Origin: Prostheceraeus crozeri
Lineage: Eukaryota > Platyhelminthes > Polycladida > Euryleptidae
Direction: 5' to 3'
Assembly (NCBI GenBank): GCA_907163375.1
Contig: CAJQUW010001789.1
Location: forward strand, 58,016 to 122,015
Length of the DNA: 64,000 nt
Positions within the stretch are counted from its first letter, which is position 1. The number at the start of each line of letters is the position of its first letter. This document shows positions 1-64,000 of the stretch, in pieces. The notes beneath the pieces were generated by a model that was given only the letters and a program-made list of their open reading frames with translations, did not search any database and was not told where the DNA came from. The translations under genes and the position numbers were made by a program.

Positions 1-34
1 ATAAACAATAGATCAAATTGCCATGCAAAAGATG

Positions 35-108
35 TGCGGCTGGTAGGATTCGAACCTACGACCAAGCTTAACTAGACCTGTGCTCTGACCAACTGAGCTA
101 CGAGCCAC
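35..108 (-). tRNA. tRNA-like gene, first monomer (Thr AGT anticodon, edge variant)
   Basis: On the minus strand this reads as a tRNA of about 74 nt. The D arm starts TAGCTCAGTTGG, the anticodon loop is CTAGTTA (anticodon AGT, Thr), and the T arm contains GGTTCGAATCC. In this edge monomer the 3' side of the anticodon stem reads AGCTT instead of ACCTT, so two of the five pairs are lost. The D loop carries GGTCAGAGC. TCTTTTG follows the 3' end by a few bases and could act as a Pol III terminator. It is probably a pseudo-tRNA. Confidence 0.6.
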
Positions 109-3100
109 TTACGCGACTCTGTCAATTGGCAGGATCAAACCCTCACCACCACACATGAGTTGTCAAGGCAATAATAATCAATGGATAAATAACACGTCAC
201 AATTGTGACCGCCGACATTAAGGCAAGTAGCGGGGATCGATTGTCCACCAAAGCATCTTAAGCCATGTCGTGAATGCAATTAACAACAATGAAATTAAAT
301 AAACAATAGATCAAATTGCCATGCAAAAGATGTGCGGCTGGTAGGATTCGAACCTACGACCAACGTTAACTAGACCTGTGCTCTGACCAACTGAGCTACG
401 AGCCACTTACGCGACTCTGTCAATTGGCAGGATCAAACCCTCACCACCACACATCAGTTGTCAAGGCAATAATAATCAATGGATAAATAACACGTCACAA
501 TTGTGACCGCCGACATTAAGGCAAGTAGCGGGGATCGATTGTCCACCAAAGCATCTTAAGCCATGTCGTGAATGCAATTAACAACAATGAAATTAAATAA
601 ACAATAGATCAAATTGCCATGCAAAAGATGTGCGGCTGGTAGGATTCGAACCTACGACCAAGGTTAACTAGACCTGTGCTCTGACCAACTGAGCTACGAG
701 CCACTTACGCGACTCTGTCAATTGGCAGGATCAAACCCTCACCACCACACATCAGTTGTCAAGGCAATAATAATCAATGGATAAATAACACGTCACAATT
801 GTGACCGCCGACATTAAGGCAAGTAGCGGGGATCGATTGTCCACCAAAGCATCTTAAACCATGTCGTGAATGCAATTAACAACAATGAAATTAAATAAAC
901 AATAGATCAAATTGCCATGCAAAAGATGTGCGGCTGGTAGGATTCGAACCTACGACCAAGGTTAACTAGACCTGTGCTCTAACCAACTGAGCTACGAGCC
1001 ACTTACGCGACTCTGTCAATTGGCAGGATCAAACCCTCACCACCACACATCAGTTGTCAAGGCAATAATAATCAATGGATAAATAACACGTCACAATTGT
1101 GACCGCCGACATTAAGGCAAGTAGCGGGGATCGATTGTCCACCAAAGCATCTTAAGCCATGTCGTGAATGCAATTAACAACAATGAAATTAAATAAACAA
1201 TAGATCAAATTGCCATGCAAAAGATGTGCGGCTGGTAGGATTCGAACCTACGACCAAGGTTAACTAGACCTGTGCTCTAACCAACTGAGCTACGAGCCAC
1301 TTACGCGACTCTGTCAATTGGCAGGATCAAACCCTCACCACCACACATCAGTTGTCAAGGCAATAATAATCAATGGATAAATAACACGTCACAATTGTGA
1401 CCGCCGACATTAAGGCAAGTAGCGGGGATCGATTGTCCACCAAAGCATCTTAAGCCATGTCGTGAATGCAATTAACAACAATGAAATTAAATAAACAATA
1501 GATCAAATTGCCATGCAAAAGATGTGCGGCTGGTAGGATTCGAACCTACGACCAAGGTTAACTAGACCTGTGCTCTAACCAACTGAGCTACGAGCCACTT
1601 ACGCGACTCTGTCAATTGGCAGGATCAAACCCTCACCACCACACATCAGTTGTCAAGGCAATAATAATCAATGGATAAATAACACGTCACAATTGTGACC
1701 GCCGACATTAAGGCAAGTAGCGGGGATCGATTGTCCACCAAAGCATCTTAAGCCATGTCGTGAATGCAATTAACAACAATGAAATTAAATAAACAATAGA
1801 TCAAATTGCCATGCAAAAGATGTGCGGCTGGTAGGATTCGAACCTACGACCAAGGTTAACTAGACCTGTGCTCTAACCAACTGAGCTACGAGCCACTTAC
1901 GCGACTCTGTCAATTGGCAGGATCAAACCCTCACCACCACACATCAGTTGTCAAGGCAATAATAATCAATGGATAAATAACACGTCACAATTGTGACCGC
2001 CGACATTAAGGCAAGTAGCGGGGATCGATTGTCCACCAAAGCATCTTAAGCCATGTCGTGAATGCAATTAACAACAATGAAATTAAATAAACAATAGATC
2101 AAATTGCCATGCAAAAGATGTGCGGCTGGTAGGATTCGAACCTACGACCAAGGTTAACTAGACCTGTGCTCTAACCAACTGAGCTACGAGCCACTTACGC
2201 GACTCTGTCAATTGGCAGGATCAAACCCTCACCACCACACATCAGTTGTCAAGGCAATAATAATCAATGAATAAATAACACGTCACAATTGTGACCGCCG
2301 ACATTAAGGCAAGTAGCGGGGATCGATTGTCCACCAAAGCATCTTAAGCCATGTCGTGAATGCAATTAACAACAATGAAATTAAATAAACAATAGATCAA
2401 ATTGCCATGCAAAAGATGTGCGGCTGGTAGGATTCGAACCTACGACCAAGGTTAACTAGACCTGTGCTCTAACCAACTGAGCTACGAGCCACTTACGCGA
2501 CTCTGTCAATTGGCAGGATCAAACCCTCACCACCACACATCAGTTGTCAAGGCAATAATAATCAATGGATAAATAACACGTCACAATTGTGACCGCCGAC
2601 ATTAAGGCAAGTAGCGGGGATCGATTGTCCACCAAAGCATCTTAAACCATGTCGTGAATGCAATTAACAACAATGAAATTAAATAAACGATAGATCAAAT
2701 TGCCATGCAAAAGATGTGCGGCTGGTAGGATTCGAACCTACGACCAAGGTTAACTAGACCTGCGCTCTAACCAACTGAGCTACGAGCCACTTACGCGACT
2801 CTGTCAATTGGCAGGATCAAACCCTCACCACCACACATCAGTTGTCAAGGCAATAATAATCAATGAATAAATAACACGTCACAATTGTGACCGCCGACAT
2901 TAAGGCAAGTAGCGGGGATCGATTGTCCACCAAAGCATCTTAAACCATGTCGTGAATGCAATTAACAACAATGAAATTAAATAAACGATAGATCAAATTG
3001 CCATGCAAAAGATGTGCGGCTGGTAGGATTCGAACCTACGACCAAGGTTAACTAGACCTGCGCTCTAACCAACTGAGCTACGAGCCACTTACGCGACTCT

Positions 3101-4206
3101 GTCAATTGGCAGGATCAAACCCTCACCACCACACATCAGTTGTCAAGGCAATAATAATCAATGAATAAATAACACGTCACAATTGTGACCGCCGACATTA
3201 AGGCAAGTAGCGGGGATCGATTGTCCACCAAAGCATCTTAAGCCATGTCGTGAATGCAATTAACAACAATGAAATTAAATAAACAATAGATCAAATTGCC
3301 ATGCAAAAGATGTGCGGCTGGTAGGATTCGAACCTACGACCAAGGTTAACTAGACCTGCGCTCTAACCAACTGAGCTACGAGCCACTTACGCGACTCTGT
3401 CAATTGGCAGGATCAAACCCTCACCACCACACATCAGTTGTCAAGGCAATAATAATCAATGAATAAATAACACGTCACAATTGTGACCGCCGACATTAAG
3501 GCAAGTAGCGGGGATCGATTGTCCACCAAAGCATCTTAAACCATGTCGTGAATGCAATTAACAACAATGAAATTAAATAAACGATAGATCAAATTGCCAT
3601 GCAAAAGATGTGCGGCTGGTAGGATTCGAACCTACGACCAAGGTTAACTAGACCTGCGCTCTAACCAACTGAGCTACGAGCCACTTACGCGACTCTGTCA
3701 ATTGGCAGGATCAAACCCTCACCACCACACATCAGTTGTCAAGGCAATAATAATCAATGAATAAATAACACGTCACAATTGTGACCGCCGACATTAAGGC
3801 AAGTAGCGGGGATCGATTGTCCACCAAAGCATCTTAAACCATGTCGTGAATGCAATTAACAACAATGAAATTAAATAAACAATAGATCAAATTGCCATGC
3901 AAAAGATGTGCGGCTGGTAGGATTCGAACCTACGACCAAGGTTAACTAGACCTGCGCTCTAACCAACTGAGCTACGAGCCACTTACGCGACTCTGTCAAT
4001 TGGCAGGATCAAACCCTCACCACCACACATCAGTTGTCAAGGCAATAATAATCAATGAATAAATAACACGTCACAATTGTGACCGCCGACATTAAGGCAA
4101 GTAGCGGGGATCGATTGTCCACCAAAGCATCTTAAACCATGTCGTGAATGCAATTAACAACAATGAAATTAAATAAACGATAGATCAAATTGCCATGCAA
4201 AAGATG

Positions 4207-4280
4207 TGCGGCTGGTAGGATTCGAACCTACGACCAAGGTTAACTAGACCTGCGCTCTAACCAACTGAGCTACGAGCCAC
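4207..4280 (-). tRNA. tRNA-like gene, core monomer (representative of about 44 near-identical copies)
   Basis: The core version has an A box (TAGCTCAGTTGG) and a B box (GGTTCGAATCC) that match the eukaryotic Pol III consensus, and TTTT a few bases past the 3' end. The T stem GTAGG/CCTAC and D stem GCTC/GAGC pair perfectly. The anticodon loop CTAGTTA gives AGT (Thr). Oddities: the acceptor GTGGCTC/CAGCCGC contains one C-C mismatch and needs one extra base between acceptor and D stem. The anticodon stem CAGGT/ACCTT has one C-T mismatch at its base. Position 37 is T, where A is usual. It is transcription-competent by its signals, but aminoacylation competence is doubtful. Further copies follow every 298 bp. 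Confidence 0.65.
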
Positions 4281-7200
4281 TTACGCGACTCTGTCAATTG
4301 GCAGGATCAAACCCTCACCACCACACATCAGTTGTCAAGGCAATAATAATCAATGAATAAATAACACGTCACAATTGTGACCGCCGACATTAAGGCAAGT
4401 AGCGGGGATCGATTGTCCACCAAAGCATCTTAAACCATGTCGTGAATGCAATTAACAACAATGAAATTAAATAAACGATAGATCAAATTGCCATGCAAAA
4501 GATGTGCGGCTGGTAGGATTCGAACCTACGACCAAGGTTAACTAGACCTGCGCTCTAACCAACTGAGCTACGAGCCACTTACGCGACTCTGTCAATTGGC
4601 AGGATCAAACCCTCACCACCACACATCAGTTGTCAAGGCAATAATAATCAATGAATAAATAACACGTCACAATTGTGACCGCCGACATTAAGGCAAGTAG
4701 CGGGGATCGATTGTCCACCAAAGCATCTTAAACCATGTCGTGAATGCAATTAACAACAATGAAATTAAATAAACGATAGATCAAATTGCCATGCAAAAGA
4801 TGTGCGGCTGGTAGGATTCGAACCTACGACCAAGGTTAACTAGACCTGCGCTCTAACCAACTGAGCTACGAGCCACTTACGCGACTCTGTCAATTGGCAG
4901 GATCAAACCCTCACCACCACACATCAGTTGTCAAGGCAATAATAATCAATGAATAAATAACACGTCACAATTGTGACCGCCGACATTAAGGCAAGTAGCG
5001 GGGATCGATTGTCCACCAAAGCATCTTAAACCATGTCGTGAATGCAATTAACAACAATGAAATTAAATAAACGATAGATCAAATTGCCATGCAAAAGATG
5101 TGCGGCTGGTAGGATTCGAACCTACGACCAAGGTTAACTAGACCTGCGCTCTAACCAACTGAGCTACGAGCCACTTACGCGACTCTGTCAATTGGCAGGA
5201 TCAAACCCTCACCACCACACATCAGTTGTCAAGGCAATAATAATCAATGAATAAATAACACGTCACAATTGTGACCGCCGACATTAAGGCAAGTAGCGGG
5301 GATCGATTGTCCACCAAAGCATCTTAAACCATGTCGTGAATGCAATTAACAACAATGAAATTAAATAAACGATAGATCAAATTGCCATGCAAAAGATGTG
5401 CGGCTGGTAGGATTCGAACCTACGACCAAGGTTAACTAGACCTGCGCTCTAACCAACTGAGCTACGAGCCACTTACGCGACTCTGTCAATTGGCAGGATC
5501 AAACCCTCACCACCACACATCAGTTGTCAAGGCAATAATAATCAATGAATAAATAACACGTCACAATTGTGACCGCCGACATTAAGGCAAGTAGCGGGGA
5601 TCGATTGTCCACCAAAGCATCTTAAACCATGTCGTGAATGCAATTAACAACAATGAAATTAAATAAACGATAGATCAAATTGCCATGCAAAAGATGTGCG
5701 GCTGGTAGGATTCGAACCTACGACCAAGGTTAACTAGACCTGCGCTCTAACCAACTGAGCTACGAGCCACTTACGCGACTCTGTCAATTGGCAGGATCAA
5801 ACCCTCACCACCACACATCAGTTGTCAAGGCAATAATAATCAATGAATAAATAACACGTCACAATTGTGACCGCCGACATTAAGGCAAGTAGCGGGGATC
5901 GATTGTCCACCAAAGCATCTTAAACCATGTCGTGAATGCATAACAACAATGAAATTAAATAAACGATAGATCAAATTGCCATGCAAAAGATGTGCGGCTG
6001 GTAGGATTCGAACCTACGACCAAGGTTAACTAGACCTGCGCTCTAACCAACTGAGCTACGAGCCACTTACGCGACTCTGTCAATTGGCAGGATCAAACCC
6101 TCACCACCACACATCAGTTGTCAAGGCAATAATAATCAATGAATAAATAACACGTCACAATTGTGACCGCCGACATTAAGGCAAGTAGCGGGGATCGATT
6201 GTCCACCAAAGCATCTTAAACCATGTCGTGAATGCAATTAACAACAATGAAATTAAATAAACGATAGATCAAATTGCCATGCAAAAGATGTGCGGCTGGT
6301 AGGATTCGAACCTACGACCAAGGTTAACTAGACCTGCGCTCTAACCAACTGAGCTACGAGCCACTTACGCGACTCTGTCAATTGGCAGGATCAAACCCTC
6401 ACCACCACACATCAGTTGTCAAGGCAATAATAATGTCACAATTGTGACCGCCGACATTAAGGCAAGTAGCGGGGATCGATTGTCCACCAAAGCATCTTAA
6501 ACCATGTCGTGAATGCAATTAACAACAATGAAATTAAATAAACGATAGATCAAATTGCCATGCAAAAGATGTGCGGCTGGTAGGATTCGAACCTACGACC
6601 AAGGTTAACTAGACCTGCGCTCTAACCAACTGAGCTACGAGCCACTTACGCGACTCTGTCAATTGGCAGGATCAAACCCTCACCACCACACATCAGTTGT
6701 CAAGGCAATAATAATCAATGGATAAATAACACGTCACAATTGTGACCGCCGACATTAAGGCAAGTAGCGGGGATCGATTGTCCACCAAAGCATCTTAAAC
6801 CATGTCGTGAATGCAATTAACAACAATGAAATTAAATAAACGATAGATCAAATTGCCATGCAAAAGATGTGCGGCTGGTAGGATTCGAACCTACGACCAA
6901 GGTTAACTAGACCTGTGCTCTAACCAACTGAGCTACGAGCCACTTACGCGACTCTGTCAAATTGCAGGATCAAACCCTCACCACCACACATCAGTTGTCA
7001 AGGCAATAATAATCAATGAATAAATAACACGTCACAATTGTGACCGCCGACATTAAGGCAAGTAGCGGGGATCGATTGTCCACCAAAGCATCTTAAACCA
7101 TGTCGTGAATGCAATTAACAACAATGAAATTAAATAAACGATAGATCAAATTGCCATGCAAAAGATGTGCGGCTGGTAGGATTCGAACCTACGACCAAGG

Positions 7201-8359
7201 TTAACTAGACCTGCGCTCTAACCAACTGAGCTACGAGCCACTTACGCGACTCTGTCAATTGGCAGGATCAAACCCTCACCACCACACATCAGTTGTCAAG
7301 GCAATAATAATCAATGAATAAATAACACGTCACAATTGTGACCGCCGACATTAAGGCAAGTAGCGGGGATCGATTGTCCACCAAAGCATCTTAAACCATG
7401 TCGTGAATGCAATTAACAACAATGAAATTAAATAAACGATAGATCAAATTGCCATGCAAAAGATGTGCGGCTGGTAGGATTCGAACCTACGACCAAGGTT
7501 AACTAGACCTGCGCTCTAACCAACTGAGCTACGAGCCACTTACGCGACTCTGTCAATTGGCAGGATCAAACCCTCACCACCACACATCAGTTGTCAAGGC
7601 AATAATAATCAATGAATAAATAACACGTCACAATTGTGACCGCCGACATTAAGGCAAGTAGCGGGGATCGATTGTCCACCAAAGCATCTTAAACCATGTC
7701 GTGAATGCAATTAACAACAATGAAATTAAATAAACGATAGATCAAATTGCCATGCAAAAGATGTGCGGCTGGTAGGATTCGAACCTACGACCAAGGTTAA
7801 CTAGACCTGCGCTCTAACCAACTGAGCTACGAGCCACTTACGCGACTCTGTCAATTGGCAGGATCAAACCCTCACCACCACACATCAGTTGTCAAGGCAA
7901 TAATAATCAATGAATAAATAACACGTCACAATTGTGACCGCCGACATTAAGGCAAGTAGCGGGGATCGATTGTCCACCAAAGCATCTTAAACCATGTCGT
8001 GAATGCAATTAACAACAATGAAATTAAATAAACGATAGATCAAATTGCCATGCAAAAGATGTGCGGCTGGTAGGATTCGAACCTACGACCAAGGTTAACT
8101 AGACCTGCGCTCTAACCAACTGAGCTACGAGCCACTTACGCGACTCTGTCAATTGGCAGGATCAAACCCTCACCACCACACATCAGTTGTCAAGGCAATA
8201 ATAATCAATGAATAAATAACACGTCACAATTGTGACCGCCGACATTAAGGCAAGTAGCGGGGATCGATTGTCCACCAAAGCATCTTAAACCATGTCGTGA
8301 ATGCAATTAACAACAATGAAATTAAATAAACGATAGATCAAATTGCCATGCAAAAGATG

Positions 8360-8413
8360 TGCGGCTGGTAGGATAACTAGACCTGCGCTCTAACCAACTG
8401 AGCTACGAGCCAC
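8360..8413 (-). pseudogene. truncated tRNA-like copy lacking the T arm
   Basis: This monomer has lost 20 bp that contain the T arm and B box in its neighbours. The sequence jumps from the 3' acceptor straight to the anticodon region. It cannot fold as a tRNA or bind TFIIIC. The spacer is otherwise unchanged, which shows that array copies are not all kept intact. Confidence 0.85.
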
Positions 8414-11400
8414 TTACGCGACTCTGTCAATTGGCAGGATCAAACCCTCACCACCACACATCAGTTGTCAAGGCAATAATAATCAATGAATAAATAACAC
8501 GTCACAATTGTGACCGCCGACATTAAGGCAAGTAGCGGGGATCGATTGTCCACCAAAGCATCTTAAACCATGTCGTGAATGCAATTAACAACAATGAAAT
8601 TAAATAAACGATAGATCAAATTGCCATGCAAAAGATGTGCGGCTGGTAGGATTCGAACCTACTACGAAGGTTAACTAGACCTGCGCTCTAACCAACTGAG
8701 CTACGAGCCACTTACGCGACTCTGTCAATTGGCAGGATCAAACCCTCACCACCACACATCAGTTGTCAAGGCAATAATAATCAATGAATAAATAACACGT
8801 CACAATTGTGACCGCCGACATTAAGGCAAGTAGCGGGGATCGATTGTCCACCAAAGCATCTTAAACCATGTCGTGAATGCAATTAACAACAATGAAATTA
8901 AATAAACGATAGATCAAATTGCCATGCAAAAGATGTGCGGCTGGTAGGATTCGAACCTACGACCAAGGTTAACTAGACCTGCGCTCTAACCAACTGAGCT
9001 ACGAGCCACTTACGCGACTCTGTCAATTGGCAGGATCAAACCCTCACCACCACACATCAGTTGTCAAGGCAATAATAATCAATGAATAAATAACACGTCA
9101 CAATTGTGACCGCCGACATTAAGGCAAGTAGCGGGGATCGATTGTCCACCAAAGCATCTTAAACCATGTCGTGAATGCAATTAACAACAATGAAATTAAA
9201 TAAACGATAGATCAAATTGCCATGCAAAAGATGTGCGGCTGGTAGGATTCGAACCTACGACCAAGGTTAACTAGACCTGCGCTCTAACCAACTGAGCTAC
9301 GAGCCACTTACGCGACTCTGTCAATTGGCAGGATCAAACCCTCACCACCACACATCAGTTGTCAAGGCAATAATAATCAATGAATAAATAACACGTCACA
9401 ATTGTGACCGCCGACATTAAGGCAAGTAGCGGGGATCGATTGTCCACCAAAGCATCTTAAACCATGTCGTGAATGCAATTAACAACAATGAAATTAAATA
9501 AACGATAGATCAAATTGCCATGCAAAAGATGTGCGGCTGGTAGGATTCGAACCTACGACCAAGGTTAACTAGACCTGCGCTCTAACCAACTGAGCTACGA
9601 GCCACTTACGCGACTCTGTCAATTTGGCAGGATCAAACCCTCACCACCACACATCAGTTGTCAAGGCAATAATAATCAATGAATAAATAACACGTCACAA
9701 TTGTGACCGCCGACATTAAGGCAAGTAGCGGGGATCGATTGTCCACCAAAGCATCTTAAACCATGTCGTGAATGCAATTAACAACAATGAAATTAAATAA
9801 ACGATAGATCAAATTGCCATGCAAAAGATGTGCGGCTGGTAGGATTCGAACCTACGACCAAGGTTAACTAGACCTGCGCTCTAACCAACTGAGCTACGAG
9901 CCACTTACGCGACTCTGTCAATTGGCAGGATCAAACCCTCACCACCACACATCAGTTGTCAAGGCAATAATAATCAATGAATAAATAACACGTCACAATT
10001 GTGACCGCCGACATTAAGGCAAGTAGCGGGGATCGATTGTCCACCAAAGCATCTTAAACCATGTCGTGAATGCAATTAACAACAATGAAATTAAATAAAC
10101 GATAGATCAAATTGCCATGCAAAAGATGTGCGGCTGGTAGGATTCGAACCTACGACCAAGGTTAACTAGACCTGCGCTCTAACCAACTGAGCTACGAGCC
10201 ACTTACGCGACTCTGTCAATTGGCAGGATCAAACCCTCACCACCACACATCAGTTGTCAAGGCAATAATAATCAATGAATAAATAACACGTCACAATTGT
10301 GACCGCCGACATTAAGGCAAGTAGCGGGGATCGATTGTCCACCAAAGCATCTTAAACCATGTCGTGAATGCAATTAACAACAATGAAAATTAAATAAACG
10401 ATAGATCAAATTGCCATGCAAAAGATGTGCGGCTGGTAGGATTCGAACCTACGACCAAGGTTAACTAGACCTGCGCTCTAACCAACTGAGCTACGAGCCA
10501 CTTACGCGACTCTGTCAATTGGCAGGATCAAACCCTCACTCACCCCCACACATCAGTTGTCAAGGCAATAATAATCAATGAATAAATAACACGTCACAAT
10601 TGTGACCGCCGACATTAAGGCAAGTAGCGGGGATCGATTGTCCACCAAAGCATCTTAAACCATGTCGTGAATGCAATTAACAACAATGAAATTAAATAAA
10701 ACATAGATCAAATTGCCATGCAAAAGATGTGCGGCTGGTAGGATTCGAACCTACGACCAAGGTTAACTAGACCTGCGCTCTAACCAACTGAGCTACGAGC
10801 CACTTACGCGACTCTGTCAATTGGCAGGATCAAACCCTCACCACCACACATCAGTTGTCAAGGCAATAATAATCAATGAATAAATAACACGTCACAATTG
10901 TGACCGCCGACATTAAGGCAAGTAGCGGGGATCGATTGTCCACCAAAGCATCTTAAACCATGTCGTGAATGCAATTAACAACAATGAAATTAAATAAACG
11001 ATAGATCAAATTGCCATGCAAAAGATGTGCGGCTGGTAGGATTCGAACCTACGACCAAGGTTAACTAGACCTGCGCTCTAACCAACTGAGCTACGAGCCA
11101 CTTACGCGACTCTGTCAATTGGCAGGATCAAACCCTCACCACCACACATCAGTTGTCAAGGCAATAATAATCAATGAATAAATAACACGTCACAATTGTG
11201 ACCGCCGACATTAAGGCAAGTAGCGGGGATCGATTGTCCACCAAAGCATCTTAAACCATGTCGTGAATGCAATTAACAACAATGAAATTAAATAAACGAT
11301 AGATCAAATTGCCATGCAAAAGATGTGCGGCTGGTAGGATTCGAACCTACGACCAAGGTTAACTAGACCTGCGCTCTAACCAACTGAGCTACGAGCCACT

Positions 11401-14400
11401 TACGCGACTCTGTCAATTGGCAGGATCAAACCATCACACATCCGTTGTCATAGCAATTATGATCAATGAATAAATAACACGTCACAATTGTGACCGCCGA
11501 CATTAAGGCAAGTAGCGGGGATCGATTGTCCACCAAAGCATCTTAAACCATGTCGTGAATGCAATTAACAACAATGAAATTAAATAAACGATAGATCAAA
11601 TTGCCATGCAAAAGATGTGCGGCTGGTAGGATTCGAACCTACGACCAAGGTTAACTAGACCTGCGCTCTAACCAACTGAGCTACGAGCCACTTACGCGAC
11701 TCTGTCAATTGGCAGGATCAAACCCTCACCACCACACATCAGTTGTCAAGGCAATAATAATCAATGAATAAATAACACGTCACAATTGTGACCGCCGACA
11801 TTAAGGCAAGTAGCGGGGATCGATTGTCCACCAAAGCATCTTAAACCATGTCGTGAATGCAATTAACAACAATGAAATTAAATAAACGATAGATCAAATT
11901 GCCATGCAAAAGATGTGCGGCTGGTAGGATTCGAACCTACGACCAAGGTTAACTAGACCTGCGCTCTAACCAACTGAGCTACGAGCCACTTACGCGACTC
12001 TGTCAATTGGCAGGATCAAACCCTCACCACCACACATCAGTTGTCAAGGCAATAATAATCAATGAATAAATAACACGTCACAATTGTGACCGCCGACATT
12101 AAGGCAAGTAGCGGTGATCGATTGTCCACCAAAGCATCTTAAACCATGTCGTGAATGCAATTAACAACAATGAAATTAAATAAACGATAGATCAAATTGC
12201 CATGCAAAAGATGTGCGGCTGGTAGGATTCGAACCTACGACCAAGGTTAACTAGACCTGCGCTCTAACCAACTGAGCTACGAGCCACTTACGCGACTCTG
12301 TCAATTGGCAGGATCAAACCCTCACCACCACACATCAGTTGTCAAGGCAATAATAATCAATGAATAAATAACACGTCACAATTGTGACCGCCGACATTAA
12401 GGCAAGTAGCGGGGATCGATTGTCCACCAAAGCATCTTAAACCATGTCGTGAATGCAATTAACAACAATGAAATTAAATAAACGATAGATCAAATTGCCA
12501 TGCAAAAGATGTGCGGCTGGTAGGATTCGAACCTACGACCAAGGTTAACTAGACCTGCGCTCTAACCAACTGAGCTACGAGCCACTTACGCGACTCTGTC
12601 AATTGGCAGGATCAAAACCCTCACCACCACACATCAGTTGTCAAGGCAATAATAATCAATGAATAAATAACACGTCACAATTGTGACCGCCGACATTAAG
12701 GCAAGTAGCGGGGATCGATTGTCCACCAAAGCATCTTAAACCATGTCGTGAATGCAATTAACAACAATGAAATTAAATAAACGATAGATCAAATTGCCAT
12801 GCAAAAGATGTGCGGCTGGTAGGATTCGAACCTACGACCAAGGTTAACTAGACCTGCGCTCTAACCAACTGAGCTACGAGCCACTTACGCGACTCTGTCA
12901 ATTGGCAGGATCAAACCCTCACCACCACACATCAGTTGTCAAGGCAATAATAATCAATGAATAAATAACACGTCACAATTGTGACCGCCGACATTAAGGC
13001 AAGTAGCGGGGATCGATTGTCCACCAAAGCATCTTAAACCATGTCGTGAATGCAATTAACAACAATGAAATTAAATAAACGATAGATCAAATTGCCATGC
13101 AAAAGATGTGCGGCTGGTAGGATTCGAACCTACGACCAAGGTTAACTAGACCTGCGCTCTAACCAACTGAGCTACGAGCCACTTACGCGACTCTGTCAAT
13201 TGGCAGGATCAAACCCTCACCACCACACATCAGTTGTCAAGGCAATAATAATCAATGAATAAATAACACGTCACAATTGTGACCGCCGACATTAAGGCAA
13301 GTAGCGGGGATCGATTGTCCACCAAAGCATCTTAAACCATGTCGTGAATGCAATTAACAACAATGAAATTAAATAAACGATAGATCAAATTGCCATGCAA
13401 AAGATGTGCGGCTGGTAGGATTCGAACCTACGACCAAGGTTAACTAGACCTGCGCTCTAACCAACTGAGCTACGAGCCACTTACGCGACTCTGTCAATTG
13501 GCAGGATCAACCCTCACCACCACACATCAGTTGTCAAGGCAATAATAATCAATGAATAAATAACACGTCACAATTGTGACCGCCGACATTAAGGCAAGTA
13601 GCGGGGATCGATTGTCCACCAAAGCATCTTAAACCATGTCGTGAATGCAATTAACAACAATGAAATTAAATAAACGATAGATCAAATTGCCATGCAAAAG
13701 ATGTGCGGCTGGTAGGATTCGAACCTACGACCAAGGTTAACTAGACCTGCGCTCTAACCAACTGAGCTACGAGCCACTTACGCGACTCTGTCAATTGGCA
13801 GGATCAAACCCTCACCACCACACATCAGTTGTCAAGGCAATAATAATCAATGAATAAATAACACGTCACAATTGTGACCGCCGACATTAAGGCAAGTAGC
13901 GGGGATCGATTGTCCACCAAAGCATCTTAAACCATGTCGTGAATGCAATTAACAACAATGAAATTAAATAAACGATAGATCAAATTGCCATGCAAAAGAT
14001 GTGCGGCTGGTAGGATTCGAACCTACGACCAAGGTTAACTAGACCTGCGCTCTAACCAACTGAGCTACGAGCCACTTACGCGACTCTGTCAATTGGCAGG
14101 ATCAAACCCTCACCACCACACATCAGTTGTCAAGGCAATAATAATCAATGAATAAATAACACGTCACAATTGTGACCGCCGACATTAAGGCAAGTAGCGG
14201 GGATCGATTGTCCACCAAAGCATCTTAAACCATGTCGTGAATGCAATTAACAACAATGAAATTAAATAAACGATAGATCAAATTGCCATGCAAAAGATGT
14301 GCGGCTGGTAGGATTCGAACCTACGACCAAGGTTAACTAGACCTGCGCTCTAACCAACTGAGCTACGAGCCACTTACGCGACTCTGTCAATTGGCAGGAT

Positions 14401-17400
14401 CAAACCCTCACCACCACACATCAGTTGTCAAGGCAATAATAATCAATGAATAAATAACACGTCACAATTGTGACCGCCGACATTAAGGCAAGTAGCGGGG
14501 ATCGATTGTCCACCAAAGCATCTTAAACCATGTCGTGAATGCAATTAACAACAATGAAATTAAATAAACGATAGATCAAATTGCCATGCAAAAGATGTGC
14601 GGCTGGTAGGATTCGAACCTACGACCAAGGTTAACTAGACCTGCGCTCTAACCAACTGAGCTACGAGCCACTTACGCGACTCTGTCAATTGGCAGGATCA
14701 AACCCTCACCACCACACATCAGTTGTCAAGGCAATAATAATCAATGAATAAATAACACGTCACAATTGTGACCGCCGACATTAAGGCAAGTAGCGGGGAT
14801 CGATTGTCCACCAAAGCATCTTAAACCATGTCGTGAATGCAATTAACAACAATGAAATTAAATAAACGATAGATCAAATTGCCATGCAAAAGATGTGCGG
14901 CTGGTAGGATTCGAACCTACGACCAAGGTTAACTAGACCTGCGCTCTAACCAACTGAGCTACGAGCCACTTACGCGACTCTGTCAATTGGCAGGATCAAA
15001 CCCTCACCACCACACATCAGTTGTCAAGGCAATAATAATCAATGAATAAATAACACGTCACAATTGTGACCGCCGACATTAAGGCAAGTAGCGGGGATCG
15101 ATTGTCCACCCAAAGCATCTTAAACCATGTCGTGAATGCAATTAACAACAATGAAATTAAATAAACGATAGATCAAATTGCCATGCAAAAGATGTGCGGC
15201 TGGTAGGATTCGAACCTACGACCAAGGTTAACTAGACCTGCGCTCTAACCAACTGAGCTACGAGCCACTTACGCGACTCTGTCAATTGGCAGGATCAAAC
15301 CCTCACCACCACACATCAGTTGTCAAGGCAATAATAATCAATGAATAAATAACACGTCACAATTGTGACCGCCGACATTAAGGCAAGTAGCGGGGATCGA
15401 TTGTCCACCAAAGCATCTTAAACCATGTCGTGAATGCAATTAACAACAATGAAATTAAATAAACGATAGATCAAATTGCCATGCAAAAGATGTGCGGCTG
15501 GTAGGATTCGAACCTACGACCAAGGTTAACTAGACCTGCGCTCTAACCAACTGAGCTACGAGCCACTTACGCGACTCTGTCAATTGGCAGGATCAAACCC
15601 TCACCACCACACATCAGTTGTCAAGGCAATAATAATCAATGAATAAATAACACGTCACAATTGTGACCGCCGACATTAAGGCAAGTAGCGGGGATCGATT
15701 GTCCACCAAAGCATCTTAAACCATGTCGTGAATGCAATTAACAACAATGAAATTAAATAAACGATAGATCAAATTGCCATGCAAAAGATGTGCGGCTGGT
15801 AGGATTCGAACCTACGACCAAGGTTAACTAGACCTGTGCTCTAACCAACTGAGCTACGAGCCACTTACGCGACTCTGTCAATTGGCAGGATCAAACCCTC
15901 ACCACCACACATCAGTTGTCAAGGCAATAATAATCAATGAATAAATAACACGTCACAATTGTGACCGCCGACATTAAGGCAAGTAGCGGGGATCGATTGT
16001 CCACCAAAGCATCTTAAACCATGTCGTGAATGCAATTAACAACAATGAAATTAAATAAACAATAGATCAAATTGCCATGCAAAAGATGTGCGGCTGGTAG
16101 GATTCGAACCTACGACCAAGGTTAACTAGACCTGTGCTCTAACCAACTGAGCTACGAGCCACTTACGCGACTCTGTCAATTGGCAGGATCAAACCCTCAC
16201 CACCACACATCAGTTGTCAAGGCAATAATAATCAATGAATAAATAACACGTCACAATTGTGACCGCCGACATTAAGGCAAGTAGCGGGGATCGATTGTCC
16301 ACCAAAGCATCTTAAACCATGTCGTGAATGCAATTAACAACAATGAAATTAAATAAACAATAGATCAAATTGCCATGCAAAAGATGTGCGGCTGGTAGGA
16401 TTCGAACCTACGACCAAGGTTAACTAGACCTGCGCTCTAACCAACTGAGCTACGAGCCACTTACGCGACTCTGTCAATTGGCAGGATCAAACCCTCACCA
16501 CCACACATGAGTTGTCAAGGCAATAATAATCAATGGATAAATAACACGTCACAATTGTGACCGCCGACATTAAGGCAAGTAGCGGGGATCGATTGTCCAC
16601 CAAAGCATCTTAAGCCATGTCGTGAATGCAATTAACAACAATGAAATTAAATAAACAATAGATCAAATTGCCATGCAAAAGATGTGCGGCTGGTAGGATT
16701 CGAACCTACGACCAAGGTTAACTAGAAGTGTACTCTACCCAACTGAGCTACGAGCCACTTACGCGACTCTGTCAATTGGTAGGATGAAACCCTCACCACC
16801 ACACATGAGTTGTCAAGGCAATAATAATCAATGAATAAATTACACGTCACAATTGTGACCGCCGACATTAAGGCAAGTAGCGGGGATCGATTGTCCACCA
16901 AAGCATCTTAAGCCATGTCGTGAATGCAATTAACAACAATGAAATTAAATAAACGATAGATCAAATTGCCATGCAAAAGATGTGCGGCTGGTAGGATTCG
17001 AACCTACGACCAAGGTTAACTAGACCTGCGCTCTAACCAACTGAGCTACGAGCCACTTACGCGACTCTGTCAATTGGCAGGATCAAACCCTCACCACCAC
17101 ACATCAGTTGTCAAGGCAATAATAATCAATGGATAAATAACACGTCACAATTGTGACCGCCGACATTAAGGCAAGTAGCGGGGATCGATTGTCCACCAAA
17201 GCATCTTAAGCCATGTCGTGAATGCAATTAACAACAATGAAATTAAATAAACAATAGATCAAATTGCCATGCAAAAGATGTGCGGCTGGTAGGATTCGAA
17301 CCTACGACCAAGGTTAACTAGACCTGCGCTCTAACCAACTGAGCTACGAGCCACTTACGCGACTCTGTCAATTGGCAGGATCAAACCCTCACCACCACAC

Positions 17401-20400
17401 ATCAGTTGTCAAGGCAATAATAATCAATGGATAAATAACACGTCACAATTGTGACCGCCGACATTAAGGCAAGTAGCGGGGATCGATTGTCCACCAAAGC
17501 ATCTTAAGCCATGTCGTGAATGCAATTAACAACAATGAAATTAAATAAACAATAGATCAAATTGCCATGCAAAAGATGTGCGGCTGGTAGGATTCGAACC
17601 TACGACCAACGTTAACTAGACCTGTGCTCTGACCAACTGAGCTACGAGCCACTTACGCGACTCTGTCAATTGGCAGGATCAAACCCTCACCACCACACAT
17701 CAGTTGTCAAGGCAATAATAATCAATGGATAAATAACACGTCTCAATTGTGACCGCCGACATTAAGGCAAGTAGCGGGGATCGATTGTCCACCAAAGCAT
17801 CTTAAGCCATGTCGTGAATGCAATTAACAACAATGAAATTAAATAAACAATAGATCAAATTGCCATGCAAAAGATGTGCGGCTGGTAGGATTCGAACCTA
17901 CGACCAAGCTTAACTAGACCTGTGCTCTAACCAACTGAGCTACGAGCCACTTACGCGACTCTGTCAATTGGCAGGATCAAACCCTCACCACCACACATGA
18001 GTTGTCAAGGCAATAATAATCAATGGATAAATAACACGTCACAATTGCGACCGCCGACATTAAGGCAAGTAGCGGGGATCGATTGTCCACCAAAGCATCT
18101 TAAGCCATGTCGTGAATGCAATTAACAACAATGAAATTAAATAAACAATAGATCAAATTGCCATGCAAAAGATGTGCGGCTGGTAGGATTCGAGCCTACG
18201 ACCAAGCTTAACTATACCTGTGCTCTGACCAACTGAGCTACGAGCCACTTACGCGACTCTGTCAATTGGCAGGATCAAACCCTCACCACCACACATGAGT
18301 TGTCAAGGCAATAATAATCAATGGATAAATAACACGTCACAATTGCGACCGCCGACATTAAGGCAAGTAGCGGGGATCGATTGTCCACCAAAGCATCTTA
18401 AGCCATGTCGTGAATGCAATTAACAACAATGAAATTAAATAAACAATAGATCAAATTGCCATGCAAAAGATGTGCGGCTGGTAGGATTCGAACCTACGAC
18501 CAAGCTTAACTAGACCTGTGCTCTGACCAACTGAGCTACGAGCCACTTACGCGACTCTGTCAATTGGCAGGATCAAACCCTCACCACCACACATCAGTTG
18601 TCAAGGCAATAATAATCAATGGATAAATAACACGTCACAATTGCGACCGCCGACATTAAGGCAAGTAGCGGGGATCGATTGTCCACCAAAGCATCTTAAG
18701 CCATGTCGTGAATGCAATTAACAACAATGAAATTAGATAAACAATAGATCAAATTGCCATGCAAAAGATGTGCGGCTGGTAGGAATCGGACCTACGACCA
18801 AGGCTAACTAGACCTGTGCTCTGACCAACTGAGCTACGAGCCACTTACGTGACTCTGTCAATTGGCAGGATCAAACCCTCACCACCACACATCAGTTGTC
18901 AAGGCAATAATAATCAATGGATAAATAACACGTCTCAATTGCGACCGCCGACATTAAGGCAAGTAGCGGGGATCGATTGTCCACCAAAGCATCTTAAGCC
19001 ATGTCGTGAATGCAATTAACAACAATGAAATTAAATAAACAATAGATCAAATTGCCATGCAAAAGATGTGCGGCTGGTAGGATTCGAACCTACGACCAAG
19101 CTTAACTAGACCTGTGCTCTAACCAACTGAGCTACGAGCCACTTACGCGACTCTGTCAATTGGCAGGATCAAACCCTCACCACCACACATCAGTTGTCAA
19201 GGCAATAATAATCAATGGATAAATAACAAGTCACAATTGCGACCGCCGACATTAAGGCAAGTAGCGGGGATCGATTGTCCACCAAAGCATCTTAAGCCAT
19301 GTCGTGAATGCAATTAACAACAATGAAATTAAATAAACAATAGATCAAATTGCCATGCAAAAGATGTGCGGCTGGTAGGATTCGAGCCTACGACCAAGCT
19401 TAACTATACCTGTGCTCTGACCAACTGAGCTACGAGCCACTTACGTGACTCTGTCAATTGGCAGGATCAAACCCTCACCACCACACATGAGTTGTCAAGG
19501 CAATAATAATCAATGGATAAATAACACGTCACAATTGCGACCGCCGACATTAAGGCAAGTAGCGGGGATCGATTGTCCACCAAAGCATCTTAAGCCATGT
19601 CGTGAATGCAATTAACAACAATGAAATTAAATAAACAATAGATCAAATTGCCATGCAAAAGATGTGCGGCTGGTAGGAATCGAACCTACTACCAACGTCA
19701 ACTAGACCTGTGCTCTGACCAACTGAGCTACGAGCCACTTACGCGACTCTGTCAATTGGCAGGATCAAACCCTCACCACCACACATCAGTTGTCAAGGCA
19801 ATAATAATCAATGGATAAATAACACGTCTCAATTGTGACCGCCGACATTAAGGCAAGTAGCGGGGATCGATTGTCCACCAAAGCATCTTAAGCCATGTCG
19901 TGAATGCAATTAACAACAATGAAATTAAATAAACAATAGAGCAAATTGCCATGCAAAAGATGTGCGGCTGGTAGGATTCGAGCCTACGACCAAGCTTAAC
20001 TAGACCTGTGCTCTGACCAACTGAGCTACGAGCCACTTACGCGACTCTGTCAATTGGCAGGATCAAACCCTCACCACCACACATCAGTTGTCAAGGCAAT
20101 AATAATCAATGGATAAATAACACGTCACAATTGCGACCGGCGACATTAAGGCAAGTAGCGGGGATCAATTGTCCACCAAAGCATCTTAAGCCATGTCGTG
20201 AATGCAATTAACAACAATGAAATTAAATAAACAATAGATCAAATTGCCATGCAAAAGATGTGCGGCTGGTAGGATTCGAACCTACGACCAAGCTTAACTA
20301 GACCTGTGCTCTGACCAACTGAGCTACGAGCCACTTACGCGACTCTGTCAATTGGCAGGATCAAACCCTCACCACCACACATCAGTTGTCAAGGCAATAA

Positions 20401-20856
20401 TAATCAATGGATAAATAACACGTCTCAATTGTGACCGCCGACATTAAGGCAAGTAGCGGGGATCGATTGTCCACCAAAGCATCTTAAGCCATGTCGTGAA
20501 TGCAATTAACAACAATGAAATTAAATAAACAATAGAGCAAATTGCCATGCAAAAGATGTGCGGCTGGTAGGATTCGAACCTACGACCAAACTTAACTAGA
20601 CCTGTGTTCTAACCAACTGAGCTACGAGCCACTTACGCGACTCTGTCAATTGGCAGGATCAAACCCTCACCACCACACATCAGTTGTCAAGGCAATAATA
20701 ATCAATGGATAAATAACACGTCACAATTGCGACCGGCGACATTAAGGCAAGTAGCGGGGATCAATTGTCCACCAAAGCATCTTAAGCCATGTCGTGAATG
20801 CAATTAACAACAATGAAATTAAATAAACAATAGATCAAATTGCCATGCAAAAGATG

Positions 20857-20930
20857 TGCGGCTGGTAGGATTCGAACCTACGACCAAGCTTAACTAGACC
20901 TGTGCTCTGACCAACTGAGCTACGAGCCAC
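20857..20930 (-). tRNA. tRNA-like gene, last monomer (edge variant)
   Basis: This is the last complete tRNA-like copy at the right end of the array. It has the same organisation as the others with A and B boxes intact. The anticodon-stem partner is AGCTT, as in the first monomer of the window, and the D loop has GGTCAGAGC. The spacer after it runs about 90 bp before array similarity stops. Confidence 0.6.
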
Positions 20931-21044
20931 TTACGCGACTCTGTCAATTGGCAGGATCAAACCCTCACCACCACACATCAGTTGTCAAGGCAATAATAAT
21001 CAATGGATAAATATCATGTCAGATTTATCGCCATTGTTCTACAA

Positions 21045-21154
21045 CAGAGCTGGAAAAATTCCACTGAAATTTTTTAATTCCAATTCCAATTCCGACGAAA
21101 AATGGAATTAATTCCGGATTTGAGTTAATTCCAATTCCGACTTTTCCAACTCTG
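21045..21154. mobile_element. 110-bp hAT-type MITE with 8-bp target duplication
   Basis: The ends are inverted repeats (CAGAGCTGGAAAA and, reversed, CAGAGTTGGAAAA). They are flanked by identical 8-bp direct repeats TTCTACAA at 21037-21044 and 21155-21162. An 8-bp duplication and CAGAG-type ends fit the hAT superfamily. The interior is rich in GGAATT/AATTCC words and has no coding capacity, so it must rely on a transposase elsewhere. It sits about 25 bp beyond the end of the tRNA array. Confidence 0.85.
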
Positions 21155-21162
21155 TTCTACAA

Positions 21163-25594
<4,432 letters not shown>

Positions 25595-25746
25595 TTTAAA
25601 AGATTTGGAAAAGCCAAGCAGAGGTTGGTAACTTTTGGGTCTATTCTATCCAAGTAAATCTTATTTTATTTTACTTTTATCTTTATTTTAGATAGAATAA
25701 ATCCAAAAGTTACCAACCTCTACTTAGCTTTTCCAAATCTTTTAAA
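25595..25746. repeat. 152-bp hairpin (fold-back) repeat
   Basis: Two arms of about 57 bp are near-perfect reverse complements: 25595-25651, starting TTTAAAAGATTTGGAAAAGC, and 25690-25746, ending CTTTTCCAAATCTTTTAAA. They enclose a T-rich loop of about 38 bp. The structure fits a palindromic MITE or a recent inverted duplication. No target duplication is obvious. Confidence 0.85.
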
Positions 25747-25756
25747 TATATATATG

Positions 25757-26470
25757 CTTACTTTTTCCTTTCCCTTATTTTCCCTCGTTGTGTCTCCACA
25801 TCTTTGGTCTATGTAGTGGTCAAATATTGCTTTTCCCGTTGTCGATCACACTGTTATAGGCTTGTAAGGCTGATTCCAATACTTAAGCACGAAATGATTT
25901 GTTGCATCCATAAAATTGAATTCTCTTCATCATTTCATTAACATGCTCTGCCGTTGTTTTCCAAGGTAAACGTCTATACTGCAATCTACAAGAACACGAA
26001 GCATTTGCTGTATGATGATTGCGCGTTTCATACCCCACGACACAGCTGATCTAGCATGTATCATTATTTTGGACGCAGCTTCTTCCGTGTAGAACTCATT
26101 CATGTGTAATCATACTAGTCACACTTTCATCTCTAGATTGAATCCATACTTCAAATCTAAAATTGGTAATTTAACATCATGTTGCTTTCATGCACATTTC
26201 TGATTGAATGCTTTCATGAAATGCACAGCAGTCGTCACACAACAAAGACTTCTAAATTGCAGTATAGACGTTTACCTTGGAAAACACCGGCAGAGCATGA
26301 GAGTGAAATCATGAGAATTCAATTTTCTGGATATAGCAAATCATTTCCTGCTTACGTGTTGAAATCAGCTTTACATGCTTATAACGCATGATCCACGACG
26401 AGAAAAGTTATGTTCGACCATTACATAGACCAAAGATGTAGAGATACAAAGAGAAAAAGAAAGAAGAAAT
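25757..26470. repeat. inverted duplication of a retroelement fragment
   Basis: The arm at about 25757-25990 reappears in reverse complement at about 26258-26470, diverged by scattered substitutions and small indels, with a spacer of about 270 bp. Shared landmarks are GTAAACGTCTATACTGCAAT on the left and its complement near 26262, and the CATAGACCAAAGATGT word near 26425. The right arm is continuous with the GIY-YIG-like coding remnant, so the left arm is the displaced copy. Confidence 0.8.
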
Positions 26471-27009
26471 CGAAAGGTATCGAAAGAATGATGACAAAAG
26501 TGTGATATTTATGACAGCAAAGCCTAATTTTATTTTAAAGAAGAAACGTCAAGACCATTTAAAGGAGAGTGGATTAAAAATGAAATTTATTGAGGAAACA
26601 GGAGCAACTATAAAATCGAAACTTCAAAGATGGAATCCATTTAGAAAGAATGACTGTACGACCGAATGCTCAGTTTGTACGTCTAAAGGAAAAGGAAACT
26701 GTCAAGCAGTGGGTGGTACATACGATATAGAATGCAGGAAATGTCACACGGTGTGTGCAAGAGAAACATCAAGAAACGCAAAGATGAAAGGAAATGAACG
26801 TAGGAAATGAACAACTGGTAGAAAAGCAGGAAACATCTGTATTATGGAGACATTGCAAAGAACAACATGGCGGAGAAAATCAAGAATTTATTATGAATGT
26901 GACGGGAATGTACCACAATAATGCGATGAAAAGACAAATTGCGGAAGGTGTAGAGGTCAGACGGAAGTGTAAAAAGAACACAAAATTGATAAGCAATAAG
27001 ACTGAATGA
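26179..27009 (+). pseudogene. retroelement C-terminal remnant with GIY-YIG-like endonuclease domain
   Basis: Three successive plus-strand frames (26179-26391, 26502-26810, 26794-27009) look like pieces of one protein. The middle piece has CTTECSVCTSKGKGNC, then GGTYDIECRKC and ETSRNAKMKG. The last piece has LWRHCKEQHGGENQEF and a following MKRQIAEGV segment. This order (Cys pairs, a Y...C core, ETSR, then a trailing helix) matches GIY-YIG endonuclease domains at the C-terminus of some animal retroelements. Frames are broken between pieces, so it is dead. The exact element family is not certain. Confidence 0.5.
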
Positions 27010-27539
27010 AGCCAGCCAAATTTGCCAATTTTGTCTTTAAGAATTTGCTGGATATCTGATTGCGTCATCAAACAGTGCAATGATATTTTATAATTTTATA
27101 TCTTTACAATTCGAATTGCGTTACTCTAAGCAGAGATATCTATGAATGTTCATAGACATCATGATCTGCTGTATGTATGTATGTAAATTTCAAATCTAAT
27201 CATTTGTTAATGATTGATTAATTGATTGATAAGATCTGGTCGATGAAATATATTTCAAAGTTTAATGATAAAAATACTTCAAAAGATATTACCGCATTTT
27301 ATACTTTATTACTTTATTAAATAAAGAACAGTCCAAGTCTTTTTTCACCAAAGCAAAAGTAATAAACGCAAATAGAGCTAACTGACTAGCAAAATGTCAT
27401 TCAATAGTGCTCTGGGTCACTTTCAGTTGCAGTGAACAATGTTTGTAACAATTTAATTCCCCTGCGTTCTTAATCGATATGACATTTGTCATTTGTATAC
27501 CAGTGTAAAAAATGCGATGGGCTCTCTCTTCAACTATCA

Positions 27540-27850
27540 CAAGTATGTTATTATCTTTTTCATTGAGTCCATCGAAAACAGGAAAGTCAAAACTGAGCGG
27601 CTGATTGCCAAATGGATGTCATGCAACTTTGCAGTCGATACAATGGGCTTTATTCGGTGAAGAAGATGCAAACGACGACTGGTCTCGCCTTTACACGTAT
27701 GTAATTCACATGATCGGCTCATGTCTCATTCAAAACAATACCTAGATATTTTACCATAGTAATTCGATTTACAGGAAGCGGAGCATCAAATAATATGGAA
27801 TGTCGGGAAACAATCATGACACCAGACTTATTGGTGCATAACGTTAATAT
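27540..27850 (-). pseudogene. LINE reverse-transcriptase thumb remnant
   Basis: On the minus strand, translation across frames gives a stretch with hydrophobic segments followed by VKYLGIVLNET. That resembles the F/YLG block after the palm of non-LTR reverse transcriptases (CR1/Jockey-like). Stops and frame changes are present. The call rests on one short block. Confidence 0.35.
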
Positions 27851-27892
27851 ATTTTGCAATAAAGTGTAAACAAATAAACTGTTTCATATATA

Positions 27893-29633
27893 CGTGGTGT
27901 GATCCAAAATGTCCCGGACTAACCTACTTGCAGATAACCTGTGATAACGAATACTACTTCAGATGTAAATTTAGGTCTTTAAGGCATGAGAAATATGGTC
28001 GCCGAAATTTTTCCGGTCAGTTTTCTATTTTTAAAAAATATTTTTACATTTTAACATGAATTTCTGTATTTTCTGAATTGATCGAGATCCGATTTGTCTT
28101 ATTGTTATAGTTAGATTGATTTTGATTTGTACCTTATTTGACGGATATCTTTGCCATGAATATTGCACGTCTTTTGTTAATTGCTTCATGTGTTACGATA
28201 TCAATCAGTGAAGTTCATTCAGCACGCATTCATTAAGAAATCCGTGTCAACGATGGTTCTTTGTTCTATCAGTTTTCATGATGGATGTGACAAGCGTGTC
28301 TTCAGTCGAATATCGCAGTGTGATACGATACCTCCTGATCCGCGGCTTCGCTGATGGTGACATTCTAAAGGAATTAAGCCTGGCATATGGAAGCAAAGCT
28401 CCATCGAGAACTACTGCTTATTTCTGGATAAGCGAATTTAAACGCGGAAGACAATCTGTGGAGCAAGATTTTTCAACTGTTGGTCGGCCGCAGGAGATTC
28501 CGGAAGAGAAATCGAGTCAGTGCGATGAAGTGATTACAGCACACAGAAGGATAACCATCCGTGAGTTGTCAAGAGAGTTGCGAATCAGTTATCACTCCTG
28601 TCATGACATCATCGAAAGACTTGGATATCGCAAACTGGCATCACGTTTCGTACCGAAGTTTCTGTCACCTGAAATGAAGGAGAACAGACTTCTGGCGGCA
28701 CAGTCAAATTTGGATCTCCTCGAAATGCACGGAGATCAGTTTCTGAACTGCATCCTTACAGAGGATGAAACACCTTTAAGTTTGTATCTGCCTCAAAGTA
28801 AGCGAGAATCTGCAGAGTGGCGAAAATCAGGCGAGTCTGCCCCTTTGAAAATGCGATCCGGAACATCACATCGCCGGTCGTTGATGCTGACGGTCTTTTG
28901 GAACGCTTCGGGAATCCAACTGGTTGACTTTGCGGATATAAAGGAGTAAGAATCAATAGCGAATATTATTCCAATCTGTTATCTGAAGCGAGGAAGAAAA
29001 ATAAGAAAGCCACGAAACATTCCCCTCTACTTGCTTCATGACAATGCTCCGATTCACACCTCGCAGGAGACAACCAATGCCTTAACGAGAAACGGATTTC
29101 AACTATTGAGCCATCCTCCTTATTCACCTGACTTGGCCCCAAGTGACTTCTATCTGTTTAGATTCCTCAAAAAGCATCTTCGTGGACACCATTTTGAATC
29201 GCCAGTTGAACTGCGGGATGCAGTTACTGAGTTTTTTGATTCTTTGACACCGGAATTTTTTCATAAAGCTTTTTGTGAATTGAGACTTCGTTGGCAAAAA
29301 GTGACGAATGCTAACGGCTCATACATTGAAAAGTAAACTGTTTTCTGGAACAAAACATTTGTTTTTCCGTTAATTATTAGTCAGGTTATTAGTGATAGCT
29401 TAACTGTCAAGTTAATCTAAATATATTAATTCTAAATCGCTAGAATTTATAGGAAAATCTTGAAATTCAGACAAAAATGTTTGAAAATTTTGAAAAAATA
29501 GAAAACTGACCGGAAAAATTTCGGCAACCATATTTCTCATGCCTTAAAGACCTAAATTTACATCTGAAGTAGTATTCGTTATCACAGGTTATCTGCAAGT
29601 AGGTTAGTCCGGGACATTTTGGATCACACCACG
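27893..29633 (+). mobile_element. mariner transposon with long inverted ends
   Basis: The element of 1741 bp is bounded by TA on both sides (27891-27892, 29634-29635). Its terminal inverted repeats are about 140 bp (27893-28034 and about 29493-29633), begin CGTGGTGTGATCC, and differ at about one visible position. Most mariners have ends nearer 30 bp. It contains one transposase gene, broken in the middle. Confidence 0.92.
28278..29336 (+). pseudogene. mariner transposase, DD34D type, broken
   Basis: The first part (28278-28949) holds the helix-turn-helix DNA-binding region and the first catalytic Asp in LTEDET. The second part (29031-29336) holds the second Asp in LLHDNAPIHT and the third in SPDLAPSDF, with 34 residues between the second and third, the classical mariner spacing. 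Both parts are in the same frame, but 28936-29030 shifts out of frame and contains stops, so the gene is inactive as written. It normally cuts and pastes the element at TA sites. The start is the ATG at 28278, or the next codon. Confidence 0.92.
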
Positions 29634-29643
29634 TATATATATA

Positions 29644-30207
29644 CAGGGTGGCCATGAAGTTTATACCTGGTTTTAACCCGCTGTCATTTTGAAACTGAAT
29701 GTTCAAATTCAAATTTAATCCACCACATAAAACGATGAGACCCCCTAAGTTATGCTTACAGCAATCTTCACTGTCTAATATCCTTGACTATCATATATAA
29801 TCTCGAAAAACATTTTGAAGAACACCTAAAGTCAAAAGTTTGTGCAATTGACAGTGATTTTCAAGCACAAACTATGCACTTTTGTGAAGCCATTCGTTGG
29901 TGCCAGCTACTTACATATCCAATAAAAAGAACTGATATAGCACTTGCTTATGGAAAAAGTAATGCTCAAAACATACCCAACGATTAACAATATTTGTTCT
30001 TAAAACGGCCAAGTTCAAAGACTGTTTGAAAGTTAAGAAAGTTTTCAAGAGTGATATAGCCGAAAATTCTTTTCCTATGAATTGAAGAAGTTGATTTATT
30101 CGGTATGGTCTCTCCCAATACACGACTAATTAATACATAAAAAATCAGAGGATTAAATGGCAGGTGTTTCTGGCTGTCTGGAGAATCGCCACCCCTTATT
30201 TTCCGGG
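29644..30207. mobile_element. left half of an older transposon split by Polinton-1
   Basis: It begins CAGGGTGGCCATGAAGTTTA next to TA. The first 120 bp or so recur in reverse complement, at roughly 75 percent identity by eye, at about 53140-53262, ending ACACCCTG. Removing Polinton-1 and one target copy brings the two ends to about 1.36 kb apart, a normal size for a Tc1/mariner-type element. No transposase is recognisable inside. The right end is followed by CA rather than TA, so the target site is not perfect. Confidence 0.5.
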
Positions 30208-30213
30208 AAGGTT
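30208..30213. repeat. 6-bp target site duplication (left), Polinton-1
   Basis: AAGGTT here matches AAGGTT at 52467-52472 immediately outside the other end. A 6-bp duplication is the Polinton hallmark. Confidence 0.93.
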
Positions 30214-30852
30214 AGTAGTAATAAAACGGCGAACACCCAAACTGCGCCCCCCTTGTCAGACTAGGGCAGCCGCCCTAGTCCGACACCTAGTTTGTTCGAG
30301 TCCGACTCCCCCCCCCCTCTGGAACGACAGAGGTTGGAGTTGCCAGAGGTTGTTCGTGGTGCGCTCTCCAAGCTGGCGTGGTGTGCTGGCTAGGCTGGCG
30401 TGGTGTGCCGGCCAGGCTGGCGTGGTGTGCCGGCTAGGCTGGCGTGGTGTGCCGGCCAAGTTGGAATGGTGTGCCGGCCAGGTTGGAATGGTGGAATTTC
30501 GATGCGAGACCACTCCCATCGTGTTTCTCGTCAAAAGTTGGGTTAACAAAATTTTTTCACCCCCCCCCCTCCGGAGAGGTGGCTTGCCGTGGTCGGACTA
30601 GGTCGTGCCTTATATCAATCGAAAGCTAAGAGTGAGAGAAATTGAACGGCGGTGGTCCCATCTCAATGGGTTCAGCCGTTCAAAAGTTAGAGCCATTTCA
30701 AGATTTTAGGTCAGACCTTGGATTTCACGAAAAAATCCTAAGTGTCAGAGTGACTTTGTATGGGTAAAATTAAAAATTTTTCCAAAGTGTCAAATTTCGA
30801 CCTGGGACCTTTACCAAAACATTTTTCATCAAATTTCTCCGACCCCCCCCCT
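30214..30852. repeat. Polinton-1 left inverted terminal repeat
   Basis: It matches the complement of 51722-52466. It contains poly(C) tracts at 30308-30317, 30560-30569 and 30843-30851, each followed by a CTCTGGA/CTCCGGAGAG-like word. A 22-bp minisatellite lies at 30372-30493, and a block with AAAGCTAAGAGTGAGA recurs in altered form after the next poly(C) tract. Confidence 0.93.
30372..30493. repeat. 22-bp minisatellite inside left terminal repeat
   Basis: About 5.5 copies of GCTGGCGTGGTGTGCCGGCC plus two bases. The right terminal repeat has only about three copies, so the two ends have drifted in repeat number. Neighbouring open frames that read through it are artefacts. Confidence 0.9.
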
Positions 30853-31025
30853 CGGGAGAGGTATCTTTCAACTCTACTTCTAGTGGACGGATTGAGACGT
30901 GTGAGGTCTCATTTGAAAGCCCAGGATGAGACGAATTCAGTAGAGATTCATGTGAGTGTCTACCTTTCTCCGTTTCTGCTTCCGAAAGGCTACAAGTATA
31001 GGCAAGTGCCTTGCTACCGCACACA

Positions 31026-31511
31026 ATGATGACCGACCTCCCGACATCGCGGCGTGTGGCAAGAGACCTTGGATATTCACTCCAAGCGATAGAAACTGTC
31101 ACACATCCCAATGAGAATATCAAGGCTGGTGATTTAGTTGAAAGACTCATGGATTTGGATGAGCATACCATGACTCGAAATCTGGATAGAAGTTGGATAG
31201 AGGATTTCACCATGTCAAACTGCAGCGAAAGGAGGGTGATAGTGGAGCGATATGGAAAGACGGCGACATTTGCTGATGATGAAAGTCCTCCGAACAAGAA
31301 AAGTGACTTAAGAGAGAAGTTGGAGCAAGAGACATTTAAATTATTTTGTGAACGTAAATGTATAGTATGTTTTCAACGGGAAAGGTCCCTTCTCACCCTA
31401 CCATGTGCTCATACCGTTCTCTGTTCTTCATGTCATGCGACATTGAAAACTAAACGTTGCCCTCTTTGTTCTGAAGAAATCTATTCAACTGCCAAGGTCT
31501 ATCTCCCATAA
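31026..31511 (+). CDS. UBA-like + RING E3 ligase-like protein (IAP C-terminus-like)
   Basis: The protein has 161 residues. Residues about 3-45 (ARDLGYSLQAIE ... DLVERLMDLDEH) resemble a UBA domain. The C-terminus is a C3HC4 RING: C112, C115, C127, H129, C133, C136, C145, C148. A UBA followed by a terminal RING matches the C-terminal half of inhibitor-of-apoptosis proteins, but no BIR domain is present. It probably acts as a ubiquitin ligase, and which host or viral-type protein it targets is unknown. I chose the ATG at 31026; an ATG follows directly. The gene has no counterpart at the same place in Polinton-2, where the terminal repeat runs straight into the next promoter. Confidence 0.8.
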   Translation: MMTDLPTSRRVARDLGYSLQAIETVTHPNENIKAGDLVERLMDLDEHTMTRNLDRSWIEDFTMSNCSERRVIVERYGKTATFADDESPPNKKSDLREKLEQETFKLFCERKCIVCFQRERSLLTLPCAHTVLCSSCHATLKTKRCPLCSEEIYSTAKVYLP

Positions 31512-31551
31512 TGGGAAACAACGTGATGCAATTATCCAAAGAGAATCGTCG

Positions 31552-31640
31552 TCCAATGAGAATCAAGCATTTCTATATAAATAGCGAGCCTTCCACATTG
31601 AGAATCATTCCATCGTTGAATCGCACGAGTGACGGACGCA
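31552..31640 (+). promoter_or_regulatory. TATA promoter with CCAAT box for the leader-intron gene
   Basis: CCAATGAG lies near 31556 and TATATAAATA at 31574-31583. A stretch conserved in Polinton-2 follows (ATTCCATCGTTGAATC near 31607), the likely initiator region. Polinton-2 has TTTATAAATA at the same place and two CCAATGAG words. A CT-rich tract ending in AG lies between the promoter and the ATG and could be an extra 3' splice site. Confidence 0.7.
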
Positions 31641-31685
31641 CATTTTCTCTCTCTCTCTAGTTCCCTATTCTATTATCCAACTAAA

Positions 31686-32430
31686 ATGGTAAGTCGCCAC
31701 TTCCCTCCCTCTCCTCCCTTGAACGTTAACTTAATACAATCTTTTTCATTTTCAGGCATCTACTCCATCTGCTGCACTAGTAGGACAAAATGGCGGTCAA
31801 ACGTTACAAGGTTCGCTACAATAAGATCATCTACAACTGAGGCCAGTGGAAGAAACAACCAAGGTACATAATCCTACACCGCTACAGCGTAAATTTAAAC
31901 AAGTCTTGCGTTATGACGATCATAGCGTAGTACTCCAAACGGGAATGCTCCCTTCCACGGATGTCAAGATAATGCACAATCAGTATGGGGACTACATACT
32001 GATCCCCGTGAGTCCGTACATTCGCCACCAACTTGATATTATTGAGGAGTACGTGACGTTGAATATGGACATTCCTACTCCCCTTACTCAAGAGTGGAAG
32101 GCGAGAGATGACAAGGATACTCCCTATAGAAAGATTTGGGATGGTAATCAAATTTGCCTACCGGTATCACATTGGTGTACTTACTATAAGAAGGAGGGAG
32201 ATCAATCAACACCCATCACATGCGACGAGCTCGGAGAAGGTACTTGGGATATCCTTTTCAAAGTGAATGGGCTATATTATGGTCGGCACAAGGATAATAA
32301 AATAGCCTCTCTCTCCATGCATATGGAATCCATCCTATATATTCCAAAAACATCCAACGTGGATGATATAATTGATCAAATCCTTAGCAGCAGTGGTACG
32401 AAGCGCAAGTCGGAGAAGAATGCTGCCTGA
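31686..32430 (+). pseudogene. conserved Polinton gene with ATG-only first exon (unknown function), stop-bearing copy
   Basis: The first exon supplies only the ATG (31686-31688). A 67-nt GT-AG intron follows (31689-31755) and exon 2 starts GCATCTACTCCATC. In this copy an in-frame TAA at 31822-31824 interrupts exon 2; Polinton-2 has sense codons there. The rest is open to 32430 and nearly identical between copies. The protein has no domain I recognise. It is about 235 residues in the intact copy, has conserved aromatic blocks (NQYGDYILIPVSPYIRHQ, VSHWCTYYKKEG), and ends in Lys/Arg-rich tracts that could be a nuclear localisation signal. The open frame from GTG at 31846 is only the tail of exon 2. 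Confidence 0.75.
31689..31755 (+). other. 67-nt leader intron (GTAAGT...TTTTCAG)
   Basis: The donor ATG|GTAAGTCG and acceptor CATTTTCAG|GCATC match consensus splice signals, and the coding frame is phase 0. The intron aligns along its whole length with the first intron of the polymerase gene (47638-47704, minus), which is also 67 nt. Polinton-2 has it at 59798-59864. Confidence 0.85.
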
Positions 32431-32494
32431 AAACGCAAATCAAAGAAGGAGAATTACTAGTCCTTTCCTAACTCTACCCTATGACAATTTGCTT

Positions 32495-32620
32495 ATGTGC
32501 TTTGAGTGTCGTAGACGTGGTCTTATTAGATACATTTTACTTCTTCGTTGCCATCATATCACTTGTGTATTTTGTCGTGAACAGCATCGATGTAATTCTT
32601 CATTTTGTGATATGTTATAG
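32495..32620 (+). CDS. small RING-like Cys/His protein
   Basis: A 41-residue frame starts at the ATG at 32495, and a longer in-frame ATG lies at 32420 overlapping the previous gene. It contains MCFEC, then LRCHHITCVFC and HRCNSSFC. This C-x2-C ... C-x-H-x3-C-x2-C order is the first two-thirds of a RING finger. The pattern is kept in Polinton-2 (60604-60729) with four substitutions that spare the Cys and His. A complete second zinc site is not obvious. It may be a separate small protein or an exon joined to something else. Confidence 0.5.
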   Translation: MCFECRRRGLIRYILLLRCHHITCVFCREQHRCNSSFCDML

Positions 32621-32672
32621 AACGTTTCCTTAGATGAGTAAATTTCCGTTTTAGGCTTCTATCATCATTTTT

Positions 32673-33203
32673 ATGGATTGTGAGGGTGAACCTGTACAGG
32701 AGCTCAGTGCTATTGCTATGAACAATTGGACATATCAGATTGTTAGTGTCTATCATCAACATGCCAACTGCGATCCCAATGTTGATCAATGGGCGAGAAA
32801 ACACATTCATGGACTTAATCTGAAATATTTGCAAGACTACGGCTTTTCTTGTGACAGTGCTCTTCTTATTGACTTTAAACGATGGTTAGCTGCTTTCAAT
32901 GTTATACGCATCTTTTGTAATAATCCTGGTAAGGAGAGGAAAGTATTTCCCAATCTAATCATTGATGACATTTTGCTCCCGCCTTGGGATAGTAGAGTGA
33001 ATCAACGCTATCATGAAGTCACCAAACGTTTTAAGGATTTGTGTGTTCCTATTTTGTCTGTTCGTTGTAGTAGCTACGTTCATAACCAATGCTTCTTTCC
33101 TCCTTACCTCAACACTGCCAAAGTCCTGTATGGTTATCATTGCTCGCTGTATGACAGTTACCAGCTGTATCTATTTTATCTCTTTCGAACCATTGATTTA
33201 TAA
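32673..33203 (+). CDS. stand-alone DEDDh-type 3'-5' exonuclease-like protein
   Basis: The protein has 176 residues from the ATG at 32673. Exo I is D2-x-E4 in MDCEGE. Exo III is HCSLYD (H156, D161), the HxxxxD signature of the DEDDh family (DnaQ/TREX fold). The Exo II region is probably FCNNPGKE (81-88), with Asn where Asp is expected, so activity is uncertain. Sequence just upstream (32655-32672) is in frame, hydrophobic, and follows TTTTAG. It would supply the first beta strand if an upstream ATG exon is spliced here. Polinton-2 has an intact copy. A proofreading or end-trimming role in protein-primed replication is possible, separate from the polymerase's own exonuclease. Confidence 0.65.
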   Translation: MDCEGEPVQELSAIAMNNWTYQIVSVYHQHANCDPNVDQWARKHIHGLNLKYLQDYGFSCDSALLIDFKRWLAAFNVIRIFCNNPGKERKVFPNLIIDDILLPPWDSRVNQRYHEVTKRFKDLCVPILSVRCSSYVHNQCFFPPYLNTAKVLYGYHCSLYDSYQLYLFYLFRTIDL

Positions 33204-33290
33204 TGCATGCTTGCTACACTTATTCAATAAATGTTATTATGAGAAGAGTTATTGTTTTCATGCAATGGATGGGTTAATTAAAGGGCGATC

Positions 33291-33701
33291 ATGTCTTTCT
33301 CAAATGACTGCGGAACATTAAATTTTCATAGACAAAGTTTAAAAGGAGCTGTTCAAGATTATGTGATAAATTTCCATAAAGATGAGACCGACATCGAAGC
33401 AGTGATCGATGATGCTAGCACTCTATTTCTAGAGTTAATGAATACATTCTCTGATAGCATTGTAATGGCGCGATTAGTTGCGAAAATTAAGTTTAGTCAT
33501 TTTGGAAAGGAAGAGGTGGAAAGTCGCTCTTTCCATTTTGCTTCTTATTCAATGGAAGTTGTAGATCACCCCGAAGAAATTTTTAAAAGACATATGATAA
33601 AAATTGCTGAACGTCTTAACGCATTTAACCATCATGGTAGTAGTCTAGTGATTGAAGCGATTTCAGATATTCACATTCAACTTTCCATAAAGAAAAATTG
33701 A
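33291..33701 (+). CDS. free-standing relative of the Polinton polymerase N-terminal domain
   Basis: The protein has 136 residues and is open in both Polintons (61400-61810). Its second half carries LNAFNHHGSSLVIEAISDI after FKRHMIKIAER. The polymerase of this element has a matching block (residues about 190-240: FHIQGLKLNIDKFN, then SGLVFDGIE) with the same spacing of Phe, His, Lys, Leu, Phe-Asn and Ser residues. A preceding KIKF...HF segment also matches. It is therefore a separate protein built from the same domain, not a polymerase fragment, since no zinc finger, exonuclease or palm is present. The function is not known. It may act at the origin or on the terminal protein. Confidence 0.6.
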   Translation: MSFSNDCGTLNFHRQSLKGAVQDYVINFHKDETDIEAVIDDASTLFLELMNTFSDSIVMARLVAKIKFSHFGKEEVESRSFHFASYSMEVVDHPEEIFKRHMIKIAERLNAFNHHGSSLVIEAISDIHIQLSIKKN

Positions 33702-33703
33702 AA

Positions 33704-34030
33704 ATGCAGTGGTACTTGATTGTAGCACAACTGGTTTTCGAGCTATGTCTGCTCACTCTCGAAGTATATTCCTTATGTACATGCGTGTATTATTTAGAAA
33801 AGGCTAGCAAATTCATATCTTCAAAAAGACTTGCTATAGACGTTACCAGTAACGGTGAAACTATGTGTTGTGATGTATGTAAGCGAAAGGATGGAAATGA
33901 AAAGCGCATCTTTAAGAGATGTAAGCATGCTTTTTGTCAACGCTGTTTCATACGTAATTGCATTCAACTTTGCAAATGTAACCACTGTGATATTGCTCAT
34001 CTCGAGTGGCACTTATGCCGCAATAGTTAG
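33704..34030 (+). CDS. membrane-anchored RING-like protein
   Basis: The protein has 108 residues. An N-terminal hydrophobic stretch (about 4-28, LIVAQLVFELCLLTLEVYSL) looks like a membrane anchor or signal. The C-terminal part has MCCDVCKRK, RCKHAFCQRC and CKCNHC, a RING-type zinc pattern. In Polinton-2 the last pair reads FECHLC; here it reads LEWHLC, so a possible zinc-binding Cys has become Trp. The ATG at 33704 lies three bases after the stop of the previous gene. The topology recalls membrane RING ligases that down-regulate surface proteins, but that role is only an inference. Confidence 0.6.
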   Translation: MQWYLIVAQLVFELCLLTLEVYSLCTCVYYLEKASKFISSKRLAIDVTSNGETMCCDVCKRKDGNEKRIFKRCKHAFCQRCFIRNCIQLCKCNHCDIAHLEWHLCRNS

Positions 34031-34081
34031 TACCTATGCAAATGTGGTAAAGACAGGTTTTAGCAAAGACTAACACGGAAA

Positions 34082-34447
34082 ATGGCGAAACGTAAAATGG
34101 CAAAACGTAAAAGTCAAAAGTCTTCAAAGTTTTCTTCAGCCATTCAAGCTCTCCGACAAATGAAAGCAAATCAGCGATACAATGCTATACGACATGCTAA
34201 CGATAAATTCATTTGTGAAATTATTTCTCATGTGAGAAAGTTGAGGACAAAGAAATTAGCACCAAAACAACGAAAGTTACTTAAGTGATATGCTACATAA
34301 TTGCGTTTAATCTCCAATCCTAAAGTCACCCTTCATAGAAAGAGGGAAACTCTAACACAAAAGGGCGGTTTCCTTTCAGCGTTACTACCGATGCTAGCTC
34401 CTGTCGTGGGTGGTATTTTAGGCTATATCTTTAATCCTAGACGGTAA
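34082..34447 (+). pseudogene. small basic virion-like protein with QKGGFL motif, stop-bearing copy
   Basis: The intact copy in Polinton-2 has 118 residues. It has a very basic N-terminus (MAKRKM), a helix-rich middle (KFICEIISHVRKLRTKKLAP), then LTQKGGFLSA and a hydrophobic C-terminal segment rich in Ala, Pro, Gly and Leu. A GGF motif before a hydrophobic tail is widespread in Polinton/adintovirus small proteins likened to adenovirus core or membrane-active proteins. Here a TGA (34286-34288) and a TAA shortly after cut the frame. The downstream part, including QKGGFL, still reads in frame to 34447. It lies just before the ATPase. Confidence 0.7.
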
Positions 34448-34468
34448 TGCTAAATCGCAAATTTTAAA

Positions 34469-35086
34469 ATGGATTTCAGACTTCAATGCGATAAAGTACT
34501 GACTGCATCAGGTCCATCTCATGCAGGTAAAACTGTTTTCACGCCAAATTTATTGGATAAAAGAAGGGAGTTGTTTAAGGAACCTATCAATCGAGTGATT
34601 TGGTGTTATGGTATTTATCAACCGTCGCTGTTTCAGAAATTGCAAAGTCGCAACTTTATTCGACATGAAGGAATTATTCCAGTGGATAAACTTCAGTCTA
34701 ATGATGTTGTTGTATTGGATGATCTATTAAAAGAAAGTAAGAATTCCAAAGATGTTACAGATATGTTCACTCGCGCAGCATATCATAAAAGGTGCTTTAT
34801 CATCTATATCACACAAAATTTGTTTCCTGATGGAAAAGAAGCTCGTACACGAAACCTGACTACGCACTATTATGCTATTTTCAAGAATCCGCGAGATAAA
34901 AGTCAATTTGAAATTTTAGCGCGACAAGTTGCACCAAGAGGATCAAAAGCCTTAATTGAAATTTTTCAAGCAGCTACTGAAAAACCACACGGTTACCTAT
35001 TCATTGACTTTACGCAAGAGTGTCCGGAAGAATTTAGATTTCGAAGTGATATTTTGAAAACTCCCATGATTATCTACAAACTATGA
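34469..35086 (+). CDS. FtsK/HerA-type genome-packaging ATPase
   Basis: The protein has 205 residues. Walker A is GPSHAGKT (15-22), Walker B is VVVLDD (80-85), and a sensor-like TQN follows at 115-117. The layout is that of the A32-like packaging ATPases of Polintons, virophages and large DNA viruses, which pump DNA into the capsid. The first strand is very short, as usual in this group. The stop overlaps the next ATG by 4 bp (ATGA), so the two are probably expressed together. The gene appears intact in this copy. In Polinton-2 an extra base soon after Walker A breaks it. Confidence 0.93.
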   Translation: MDFRLQCDKVLTASGPSHAGKTVFTPNLLDKRRELFKEPINRVIWCYGIYQPSLFQKLQSRNFIRHEGIIPVDKLQSNDVVVLDDLLKESKNSKDVTDMFTRAAYHKRCFIIYITQNLFPDGKEARTRNLTTHYYAIFKNPRDKSQFEILARQVAPRGSKALIEIFQAATEKPHGYLFIDFTQECPEEFRFRSDILKTPMIIYKL

Positions 35087-35775
35087 GTTCTTATTCTCGC
35101 ATGATTGTTATTCCTCAGGATGAATATGTACAATTGACTGCTATACAACAAGTAAAGCAACCTCTTGCAAATCAAATGTATAGGAAAGAAATAGATTATC
35201 AGAAAAATGTTCACATCAAAGATCCACATCGTGCTGTATTATTACAATCGGAAACTGTTGAACAATTGAAAAACTTGAAGAATAAGATGCGTGACTCTGT
35301 ATCGACTGCTACACCTTTAGCATCTCGCGCACATGCCATATCTTTTTTCAATAGTATTGAACCCCACCTCAATGTAAATGATAGAGGAGAAATCATTACA
35401 GATGAACATAAAGTGATTGATGCTTCACGTTATGAAGACTTGATTCAGTATGGGACACGTAGAAAGCGCCGTCAGGGCTATGTTCCACCTGGTTGGACAT
35501 ACTTTCTTAAACTATTGAAAAAGCATAATGTGCTAAAATTTGCTTTGAATAATGAGACATTGAAAGAACTTGATTCAACAGTGGCTACTGCTCCAATGCT
35601 TCAGACGATGAAAATGCCAACAAATTGGTTTAAGACGTCACCTTCTACATCCCCTCCCACACTCACTAAGCAAACAAGAGGAAGAACTCGACGTAGATCT
35701 ACGCCACCACTAAAACTAGTAAAAGGAAAACGTAAAACAGCTCCTCCAAAGAAATACATGTTCTCAGACTATTAA
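35083..35775 (+). CDS. conserved Polinton protein next to ATPase, unknown function
   Basis: The protein has 230 residues and starts inside the ATPase stop codon. It begins MSSYSRMIVIPQDEY. A central region contains RKRRQGYVPPGW. The C-terminus is Pro/Thr/Arg/Lys-rich (TKQTRGRTRRRS) and basic. Genes with an N-terminal VIP motif and a basic tail are common beside the ATPase and integrase in animal Polintons, but I cannot give a function. It might be a virion-associated DNA-binding protein. Polinton-2 has the same gene with one inserted base near its end. Confidence 0.7.
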   Translation: MSSYSRMIVIPQDEYVQLTAIQQVKQPLANQMYRKEIDYQKNVHIKDPHRAVLLQSETVEQLKNLKNKMRDSVSTATPLASRAHAISFFNSIEPHLNVNDRGEIITDEHKVIDASRYEDLIQYGTRRKRRQGYVPPGWTYFLKLLKKHNVLKFALNNETLKELDSTVATAPMLQTMKMPTNWFKTSPSTSPPTLTKQTRGRTRRRSTPPLKLVKGKRKTAPPKKYMFSDY

Positions 35776-35776
35776 T

Positions 35777-35992
35777 ATGAAGCAGTTGTGTTGCTTGCCA
35801 TGTAATGAACCGCCAGAGGTGAATGTCGTTGTCACTTGCACTTGCTGCGCCAGCTCTCACAATGAAACCCCTAAGCAATGTGAACACGATCGCAAAACCG
35901 CTAAAGCTAAATGCTGCAGTTGTTGTAAATGTAGAAAGGCAGGAAAGCAAAAAGATGAGAAGGAGGAAAAAGAGTCAGTCGTCATCGACTGA
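35777..35992 (+). CDS. small cysteine-rich protein upstream of integrase
   Basis: The protein has 71 residues. It has CCLPC, TCTCC, CEHD and CCSCCKC clusters, then a Lys/Glu-rich tail. It starts one base after the previous stop and overlaps the integrase start. Polinton-2 has the same start and frame (63887 onward) with most Cys retained. The alternative frame over the same DNA is also open, so dual use cannot be excluded. No function is recognised; the Cys clusters suggest metal binding. Confidence 0.5.
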   Translation: MKQLCCLPCNEPPEVNVVVTCTCCASSHNETPKQCEHDRKTAKAKCCSCCKCRKAGKQKDEKEEKESVVID

Positions 35993-37042
35993 GCGTTTGA
36001 AGTCAATCTATTATGATGTAAAACATCCAGCAGGATTTGCATCTATCAAGAAATTATCAAAAGCGAGTGGTTTTCCACAATCACAAGTTAAACGATGGTT
36101 AAAGGGTCAGGCTACATATACACTCCACAAACAAGCGAAAAAGAAGTACCGTACCCGCCATTATATTGCCCATGACATTGATGAGCAGTGGCAAGCAGAT
36201 TTGTGTGATGTCGCCTCCATTTCAAAACATAACTCAGGAAATAATTTTATTTTAACCATTATTGATATTTTCTCGCGTTATGCGTGGGCTCAACCTTTAA
36301 AAACTAAAGAAGGTAAAGGAGTAGCAAAAGCATTCCAAACAATTTTTCGAGAAGGTCGCATTCCAAAAAGAATTCAGATTGATCAAGGAAAAGAGTTTGA
36401 AAATCAGCATGTGAGAAGATTATTTGAGAGGCATGACATTGAGTTGTTTAGTGTAAAGAGTGCCTATAAAGCTGCACTCGTTGAACTTTTTAATCGCACA
36501 TTAAAAAATCGCTTGTGGCGACATTTTACTGCCAACTTGACACAAAATTGGACAAAGGTTCTACAAGATACACTCCATGCCTACAATCTCCCTGTTCATC
36601 GTTCTATTGGACTCAGACCAGTAGATGTAAATGCTGACAATGTAGATAAAGTACGCGAATCATTCCAGCGTAAACGCACTCATGTGAAAAGTGATGTGAA
36701 AATTGGTGATAAAGTTCGTATCTCAAAAGTGAAGAGTGTTTTTGCTAAAGGGTACCTTCCGAATTGGACAGAGGAGGTATTTACAGTATCAAGGATTGAT
36801 CAAAAAGACTCTCCCACCACCTACAAGTTGAAAGATTACAACAATGAAGAAATTGAGGGTAGCTTTTACCGCGATGAGATTGAGGTAGTCACTGAAAATG
36901 AAACATATTTGGTAGAGAAAATCATCCGATGTAAAAACGGCAAGGTGAAGAATGGTGTCTTGTTAAATGGGCAGGTCATCCTTCAAGTAGGAACTCTTGG
37001 ATGCGTCGTGCCGACATCTTTCATCTAAGTGATCGACAGTGA
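35955..37042 (+). pseudogene. retroviral-type integrase with chromodomain, late frameshift
   Basis: Counted from the ATG at 35955, the DDE catalytic residues are D82 (WQADLCD), D143 (QIDQGKEF) and E177 (LVELFNRTLK), with 33 residues between the last two. The core is preceded by a helical N-terminal domain (YYDVKHPAGFASIKKLSK). A basic C-terminal domain follows, then a chromodomain start (TYLVEKII). The rest of the chromodomain (LVKWAGHPS) lies in the next frame, so one base has been gained or lost near 36950. The misread frame ends at 37028 and the chromodomain frame at 37042. The enzyme inserts the element and makes the 6-bp duplication. The open frame could start earlier, at 35823, but similarity begins here. 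Confidence 0.9.
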
Positions 37043-37083
37043 TTCATGCAAAGTTGTAACTAACAATGTTTAGGGTTTGAGCT

Positions 37084-37440
37084 ATGAATTCAACTGCCTC
37101 ATTTTATTCACGACCCTCCTATGTAAGTGGTGGAGGACAAATTTACATCGGCGCTCGCCGCCAACGTGGAGGTAGCACGCATGGTGCACTGAAATCTGTT
37201 GTAGCACCTCTCATATCCAATGTCGGTAGATCTTTAAAACGAAATGTTTTAAGTAATGCCGTTGGCTTTGCTGGTGATGTTACTGAAGGAAAGAAATCAC
37301 CTAAACGAATGAAAAAAGGAAGGAGGAAACATCGCGGAGCTGGTAAGGTGCGATCTTCAGTCAAAAGGCATTCACGCAAACGTCGCAGAGGCTCTAATCA
37401 TTCATCAGGCGCTAAACGACGACGCTGCCATAACTTCTAA
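37084..37440 (+). CDS. small basic minor-virion/core-like protein (PX position)
   Basis: The protein has 118 residues. It starts with a Ser/Tyr/Gly-rich region (GGGQIYIGARRQRGG), has a middle segment VVAPLISNVGRSLKR ... GDVTEGKK, and a tail made almost entirely of Lys, Arg, Ser and His. Polintons usually have a gene of this style just before the capsid, in the place of the PX gene of early descriptions. The basic tail would suit DNA condensation or capsid contact. It is intact. I place it by motif style and position, not by a catalytic signature. Confidence 0.65.
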   Translation: MNSTASFYSRPSYVSGGGQIYIGARRQRGGSTHGALKSVVAPLISNVGRSLKRNVLSNAVGFAGDVTEGKKSPKRMKKGRRKHRGAGKVRSSVKRHSRKRRRGSNHSSGAKRRRCHNF

Positions 37441-37442
37441 TC

Positions 37443-38720
37443 ATGGAGTGTAAAACTTCCGGTTTTTGTTTGTTCGATCAACAAGCCACACAGACAGATA
37501 TTCTTAGTTCAAGTATTGTAGATTATCATCCTCGAACAGCTGAGAATGCTGGCCCCATTGAATTTGTTATTCCTGGTGGTAGTGATGACTACATAGATTT
37601 GAGTTATGCGATGCTTGATTTGAGGTTTAGAATTCAGCAAGCAGATGGAACTGCTATTGACGATGCACATAAAGTTGGACTGAACAATTTACCATTGACT
37701 ACATTACTTCGTGATGTTTCTCTAACGATTGGAGAGCAGCAGGTGGAAGGTGGTCAAAGCGATTATCCCTATAAATCATATTTCAATCATGTATCACAGT
37801 TTCATCCAGCAGCACAAAAAAGTCATATGGAAGCCATGGGATGGTACAGAGATGAAGCAGGAAAATTTGATGTTGAAACAAACAGTGGCTTTGTAAAGCG
37901 ATCTGCTATGATTAAAGATAGTAGAGTATGTCAGCTATATGGCCCGCTGAATTTAGACTTCTTTAGACAGTCAAAGTTTTTACTGTGTAATACCAGCATG
38001 CGACTCAAGCTGACATTGAATAAGCCTGAATTTGCGCTGAATGCATTTGGTAAAGTTGACAATTTTAGAATTCATGTGGAAGATATTGCACTTTACATTC
38101 GTCGAGTAGTACCGAATCCAATTGTCATTAGAGGACGTGCTGAAGGTCTTAACCGCCAAAATGCCATTTAACCCGTTCAGCATGCAAAGTTTCTCACCTT
38201 TACAATTCCGAAAGATCAAAAGAGTTTCATGAAAGATGGCCTCTTTCCATCGGAATCACCGAAGTTCCTCATGGTGGCAATGGTTGAAAATAATGCATTT
38301 AATGGTAATATAAAGAAGAATCCTTTCAATTTTAAACACAATCAGTTAAGTGAAATTGCTTTACGTGTAAATGGTGTGAGTCATCCTGGTCCACCCTACA
38401 AACCAGATTTTGCTGCGGATCAATTTATGCGCAGTTATGTTGATTTTATGAATGTCTTTGGCTTTTACAATACGGATGACACCAACGGACTCACAATGAA
38501 AGAGTTTAAGAGTGGATATACTATTTATGCATTTGATTTGACTGCTGACAGCGATATTAGTGCCCCCTATCGTCAAGCGAACGTGCCTCATAATATTCGT
38601 TTGGATTTGACGTTCAAAACAACGCTAGCTGCGACGATCAATGTATTAATTTATGCAGTCTTCGATTCAAATATTGAAATAACTAAGTATCGTGACGTGA
38701 TTCTCCAGTATAATCGTTAA
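37443..38720 (+). pseudogene. major capsid protein (double jelly-roll), one in-frame stop
   Basis: The frame runs 37443-38720 (425 codons) with a single TAA at 38169-38171 after GLNRQNAI. Both sides are in the same frame. The first half carries HPRTAENAGPIEFVIPGG and DYIDLSYAMLDLRFRI. The second half carries GLFPSESPKFLMVAMVENNA and GYTIYAFDLTADSD. These blocks are typical of Polinton/adintovirus hexon-like major capsid proteins. It follows the basic protein by 2 bp, and its stop overlaps the protease ATG (TAATG). Apart from the one codon the gene looks well preserved, which suggests recent loss or a sequencing error. Confidence 0.9.
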
Positions 38721-39181
38721 TGAGTTGGTTGACTGCTGACGATATTAAAGCTAAAGTACAGCGTAATGCAGATGAAGCGACGTTGAAAGCTTTCGATAAT
38801 GTCTATTCGCTCGATACCTTACCACCTGCAGTAAATCACTATCCCATCTTTATTGTGCTAAACACTCATTCGCAGAATTTAGGCGGTGAACATTGGAAAG
38901 CGATCTTTATTGGAGAAGACCGACGTGGTGAACTATTTGACTCTCTTGCTCAACCTCCAAATATACCAACACAGCAGTGGTTGAGAAAACACACGCGTCA
39001 ATATCAGCGAAATGAACGCATACTACAACATCCACTTTCATCAACGTGTGGTGCTTTTGTACTGTACTTCATTTTAAAACGTTTACATGTATCTCGATTT
39101 GTATCTGTTATTCAAAAATTTTTATGCAATCCATCTTCTAATGAAAAAATGATTTGTAAGTTCTATCATGATTTGAAATAA
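38720..39181 (+). CDS. adenain-like cysteine protease
   Basis: The protein has 153 residues. Catalytic residues are visible in the C5/ULP1 order: H58 in GGEHWKAIF, D74 in GELFDSLA, Q103 in ILQHPL and C110 in SSTCGAF. Polinton and adenovirus proteases of this type cleave capsid and core precursors during virion maturation. It directly follows the capsid gene with a one-base overlap. AATAAA at 39177-39182 overlaps the stop codon, so transcripts of this strand probably end here. The gene is intact. Confidence 0.93.
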   Translation: MSWLTADDIKAKVQRNADEATLKAFDNVYSLDTLPPAVNHYPIFIVLNTHSQNLGGEHWKAIFIGEDRRGELFDSLAQPPNIPTQQWLRKHTRQYQRNERILQHPLSSTCGAFVLYFILKRLHVSRFVSVIQKFLCNPSSNEKMICKFYHDLK

Positions 39182-39207
39182 AAACATCATGTTGGAAAAA
39201 TTGTTTT

Positions 39208-39753
39208 TTATTTTACAATCCGCTGGGTACGTACATACTTGATGAGATAGTCTAGGATCACATTTGCTTGTACATGAGATTTTAGTCCAGTAATGATCAC
39301 TTTACTATTATGAAAGATTGCAACATGCACAGGTAACCAACAACTAATGAGAGCTGCAGGAAAAAGTTCGGGTTCATAACACAAATTGTAACTGCTGGTA
39401 CGAATCTTCAAAAATGATACATCTTCACTCAATTGAGTAGAGATCAACATATTGTCCACAGTCAGATTCGACATCACACACCTCTCCCTCTTCCATATCC
39501 GACGTAGTAGTCTCTGTAGCTCTAAGCGCATTGACTGCGCCGATGAATGAGAAAGGGCGCCGAGAATCTGTACAGTCCCATTTGGGAAGAGTTGAAGATT
39601 CCGTGAATTGTTCATCTTCACCACTAACATTTGAGGACGGCCCGGGTAATACTTGCTGTTTGGAATGTGTTGGTGTAATGTTGTGAGATCGATTTTGGTG
39701 TAGAGTCTGAAGCGACGGAGAATGTTGACGATGGTGTAGCGATGGCGCTTCAT
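39208..39753 (-). CDS. TATA-binding-protein-like protein
   Basis: The protein has 181 residues from the ATG at 39753, the length of the conserved TBP core. Two saddle repeats can be followed. Repeat 1 has KIDLTTLHQHIPNSKYYPG, then LQLFPNGTVQILGALS. Repeat 2 has LTVDNM, YEPELFPAALI, then VAIFHNSKVIITGLKS, closely matching the YEPELFPGLI and IF-x-SGK-x-x-x-TG blocks of eukaryotic TBP. Three of the four DNA-intercalating Phe positions are kept; the first is replaced at GRPQ. It probably directs Pol II or a modified pre-initiation complex to element promoters. A longer frame starts at 39897 but similarity begins here. AATAAA on the minus strand overlaps the stop. Confidence 0.75.
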   Translation of the reverse strand: MKRHRYTIVNILRRFRLYTKIDLTTLHQHIPNSKYYPGRPQMLVVKMNNSRNLQLFPNGTVQILGALSHSSAQSMRLELQRLLRRIWKRERCVMSNLTVDNMLISTQLSEDVSFLKIRTSSYNLCYEPELFPAALISCWLPVHVAIFHNSKVIITGLKSHVQANVILDYLIKYVRTQRIVK

Positions 39754-40075
39754 GATGAAAAAATGAGTAAATTGAGCGATGTACCTTCCTTTTATACTTT
39801 TCCCAACTACCTTGATGAAATGTGAAGTTAGTATGAAGTTGGGAATGATAGAGTTGAATTCGCCGTTTGTTGACGGGCAACCATATGCGATTTCCAATAC
39901 GTGAATGTCTTTTCATATAGAAGTATTTCAAATCCTTCATGATATGATGTAGAGATTGAAAATGACGATAAGATAAAACAAACTCTCTTCTCACATTTCC
40001 AGTTGAATCTTTGAAATAGACGTTTCGATCATGATCCGTTTCAATACGTTGTAGGGAATCTAATTTCCAACTCAT
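39425..40075 (-). CDS. PC4/Sub1-like paralogue A with overlapping low-complexity tail
   Basis: The frame has 216 residues. The first 110 or so are paralogous to the next minus-strand gene: WKLDSLQRIETDHDRNVYF, FVLSYRHFQSLHHIMKDL, WEKYKRKVHRSI. The strand-strand-helix pattern, with a block like GIxLxxxQWxxLxxxIxDI, recalls the ssDNA-binding coactivator PC4/Sub1, perhaps twice per protein. After residue 110 the frame runs into the TBP-like gene in another frame and is Ser/Thr/His-rich, so the extension may be chance. It lies directly upstream of the TBP-like gene on the same strand, which would fit a transcription role. The family call is tentative. Confidence 0.55.
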   Translation of the reverse strand: MSWKLDSLQRIETDHDRNVYFKDSTGNVRREFVLSYRHFQSLHHIMKDLKYFYMKRHSRIGNRIWLPVNKRRIQLYHSQLHTNFTFHQGSWEKYKRKVHRSIYSFFHHEAPSLHHRQHSPSLQTLHQNRSHNITPTHSKQQVLPGPSSNVSGEDEQFTESSTLPKWDCTDSRRPFSFIGAVNALRATETTTSDMEEGEVCDVESDCGQYVDLYSIE

Positions 40076-40097
40076 GGTGCGTGGTAATCATATCTGA

Positions 40098-40466
40098 TTA
40101 AGATTTGCATAGTAGGGCGATGAACTCAAGACGAATAAATGTCATGATGGAGCGATGTATGTATCTTCTATACTTCTCCCAATTGTATTTGCGAAATGAG
40201 AAACAGTTTGCGGAATGAGAATGGCAGATTTGAATTTCATTGTTGCGATGTTGAAGCCAAACTTGATCACCCAAGGAGATGAATCTTAATGTTTCAAAAT
40301 ATTCCAAATCCCTCATGATATCATTGAGGTTGACAAATTGTCGCCATGTTAATGTAATTCCTCTTGATGTATGACCATGAGAATTTTTGAAATGTACGTT
40401 TCCATCACGATCAACTCTGATATATTGTAGAGAGTCCAAAATCCAAGTCTTCATGATGTTATGCAA
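40098..40466 (-). CDS. PC4/Sub1-like paralogue B
   Basis: The protein has 122 residues and is a clear tandem paralogue of the preceding frame: TWILDSLQYIRVDRDGNVHF, RGITLTWRQFVNLNDIMRDL, NWEKYRRYIHRSI. The RGITLTWRQF...IMRDL block is close in style to the KGISL...QW...I..ID block of PC4. The start is at 40466 or the second ATG at 40454, which gives the conserved TWILDS beginning. Only about 24 bp separate it from the divergent plus-strand gene at 40490, so the two share an upstream region. Confidence 0.6.
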   Translation of the reverse strand: MHNIMKTWILDSLQYIRVDRDGNVHFKNSHGHTSRGITLTWRQFVNLNDIMRDLEYFETLRFISLGDQVWLQHRNNEIQICHSHSANCFSFRKYNWEKYRRYIHRSIMTFIRLEFIALLCKS

Positions 40467-40489
40467 AGCCGCAGATCAGCAATATAAAA

Positions 40490-41089
40490 ATGTCGTTTTA
40501 TCATATTTTGCTTAGCAATGCGGTCACAAAGAGATTTGGTAATAATCGAGCCGCACTCTTTTCTACACCCATTGATCATACACAACAGCTAAATGGAAAG
40601 TGGGAAGTGGGTGTCACTCAACTTGCTCATAGCAACTGTGTCTATACTTTTAATCATGAAGTGATGACGATCAATGTGAGGCGTACAGAGGCTTATCAGT
40701 GTGAAGAAGGTTTTCGAGTTTACATTCCACAGTGGCCAAAGAAAGATCTCTTATCATGTAAAAAGTTTGTATGTGATTTCCTGAATAAAGATGGAAGACA
40801 CATCATCCACTTTTCTCCTAACAAAGGTGAATATGATTATATGCGTCATACAGTTGAAAAAGATTGGATTGTTGCTTTGATTCCGAGCTTAAGAAAAGAT
40901 TTAGGCTACTTTGCTAACGCCTTAACAAGCTATGATAATTATACTGTCAATTACTATCCCAAAGGTTGTAAAGATTTGATTTACAAAGAGAAAGCTTTTT
41001 ATGTGGATCTTATTCCGAAAAATGAAAAGACATTGGTGAAGAAGATTGTGATTAAGGCCAAAAATACAAAATGGCTCCTGAAACATTAG
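40490..41089 (+). CDS. virion-surface-like family, N-terminal part, copy A
   Basis: The protein has 199 residues. It opens MSFYHILLSNAVTKRFGNN and then has LNGKWEVGVTQL. The pattern of a short strand, S-N, F-x-N-N, and L-x-G-x-WEVG is found in a common Polinton protein family of about 400 residues that is probably structural (minor capsid or surface). In this element the family seems spread over consecutive frames, and the next part overlaps this one by 19 bp in another frame. A paralogous set follows downstream (41885-43444). It is intact as an N-terminal unit. Confidence 0.55.
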   Translation: MSFYHILLSNAVTKRFGNNRAALFSTPIDHTQQLNGKWEVGVTQLAHSNCVYTFNHEVMTINVRRTEAYQCEEGFRVYIPQWPKKDLLSCKKFVCDFLNKDGRHIIHFSPNKGEYDYMRHTVEKDWIVALIPSLRKDLGYFANALTSYDNYTVNYYPKGCKDLIYKEKAFYVDLIPKNEKTLVKKIVIKAKNTKWLLKH

Positions 41090-41691
41090 TGAAGAAATTT
41101 AATTTTCTCCTTCAAGTAGATGGTAAACAAGTGGCAACATTGACTTATATGAAATCAACGGATCAAATCGTCATTAGTAAATTAGATGATGATGATCTAG
41201 TATTAGTTTGTTCAGAAGATTTTCATCAGTTCTTGCGACATCGCTCTGCAGCCGTTCATGGAAAATTTGATATGCGCTATTTGAAATGTGATGGGTCAAA
41301 TCAAGTTGATACAGAATGGTCGGTATCTTTATACAGAAAGTGTGTAGAGCCTTTGAGTGGAATCTCACATAAAACAAGAGTGTTGGCACCTCGCATGATC
41401 ACTTCAGTTAAGATGGCAATAGATTATTTGAATGAAGTGATTCAAGATGAACATATTTCGTTTTCTGAAAAAGAAGGTGTGCCATCTCTTCGTGTTAGCG
41501 GGAAAAATATTGAGCTGATCATGGACAATAGCCTAAAGGACATTTTGGGCTTTGATCAAAATATCTTTAAAAGTGGTACTGTAACCAAAGCTAGCGCGCA
41601 TCTATCATTATCGCGTCGTATTAACTATTTTCAGTTATATTCCAATATTGGTGAAGATGTGCGTGTGGGAGATGCTGAAGCTCCACTTTAG
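41071..41691 (+). CDS. virion-surface-like family, middle part, copy A
   Basis: The frame has 206 residues starting MAPETLVKKF. A first segment (TDQIVISKLDDDDLVLV ... TEWSVSLYRK) parallels the second segment of copy B. A later segment has LKDILGFDQN and YFQLYSNIGEDVRVGDAEA. The LGF and YSxI...VGD blocks belong to the C-terminal half of the same family as 40490-41089. It ends only 2 bp before the next frame, which carries the family's final block, so either a frameshift or a natural split separates them. Confidence 0.5.
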   Translation: MAPETLVKKFNFLLQVDGKQVATLTYMKSTDQIVISKLDDDDLVLVCSEDFHQFLRHRSAAVHGKFDMRYLKCDGSNQVDTEWSVSLYRKCVEPLSGISHKTRVLAPRMITSVKMAIDYLNEVIQDEHISFSEKEGVPSLRVSGKNIELIMDNSLKDILGFDQNIFKSGTVTKASAHLSLSRRINYFQLYSNIGEDVRVGDAEAPL

Positions 41692-41693
41692 CA

Positions 41694-41885
41694 ATGATAC
41701 CATACCAACCAAAAAGCTGTAGCATTATATCGGAGCATACTTTTAAGAAAGTGCATTATACAGACCTGAAATCAAACTATATACCACAAATTGATATTGC
41801 CATATATGACGATGCTGGCGCGTTGATTCCTTTTCATAAAGACGCTGTGACAAGTATCACACTCCATTTCCGAATGAAGAATTAA
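41694..41885 (+). CDS. virion-surface-like family, C-terminal block, copy A
   Basis: The frame has 63 residues. It ends with QIDIAIYDDAGALIPF and SITLHFRMKN, the typical end (I-x-I-x-D-x-x-G ... L-H-F-R) of the family. It starts 2 bp after the previous stop and its own stop overlaps the next ATG by one base (TAATG). It most likely belongs with 41071-41691 as one protein. Confidence 0.5.
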   Translation: MIPYQPKSCSIISEHTFKKVHYTDLKSNYIPQIDIAIYDDAGALIPFHKDAVTSITLHFRMKN

Positions 41886-42883
41886 TGCAAACGCATTCAT
41901 GTTTTTTCTCCAATGTGAATAACATGGAAAGTGAAAATAAGGACTCGTTTCTAATCTACTTACCCAGCAATGCTTCTATGGATAAATTTCCCAAAAATAA
42001 ACCATCAGACTATCGAGTAGAATTAAATCGTCCACTACATTTAGAAGGAGAATGGGAGGTTGGCGTTTCTAGTATTTGCTATGATAGCAATATACAGAAT
42101 GTGAATGATGTGGAAGAAATGACATTGACTACCCGCATCTATGATGAAATAACGATGCGTCATGCATTCAAGTTTTCATACAATTTAACATCAGACGGAA
42201 AGTGGAATTATGAATGGATTCAGATAGAATCAGATTATTATGGTTCATCAGATATGGGGAAAATTGTTAAGGCATTCAATAGTGGTAATGCCTCCATTAT
42301 GAAAAATAAGGGTCAGAAAGTTTATGAGTTCAGTATCTATCATTGGCGAGGAAGACTTTTTTATCGTTTTGACTCTTTTACGAAAGGTCTTACCCTGAGA
42401 TTGGACAATGAATTCTATCCACATCTTGGTTTTGGTCATGGTCTACATCTTACATCGATGTCTATCGCAAAATGTTGCACAATTTATTCAGATCGAATAA
42501 ATAAATCTCATTATAGATTTAAAATATTTGATGAAGATGTTGTAGAACGTGAAGCACGCATCATTTTAAAGAAGCGTGGAGTCAAACCTTTAGCACTTGA
42601 TGAGTTAGTCAAGAAATGGAATGAGACTGCAGGTAAAAAGTATAGAGAGAAAGTCAAGTCAGAAAAATGAAAACTGGTCATTGTGAAAAATGATGACAAA
42701 CTTACTGTTTATTTCTCTGATAACTTGCGTCAAATTGTAAGGCATCTATCACCTGTTATTGGACGCGGTACGGTTTTGGCTAGTCATGAATATTACATTA
42801 AAGATGAATCAGTTGGCGATGAGTGGTGGGTAGACATCTATGGTGATCGCATCAAGAAAATTTACCAATCTTATCAAGAATAA
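41885..42883 (+). pseudogene. virion-surface-like family, N-terminal and middle parts, copy B, one in-frame stop
   Basis: The first 261 codons carry DSFLIYLPSNASMDKFPKNK, LHLEGEWEVGVSSI and YPHLGFGHG. A single TGA at 42668-42670 interrupts the frame. It then continues in the same frame to 42883 with LTVYFSDNLRQIVRHL and DEWWVDIYGDR, which parallel the first segment of 41071-41691. The order of segments is the same as in copy A, so the two sets are tandem duplicates. The stop could be a mutation or a real gene boundary. Confidence 0.55.
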
Positions 42884-42886
42884 AAA

Positions 42887-43444
42887 ATGAGCATCTATGC
42901 AATGCCACGTCAGCATAATACAGTTGAAAACTTTATTCATGTATTGAATCCATACATACAAAATAAGATAAAGAAAGTGTTGAAAAGTAAATATGATGCA
43001 AAAGCACAGCCTATTTCATTTTTGATTGAAAATCAGAGTGTTGTTCTGAAACTGGGCGATGACATTCACTGTCAGTTGAGTGAAAATTTCATAAAACTCT
43101 TTGGTTTTTCATCGCTACAAACTGTGTTTACTGCTACACGCACGAATGGTGTAGAAACACCAATGACACTTGATAAACATGAACAGCATCTTTACATTCA
43201 AAGTGATCTGATTTCGCCTATTTCTTTTGGTGAGAAAAAAGAATACATTTTACTTGATTTCATTCATGATAAAGACGCTTCATATGGAATAGTCGAGAAG
43301 ATGTTTGAACCTATTTTCTATCATCCCGTCGTCAAACAAATGATGCCCTCTATTGCTATCAAAATTACCAATGGTTTACAAGAGTGCATCCATGTGAAAG
43401 ATACTAAATCCCTCATAACGTTAGTGTTTCGGAAAACAAAGTGA
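42887..43444 (+). CDS. virion-surface-like family, C-terminal part, copy B
   Basis: The protein has 185 residues. It has IKLFGFSSL (the LGF-type block) and, at the end, YHPVVKQMMPSIAIKI ... SLITLVFRKTK. This parallels the closing strand set of copy A. It starts 3 bp after the previous stop. Convergent with the polymerase gene, which ends at 43702; the 250 bp between them holds no gene. Confidence 0.5.
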   Translation: MSIYAMPRQHNTVENFIHVLNPYIQNKIKKVLKSKYDAKAQPISFLIENQSVVLKLGDDIHCQLSENFIKLFGFSSLQTVFTATRTNGVETPMTLDKHEQHLYIQSDLISPISFGEKKEYILLDFIHDKDASYGIVEKMFEPIFYHPVVKQMMPSIAIKITNGLQECIHVKDTKSLITLVFRKTK

Positions 43445-43701
43445 AGTCTTTATACAACATTCATTGAAAATATGTACATGAGCGCACTTCAATAGACATT
43501 GTTATATACAAAAATCTTTTTACTTCGTAAAGTGAGGAAATATACAGGGGTAGGAAAAAATGTCTTTCAGCGGGAAAGTCTTCACATGGGGAATGTACAG
43601 ATGTGGACACATATTCACAAGGAAGAAACGATCTAATGCGATACATAAAACAACAATGTTTATCTACAGAAATCAACATTAAAATACTAATCTAAGGATG
43701 A

Positions 43702-46700
43702 TTATGCTAAGACGTCTCCTGAATGTGGTAGTGTGAGTTTAATTCTTTTGGCTGGAGGAATGTCTGTATCAGGATGTCCATGTGGAAGAGATATGTTATG
43801 TTCTAACCAGCACCTCTTATCCTCCCATGCTGAAAGCGCCCGTTTCCTAAAAGTATGAGTTTTGATCTCATGCGACTTAGATTTTAAGATTGTCATATTG
43901 ACAAACGTTATATTTTTATTTCTATAGGCTTCCCTGAAATTTTTATGTTTCATGTTAGAGACCAATGATCTTGATATGCCTTTAGCGCGCTTAATACTAT
44001 CGTCGCTATCCTTTAATTTCATACTGTACATTTTTGGACGGAGGAGAATCATTTCATCTATTTCCTTCCCTGCTGTCTCATCCTTAAAGCAGCCAAGTTT
44101 TGCCTTATTTTTGATGGAGTAGAGTGGGTGATCAGTAGGATAATTTGATGTATCAAAATATCTTTCTAAAGATTTTCCTACTTCATTGAAATTTAAATCT
44201 TTTTGAGTGGTAATACCTAAGAAGAAACTATCTGTATCACCACCCAACAAACGAACCTCTTTTACGAGAGGACATGGTTTTAGTATTTTATAAAAGAGTT
44301 GGTACATTTCAAGCTTAGAGTAATCTAGTACAGCTTGGCCAATATAGATGGGCTTGCACAACTCAACTTCAGATTTTATCATTTTAACACCTACAAGGTC
44401 CTCATCGATAATGTCTCTATCGATGAATAGAGGTGATGAGACCAATTTCTTAAATTTTTTAACATCATTGACTAGTTTATAGTTTACACGTTTTCTAACA
44501 TCCTCCATCGTCTTACCAAATAGACTATTATTCTTATACTTATAAAAATCTTTTTCAAAATTATTTTGGGCTAGTGCACGTTTCTGGCTGTTACTATCAA
44601 TATATGGTTTGAGGAAGGCTTTCTGTCTAAACTTAATAATGCGGTGAACTCTTTCTAAAATCATGCCCAATTCTAAATAAAATTTTAAGATGCCAAAGTG
44701 AACTAGATAGTTTTCCTTATCATATTGGGTGAGTAAAAGTTTGCGGCAAGGCTTATAGTCGCGCTGACCGCATGATTCTAAATCTATGAAATTGTTCCAT
44801 AAAGTCGGAAAACATATCTTTGATCACTTCACCTGATTCGGGTGCGAGTGGAAAATCTACGGTTTTATGTTTAATATTATTTGGATAGATTAGATCTATC
44901 TCAAAATAATATCCCCAATCACCTTCATCTGGAATTGCTAGTATGTTAGAAGGGTTGGAGAGATGCTGAATTTCACTATCATCTAACCAGCTAAACTCAG
45001 AGTGAGGGAGTGGTTTGGATAGTGAACTACCATATAAATTATTTTGGTCATAATACTTAAGATGAGTCTGATCATCATCTACTATTTTTGATTTTAACCT
45101 ATGTTTAATTTCAAATGTGAGACCACCGCGAATTCCTCGCTCAAATAAATTATACATCTCTGGATCTTGTAAGAGATGAATGGTCTCTCCAGTCATTTTA
45201 AAAGCAGACTTAAATGACATGGCTGGCAGACTGACAAAGTGGACGGGATCTAACTTATCTTCTTCTAATGCCACTGGTCAAAACTCCTGAAATACATCAG
45301 CCAGCAAAAATAAATCTAACTTAAGATAGGCGATCATATATTCACCAAATGTATGGCAGTCAAATTTTATCCATGCATCTTGTGCATGATCACAATCTTC
45401 GGTCTTACATTCTGCGCCGGTCAAATCATTTTTAAATTTGTCTATGGGTGGAAGAGAAGTCTCGCCGAGTTTACTAATCGCATCAAAATATGCATATGGA
45501 AAGACTCCTTTCCGTGTGATGACTTCATCGGTTAGATTTGGATATTGTTTCTTAAGATTTTGTGTTAGTGGAAGAGTCTTTAGATTTTGTACGAGAGAGG
45601 CCAGTGATGCAGTCATAAATTGGTAGGAATCTAAAAATTTTATATCAAAATAGACCGTCTTATTTTCTTTAGTTTTATCGACAGACACTTTTGCTGTCAT
45701 GGCCATAAACTTCTCTCTCGTTTGTGCTATTACATCAAACTTCCACACTTTCATTTGACATAAACTTCCTTTTATTATCATGTGGCTGTTGTAGCCCTTG
45801 AAATTATGGAAAATGACGGGTAATGTACGCCGTTTCATCCTAAGTGAAAAATTGCATTTTGAACATAGTGCGTTTCTAAATTTACCAGTGATGTGATCAT
45901 GGTCGCGCACTTTCTTAATCTTATCATCATCAAATGTTTTACTACATTTGAGACAAACGTTGCAACTATCAAATTTTGCTTGATCATCTGCTGTCATATG
46001 CAATGATCTGCGATAGAGTTCACCATCATACTTTTGTTGAAATTTTACAGCCTGTTCGAGGAATTGTAGGAATTGGCAAATACAATCCTCACCTTGCCAG
46101 ACGTGCATTTTATTTTTTCTATTTTGGAAATGGTCATGCCATACTTCATAGCAGGATATGGCTGCTGGCTTGTGGATGATATCATCGATATAGCATTCGA
46201 TGTCAGCATAGATGACACGAAGAGGACTTAGTTCATCGCCATTCTCTCTATATGAAAACTCCTTATCTTTGGGCATGCGCTCCATTTGTAGTTTACCTCG
46301 CTTACACCATCCGTAATGAGTTTCAAATCTATTTTTACTCCTAAAGTTGCGAATGCATTTGTCACAGTAATGGATCTCTGATGAGGTAGAATTTCTTAAG
46401 TGGTGGTATAAGCGAGAAATTTTGGGAATAACGCAGTAGTGCCATTCCTCACTATCATCCTGTCTTACTAATAAAAGGTTGACAACGTGGTCATAACAAC
46501 TCGAACGCGAGTTGTAGCGGACACCCTTCAATCCCTTTTCCCAAACATGGAGAACTATTTTGATGTTGTTCAATTTTTCAAATTTTTCTATATCTTTAAT
46601 TTTCATATCTTCACTATTGCAGTCATCAAACTTTAATTCATTCTCCCACTGTTGATACTTACTCTTACGGTATCGGCTATACTGTACATCATTATAGTGG

Positions 46701-47707
46701 AGAATGGAGAGGACGGCATACTTAAAACATTGCGATTCGCAATCTACAGAAATGACTGCTGTTTTATTTTTTAAATTTTTTGGAAGTTTAAAGGAGCCTT
46801 GTCCAGAGTAGTTCTCTAATAAAGTGATTTTAATCATGGCGGTCTCAATACCATCAAAAACGAGACCACTATCACGCTCGTTAAATTTATCTATGTTTAA
46901 TTTTAACCCTTGGATATGAAAATTTATCCAAGACTCGCAGTCTACAACTTCGGTTGCAGGAGAGGAGGGTATGTGAAACTCCAACCTTTCTACTATTTGA
47001 CCAGTATGGTGGTCGATTTTTGCATATTTTATTTTGAGATAGATGAGCGCCTTCATTCTAAAATTGACTAAATTGTTGAAGAGCGCACCAATCAAAGATG
47101 AATTTTGATGAAACCATTCTTCAAAGTCAGTAATGGTTTCTGAGGATTCCATCTGGTAGTTCCTCACTAAATTATTTATCGACACTTCAGAGAGTCGGAT
47201 AGAGGAGGTGCTGTTAGTATGACTATCGTCACTGTGTGTATGTCGAAGTCTATGTGAAGATAGTTCAAAACGTGACTCAAAAGACTGAATGCATAAATCG
47301 CAAGAAAAGGAGACATCGTTAACAGAATCATCCCCACCTTCGGAGATTGATGCTGACTTAGGTCTACAAACACCTCGCTTGATGTGTTGGATGAGATTGC
47401 GCTTCCTCGTGAAGATGTGTCCACAGTCAGCACATTCCCGATCGTTGCATTCCCGCGACAATGTTGACATGGAGTCGCTGTTGTTATCCAACTCGCTCGA
47501 GATGGGACTGGTATCACCTGAAAGAGAAATCATTCTATCATCTCTGTTAAAGTCTCAGTGTATTGTTACAACCTACCTTCACTCAACAGCTCTAAACTTT
47601 CCTCTAGAAGGGAGGGCTTTGGTGATGAAGTTGATGCCTGAAATTGAGGAAGATGCTATTAGCCACACGTTTGAGGGAGATGAGAGAGGAAATCTTCAAC
47701 TTACCAT
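43702..47707 (-). pseudogene. protein-primed DNA polymerase B (pPolB), spliced 5' end, broken
   Basis: Exon 1 is the ATG alone (47705-47707). A 67-nt intron (47638-47704), exon 2 (47577-47637), a 59-nt intron (47518-47576) and the main exon follow, and the splice phases keep one frame. The main exon has C2H2 fingers (CADCGHIFTRKRNLIQHIKR), the Polinton-specific N-terminal domain, and exonuclease motifs (ADIECYID near 46200; HNFKGYNSH with Asn where Asp is usual). Polymerase motifs are A (DQNNLYG), B (KNNSLFGK) and C (GGDTDSFF). Damage: an in-frame TGA at 45278-45280 and a frameshift near 44770. The total would be about 1,290 codons. It replicates the element from a terminal-protein primer. 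Confidence 0.93.
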
Positions 47708-47952
47708 TTCAAGGAAATTATGTTTAAGGTTGATACTTCAACAAAATAGAGACCTCGCTCAAATAATACGTCTCAAATTTGGAATTCACTAGGGAGCAGT
47801 TCACTTGTACGCCTCAAATAATAACAGAATTCGCTAGACAACAGTTCACTTATACGTCTCATGCTCATCATTCATTGGCTGTTCATTCTGATTGGTTGCT
47901 TGTTTATACTTAAGAATTAGAAAACATTTCAAAGTTATTATCCACAGTCAAC
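47708..47952. promoter_or_regulatory. divergent promoter region between polymerase and acidic gene
   Basis: A 35-bp element containing CAGTTCACTTGTACGCCTCA (47783-47817) is repeated at 47828-47862 with changes. Two ATTGG words (inverted CCAAT boxes, near 47874 and 47891) and a TATA-like TTTATACTTAAG near 47908 precede the plus-strand gene at 47953. The same interval must hold the polymerase promoter on the other strand. Confidence 0.5.
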
Positions 47953-48408
47953 ATGACAAGCCCTCCGACAACACCGAACACGAAATTAGGGTTCTCTTCT
48001 CCATGCTCATCACCAAAGACGCTCGTTGCACCAAACGCTCCAACGAAGGGGAAGGTAGAGAAGGTGTACCGACTCGACAACATTAGAAAGTTGACATTAC
48101 CAGCGGACGACGAAGAGGAGAGTGTATGTGAGAAGGAGTGTCCCGACTTAACAGGCGTGAGGTGGAAGTATCTGCAGTACGATGCTGATGATGTGATGGA
48201 GATCACCAGCACCAAATTCCTACATCAATTATGGGAATGGTACACCCCTAAATCCCAGCTACGAACTATGGCGGAGTGGGAATACATCGATAAAGTGAGG
48301 CTCGCGGTAGAAGAACAATTGAAGCAAGTGAACTGTTTTTGTAATCTGTGTGAAGCCAGACTCTGGGACGATATTGACGATGAAGACCTTTTGAAATACA
48401 TGCCATAA
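47953..48408 (+). CDS. small acidic protein, unknown function
   Basis: The protein has 151 residues. The N-terminus is Ser/Pro/Thr-rich and disordered (MTSPPTTPNTKLGF). An acidic centre (DDEEESVCEKECPDL) follows, then a Trp-rich helical part (HQLWEWYTPK) and a C-terminus with CFCNLCEARLWDD. Two Cys pairs could bind a metal. I do not recognise the family. ATTGG and TATA elements lie upstream and AATAAA (48407-48412) overlaps the stop, so it looks like a complete single-gene unit. Confidence 0.6.
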   Translation: MTSPPTTPNTKLGFSSPCSSPKTLVAPNAPTKGKVEKVYRLDNIRKLTLPADDEEESVCEKECPDLTGVRWKYLQYDADDVMEITSTKFLHQLWEWYTPKSQLRTMAEWEYIDKVRLAVEEQLKQVNCFCNLCEARLWDDIDDEDLLKYMP

Positions 48409-48957
48409 TAAATTTTTATTTCGTATTATCTTTGCTTTCATACTGACTTACTTGAATGGGGTTTAAGTGGATGATTTAACCATGTATACTTTTTCATTTG
48501 GAAATAGTAGCACACTTAGTTTAACTTGCAAATCTTATAACATTTCATATGGGTGATAATGGTAGATGAAATAGTGTTAGTCACATTTAAAATTAAGATA
48601 GCTTACATGATTCTGGGATAGCAATCGACTGCGATCCATGTGTAAAGAGCTTGTTAGACTACGGAAGAGAAAAGTGTGTTATGTTGCGTGTGGCGCGTGA
48701 GTGTCCTCCCATTTCATTCCATTCATCAATTCGTCTCATTGATAGAGACAGGTAGAACTCATGGTTCTCATAACGTATGCAATGGAAAGTTTATAAGGCA
48801 ACCTTCGACAGTTGGCTAAATGTCGCTCTGGCGCGAATGCATACTACGTTGAGACAGAGACAACCACTTGCAAACATGACGCAGAGAGGTTTAACAAGAT
48901 TGACCATTGCCGAATGTCCCTTGCGGTATACATAGCTACGGGTTTCACCGCCGCCCT
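48409..48957. other. non-coding or unassigned Polinton interior
   Basis: Open frames on both strands near 48790-48990 are short and have no recognisable domain. The first 350 bp are AT-rich and look non-coding. Confidence 0.4.
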
Positions 48958-49254
48958 TTACAGGAACGCCCGTCGAAAGGAAGTATTGCACCGAACGTCA
49001 TTTGCAACGTTCAAGTTGACTGATAGCAGATTCAACTTAATGATAGTATTCGCCAGTCTGAAGACTGGCCAGGGCAAACCGCGTGGAGGTTCTATCATGT
49101 CTTGCCCCTTGGTGGCCCTTATCAGAGCCGTTGGTTCGTTCTCGGGAGTGAAGTGATGGGATGGTGAAGGCAGGGAAAAGATCTGCAATGAAAATGATAT
49201 GTATTAGAATAGGATGTACTATCTTATTTGCTTTTCACTTACCAAGTTAGCCAT
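48958..49254 (-). CDS. putative small spliced gene, unknown function
   Basis: Exon 1 (49243-49254) encodes Met-Ala-Asn-Leu and ends at a strong donor (TTG|GTAAGTGA). A 60-nt intron ends in TTTCATTGCAG at 49183. Exon 2 continues in phase 0 to a stop at 48958, giving about 78 residues with PSPSHHFTPENEP and PPRGLPWPVFRLAN. A tiny first exon plus a short intron is the same plan as the leader-intron genes of this element. No domain is recognised. The ATG overlaps the stop of the larger minus-strand gene, so it could also be a 3' exon of that gene. Confidence 0.4.
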
Positions 49255-50452
49255 CCTTGGGTAGTCTCGCGGGCTTCCTCACTGAAAATTTATTGAGTTG
49301 CCCGCGCATACAGAGTGTGGCGTGTAGACATTTTTTGTTTGGATGCCCATTGTAACAAATGATGCTCTCGTCCAGATTTTGGTTGACGAGGACTCGACCG
49401 TCCAGATGGTTATCCCGAATAGGGATGTGGAACTCAAACATTCTGTCCTCATTCAAGCGATTCCATTCATTCCTCATGTGCTCCAACATCGCAAACGACT
49501 ATCTCTCATCACCCTGCCTCTCACTCCTCTCCAACTCAGCATTCCTCGCTCTCAGCACAGTCATCTCCTTCATCAACTCCTCATACTTCGACACTGCCTC
49601 TCTCATTCTCCTCTCTGCAGCACTCGTCCTCTTCTCTCGCTCATCATTCTCGTCTTCCAACACTCGCGACTTCTCCTTCAACTCTTTCACAATACGCCTC
49701 ATACGGATAGTCTCATCCGCCACCTCCTTACATCGCACCTCCTTCATTTTCAGCTCACTCAACTCGTCCAACACTCTCTCATTCACCTTCTTCAAACTTT
49801 CATAGCGATCAAGCAACAAAGCATGTGCCGCTTGCTGCGACACATGCTTCTTCTACATATCCTCATCCCACCGCACCGACTGCATACGTAACCCACCACT
49901 CTTCACTATTGGGGAAGATGAGCTCTGCGGGGGGTCCACGATCACGTGCTCGGACACCTCCGAGTCCGAAGAGCTTATCTTCCTCACTCGCTTCCTCACT
50001 TGCTCCCTATCCAAATCCACATCATCCTCATCATCACTCTCAAACACTCTCTTCCGCCGCATCTCGGCCTTCAAACCAGCCACAGCATTCTCCACAGCTT
50101 TCTCCACAACATTCTCCACAGCATTCCCACTAGCATTCTCAACAACATTCTCGGCCTCAGGTTTCTTGGCCTCTATCTCTTTCCTCAACATTCGCTCCTT
50201 CTCAGCACTCATCACCTCCACAAATCCCAAATCGTTCACCAACCCTCCTGTACACCCACCATGCCTCGCATAGAACTCGGCCTCCTGCCCAACAACCGAC
50301 AACACCCTGCACTTCACACAGGCAACCCTACTCAGGATAACCATGTGGCCGGTCCCTGCCTTCTTAATATGATTCTTAATTTCGTCTTGGCGGTTGATCC
50401 GACCGCACACACACATTTTTACATGGAATTTTCTATTCCTGTCGCTTGTCAT
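49247..50452 (-). pseudogene. zinc-binding/coiled-coil protein, two in-frame TAG codons
   Basis: A single frame of about 400 codons runs from 50452 to 49247, interrupted only by TAG at 49853-49855 and TAG at 49499-49501. The N-terminus has CVCGRINRQDEIKNHIKKAG, CVKC and HGGC, probably a zinc domain. An acidic region with a basic patch follows (ESDDEDDVDL, REQVRKRVRK), then a long coiled coil (residues about 200-315) and a C-terminal Cys/His cluster (CYNGHPNKKC). I do not recognise the family. Both breaks being TAG, with the frame kept over the whole length, could mean read-through, but decay is simpler. Confidence 0.55.
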
Positions 50453-50493
50453 GATTAGCTGTAAGATAATGAAATTTGTATAAGTTTTGAATC

Positions 50494-51135
50494 ATGTAGT
50501 ATACGGCCTAAAGCATAACACTTAGTGAGGAATGATAGATTTGAGTGAAGTGAGTGGCACTCGACCCCGTCGACAGCCCGAAGGCCTTGTACTGATTACT
50601 AGGGAAGTGTAAGATCTTTCCCGATACCCGCTGTTTACAGCTTAAGACATCAATGTCACTGCCCCGATGTGGGAGCAGCAGCGTCGAGGATCATTGTCAC
50701 TGCCCCGAAGTGGTAACAGCAACGCCGAGCCAAAGGTAGTGATCAGTAGCTGGGATCTAACCCCTCAAAGCTGCCTTAGACTTAGTCAAATTTAAAATCT
50801 GATGGCAGATTTGAATGTAGTATACGGCCTAAAGCATAACACTTGGTGAGGAATGATAGATTTATGTGAAGTGAGTGGCACTCGACCCCGTCGATAGCCC
50901 GAAATCCTTGTACTGATTACTAGGGAAGTGTAAGATCTTTCCCGATACCCGCTGTTTACAGCTTAAGACATCGATGTCACTGCCCCGATGTGGCAGCAGC
51001 AGCGTCGAGGATCATTGTCACTGCCCCGAAGTGGTAACTGCAACGCCGAGCCAAAGGTAGTGATCAGTAGCTGGGATCTAACCCCTCAAAGCTGCCTTAG
51101 ACTTAGTCAAATTTAAAATCTGATGGCAGATTTGA
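50494..51135. repeat. two tandem 321-bp repeats, non-coding
   Basis: Copies at 50494-50814 and 50815-51135 are about 97 percent identical by eye. Each contains a TATACGGCCTAAAGCATAAC word and two related sub-blocks (TCACTGCCCCGATGTGG and TCACTGCCCCGAAGTGG). There is no open frame and I do not recognise an RNA gene. It lies just upstream of the leftward gene ending at 49247 and inside the right terminal repeat, so it may be regulatory or a structured leader. Confidence 0.9.
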
Positions 51136-51369
51136 ACTCAGCATACTTGAAAACCTCAGATTACATGTTAAAACTCTGAAAAAACTGAAAATTAAGAATT
51201 TTTAAAAAATTCCGCATTTTACTACTCATACTACTTTTAAAAAAAATTTTATCAGTAGTAAGGACATAATCAAACTCTATCACACAAACTTTGAAGTAAG
51301 AAGATAGCTTGCCTACTTCAAAAGATAGAGTCATGTGAAATCCCGATATCGGGAGCTCAGAGCGACGAC

Positions 51370-51432
51370 CGTCGCTTACCTCGTCTTTCGATGAAGTGAT
51401 GAGAACTTAGGTTGCAGCGCCTTATATAGTCA
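51370..51432 (-). promoter_or_regulatory. leftward TATA box followed by a splice donor
   Basis: On the minus strand CTATATAAGGCGC (about 51417-51429) is a strong TATA box. About 40 nt downstream GACGAG|GTAAGCGA is a good 5' splice site (near 51379). This suggests a leftward transcript with a non-coding first exon that could feed the minus-strand genes ending at 49247 and 48958. Confidence 0.5.
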
Positions 51433-51721
51433 GAGAAGAAAACTTAAAATGGCTCTATCTCCGAAAGTGTTGATCGTAGCGACATGCGGTTTGTTGCAAA
51501 CGATTCGTCTCATCATGTTCTATCATATGACACCTGAACCATTCTCATGTGACCACGGGAAGTGGGTGGCTCAGCACATGGCCATGTAACATGCCACAAG
51601 TGAAAAAATTCCTAAGTGTGGGAGCTCCAGTGTGGTGAAAATTTTGAAAAATTTTAAACTTCCGAATTTCAATTTGGGACCCTTACCAAAACTTTTTTTA
51701 ACACTTTTCACTGATATCCCC

Positions 51722-52466
51722 CGGGGGGGTGGAGAAATTTGATGAAAAATGTTTTGGTAAAGGTCCCAGGTCGAAATTCGACACTTTGGAAAATTTTTTA
51801 ATTTTACCCATACAAAGTCACTCTGACACTTAGGATTTTTTCGTGAAAACCAAGGTCTGACCTAAAATCTTGAAATGGCTCTAACTTTTGAACGGCTGAA
51901 CCGATTGAGATGGGACCACCGACGTTCAATTTCTCTCACTCTTAGCTTTCGATTGATATAAGGCACGACCTAGTCCGACCACGGCAAGCCACCTTTCCGG
52001 AGGGGGAGGGGGTGAAAAAATTTTGTTAACCCAACTTTTGACGAGAAACACGATGGGAGTGGTCTCGCACCGAAATTCTACCATTCCAACCTGGCCGGCA
52101 CACAACGCCAGCCTAGCCAGCACACCACGCCAGCCTGGCCGGCGCACCACGAACAACCTCTGGCAACTCCAACCTCTGTCGTTCCAGAGGGGGGGAGTCG
52201 GACTCGAAGAAACTAGGTGTCGGACTAGGACGGCCGCCCTAGTGTGACAGGGGGAGTCGGACTCGAAGAAACTAGGTGTCGGAATTAGGCGGCCGCCCTA
52301 GTCTGACAGGGGGAGTCGGACTCGAAGAAACTAGGTGTCGGACTAGGGCGGCCGCCCTAGTCTGACAGGGGGGAGTCGGACTCGAAGAAACTAGGTGTCG
52401 GACTAGGGCGGCCGCCCTAGTCTGACAGGGGGGCGCAGTTTGGGTGTTCCCAGTTTTATTACTACT
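51722..52466. repeat. Polinton-1 right inverted terminal repeat
   Basis: It is the reverse complement of 30214-30852, with the same poly(C)/poly(G) tracts. It is longer because it carries four 59-60-bp units where the left end has one, although its 22-bp minisatellite is shorter. Confidence 0.93.
52190..52438. repeat. four tandem 59-60-bp units with GC palindrome
   Basis: Units begin GAGTCGGACTCGAAG at 52195, 52254, 52313 and 52373. Most contain the palindrome GGGCGGCCGCCC; the first has GGACGGCCGCCC and the second GGCGGCCGCC. The left terminal repeat has a single unit. It lies within 300 bp of the element tip. Confidence 0.93.
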
Positions 52467-52472
52467 AAGGTT

Positions 52473-53262
52473 GTTGGTTAGGAATCCTCGAACTTCTAAA
52501 ACTCAGTGTAGGCTAGAAGCAGGTTTTGGAGCAGCGTGGGTTTGAGCTTCCTTCACCTCTTCAGTTCCAGAATGAAAAGAATTCAAACGTAGCTTTGGGC
52601 TATTGACAGTAGCATTTACATAAAAAATTAGGATTAATGACCTCATAATGAACATTGCTCACCAATCTGAATTCAGCCACCCTAGAACACTAGGCCTATA
52701 CCTCAGCGACACAGTGAAGAACCATTTTCTTCAAATTACACAGTTGTGTCAGTTGTTCTCTCATTTACGAGTATCAATTTGCGTTCAACAAAGGTATCAG
52801 ATTTCAGCTTCGCCCCAACCATCATAATGTTGCATGCGGTCATCAGTAGCTAGCATGCTGGCAGGTATTGAAACTTTCCTGTAATTTGAATCATCGTACG
52901 CGAATAACTTAATTAAAATTTGTCTCATCTTTCATTTAAATATGCTAATTTTCTGTGCAGCATTTTAACACGAGGAAGTTTTGGTGTTACAAAGCTTAAA
53001 TTTGTAATCTAGGATATGCTGTATGATAAAAAATAAGCGTGTGCTGTTTACGAGAAATTCATATGACTCGAATTGTGTCATGTAAGGTATTCAAATATAA
53101 CATCTGGCAGTTTGTGTTTGAAATGAATTGTGACATCAAGCATTGTTGTAAACAAAACCTAAGGGTCTCATCACTATATGTGATGAATCAAATATGATTT
53201 TGAACATTTTCTATTACAATGACAGTGAGTTAAAACCAGGTACAAGCTTTATGGACACCCTG
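52473..53262. mobile_element. right half of the older transposon split by Polinton-1
   Basis: The last 120 bp or so (to ACACCCTG at 53262) are an inverted, diverged match to the start of the segment at 29644. The remainder shows no coding potential. It is interpreted as the other half of a 1.36-kb element into which Polinton-1 inserted. Confidence 0.5.
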
Positions 53263-54003
53263 CATTTCACGAGGCCTTTCGCCCGACTCTTATTAAGTGA
53301 AACTTCGGGAAGAAACAAAGCTAGTGCACAATGGTCTGATATACAAAATGAAAGAAAGTGCATTAAAGTCAAATCTATGGCAGTGTGAGAGTCAATGCAG
53401 ATTGTTTTTGGATGCACAATACTGGACGGAGATAAGTATCCGAACGATCGGGTCCGAACGCAACCGCTCTGGCATTCCCTGCTGTTGAGCCCAAAATTGC
53501 CTTCACCACCAAGCGCATTCCGGTTCGATATCTCAAGGATCTGCTGCTTCTCTCCTGTGTGCTAACGTAGTCTACAAATTTGAATATAACTGTGCAACAG
53601 TTATGTTCGGCGCACAGAGAGATGGCTTCTGCGACGTGCGTACAAACACCTGCCAACGTAGGCCATGCGAGGATACACAAGACCGAGATCATCAGCAGAT
53701 CCAAACAGCGCAGTAACACGACACGTGACCACCTGCCTTTCATTCGCAGCTGACAGACCAAAGCTGTCATTTTTCAACCTCATCGTGACGTCACACCGTC
53801 CACTGCTTCTACCCTAGAAGCTATGTTCATATACGCGATCTCCGTCCAGTATTGTGCATCCAAAACCAATCTGTGTTGATTCGCACACCGCCATGGATTT
53901 GACTTTAATTCACTTTTTTTCATTTTTTATAATATAAGACCATTTTACACTAGCATTGCTTCTTCCCGAAGTTTCGGGTCGGGAGAAGGACTTCGTGAAA
54001 TAC
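53263..54003. mobile_element. about 740-bp inverted-repeat DNA element
   Basis: Sequence from about 53265 (TTTCACGAGGCC) to about 53440 recurs in reverse complement at about 53830-54001, with the shared word TTTTGGATGCACAATACTGG. The arms of about 170 bp are roughly 80 percent identical and flank about 400 bp without a transposase. It is a non-autonomous element of unclear superfamily. No clean target duplication was found. It abuts the end of the older transposon. Confidence 0.65.
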
Positions 54004-55285
54004 ATGTACTGTATATGACAAATCAGCTTATTTGTTTACACTTTATTGAAGATTGATTAAGGCCACTAAGTGCTTCAACAGAATCAAGGTTAATATATTT
54101 CTTAAACACCATCGTGCATTGCTCAAAGTTCAAGTTCAACGTGTAATCAGTCAGCATAATATATGCATGACAGTATTCCTAAAAAAATACTATTTTATAA
54201 AATGTAAACTTTATAAAAATTACTATACTAGTGTCTATTTTGAATGGACGCTATCTCACTTAAGAGATGTCTACAGAGTAGAGACATATTCCATTCGAAT
54301 ATGGCTTTCAGCTGGCAATGCTTCCACTTTTCTTGATCAATGTCTTAGTGGTGCTATTATCAGGAGTCCTCCGTGACTAATAGATTAATTCAATTTCAGC
54401 ATGTATTTTGGAGGAGAATTTATCTTTATAATTCAATTTGATTAAGTCCATTTCACTAAATGTAATGTTCCGTAGACATGCATGAATTTCAAAAATGACT
54501 GAGGATCCATCTGCATTACCGAGACCTATTTGATTTTATCCACGATATATCTCATTGAATCATCAAGTTTGCGGAATTCTACATTCAGTTAATTCATTCT
54601 CACATTCATTTAACGCAAGATGCATATTTAAACATGACTTTTAGTCGGATGACATTGTCATCTAAAATCTCCTATTAACGTATTTGCATATTTGTAGACG
54701 ATTCCATGGGATTTGAGGAAGCAATTCAATGTGCGTCATTTCTATTTCAGATAAGCATCAGTGTTGCTTCATTTTCATGTCACATTTTGTGCGGTATACT
54801 CTTGGCGAATTCTATCAATACTTTTTCAGTTCTGCTATCACTCCATTGACACTTAATTGAGGTAATGCCGTAAAAACCTTTGGGAAATGGAATCGAAGGA
54901 ATTTCGATGTAGGTGTGGAAGCAGTTTCAGTGCTGCGCAATAAATAAAATGTATTCAATAAAATCACTGGAAACAATGGGTTGAAAATATCCTGAATACT
55001 GAATTTACTGAATTTACTTAACTTCGTTGGTCATGAATAGCATTGAAACTCTTTTTCAATGAAATGAATCAGTCAATCGAATAGATATATGTATGAATTA
55101 TTTGCAACCGAAGTGAAATTCATTACATTGTCGGAAGTCACCATGACGTGCTCTGCACGCACAATTCAAATACAGTGTATGCTCCAATGATGACTTCCCA
55201 ATCGCGGTGACAACAATTCATGTATGACGTGCTGTGTACGCTTTGGTCGAGAAAGGGTTAATAAAATAAGGCATAGTTCGGACAA
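54004..55285. other. AT-rich non-coding stretch, no gene seen
   Basis: I see only short open frames without recognisable motifs. Confidence 0.55.
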
Positions 55286-55621
55286 ATGTTTCATTTGTAT
55301 AAGAAGGATGCGGATCAGCTAGAGATGGGCGCGGTTAATCGTCCAATTCAAATTAACCGGTTTAACATACATTACCCGGTTAAATATAAAGACATTTTAT
55401 ACAATTTCCTACCAAATATATTTCATTCATCACATTTGATTCGAGAGCTCAGAGATATTCGTGATCAGCTACTTCCGAAAGAAAACATGTGAACTTGTGA
55501 ACATGTGGACATGTGGACACCAGATGAAATTCTACATTTCTGATGTCTGAGTCTTCATAATTTTTATACTTTACTTATTCGACTGCTATGCGTAAATCAG
55601 ATGTATTGAAGTGCAGCGAAC

Positions 55622-58240
55622 GTGAAAAACTGTCTTTTACGATTGACATGTGGATATTGCGTACTGCATTCTGTTGAGAAATTCGACGCATACTTACAAG
55701 AACTTCGTCGACTCATCAAGCATTGCAATTACAATGCCATCACTGCCGAGATGAATCGTGAGGAGCTAATAATACGCGATTCCTTCATTAATGAATTGAC
55801 ATCTGCTTTTATCAGACAAAGGCTATTAGAGAAAAAAACATTGTCATTACATGCAGGGGATGAGATCGCGTCATCAATGGATATTTCTCAAAGAAATACT
55901 GACTATATGATAATCCATCAAACTATTCCATTTGTGCTGTCAATGTACCTACAATGAATGAATTGCCATATAATGATGCTGAATCTTTAGAGGTTGGACA
56001 GAGACATGCATTATCGGCTACGGTTCCTGCAAAAATATATACATGTATGTCTTCCAAGAAAGCGAGATCCTGCTATTTCTGTGGTAAAACTTTTTATTTG
56101 AGGAATATTTCTACAATACACAATGTCAACTGTCGAAATCGTGGTAAACTCGGTCATTTGAAAAGGTCTGCAGGTCAAAATGTGCCAAGTCTGTATCCGC
56201 GGTATTGTCATACAATATTTGCCGCATCTCTCAATTGTGTTCATCTGGATTACGAAAGGCAGTCTTAACTGCTAAGATTGATGGACAGACTGTTTCCGTA
56301 CTGGTGATTACAGGAAGCACAGACAGCTAGTTTTATTAGCACACAACTGCGACTTCTTTGAGCTGTAACATTATTCCATCGTCACAAAAGATTTCGATGG
56401 CTAAAACGACACTTAGATCTTTGACTCATGGCTCATGTGAGGTGAATTTGTCTATAAATAACCTACTCTATGATAAATGAGAATTTAAGAATGTGCGTCT
56501 CAGCGTGATTGATAATCTGTGCTGTGACATTGTTTTTGTCAAGATTTGTAGAAATTGCACAAAAGTGTCGTGCTTTCTTATGGCGGAAATAAGTCTTCGC
56601 TGATTATCACTGGAAATGACTCAATTTGTGCGGTGTCAGTGGCCGTTATTGATGACCCTGAACCTATAAATATTCTTGGCTACACAATTAAAAATGGGAT
56701 AATCAAGCCTGACATTGACCGATTTCGGCCTCTTCAAGAGTTATCTGTTCCGTCTGATACGAAAGCACTGAAAGAGAGCTTCGGGTATTTTGTCTTACTA
56801 CTTGAAGTGGATTCCTCGCTTTCCAGACCACTCACACAAGCGAAGGCATTTCCGTTGGACACTGTGACTACTCGCGCCTTCTCTGATCTGAAGTTGGAGA
56901 AATCTTCGCTCTGTTGATGAAAATCTCCCATTCGTAGTGGCATGTGCCGCTCCTGATGTACCTTTTTCAGCCACACTAATTCAAGGAGGAAGGCCGGTTG
57001 CTTCCATGACGCGAACTTAGCAAGGAAGTGAGATTTACCGTGCAGTTGAGAATGAGGCAATGGCCATTATTGAATGTGTCCGAAAATGGAGTCACTTATT
57101 GTCTCGCAGAACTTTCACTCTTACAACTGATCAGCGTTCGGTAGCATTCATGCTGGGCAATCGAAAGAGCATAAAAGTTAAGAACAATAAAATTCAGGAG
57201 TGAAGACTTGAACTTGCTTCATGCGATTATGATATTCGATACCGTCGAAATAATCAGAATTTTGCGACAGATACTTTGACGCGAGCATTCTCTGCATGTA
57301 TGCTACGAAGGCTTGTCTGGCGGATATTCACGCTGGTCTATGCCATCCCGGTGTGACGCGCTTGTTTCATTTTGTGCGGTCAAAAAACTTACTTTTCTCG
57401 ACAGAAGTTGTCAAGCGTGAGTGTGCTACTTGTCAGATATGTGCCGAGATTAAGCCGAGATTTTTCAAACCTGATGCTGGTATTTTGGTTAAAGCTTCTC
57501 AACCATATGGAACGTTGGGTCCAGTTCCCTCACCATCCAGAAATGTGTATATTCTCACAGTGGTTTACGAATTTAGCAGATTTCCCTTCGCTACACCTTG
57601 TCCAAATATGCTGAGGTCGTGTCTCGAGAGTTAAAAGACTATTTCATGAAGCTTCGTGTGGCCCGTGTGACCACTAGCTTAAGTACGATCCTTACCATCC
57701 AACTGGCAATTCTCGGGTAGAACGCTTTAGTGGAATTATTTGGAAAACGGTTTGCATTGCTCTACGATCAAGAGGATCGTTCGAGAAGGAGTGGGAGTTT
57801 GTTCTTCCGGATGCTTTGCATTCAGTTAGGTCCTTGCTATCAACAGCAACAAATAAGACTACTCACGAGAGATTTTTTGGTTTTCAACGACGATCTGCTA
57901 ACGGAACAACGCTCACATATTGGATGACGCCTGGACCACTTTTGGTAAAGCGATTCGTTCGTTCCAATGATTCCAGTTAATTGTTTGACAGAGCGGATTT
58001 AATGGATGTTTACCCAACTTACACAAATGCTCGAATTCAAGATGGACGGGAAACCAGTGCTGCGCCAAGGATCTGGCTCCATGCCCTCGGTCGGATCTTC
58101 CTATGAACGACGATGATAATGACTCAGACTCACCAGAGCATGATGAATCCTTTGAAAGTGTTCCTGAGTTAAGACGATCCGAACGATCTACTAGAGGTCA
58201 GCTTCCCGATCGGTTGAACTTTTCGAAGAGTTTTTAGGAG
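55622..58240 (+). pseudogene. decayed Ty3/Gypsy retrotransposon (gag to integrase)
   Basis: Fragments appear in the normal order across shifting frames. Gag (55622-55957) has IIRDSFINELTSAFIRQRL. A zinc-knuckle region follows near 56070 (SCYFCGKTF, RGKLGH). Around 56310 the protease active site reads ITGST instead of DTGS-like. The RT/RNase H start (56555-56917) has KPDIDRFRPLQELS. RNase H remnants follow near 57110 (TTDQRSVAFML). The integrase zinc domain (57296-57634) has LCHPGVTRLFHFVRSKNL and CATCQIC. The end near 58185 has ELRRSERSTRGQL. Stops and frameshifts are numerous, and much of the RT palm is missing. A sequence near 55643 (GACATGTGGATATTGCGTAC) recurs near 58248 and may mark LTR remains. 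Confidence 0.8.
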
Positions 58241-58779
58241 AGGAGAATGACATGTGGATATTGCTTACTGCATTCTATTGTTGCTATTGTTGTGTTTGAC
58301 AGTCACGGGTCTTGTACTGTACTGTTGGTGAGTTGAATTCCTGCATTGTATCTTTTATCTTGCTGATCGTTCCATTCTGTTGTGCGTATAATAAGCTTGC
58401 GTCATGAGTTTTAGCAGATTAAAGGCATATTCTGGAATGGTCATTTTCACTACAACGATCACGGCAGAAGAGGAGGTTGGTGATGCTGTAGCTGGTCTAC
58501 AAGATCCGACGTCGTCTACTGACGTTTGGGAATGTGACAAATGCGATTCGATATCTGCTGTTTTTCAATGACAGACAATGAATTTCTAAGTCAGATGAAT
58601 CTCTCGACTTCCTGGAGAAAAAGGGTATGACTAAATCAATTCAAGACATCTCATTGCATGAGATCAGCAAGGCCCCTGATTTTACATCAATTTTACGGAA
58701 CCCGAAGTAGAGTGTTCTACTAACTAAGGATAAGCCCAATGGTCCTATTAAGAATCCTCTTAATAGGAGTTTTTGAAGA

Positions 58780-58857
58780 ATAAGTTCCTTCACAATATGT
58801 TAAATGTCAAATTTTTTTGTTCGCTTTGTCGATGACATTCTAGTTGTATTTGAGGAT
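58780..58857 (+). pseudogene. reverse-transcriptase scrap (VDD box) at Polinton-2 insertion site
   Basis: Translation gives FVRFVDDILVVFED, the catalytic VDD box of a reverse transcriptase, within degraded sequence. The reading stops making sense about where Polinton-2 begins, so the second element probably landed in this relic. Confidence 0.4.
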
Positions 58858-58911
58858 AGTAGTAAGCAAGTGACAAATACTGGATAGCGCAAGATGGCCG
58901 CCGTCGTGGCT

Positions 58912-59520
58912 GCGTCCCCCCCCCCCCTCTGGCACGGCAGAGTGTCGTGGTCGGCCGCCGTGGTGCTTCGTGTCTGAGTCCCCCCCCCCCCCTCTGGAAC
59001 GACAGAGGTGGTGGTCTGTCGTGGTGTGCCGGCCGGGTGGGTCCACGTTCACAACATGTTCGCTGACGTCCCCCCCCCCTCTGGACAGCTTGCTTCGATT
59101 TTGGCTTCTAGTGGACGGATTTTGTCGTGCGATAGCTCGTTTGAAAGCTAAGAGTGAGACAAATTCAGTGAAACAATCGGCTTGTTCCTATCTGTCTTCG
59201 TTCAAAAGTTAGAGCGGTTACAAGATTTTAGGTCGGAGCTCGCTTACCTGAAAAAATCCTAAGTGTCAGAGTGACTTTGTATGGGTAAAATTTTGAAAAT
59301 TTTCCAAAGTGTGGAATTTCGACCTGGGACCGTCACCAAAAAATTTTTCATCAAATTTCACTGACCTCCCCCCCCCCCCCCTCTGGACAGCTTGCTTCGA
59401 TTTTGGCTTCTAGTGGACGGATTTTGTCGTGCGATAGCTCGTTTGAAAGCTAAGAGTGAGACAAATTCAGTGAAACAATCGGCTTGTTCCTATCTGCCTT
59501 CGTTTACATGTGAGACGCCA
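58912..59520. repeat. Polinton-2 terminal-repeat modules
   Basis: Poly(C) tracts occur near 58914, 58979, 59070 and 59366, followed by CTCTGG-A/C words. Two modules (about 59079-59210 and 59380-59510) are almost identical, including GGACAGCTTGCTTCGATTTT. The block CTAAGTGTCAGAGTGACTTT near 59260 also occurs in Polinton-1. Confidence 0.88.
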
Positions 59521-59647
59521 TTTAAGATTTTGGGACATTGGTGAAAAACGACAGAGTTAGAATTTGGGACGTTTTGGGCTGTAGCTTCAAAACGAACTAT
59601 CGGATTGGTAAACGGATGCCAGATTTGGAATCAACTTGATGTTATTG

Positions 59648-59750
59648 TCCAATGAGGATCATCATCCAATGAGAATCAAGCATTTCTTTATAAATAGCGA
59701 GCCTTCCACAGTGAGAATCATTCCATCGTTGAATCACACGAGTGACGGAC
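59648..59750 (+). promoter_or_regulatory. promoter of the leader-intron gene, Polinton-2
   Basis: Two CCAATGAG words (near 59648 and 59666), TTTATAAATA at 59688-59697, and a conserved initiator-like stretch match the promoter in Polinton-1. Confidence 0.7.
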
Positions 59751-59794
59751 GCACATTTTCTCTCTCTAGTTCCCTGTTCTATTATCCAACTAAA

Positions 59795-60569
59795 ATGGTA
59801 AGTCGCTACTTCCCTCCTCTCCTCCCTTGAACGTAAACTTAATACAATCTTTTTTCATTTTCAGGCATCTACTCCATCTGCTGCACTAGTAGGACAAAAT
59901 GGCGGTCAAACGTTACAAGGTTCGCTACGGTCAGATCATCTACAACTGAGGCCAGTGGAAGAAACATCCAAGGTACATAATCCTACACCGCTACAGCGTA
60001 AATTTAAACAAGCCTTGCGTTATGATGATCATAGCGTAGTACTCCAAACGGGAATGCTCCCTTCCACGGATGTCAAGATAATGCACAATCAGTATGGGGA
60101 CTACATACTGATCCCCGTGAGTCCGTACATTCGCCACCAACTTGATATTATTGAGGAGTACGTGACATTAAATATGGACATTCCTACTCCTCTTGCTCAA
60201 GAGTGGAAGGCGAGAGATGACAAGGATACTCCCTATAGAAAGATTTGGGATGGTAATCACATTTGCCTACCGGTATCACATTGGTGTACTTACTATAAGA
60301 AGGAGGGAGATCATTCAATACCCATCAGATGTGATGAGCTCGGAGAAGGTACTTGGGATATCCTTTTCAAAGTGAATGGGCTATATTATGGTCGACACAA
60401 GGATAATAAAATAGCCTCTCTCTCCATGCATATGGAATCCATCCTATATATTCCGAAACCACCCAACGTGGACGACATAATTGATCAAATCCTTAACAGC
60501 AGTGGTACGAAGCGCAAGTCGGAGAAGAATGCTACATCAAAACGCAAATCAAAGAAGGAGAATTGCTAG
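59795..60569 (+). CDS. conserved leader-intron gene, intact copy (unknown function)
   Basis: Exon 1 is ATG only (59795-59797), the intron is 59798-59864 (67 nt, GTAAGT...TTCAG) and exon 2 runs 59865-60569 without a stop. The product is about 235 residues. It begins with a Ser/Ala/Gly/Gln-rich segment supplied by exon 2, then the conserved region starting NPTPLQRKFKQALRYDDH, and ends in KRKSEKNATSKRKSKKE, a likely nuclear localisation signal. Compared with Polinton-1 it lacks the premature stop and has a longer basic tail. No known domain is seen. First position after the promoter suggests an early or regulatory role. Confidence 0.8.
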
Positions 60570-60603
60570 TCCTTTCCTAACTCTACCCTATGACAATTCG
60601 CTT

Positions 60604-60729
60604 ATGTGCTTTGAGTGTCGTAGACGTGGTCTTATTAGATACATTTTACTTCTTCGTTGCCATCATATCATTTGTGTATTTTGTCGTGAAAAGCATCGAT
60701 GTAATTCTTCATTTTGTAATATGTTATAG
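60604..60729 (+). CDS. small RING-like Cys/His protein, Polinton-2
   Basis: This is the 41-residue counterpart of 32495-32620. It keeps CFEC, RCHHIICVFC and HRCNSSFC. The few substitutions avoid the Cys and His, supporting a real protein, but it is short. Confidence 0.5.
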   Translation: MCFECRRRGLIRYILLLRCHHIICVFCREKHRCNSSFCNML

Positions 60730-60781
60730 AACGTTTCCTTAGATGTGTAAATTTCCGTTTTAGGCTTCTATCATCATTTTT

Positions 60782-61312
60782 ATGGATTGTGAGGGTGAAC
60801 CTGTACAGGAGCTCAGTGCTATTGCTATGAACAATTGGACATATCAGATTGTTAGTGTCTATCATCAACATGCCAACTGCGATCCCAATGTTGATCAATG
60901 GGCGAGAAAACACATTCATGGACTTAATCTGAAATATTTGCAAGACTATGGCTTTTCTTGTGAGAGTGCTCTTCTTATTGACTTTAAACGATGGTTAGCT
61001 GCTTTCAATGTTATACGCATCTTTTGTAATAATCCTGGTAAGGAGAGGAAAGTATTTCCCAATCTAATCATTGATGTTATTTTGCTCCCACCTTGGGAGA
61101 GTAGAGTGAATCAACATTATCATGAAGTCACGAAACGTTTTAAGGATTTGTGTGTTCCTATTTTGTCTGTTCGTTGTAGTAGCTACGTTCATAACCAATG
61201 CTTCTTTCCTCCTTACCTCAACACTGCCAAAGTCCTGTATGGTTATCATTGCTCGCTGTATGATAGTTACCAGCTGTATCTATTTTATCTCTTTCAAACC
61301 ATTGATTTATAA
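60782..61312 (+). CDS. DEDDh exonuclease-like protein, Polinton-2
   Basis: This is the 176-residue counterpart of 32673-33203. It keeps MDCEGE at the start and HCSLYD near the end. FCNNPGKE is also unchanged, so the missing Exo II Asp is not a copy-specific mutation. The in-frame upstream hydrophobic stretch after TTTTAG (60764-60781) is conserved too. Confidence 0.65.
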   Translation: MDCEGEPVQELSAIAMNNWTYQIVSVYHQHANCDPNVDQWARKHIHGLNLKYLQDYGFSCESALLIDFKRWLAAFNVIRIFCNNPGKERKVFPNLIIDVILLPPWESRVNQHYHEVTKRFKDLCVPILSVRCSSYVHNQCFFPPYLNTAKVLYGYHCSLYDSYQLYLFYLFQTIDL

Positions 61313-61399
61313 TGCATGCTTGTTACCATTATTCAATAAATGTTACTATGAGAAGAGTTGTTGTTTTCATGCAATGGATGGGTTAGATAAAGGGCGATC

Positions 61400-61810
61400 A
61401 TGTCTTTCTCAAACGACTGCGGAACATTACGTTTTCATAGGCAAAGTTTAAAAGGAGCTGTTCAAGATTATGTGATAAAATTTCATAAAGATGAGACCGA
61501 CATCGAAGCAGTGGTCGATGATGCTAGCACTCTATTTCTAGAGTTAATGAATACATTCTCTGATAGCATTATCATGGCGCGATTAGTTGCGAAAATTAAG
61601 TTTAGTCATTTTGGAAAGGAAGAGGTGGAAAGTCGCTCTTTCCATTTTGCTTCTTATTCAATGGAAGTGGTAGATCACCCCCAAGAATTTTTTAAAAGAC
61701 ATATGATAAAAATTGCTGAACGTCTTAACGCATTTAACCATCATGGTAGCAGTCTAGTGATTGAAGCGATTTCAGATATTCACATTCAACTTTCCATAAA
61801 GAAAAATTGA
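61400..61810 (+). CDS. polymerase-N-domain relative, Polinton-2
   Basis: This 136-residue frame is nearly identical to 33291-33701. It keeps KIKFSHFGKE and LNAFNHHGSSLV. The frame is open in both elements with mostly mild changes, supporting coding function. Confidence 0.6.
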   Translation: MSFSNDCGTLRFHRQSLKGAVQDYVIKFHKDETDIEAVVDDASTLFLELMNTFSDSIIMARLVAKIKFSHFGKEEVESRSFHFASYSMEVVDHPQEFFKRHMIKIAERLNAFNHHGSSLVIEAISDIHIQLSIKKN

Positions 61811-61812
61811 AA

Positions 61813-62137
61813 ATGCAGTGGTACTTGATTGTAGCACAACTGGTTTTCGAGCTATGTCTGCTCACTCTCGAAGTATATTCCTTCTGTACATGCGTCTATT
61901 ATTTAGAAAAGGCTAGCAAATTCATATCTTCAAAAAGACTTGCTATAGACATCAGTAACGGTGAAAACTATGTGTTGCGATGTATGTAAGCGAAAGGATG
62001 GAAATGAAAAGCGCATCTTCAAGAGATGTAAGCATGCTTTTTGTCAACGCTGTTTCATACGTAATTGCATTCAACTTTGCCAATGTAACCACTGTGACAT
62101 TGCTCATTTCGAGTGTCACTTATGTCGCAATAGTTAG
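61813..62137 (+). pseudogene. membrane RING-like protein, frameshifted copy
   Basis: The hydrophobic N-terminal part is intact (61813-61989). One extra A before the Cys-rich region shifts the frame. The RING part is open from an ATG at 61970 to 62137 (55 residues) with CCDVC, RCKHAFCQRC, CQCNHC and a final FECHLC. This last pair is complete here, unlike in Polinton-1. Confidence 0.6.
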
Positions 62138-62188
62138 TACCTATGCAAATGTGGTAAAGATAGGTTTTAGCAAAGACTAACACGGAAA

Positions 62189-62545
62189 ATGGCGAAACGT
62201 AAAATGACGAAACGTAAAAGTCAAAAGTTTTCTTCAGCCATTCAAGCTCTCCGACGAATGAAAGCAAAACAGCGATACAATGCTATACGACATGCTAACG
62301 ATAAATTCATTTGTGAAATTATTTCTCATGTGAGGAAGTTGAGGACGAAGAAATTAGCGCCAAAACAACGAAAGTTACTTAAGCGATATGCTACGAAATT
62401 TGCGTTTCATCTCAATCCTAAAGTCGCCCTTCAAAGAAAGAGGAAAACTCTAACACAAAAGGGCGGTTTCCTTTCAGCAATACTTCCAATGATAGCTCCT
62501 GCCGTGGGCAACCTATTGGGAAATATCTTTGGCTCTAAGCGTTAA
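62189..62545 (+). CDS. small basic virion-like protein with QKGGFL motif, intact copy
   Basis: The protein has 118 residues: a Lys/Arg-rich start, helical middle, LTQKGGFLSAILPMIAPAVG, and a short hydrophobic tail ending GSKR. The equivalent in Polinton-1 has two stops. This type of protein is conserved beside the ATPase in Polintons and is likened to adenoviral core or membrane-active proteins. It precedes the ATPase by about 30 bp. Confidence 0.72.
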   Translation: MAKRKMTKRKSQKFSSAIQALRRMKAKQRYNAIRHANDKFICEIISHVRKLRTKKLAPKQRKLLKRYATKFAFHLNPKVALQRKRKTLTQKGGFLSAILPMIAPAVGNLLGNIFGSKR

Positions 62546-62576
62546 TTATGCAAATGTTGAGTCTCAAAGTAATAAA

Positions 62577-63195
62577 ATGGATTTCAGACTTCAATGTGAT
62601 AAAGTTCTGACTGTATCAGGTCCATCTCATGCAGGTAAAACTGTTTTCACGCTGAATTTTATTGGATAAAAGAAGGGAGTTGTTTAAGGAACCTATCAAT
62701 CGAGTGATTTGGTGTTATGGTATTTATCAACCGTCGCTGTTTCAGGAATTGCAAAGTCGCAACTTTATTCGACATGAAGGAATTATTCCAGTGGATAAAC
62801 TTCAGTCTAATGATGTTGTTGTATTGGATGATTTATTAAAAGAAAGTAAGAATTCCAAAGATGTTACAGATATGTTCACTCGCGCAGCACACCATAAAAG
62901 GTGTTTTATCATCTATATTACACAAAATTTGTTTCCTGATGGAAAAGAAGCTCGTACACGAAACCTGAATACACACTATTATGCTATTTTCAAGAATCCG
63001 CGAGATAAAAGTCAATTTGAAATTTTAGCGCGACAAGTTGCACCCAGAGGATCAAAAGCCTTAATTGAAATTTTTCAAGCAGCTACTGAAAAACCATACG
63101 GTTACTTATTCATTGACTTTACGCAAGAGTGTCCGGAAGAATTTAGATTTCGAAGTGATATTTTGAAAACTCCCATGATTATCTACAAACTATGA
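62577..63195 (+). pseudogene. packaging ATPase, frameshifted copy
   Basis: The ATG at 62577 and the Walker A region (GPSHAGKT) are present. One extra T about 80 bases in shifts the frame into a stop. The rest, including VVVLDD and YITQN, is open in the proper frame to 63195. Polinton-1 has the intact version. Confidence 0.88.
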
Positions 63196-63885
63196 GTTCT
63201 TATTCTCGCATGATTGTTATTCCTCAGGATGAATATGTACAATTGACTGCCATGCAGCAAGTAAAGCAACCTCTTGCAAATCAAATGTATAGGAAAGAAA
63301 TAGATTATCAGCAAAATGTTCACAGCAAAGATCCACATCGTGCGGTATTATTACAATCGGAAACTGTTGAGCAATTGAAAAACTTGAAGAATAAGATGCG
63401 TGACTCTGTATCGACTGCTACACCTTTAGCATCTCGCGCACATGCCATATCTCTTTTCAACAGTATTGAACCCCATCTCAATGTAAATGATAGAGGAGAA
63501 ATCATTACAGATGAAAATAAAGTGATTGATGCTTCACGTTATGAAGACTTGATTCAGTATGCGACACGTAGAAAGCGCCGTCAGGGCTATGTTCCACCTG
63601 GTTGGTCATACTTTCTTAAACTATTGAAAAAGCATAATGTGCCAAAATTTGCTTTAAATAATGAGACATTGAAAGAACTTGATTCAACAGTGGCTACTAC
63701 TCCAATGCTTCAGGCGATGAAAATGCCAACAAATTGGTTTAAGACGTCACCTGCTACATCCCCTCCCACACTCACTAAGCAAACAAGGGGAAGAACTCGA
63801 CGTAGATCTACATCGCCACTAAAACTGGTAAAAGGAAAACGTAAAACAGCTCCTCCTAAGGAAATACATGTTCTCAGACTATTAA
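63192..63885 (+). pseudogene. conserved protein next to ATPase, copy with late frameshift
   Basis: It starts in the ATPase stop (ATGA) as in Polinton-1 and is open for about 220 codons. An inserted base in the final basic tail shifts the last few residues, and the open frame then runs on to 63932. The natural end matching Polinton-1 is near 63885. The change is close to the C-terminus, so the protein may still work. Confidence 0.65.
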
Positions 63886-63886
63886 T

Positions 63887-64000
63887 ATGCAGCAGATGTG
63901 TTGCTTGCCATGGAATGAGCCGCCAGAGGTGAATGTCGTTGTCACTTGCACTTGCTGCGCCAGCTCTCCTAATGAACCCCCTAAGCAATGTGAACACGAT
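63887..64000 (+). CDS. small cysteine-rich protein, partial (window end)
   Basis: This is the first 38 codons of the counterpart of 35777-35992. TCTCC and the following CEHD are kept; the first Cys cluster has one Cys changed to Trp. It is cut by the window end, and the integrase would follow. Confidence 0.45.
   Translation, partial: MQQMCCLPWNEPPEVNVVVTCTCCASSPNEPPKQCEHD

Follow-up and report, generated by a model that had tools for sequence, protein, structure and literature searches.

A Polinton in the genome of the flatworm Prostheceraeus crozeri carries a gene for a divergent homolog of the TATA-binding protein (TBP), and we favor, with modest confidence, the reading that its product acts as the element's own core-promoter factor by recruiting TFIIB and RNA polymerase II (Pol II) of the host. 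This role is argued for most strongly by the apparent near-invariance of the TFIIB contacts and of the DNA-binding surface of the second repeat across the family, with the rest of the protein diverged, in a carrier whose scanned ORFs gave no polymerase or TFIIB match. The strongest objections to a role predicted in this way from sequence are that the element shows no excess of TATA boxes and that the first repeat is altered. Through this protein, the element may possess its own promoter selectivity, as an earlier note on this DNA had suggested.

The element and its gene content

The window, meaning the whole stretch of 64,000 nucleotides that was analyzed, contains an element of ~22 kb bounded by inverted terminal repeats (Table 1). 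The element has terminal inverted repeats, an rve integrase, a C48-type protease, and gene order in common with Polintons, Mavericks, and adintoviruses. Judged by its repeats, its integrase, and its protease of the Ulp1/adenain type, which in a relative at site L076 exceeds the Pfam cut-off (7.1e-5, 23.2 bits), it is a Polinton/Maverick. Further labels are presumptive. The ORF with the P-loop is taken to be packaging-ATPase-like, and a relative of it has weak AAA/A32 matches that fall below cut-off. The major capsid region is presumed from gene order and PolB from motifs, including a DTD motif present in the last piece. Gene order and motifs are the basis of these two labels since no library confirmed either: the presumed capsid has no Pfam or PDB sequence match, none of the three window pieces of presumed PolB nor one relative's piece matches PolB in Pfam, and one piece has no PDB sequence match. 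The capsid homolog in L076 is a single open frame. In the window copy, both of these presumed genes, PolB and capsid, are interrupted, while the TBP frame is open.

Among 30 window ORFs of 100 aa or longer (29 within the element), no Pfam match to an RNA polymerase or TFIIB was found (E up to 0.1 or 1), so the host polymerase would be needed. A C3HC4 RING-finger ORF (31026-31511, 9.2e-12), presumably of the IAP kind as judged by eye, also lies inside the element. Just to the left of the element is a Mariner/Mos1-like transposase ORF (28278-28949), and a tandem satellite array of 70 copies of a 298-bp unit, most of the 30 listed units being 95-100% alike, extends from 196 to about 21000.

Table 1. 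Features of the element and its surroundings, in window coordinates.
Feature	Position	Strand	Details
Left terminal inverted repeat	30212..30849		
Left-end TATA box	31574..31583	+	TATATAAATAG; also in second copy near 59688
Packaging-ATPase-like ORF (presumed)	34469..35086	+	P-loop GPSHAGKT seen by eye
rve integrase	35823..37028	+	Pfam PF00665, 3.1e-10
Presumed major capsid region	37443..38720	+	Two ORFs, split in window copy; label from gene order
C48/adenain-like protease	38720..39181	+	PF02902, 19.3 bits, just below cut-off of 20.7; tail to tail with TBP
TBP-like gene	39208..39753	-	181 aa, predicted two-repeat saddle; ATG at 39753 to stop at 39208
Region shared by ORF1 tail and N-terminal repeat of TBP	39425..39753	-	329 nt, same strand
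ORF1	39425..40075	-	216 aa; PUR-alpha repeat I-II fold predicted for residues 1-108
Inr-like TCATT	39762..39766	-	nt 31-35 from TATA T
TATA box of TBP gene	39789..39796	-	TATAAAAG; first T 43 nt before TBP ATG; also codes ORF1 'YK'
ORF1-domain paralog	40098..40454	-	118 aa, without tail; 43% identical
Presumed PolB	43702..47533	-	Three ORFs, broken in window copy
Right-end TATA box	51421..51428	-	
Right terminal inverted repeat	51723..52468		
Second element copy	59619..64000	+	95% identical over ~4.4 kb; window ends before its TBP gene

Identity, fold, and phylogeny of the TBP-like protein

The open frame lies on the minus strand, the plus-strand reading of 39208..39753 containing many stops. 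The earlier note had recognized the length and two-repeat layout of a TBP core in its product, which holds: the 181-aa protein matches Pfam TBP in two stretches, well over the cut-off (E = 1.1e-19, 70.5 bits vs. 22.9), and matches TBPs in the PDB with E down to 1.9e-12. Structure prediction (AF2, VIA-align), which the earlier note had named as a test, gave a TBP saddle with high confidence. The sequence blocks to which the note had drawn attention are likewise found, YEPELFP at aa 126-132 and IF-x-NSK-x-x-x-TG (AIFHNSKVIITG) at aa 145-156, and its count of three intercalating Phe residues out of four is borne out by contact mapping, which locates them at F56, F131, and F147, with P40 at the fourth position. 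By its Pfam domain, two repeats, and predicted saddle fold, the protein is assigned to the TBP superfamily.

This sequence by itself found 55 homologs (E up to 0.001); with a profile the number rose to 488, and 120 of these were listed. All 132 homologs collected match Pfam TBP and no other family (E up to 0.001), and the family spans down to 30% identity with the window protein. Scans of IMG/VR with the TBP, the TBP alignment, PolB, the ORF1 alignment, and the ATPase ORF found no relatives, as did a scan of GTDB with the 132-row TBP alignment, and PHROGs gave no TBP match.

The main tree comprised 36 hand-chosen family rows (31 of the 132 collected proteins and 5 own-genome rows). Its references were human TBP, two archaeal TBPs, one TRF2 exon of the host, and the host TBP as two exons that lack the C-terminus. 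The second tree comprised 36 of the 132 collected proteins, also hand-chosen, and six references, three of them entered by hand. In the main tree, all family rows stand together on one side of a branch supported at 100/100, split from host TBP and TRF2 in the comparison that the earlier note had proposed; the second tree separates the family from its references with the same 100/100 support. No grouping with TRF2 was seen in the main tree, where the host TRF2 exon, partial and on a long branch, falls on the cellular side; membership of TRF2/TLF was therefore rejected, TRF2 being placed with the cellular TBPs. The window protein is identical to host TBP at 38 of 144 positions and to M. jannaschii TBP at 46 of 165, and the closer archaeal match is probably due to slow evolution of the archaeal protein and not to descent.

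Copies and lineages in the host genome

The host genome (2.05 Gb, 14165 contigs) was searched for TBP, giving at least 150 matches, and 30 loci were read, of which 26 are element copies and 4 are exons of host TBP and of a TRF2-like gene. The host's own canonical TBP exons and the TRF2-like gene were found at L001, L003, and L002/L009, as would suit an animal host. Because element TBP genes outnumber host TBP (26 of the 30 loci read, at least 150 matches), the host could be affected by whether they are active or silenced. Thirteen of the element loci belong to lineage a (89-97% identical to the window), nine to lineage b (42-45%), and four to lineage c (39-44%). At least three TBP-carrying element lineages therefore exist in this genome, with b and c 39-45% identical to the window's TBP, and the search of other Polintons for the gene, also suggested by the earlier note, thereby yielded two further carriers.

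Lineages a and c have their gene order in common. At two lineage c sites read further, the integrase is 61-62% identical at both and the P-loop ORF 63% at one, with 50-57% for the presumed capsid, 42-44% for the protease, and 35-62% for PolB pieces; TBP lies between the protease and the homolog of 40490 there, as in the window. The lineage b sites L071 and L074 both retain TBP, ORF1, and homologs of 31945, 32673, and 33291, and PolB is represented by pieces of 46-67% identity at L074 and by fragments only at L071. Capsid, protease, integrase, and P-loop had no match within 8 kb on either side at these two sites, and L071-L074 possibly represent a capsid-less derivative. The gene at 40490-41089 is 71-77% identical to the window protein in 12 of the 13 lineage a loci, where its neighbors are at about 95%, and 92% identical at L026, a divergence that points to an exchange of alleles or to recombination involving a single gene module.

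The window protease has at least 150 matches, those listed being 97-100% identical. Forty of 150 protease sites were chosen by stepping down the list, which makes the sample non-random and favors intact proteases, and next to them the TBP frame is full length (181 aa) at 29 and ORF1 at 25. The frame is thus conserved among near-identical elements as well as in the two additional lineages, so that neither of the two grounds for refutation named in the earlier note applies. A spurious frame that resembles TBP by chance or artifact, for which nothing beyond its short length can be cited, has a negligible probability and is ruled out by the Pfam TBP and PDB matches, the predicted fold, the homologs that all match Pfam TBP, and these full-length frames. 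Elements do acquire genes of their hosts, and the full frame is absent at 11 of the 40 sampled sites, as might be expected if the gene were a host TBP or TRF2 copy that was captured or domesticated recently and has no role in the element. However, this reading is very improbable, being contradicted by the 488 homologs, the same gene position in diverged elements, the low identity to host TBP, and a clade that stands apart from host TBP and TRF2 in the main tree.

Selection was estimated by pooling 38 of the 40 sampled sites with the window (two short blocks dropped). The pN/pS of TBP was 0.54 (jackknife se 0.08) outside the overlap with ORF1 and 0.49 (0.09) within it, and that of ORF1 was 0.28 (0.05) for the body and 1.71 (0.34) for the tail. 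Because wrong-frame controls over the non-overlapping part of TBP gave 0.68 (0.12) and 1.02 (0.24), purifying selection on TBP among recent copies seems modest at most. Much of the variation among these copies is probably post-insertion decay, and cross-lineage conservation is better evidence of constraint on TBP than pN/pS within copies.

Conservation of contact residues across the saddle

Contacts were mapped onto 132 family sequences in human TBP numbering (339 aa), with the reference checked against 1nvp and the 339-aa chain. We took E284, E286, and L287 as the TFIIB-contact residues of the C-terminal stirrup and A184, N189, E191, and R205 as the TFIIA contacts. The DNA-contact or intercalating positions were taken to be N257, V259, T313, F288, and F305 in the second repeat and N167, V169, F197, F214, and T222 in the first.

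The TFIIB contacts are kept in 130 (E284), 132 (E286), and 121 (L287) of the 132 sequences, and the second-repeat DNA residues in 132 (N257, F305) or 131 (V259, T313, F288), the V259 position being Leu in the window protein itself. In the first repeat, F214 is kept in all 132 and N167 in 111, the remaining 21 being gaps. F197 is absent throughout, with Pro in 127 of the 129 sequences that have a residue, Gln in 1, Thr in 1, and 3 gaps, so that only three of the four intercalating Phe residues of canonical TBP occur across the family. T222 is replaced in 132/132 (Leu 115, Met 10, Phe 7), and V169 is kept in 6 and lost in the other 126 (Met 93, 13 gaps). As for the TFIIA contacts, A184 and E191 are kept in none, N189 in 19, and R205 in 8 of 132, with Lys at the E191 position in 104. 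By these contact sets, the TFIIB-facing half of the saddle appears to be kept and the TFIIA-facing half rewired across the family. The first-repeat losses (the intercalating Phe, the DNA-contact Thr, and Val169 in 126 of 132) could mean weak or no TATA binding.

In the proposed mechanism, the Polinton TBP would act in the nucleus, where it would bind and bend promoter DNA of the element and recruit host TFIIB, followed by host Pol II. Its dependence on TFIIA would be reduced, with most TFIIA-contact residues gone and E191 commonly replaced by Lys, and the replacements in its first repeat (Pro for Phe; Leu, Met, or Phe for Thr) would turn its DNA preference away from TATA boxes of the host. Much the same traces would be expected from a protein that competes with host TBP or from one that bends DNA for replication. 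A protein that draws TFIIB, or TATA sites, from host TBP and so dampens host transcription would fit the kept TFIIB stirrup, the lost TFIIA residues, and an element in which TATA boxes are not enriched, but such a competitor seems unlikely, as the second-repeat DNA contacts are constrained (131-132 of 132) beyond the need of a TFIIB trap.

Comparison with cellular and viral TBPs

The Polinton TBP is about 19-28% identical to eukaryotic and archaeal TBPs, from which the family differs by the two first-repeat replacements, by the loss of most TFIIA residues, and by being carried by a mobile element. It resembles TRF2/TBPL1 in being a TBP relative with an altered DNA-binding surface, TRF2 being a TBP paralog; judging by the human TBPL1 sequence, TRF2 loses other Phe residues than the Polinton TBP. 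TLP is reported to bind TFIIA with high affinity (PMC4149786), whereas most of the TFIIA residues are lost in the Polinton TBP.

Large DNA viruses (giant viruses, mirusviruses, and asfar-like viruses) also encode the TBP fold, and BFVD matches to the Polinton TBP include the TBP of Heterosigma akashiwo virus 01 (E 3.2e-10). Mirusvirus TBP is reported in 59% of genomes (PMC10132985), a megavirus has an RNA polymerase, a TFIIB, and a TBP of its own (PMC11464507), and CpV-BQ1, a virus of algae, has genes for a TBP and for two TFIIB proteins, which its authors consider likely to redirect host RNA polymerase (PMC12085832). CpV-BQ1 is the nearest precedent for the proposed mechanism, not for the carrier. 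In contrast to the megavirus with its polymerase and TFIIB and to CpV-BQ1 with its TFIIB, the ~22 kb element has a match to neither in its scanned ORFs.

Full-text literature on Polintons, Mavericks, or adintoviruses together with TBP, TATA, or TFIID did not, among the matches listed, present TBP as a Polinton gene. There is no mention of TATA or TBP in PMC11071296, PMC8363768, PMC10675110, PMC11071308, PMC4642659, PMC10120064, PMC4028283, or PMC8097293, and PMC12220804 contains none beyond an author name. TFIIB figures only as a giant-virus marker in PMC13037468, TBP is mentioned apart from Polintons in PMC7786948, and TATA-binding proteins occur in alga elements of putative mirusvirus origin, not in Polintons, in PMC10675990. 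A TBP family in small integrating elements without polymerase or TFIIB would be a natural experiment in how the best-conserved promoter factor can be rewired, raising the questions of whether TFIIA is dispensable and whether DNA choice is determined by one half of the saddle or the other, and it would provide a handle on the timing and targeting of Polinton transcription.

Overlap with ORF1 and PUR-like neighbors

The C-terminal half of ORF1 is the TBP gene read in another frame; this overlap and the nested promoter described below are new relative to the earlier note. Of 20000 synonymous shuffles, 4 left the overlapping frame equally open. The frame is open for at least 305 nt in 8 of the 9 rows of lineage b and in 1 of the 3 rows of lineage c, where L005 alone has the long overlap and L004 and L007 stop early, with L010 outside the count. 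In four pairs, the conservation of the ORF1 tail was reached in 0, 0, 7, and 0 of 2000 shuffles by similarity score and in 11, 7, 296, and 0 of 2000 by plain identity. The third-frame control was also low (103, 37, and 5 of 1000 in three pairs) because shuffling erases shared ancestry at silent sites too. Conservation of the tail may be a mere by-product of TBP conservation, the similarity shuffles speaking against it and the identity shuffles less so, and pN/pS among copies gives no sign of current selection on the tail.

ORF1 is predicted to be a conserved PUR-alpha-like protein, with an identity to PUR-alpha of 7-8%. None of 16 members had a Pfam match with E below 0.042, Foldseek gave E no better than 0.097, and the PDB sequence search nothing better than 0.042. 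The PUR-like neighbors of TBP have a predicted fold of the single-strand-DNA-binding type and may act with TBP at promoter opening. Their adjacency also accords with an architectural protein that would bend DNA when the element is replicated or packaged and would have no role in transcription, as does the position of TBP near well-matched PolB pieces at one of the two lineage b sites (fragments at the other), with no capsid or protease within 8 kb at either. Nevertheless, the TFIIB contacts E284, E286, and L287 are kept in 121-132 of 132 and would be unneeded for bending alone, and we regard this explanation as improbable, slightly more so than that of a competitor.

TATA boxes and a nested promoter

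The three TATA boxes to which the earlier note had pointed, at 31574, 59688, and 51.4 kb, are all present, the last (51428) on the minus strand; in the 59688 region, the second copy reads TTATAAATAG. TATAWAWR is not enriched in the element, which has 7 sites against a shuffled mean of 9.35, and since 155 of 200 shuffles had at least as many, enrichment was rejected. TATA is absent within 150 nt of the start for 24 of the 27 ORF starts scanned. By position, we take as promoter-like the boxes at the left end (common to copy 2), at the right end, and at the TBP gene; the remaining TATAWAWR sites of the element are found 7 nt upstream of an ATG or else opposite the presumed PolB.

TATAAA occurs at -43, -46, or -47 from the TBP ATG in all three lineages. 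In an alignment of the window with 25 of the 26 own-genome TBP loci (L025 was dropped, having no start Met within reach), TATA[AG]A is found in 25 of 26 rows and strict TATAAA in 24. TCATT, which we label Inr-like, taking nt 31-35 from the TATA T as Inr spacing, is found there in 22 of the 25 TATA-bearing rows. An upstream extension reading x-I-K/N at matching spacing, as in-frame TATAAA would read, is present in 14 of 19 listed homologs with an extension, and the lineage c homologs of 37084 and of the protease have TATA motifs at -51/-52. Conservation of the TATA box of the TBP gene is partly explained by coding because the same bases encode a conserved ORF1 motif, the TATA and TCATT bases specifying Y-K and S-F/L of ORF1.

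We infer that a TATA and Inr-like promoter nested in the upstream PUR-like gene drives TBP, so that the TBP gene would be expressed from a promoter of its own. A fuller version of the core-promoter reading is tentative and, taken as a whole, rather doubtful: the half-rewired saddle, with its TFIIB/second-repeat half kept and its TFIIA/first-repeat half replaced, would assemble with host Pol II, at promoters of the element alone, a preinitiation complex that does not need TFIIA, and TBP and the overlapping PUR-like single-strand-DNA binder would be a co-evolving promoter-opening module with an autoregulated nested promoter, in an integrating ~22 kb virus without RNA polymerase.

The commonest word upstream of ORFs is no commoner than in controls. 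Of 22 ORF starts, 4 have ATGCAAA (at 37046, 40104, 40461, and, in the second copy, 62143) 29-46 nt upstream, and this word may belong to the promoters of genes that have no TATA box. For ATGCAAA, none of 300 control sets reached such a count, but as the best of many words it is a weak signal.
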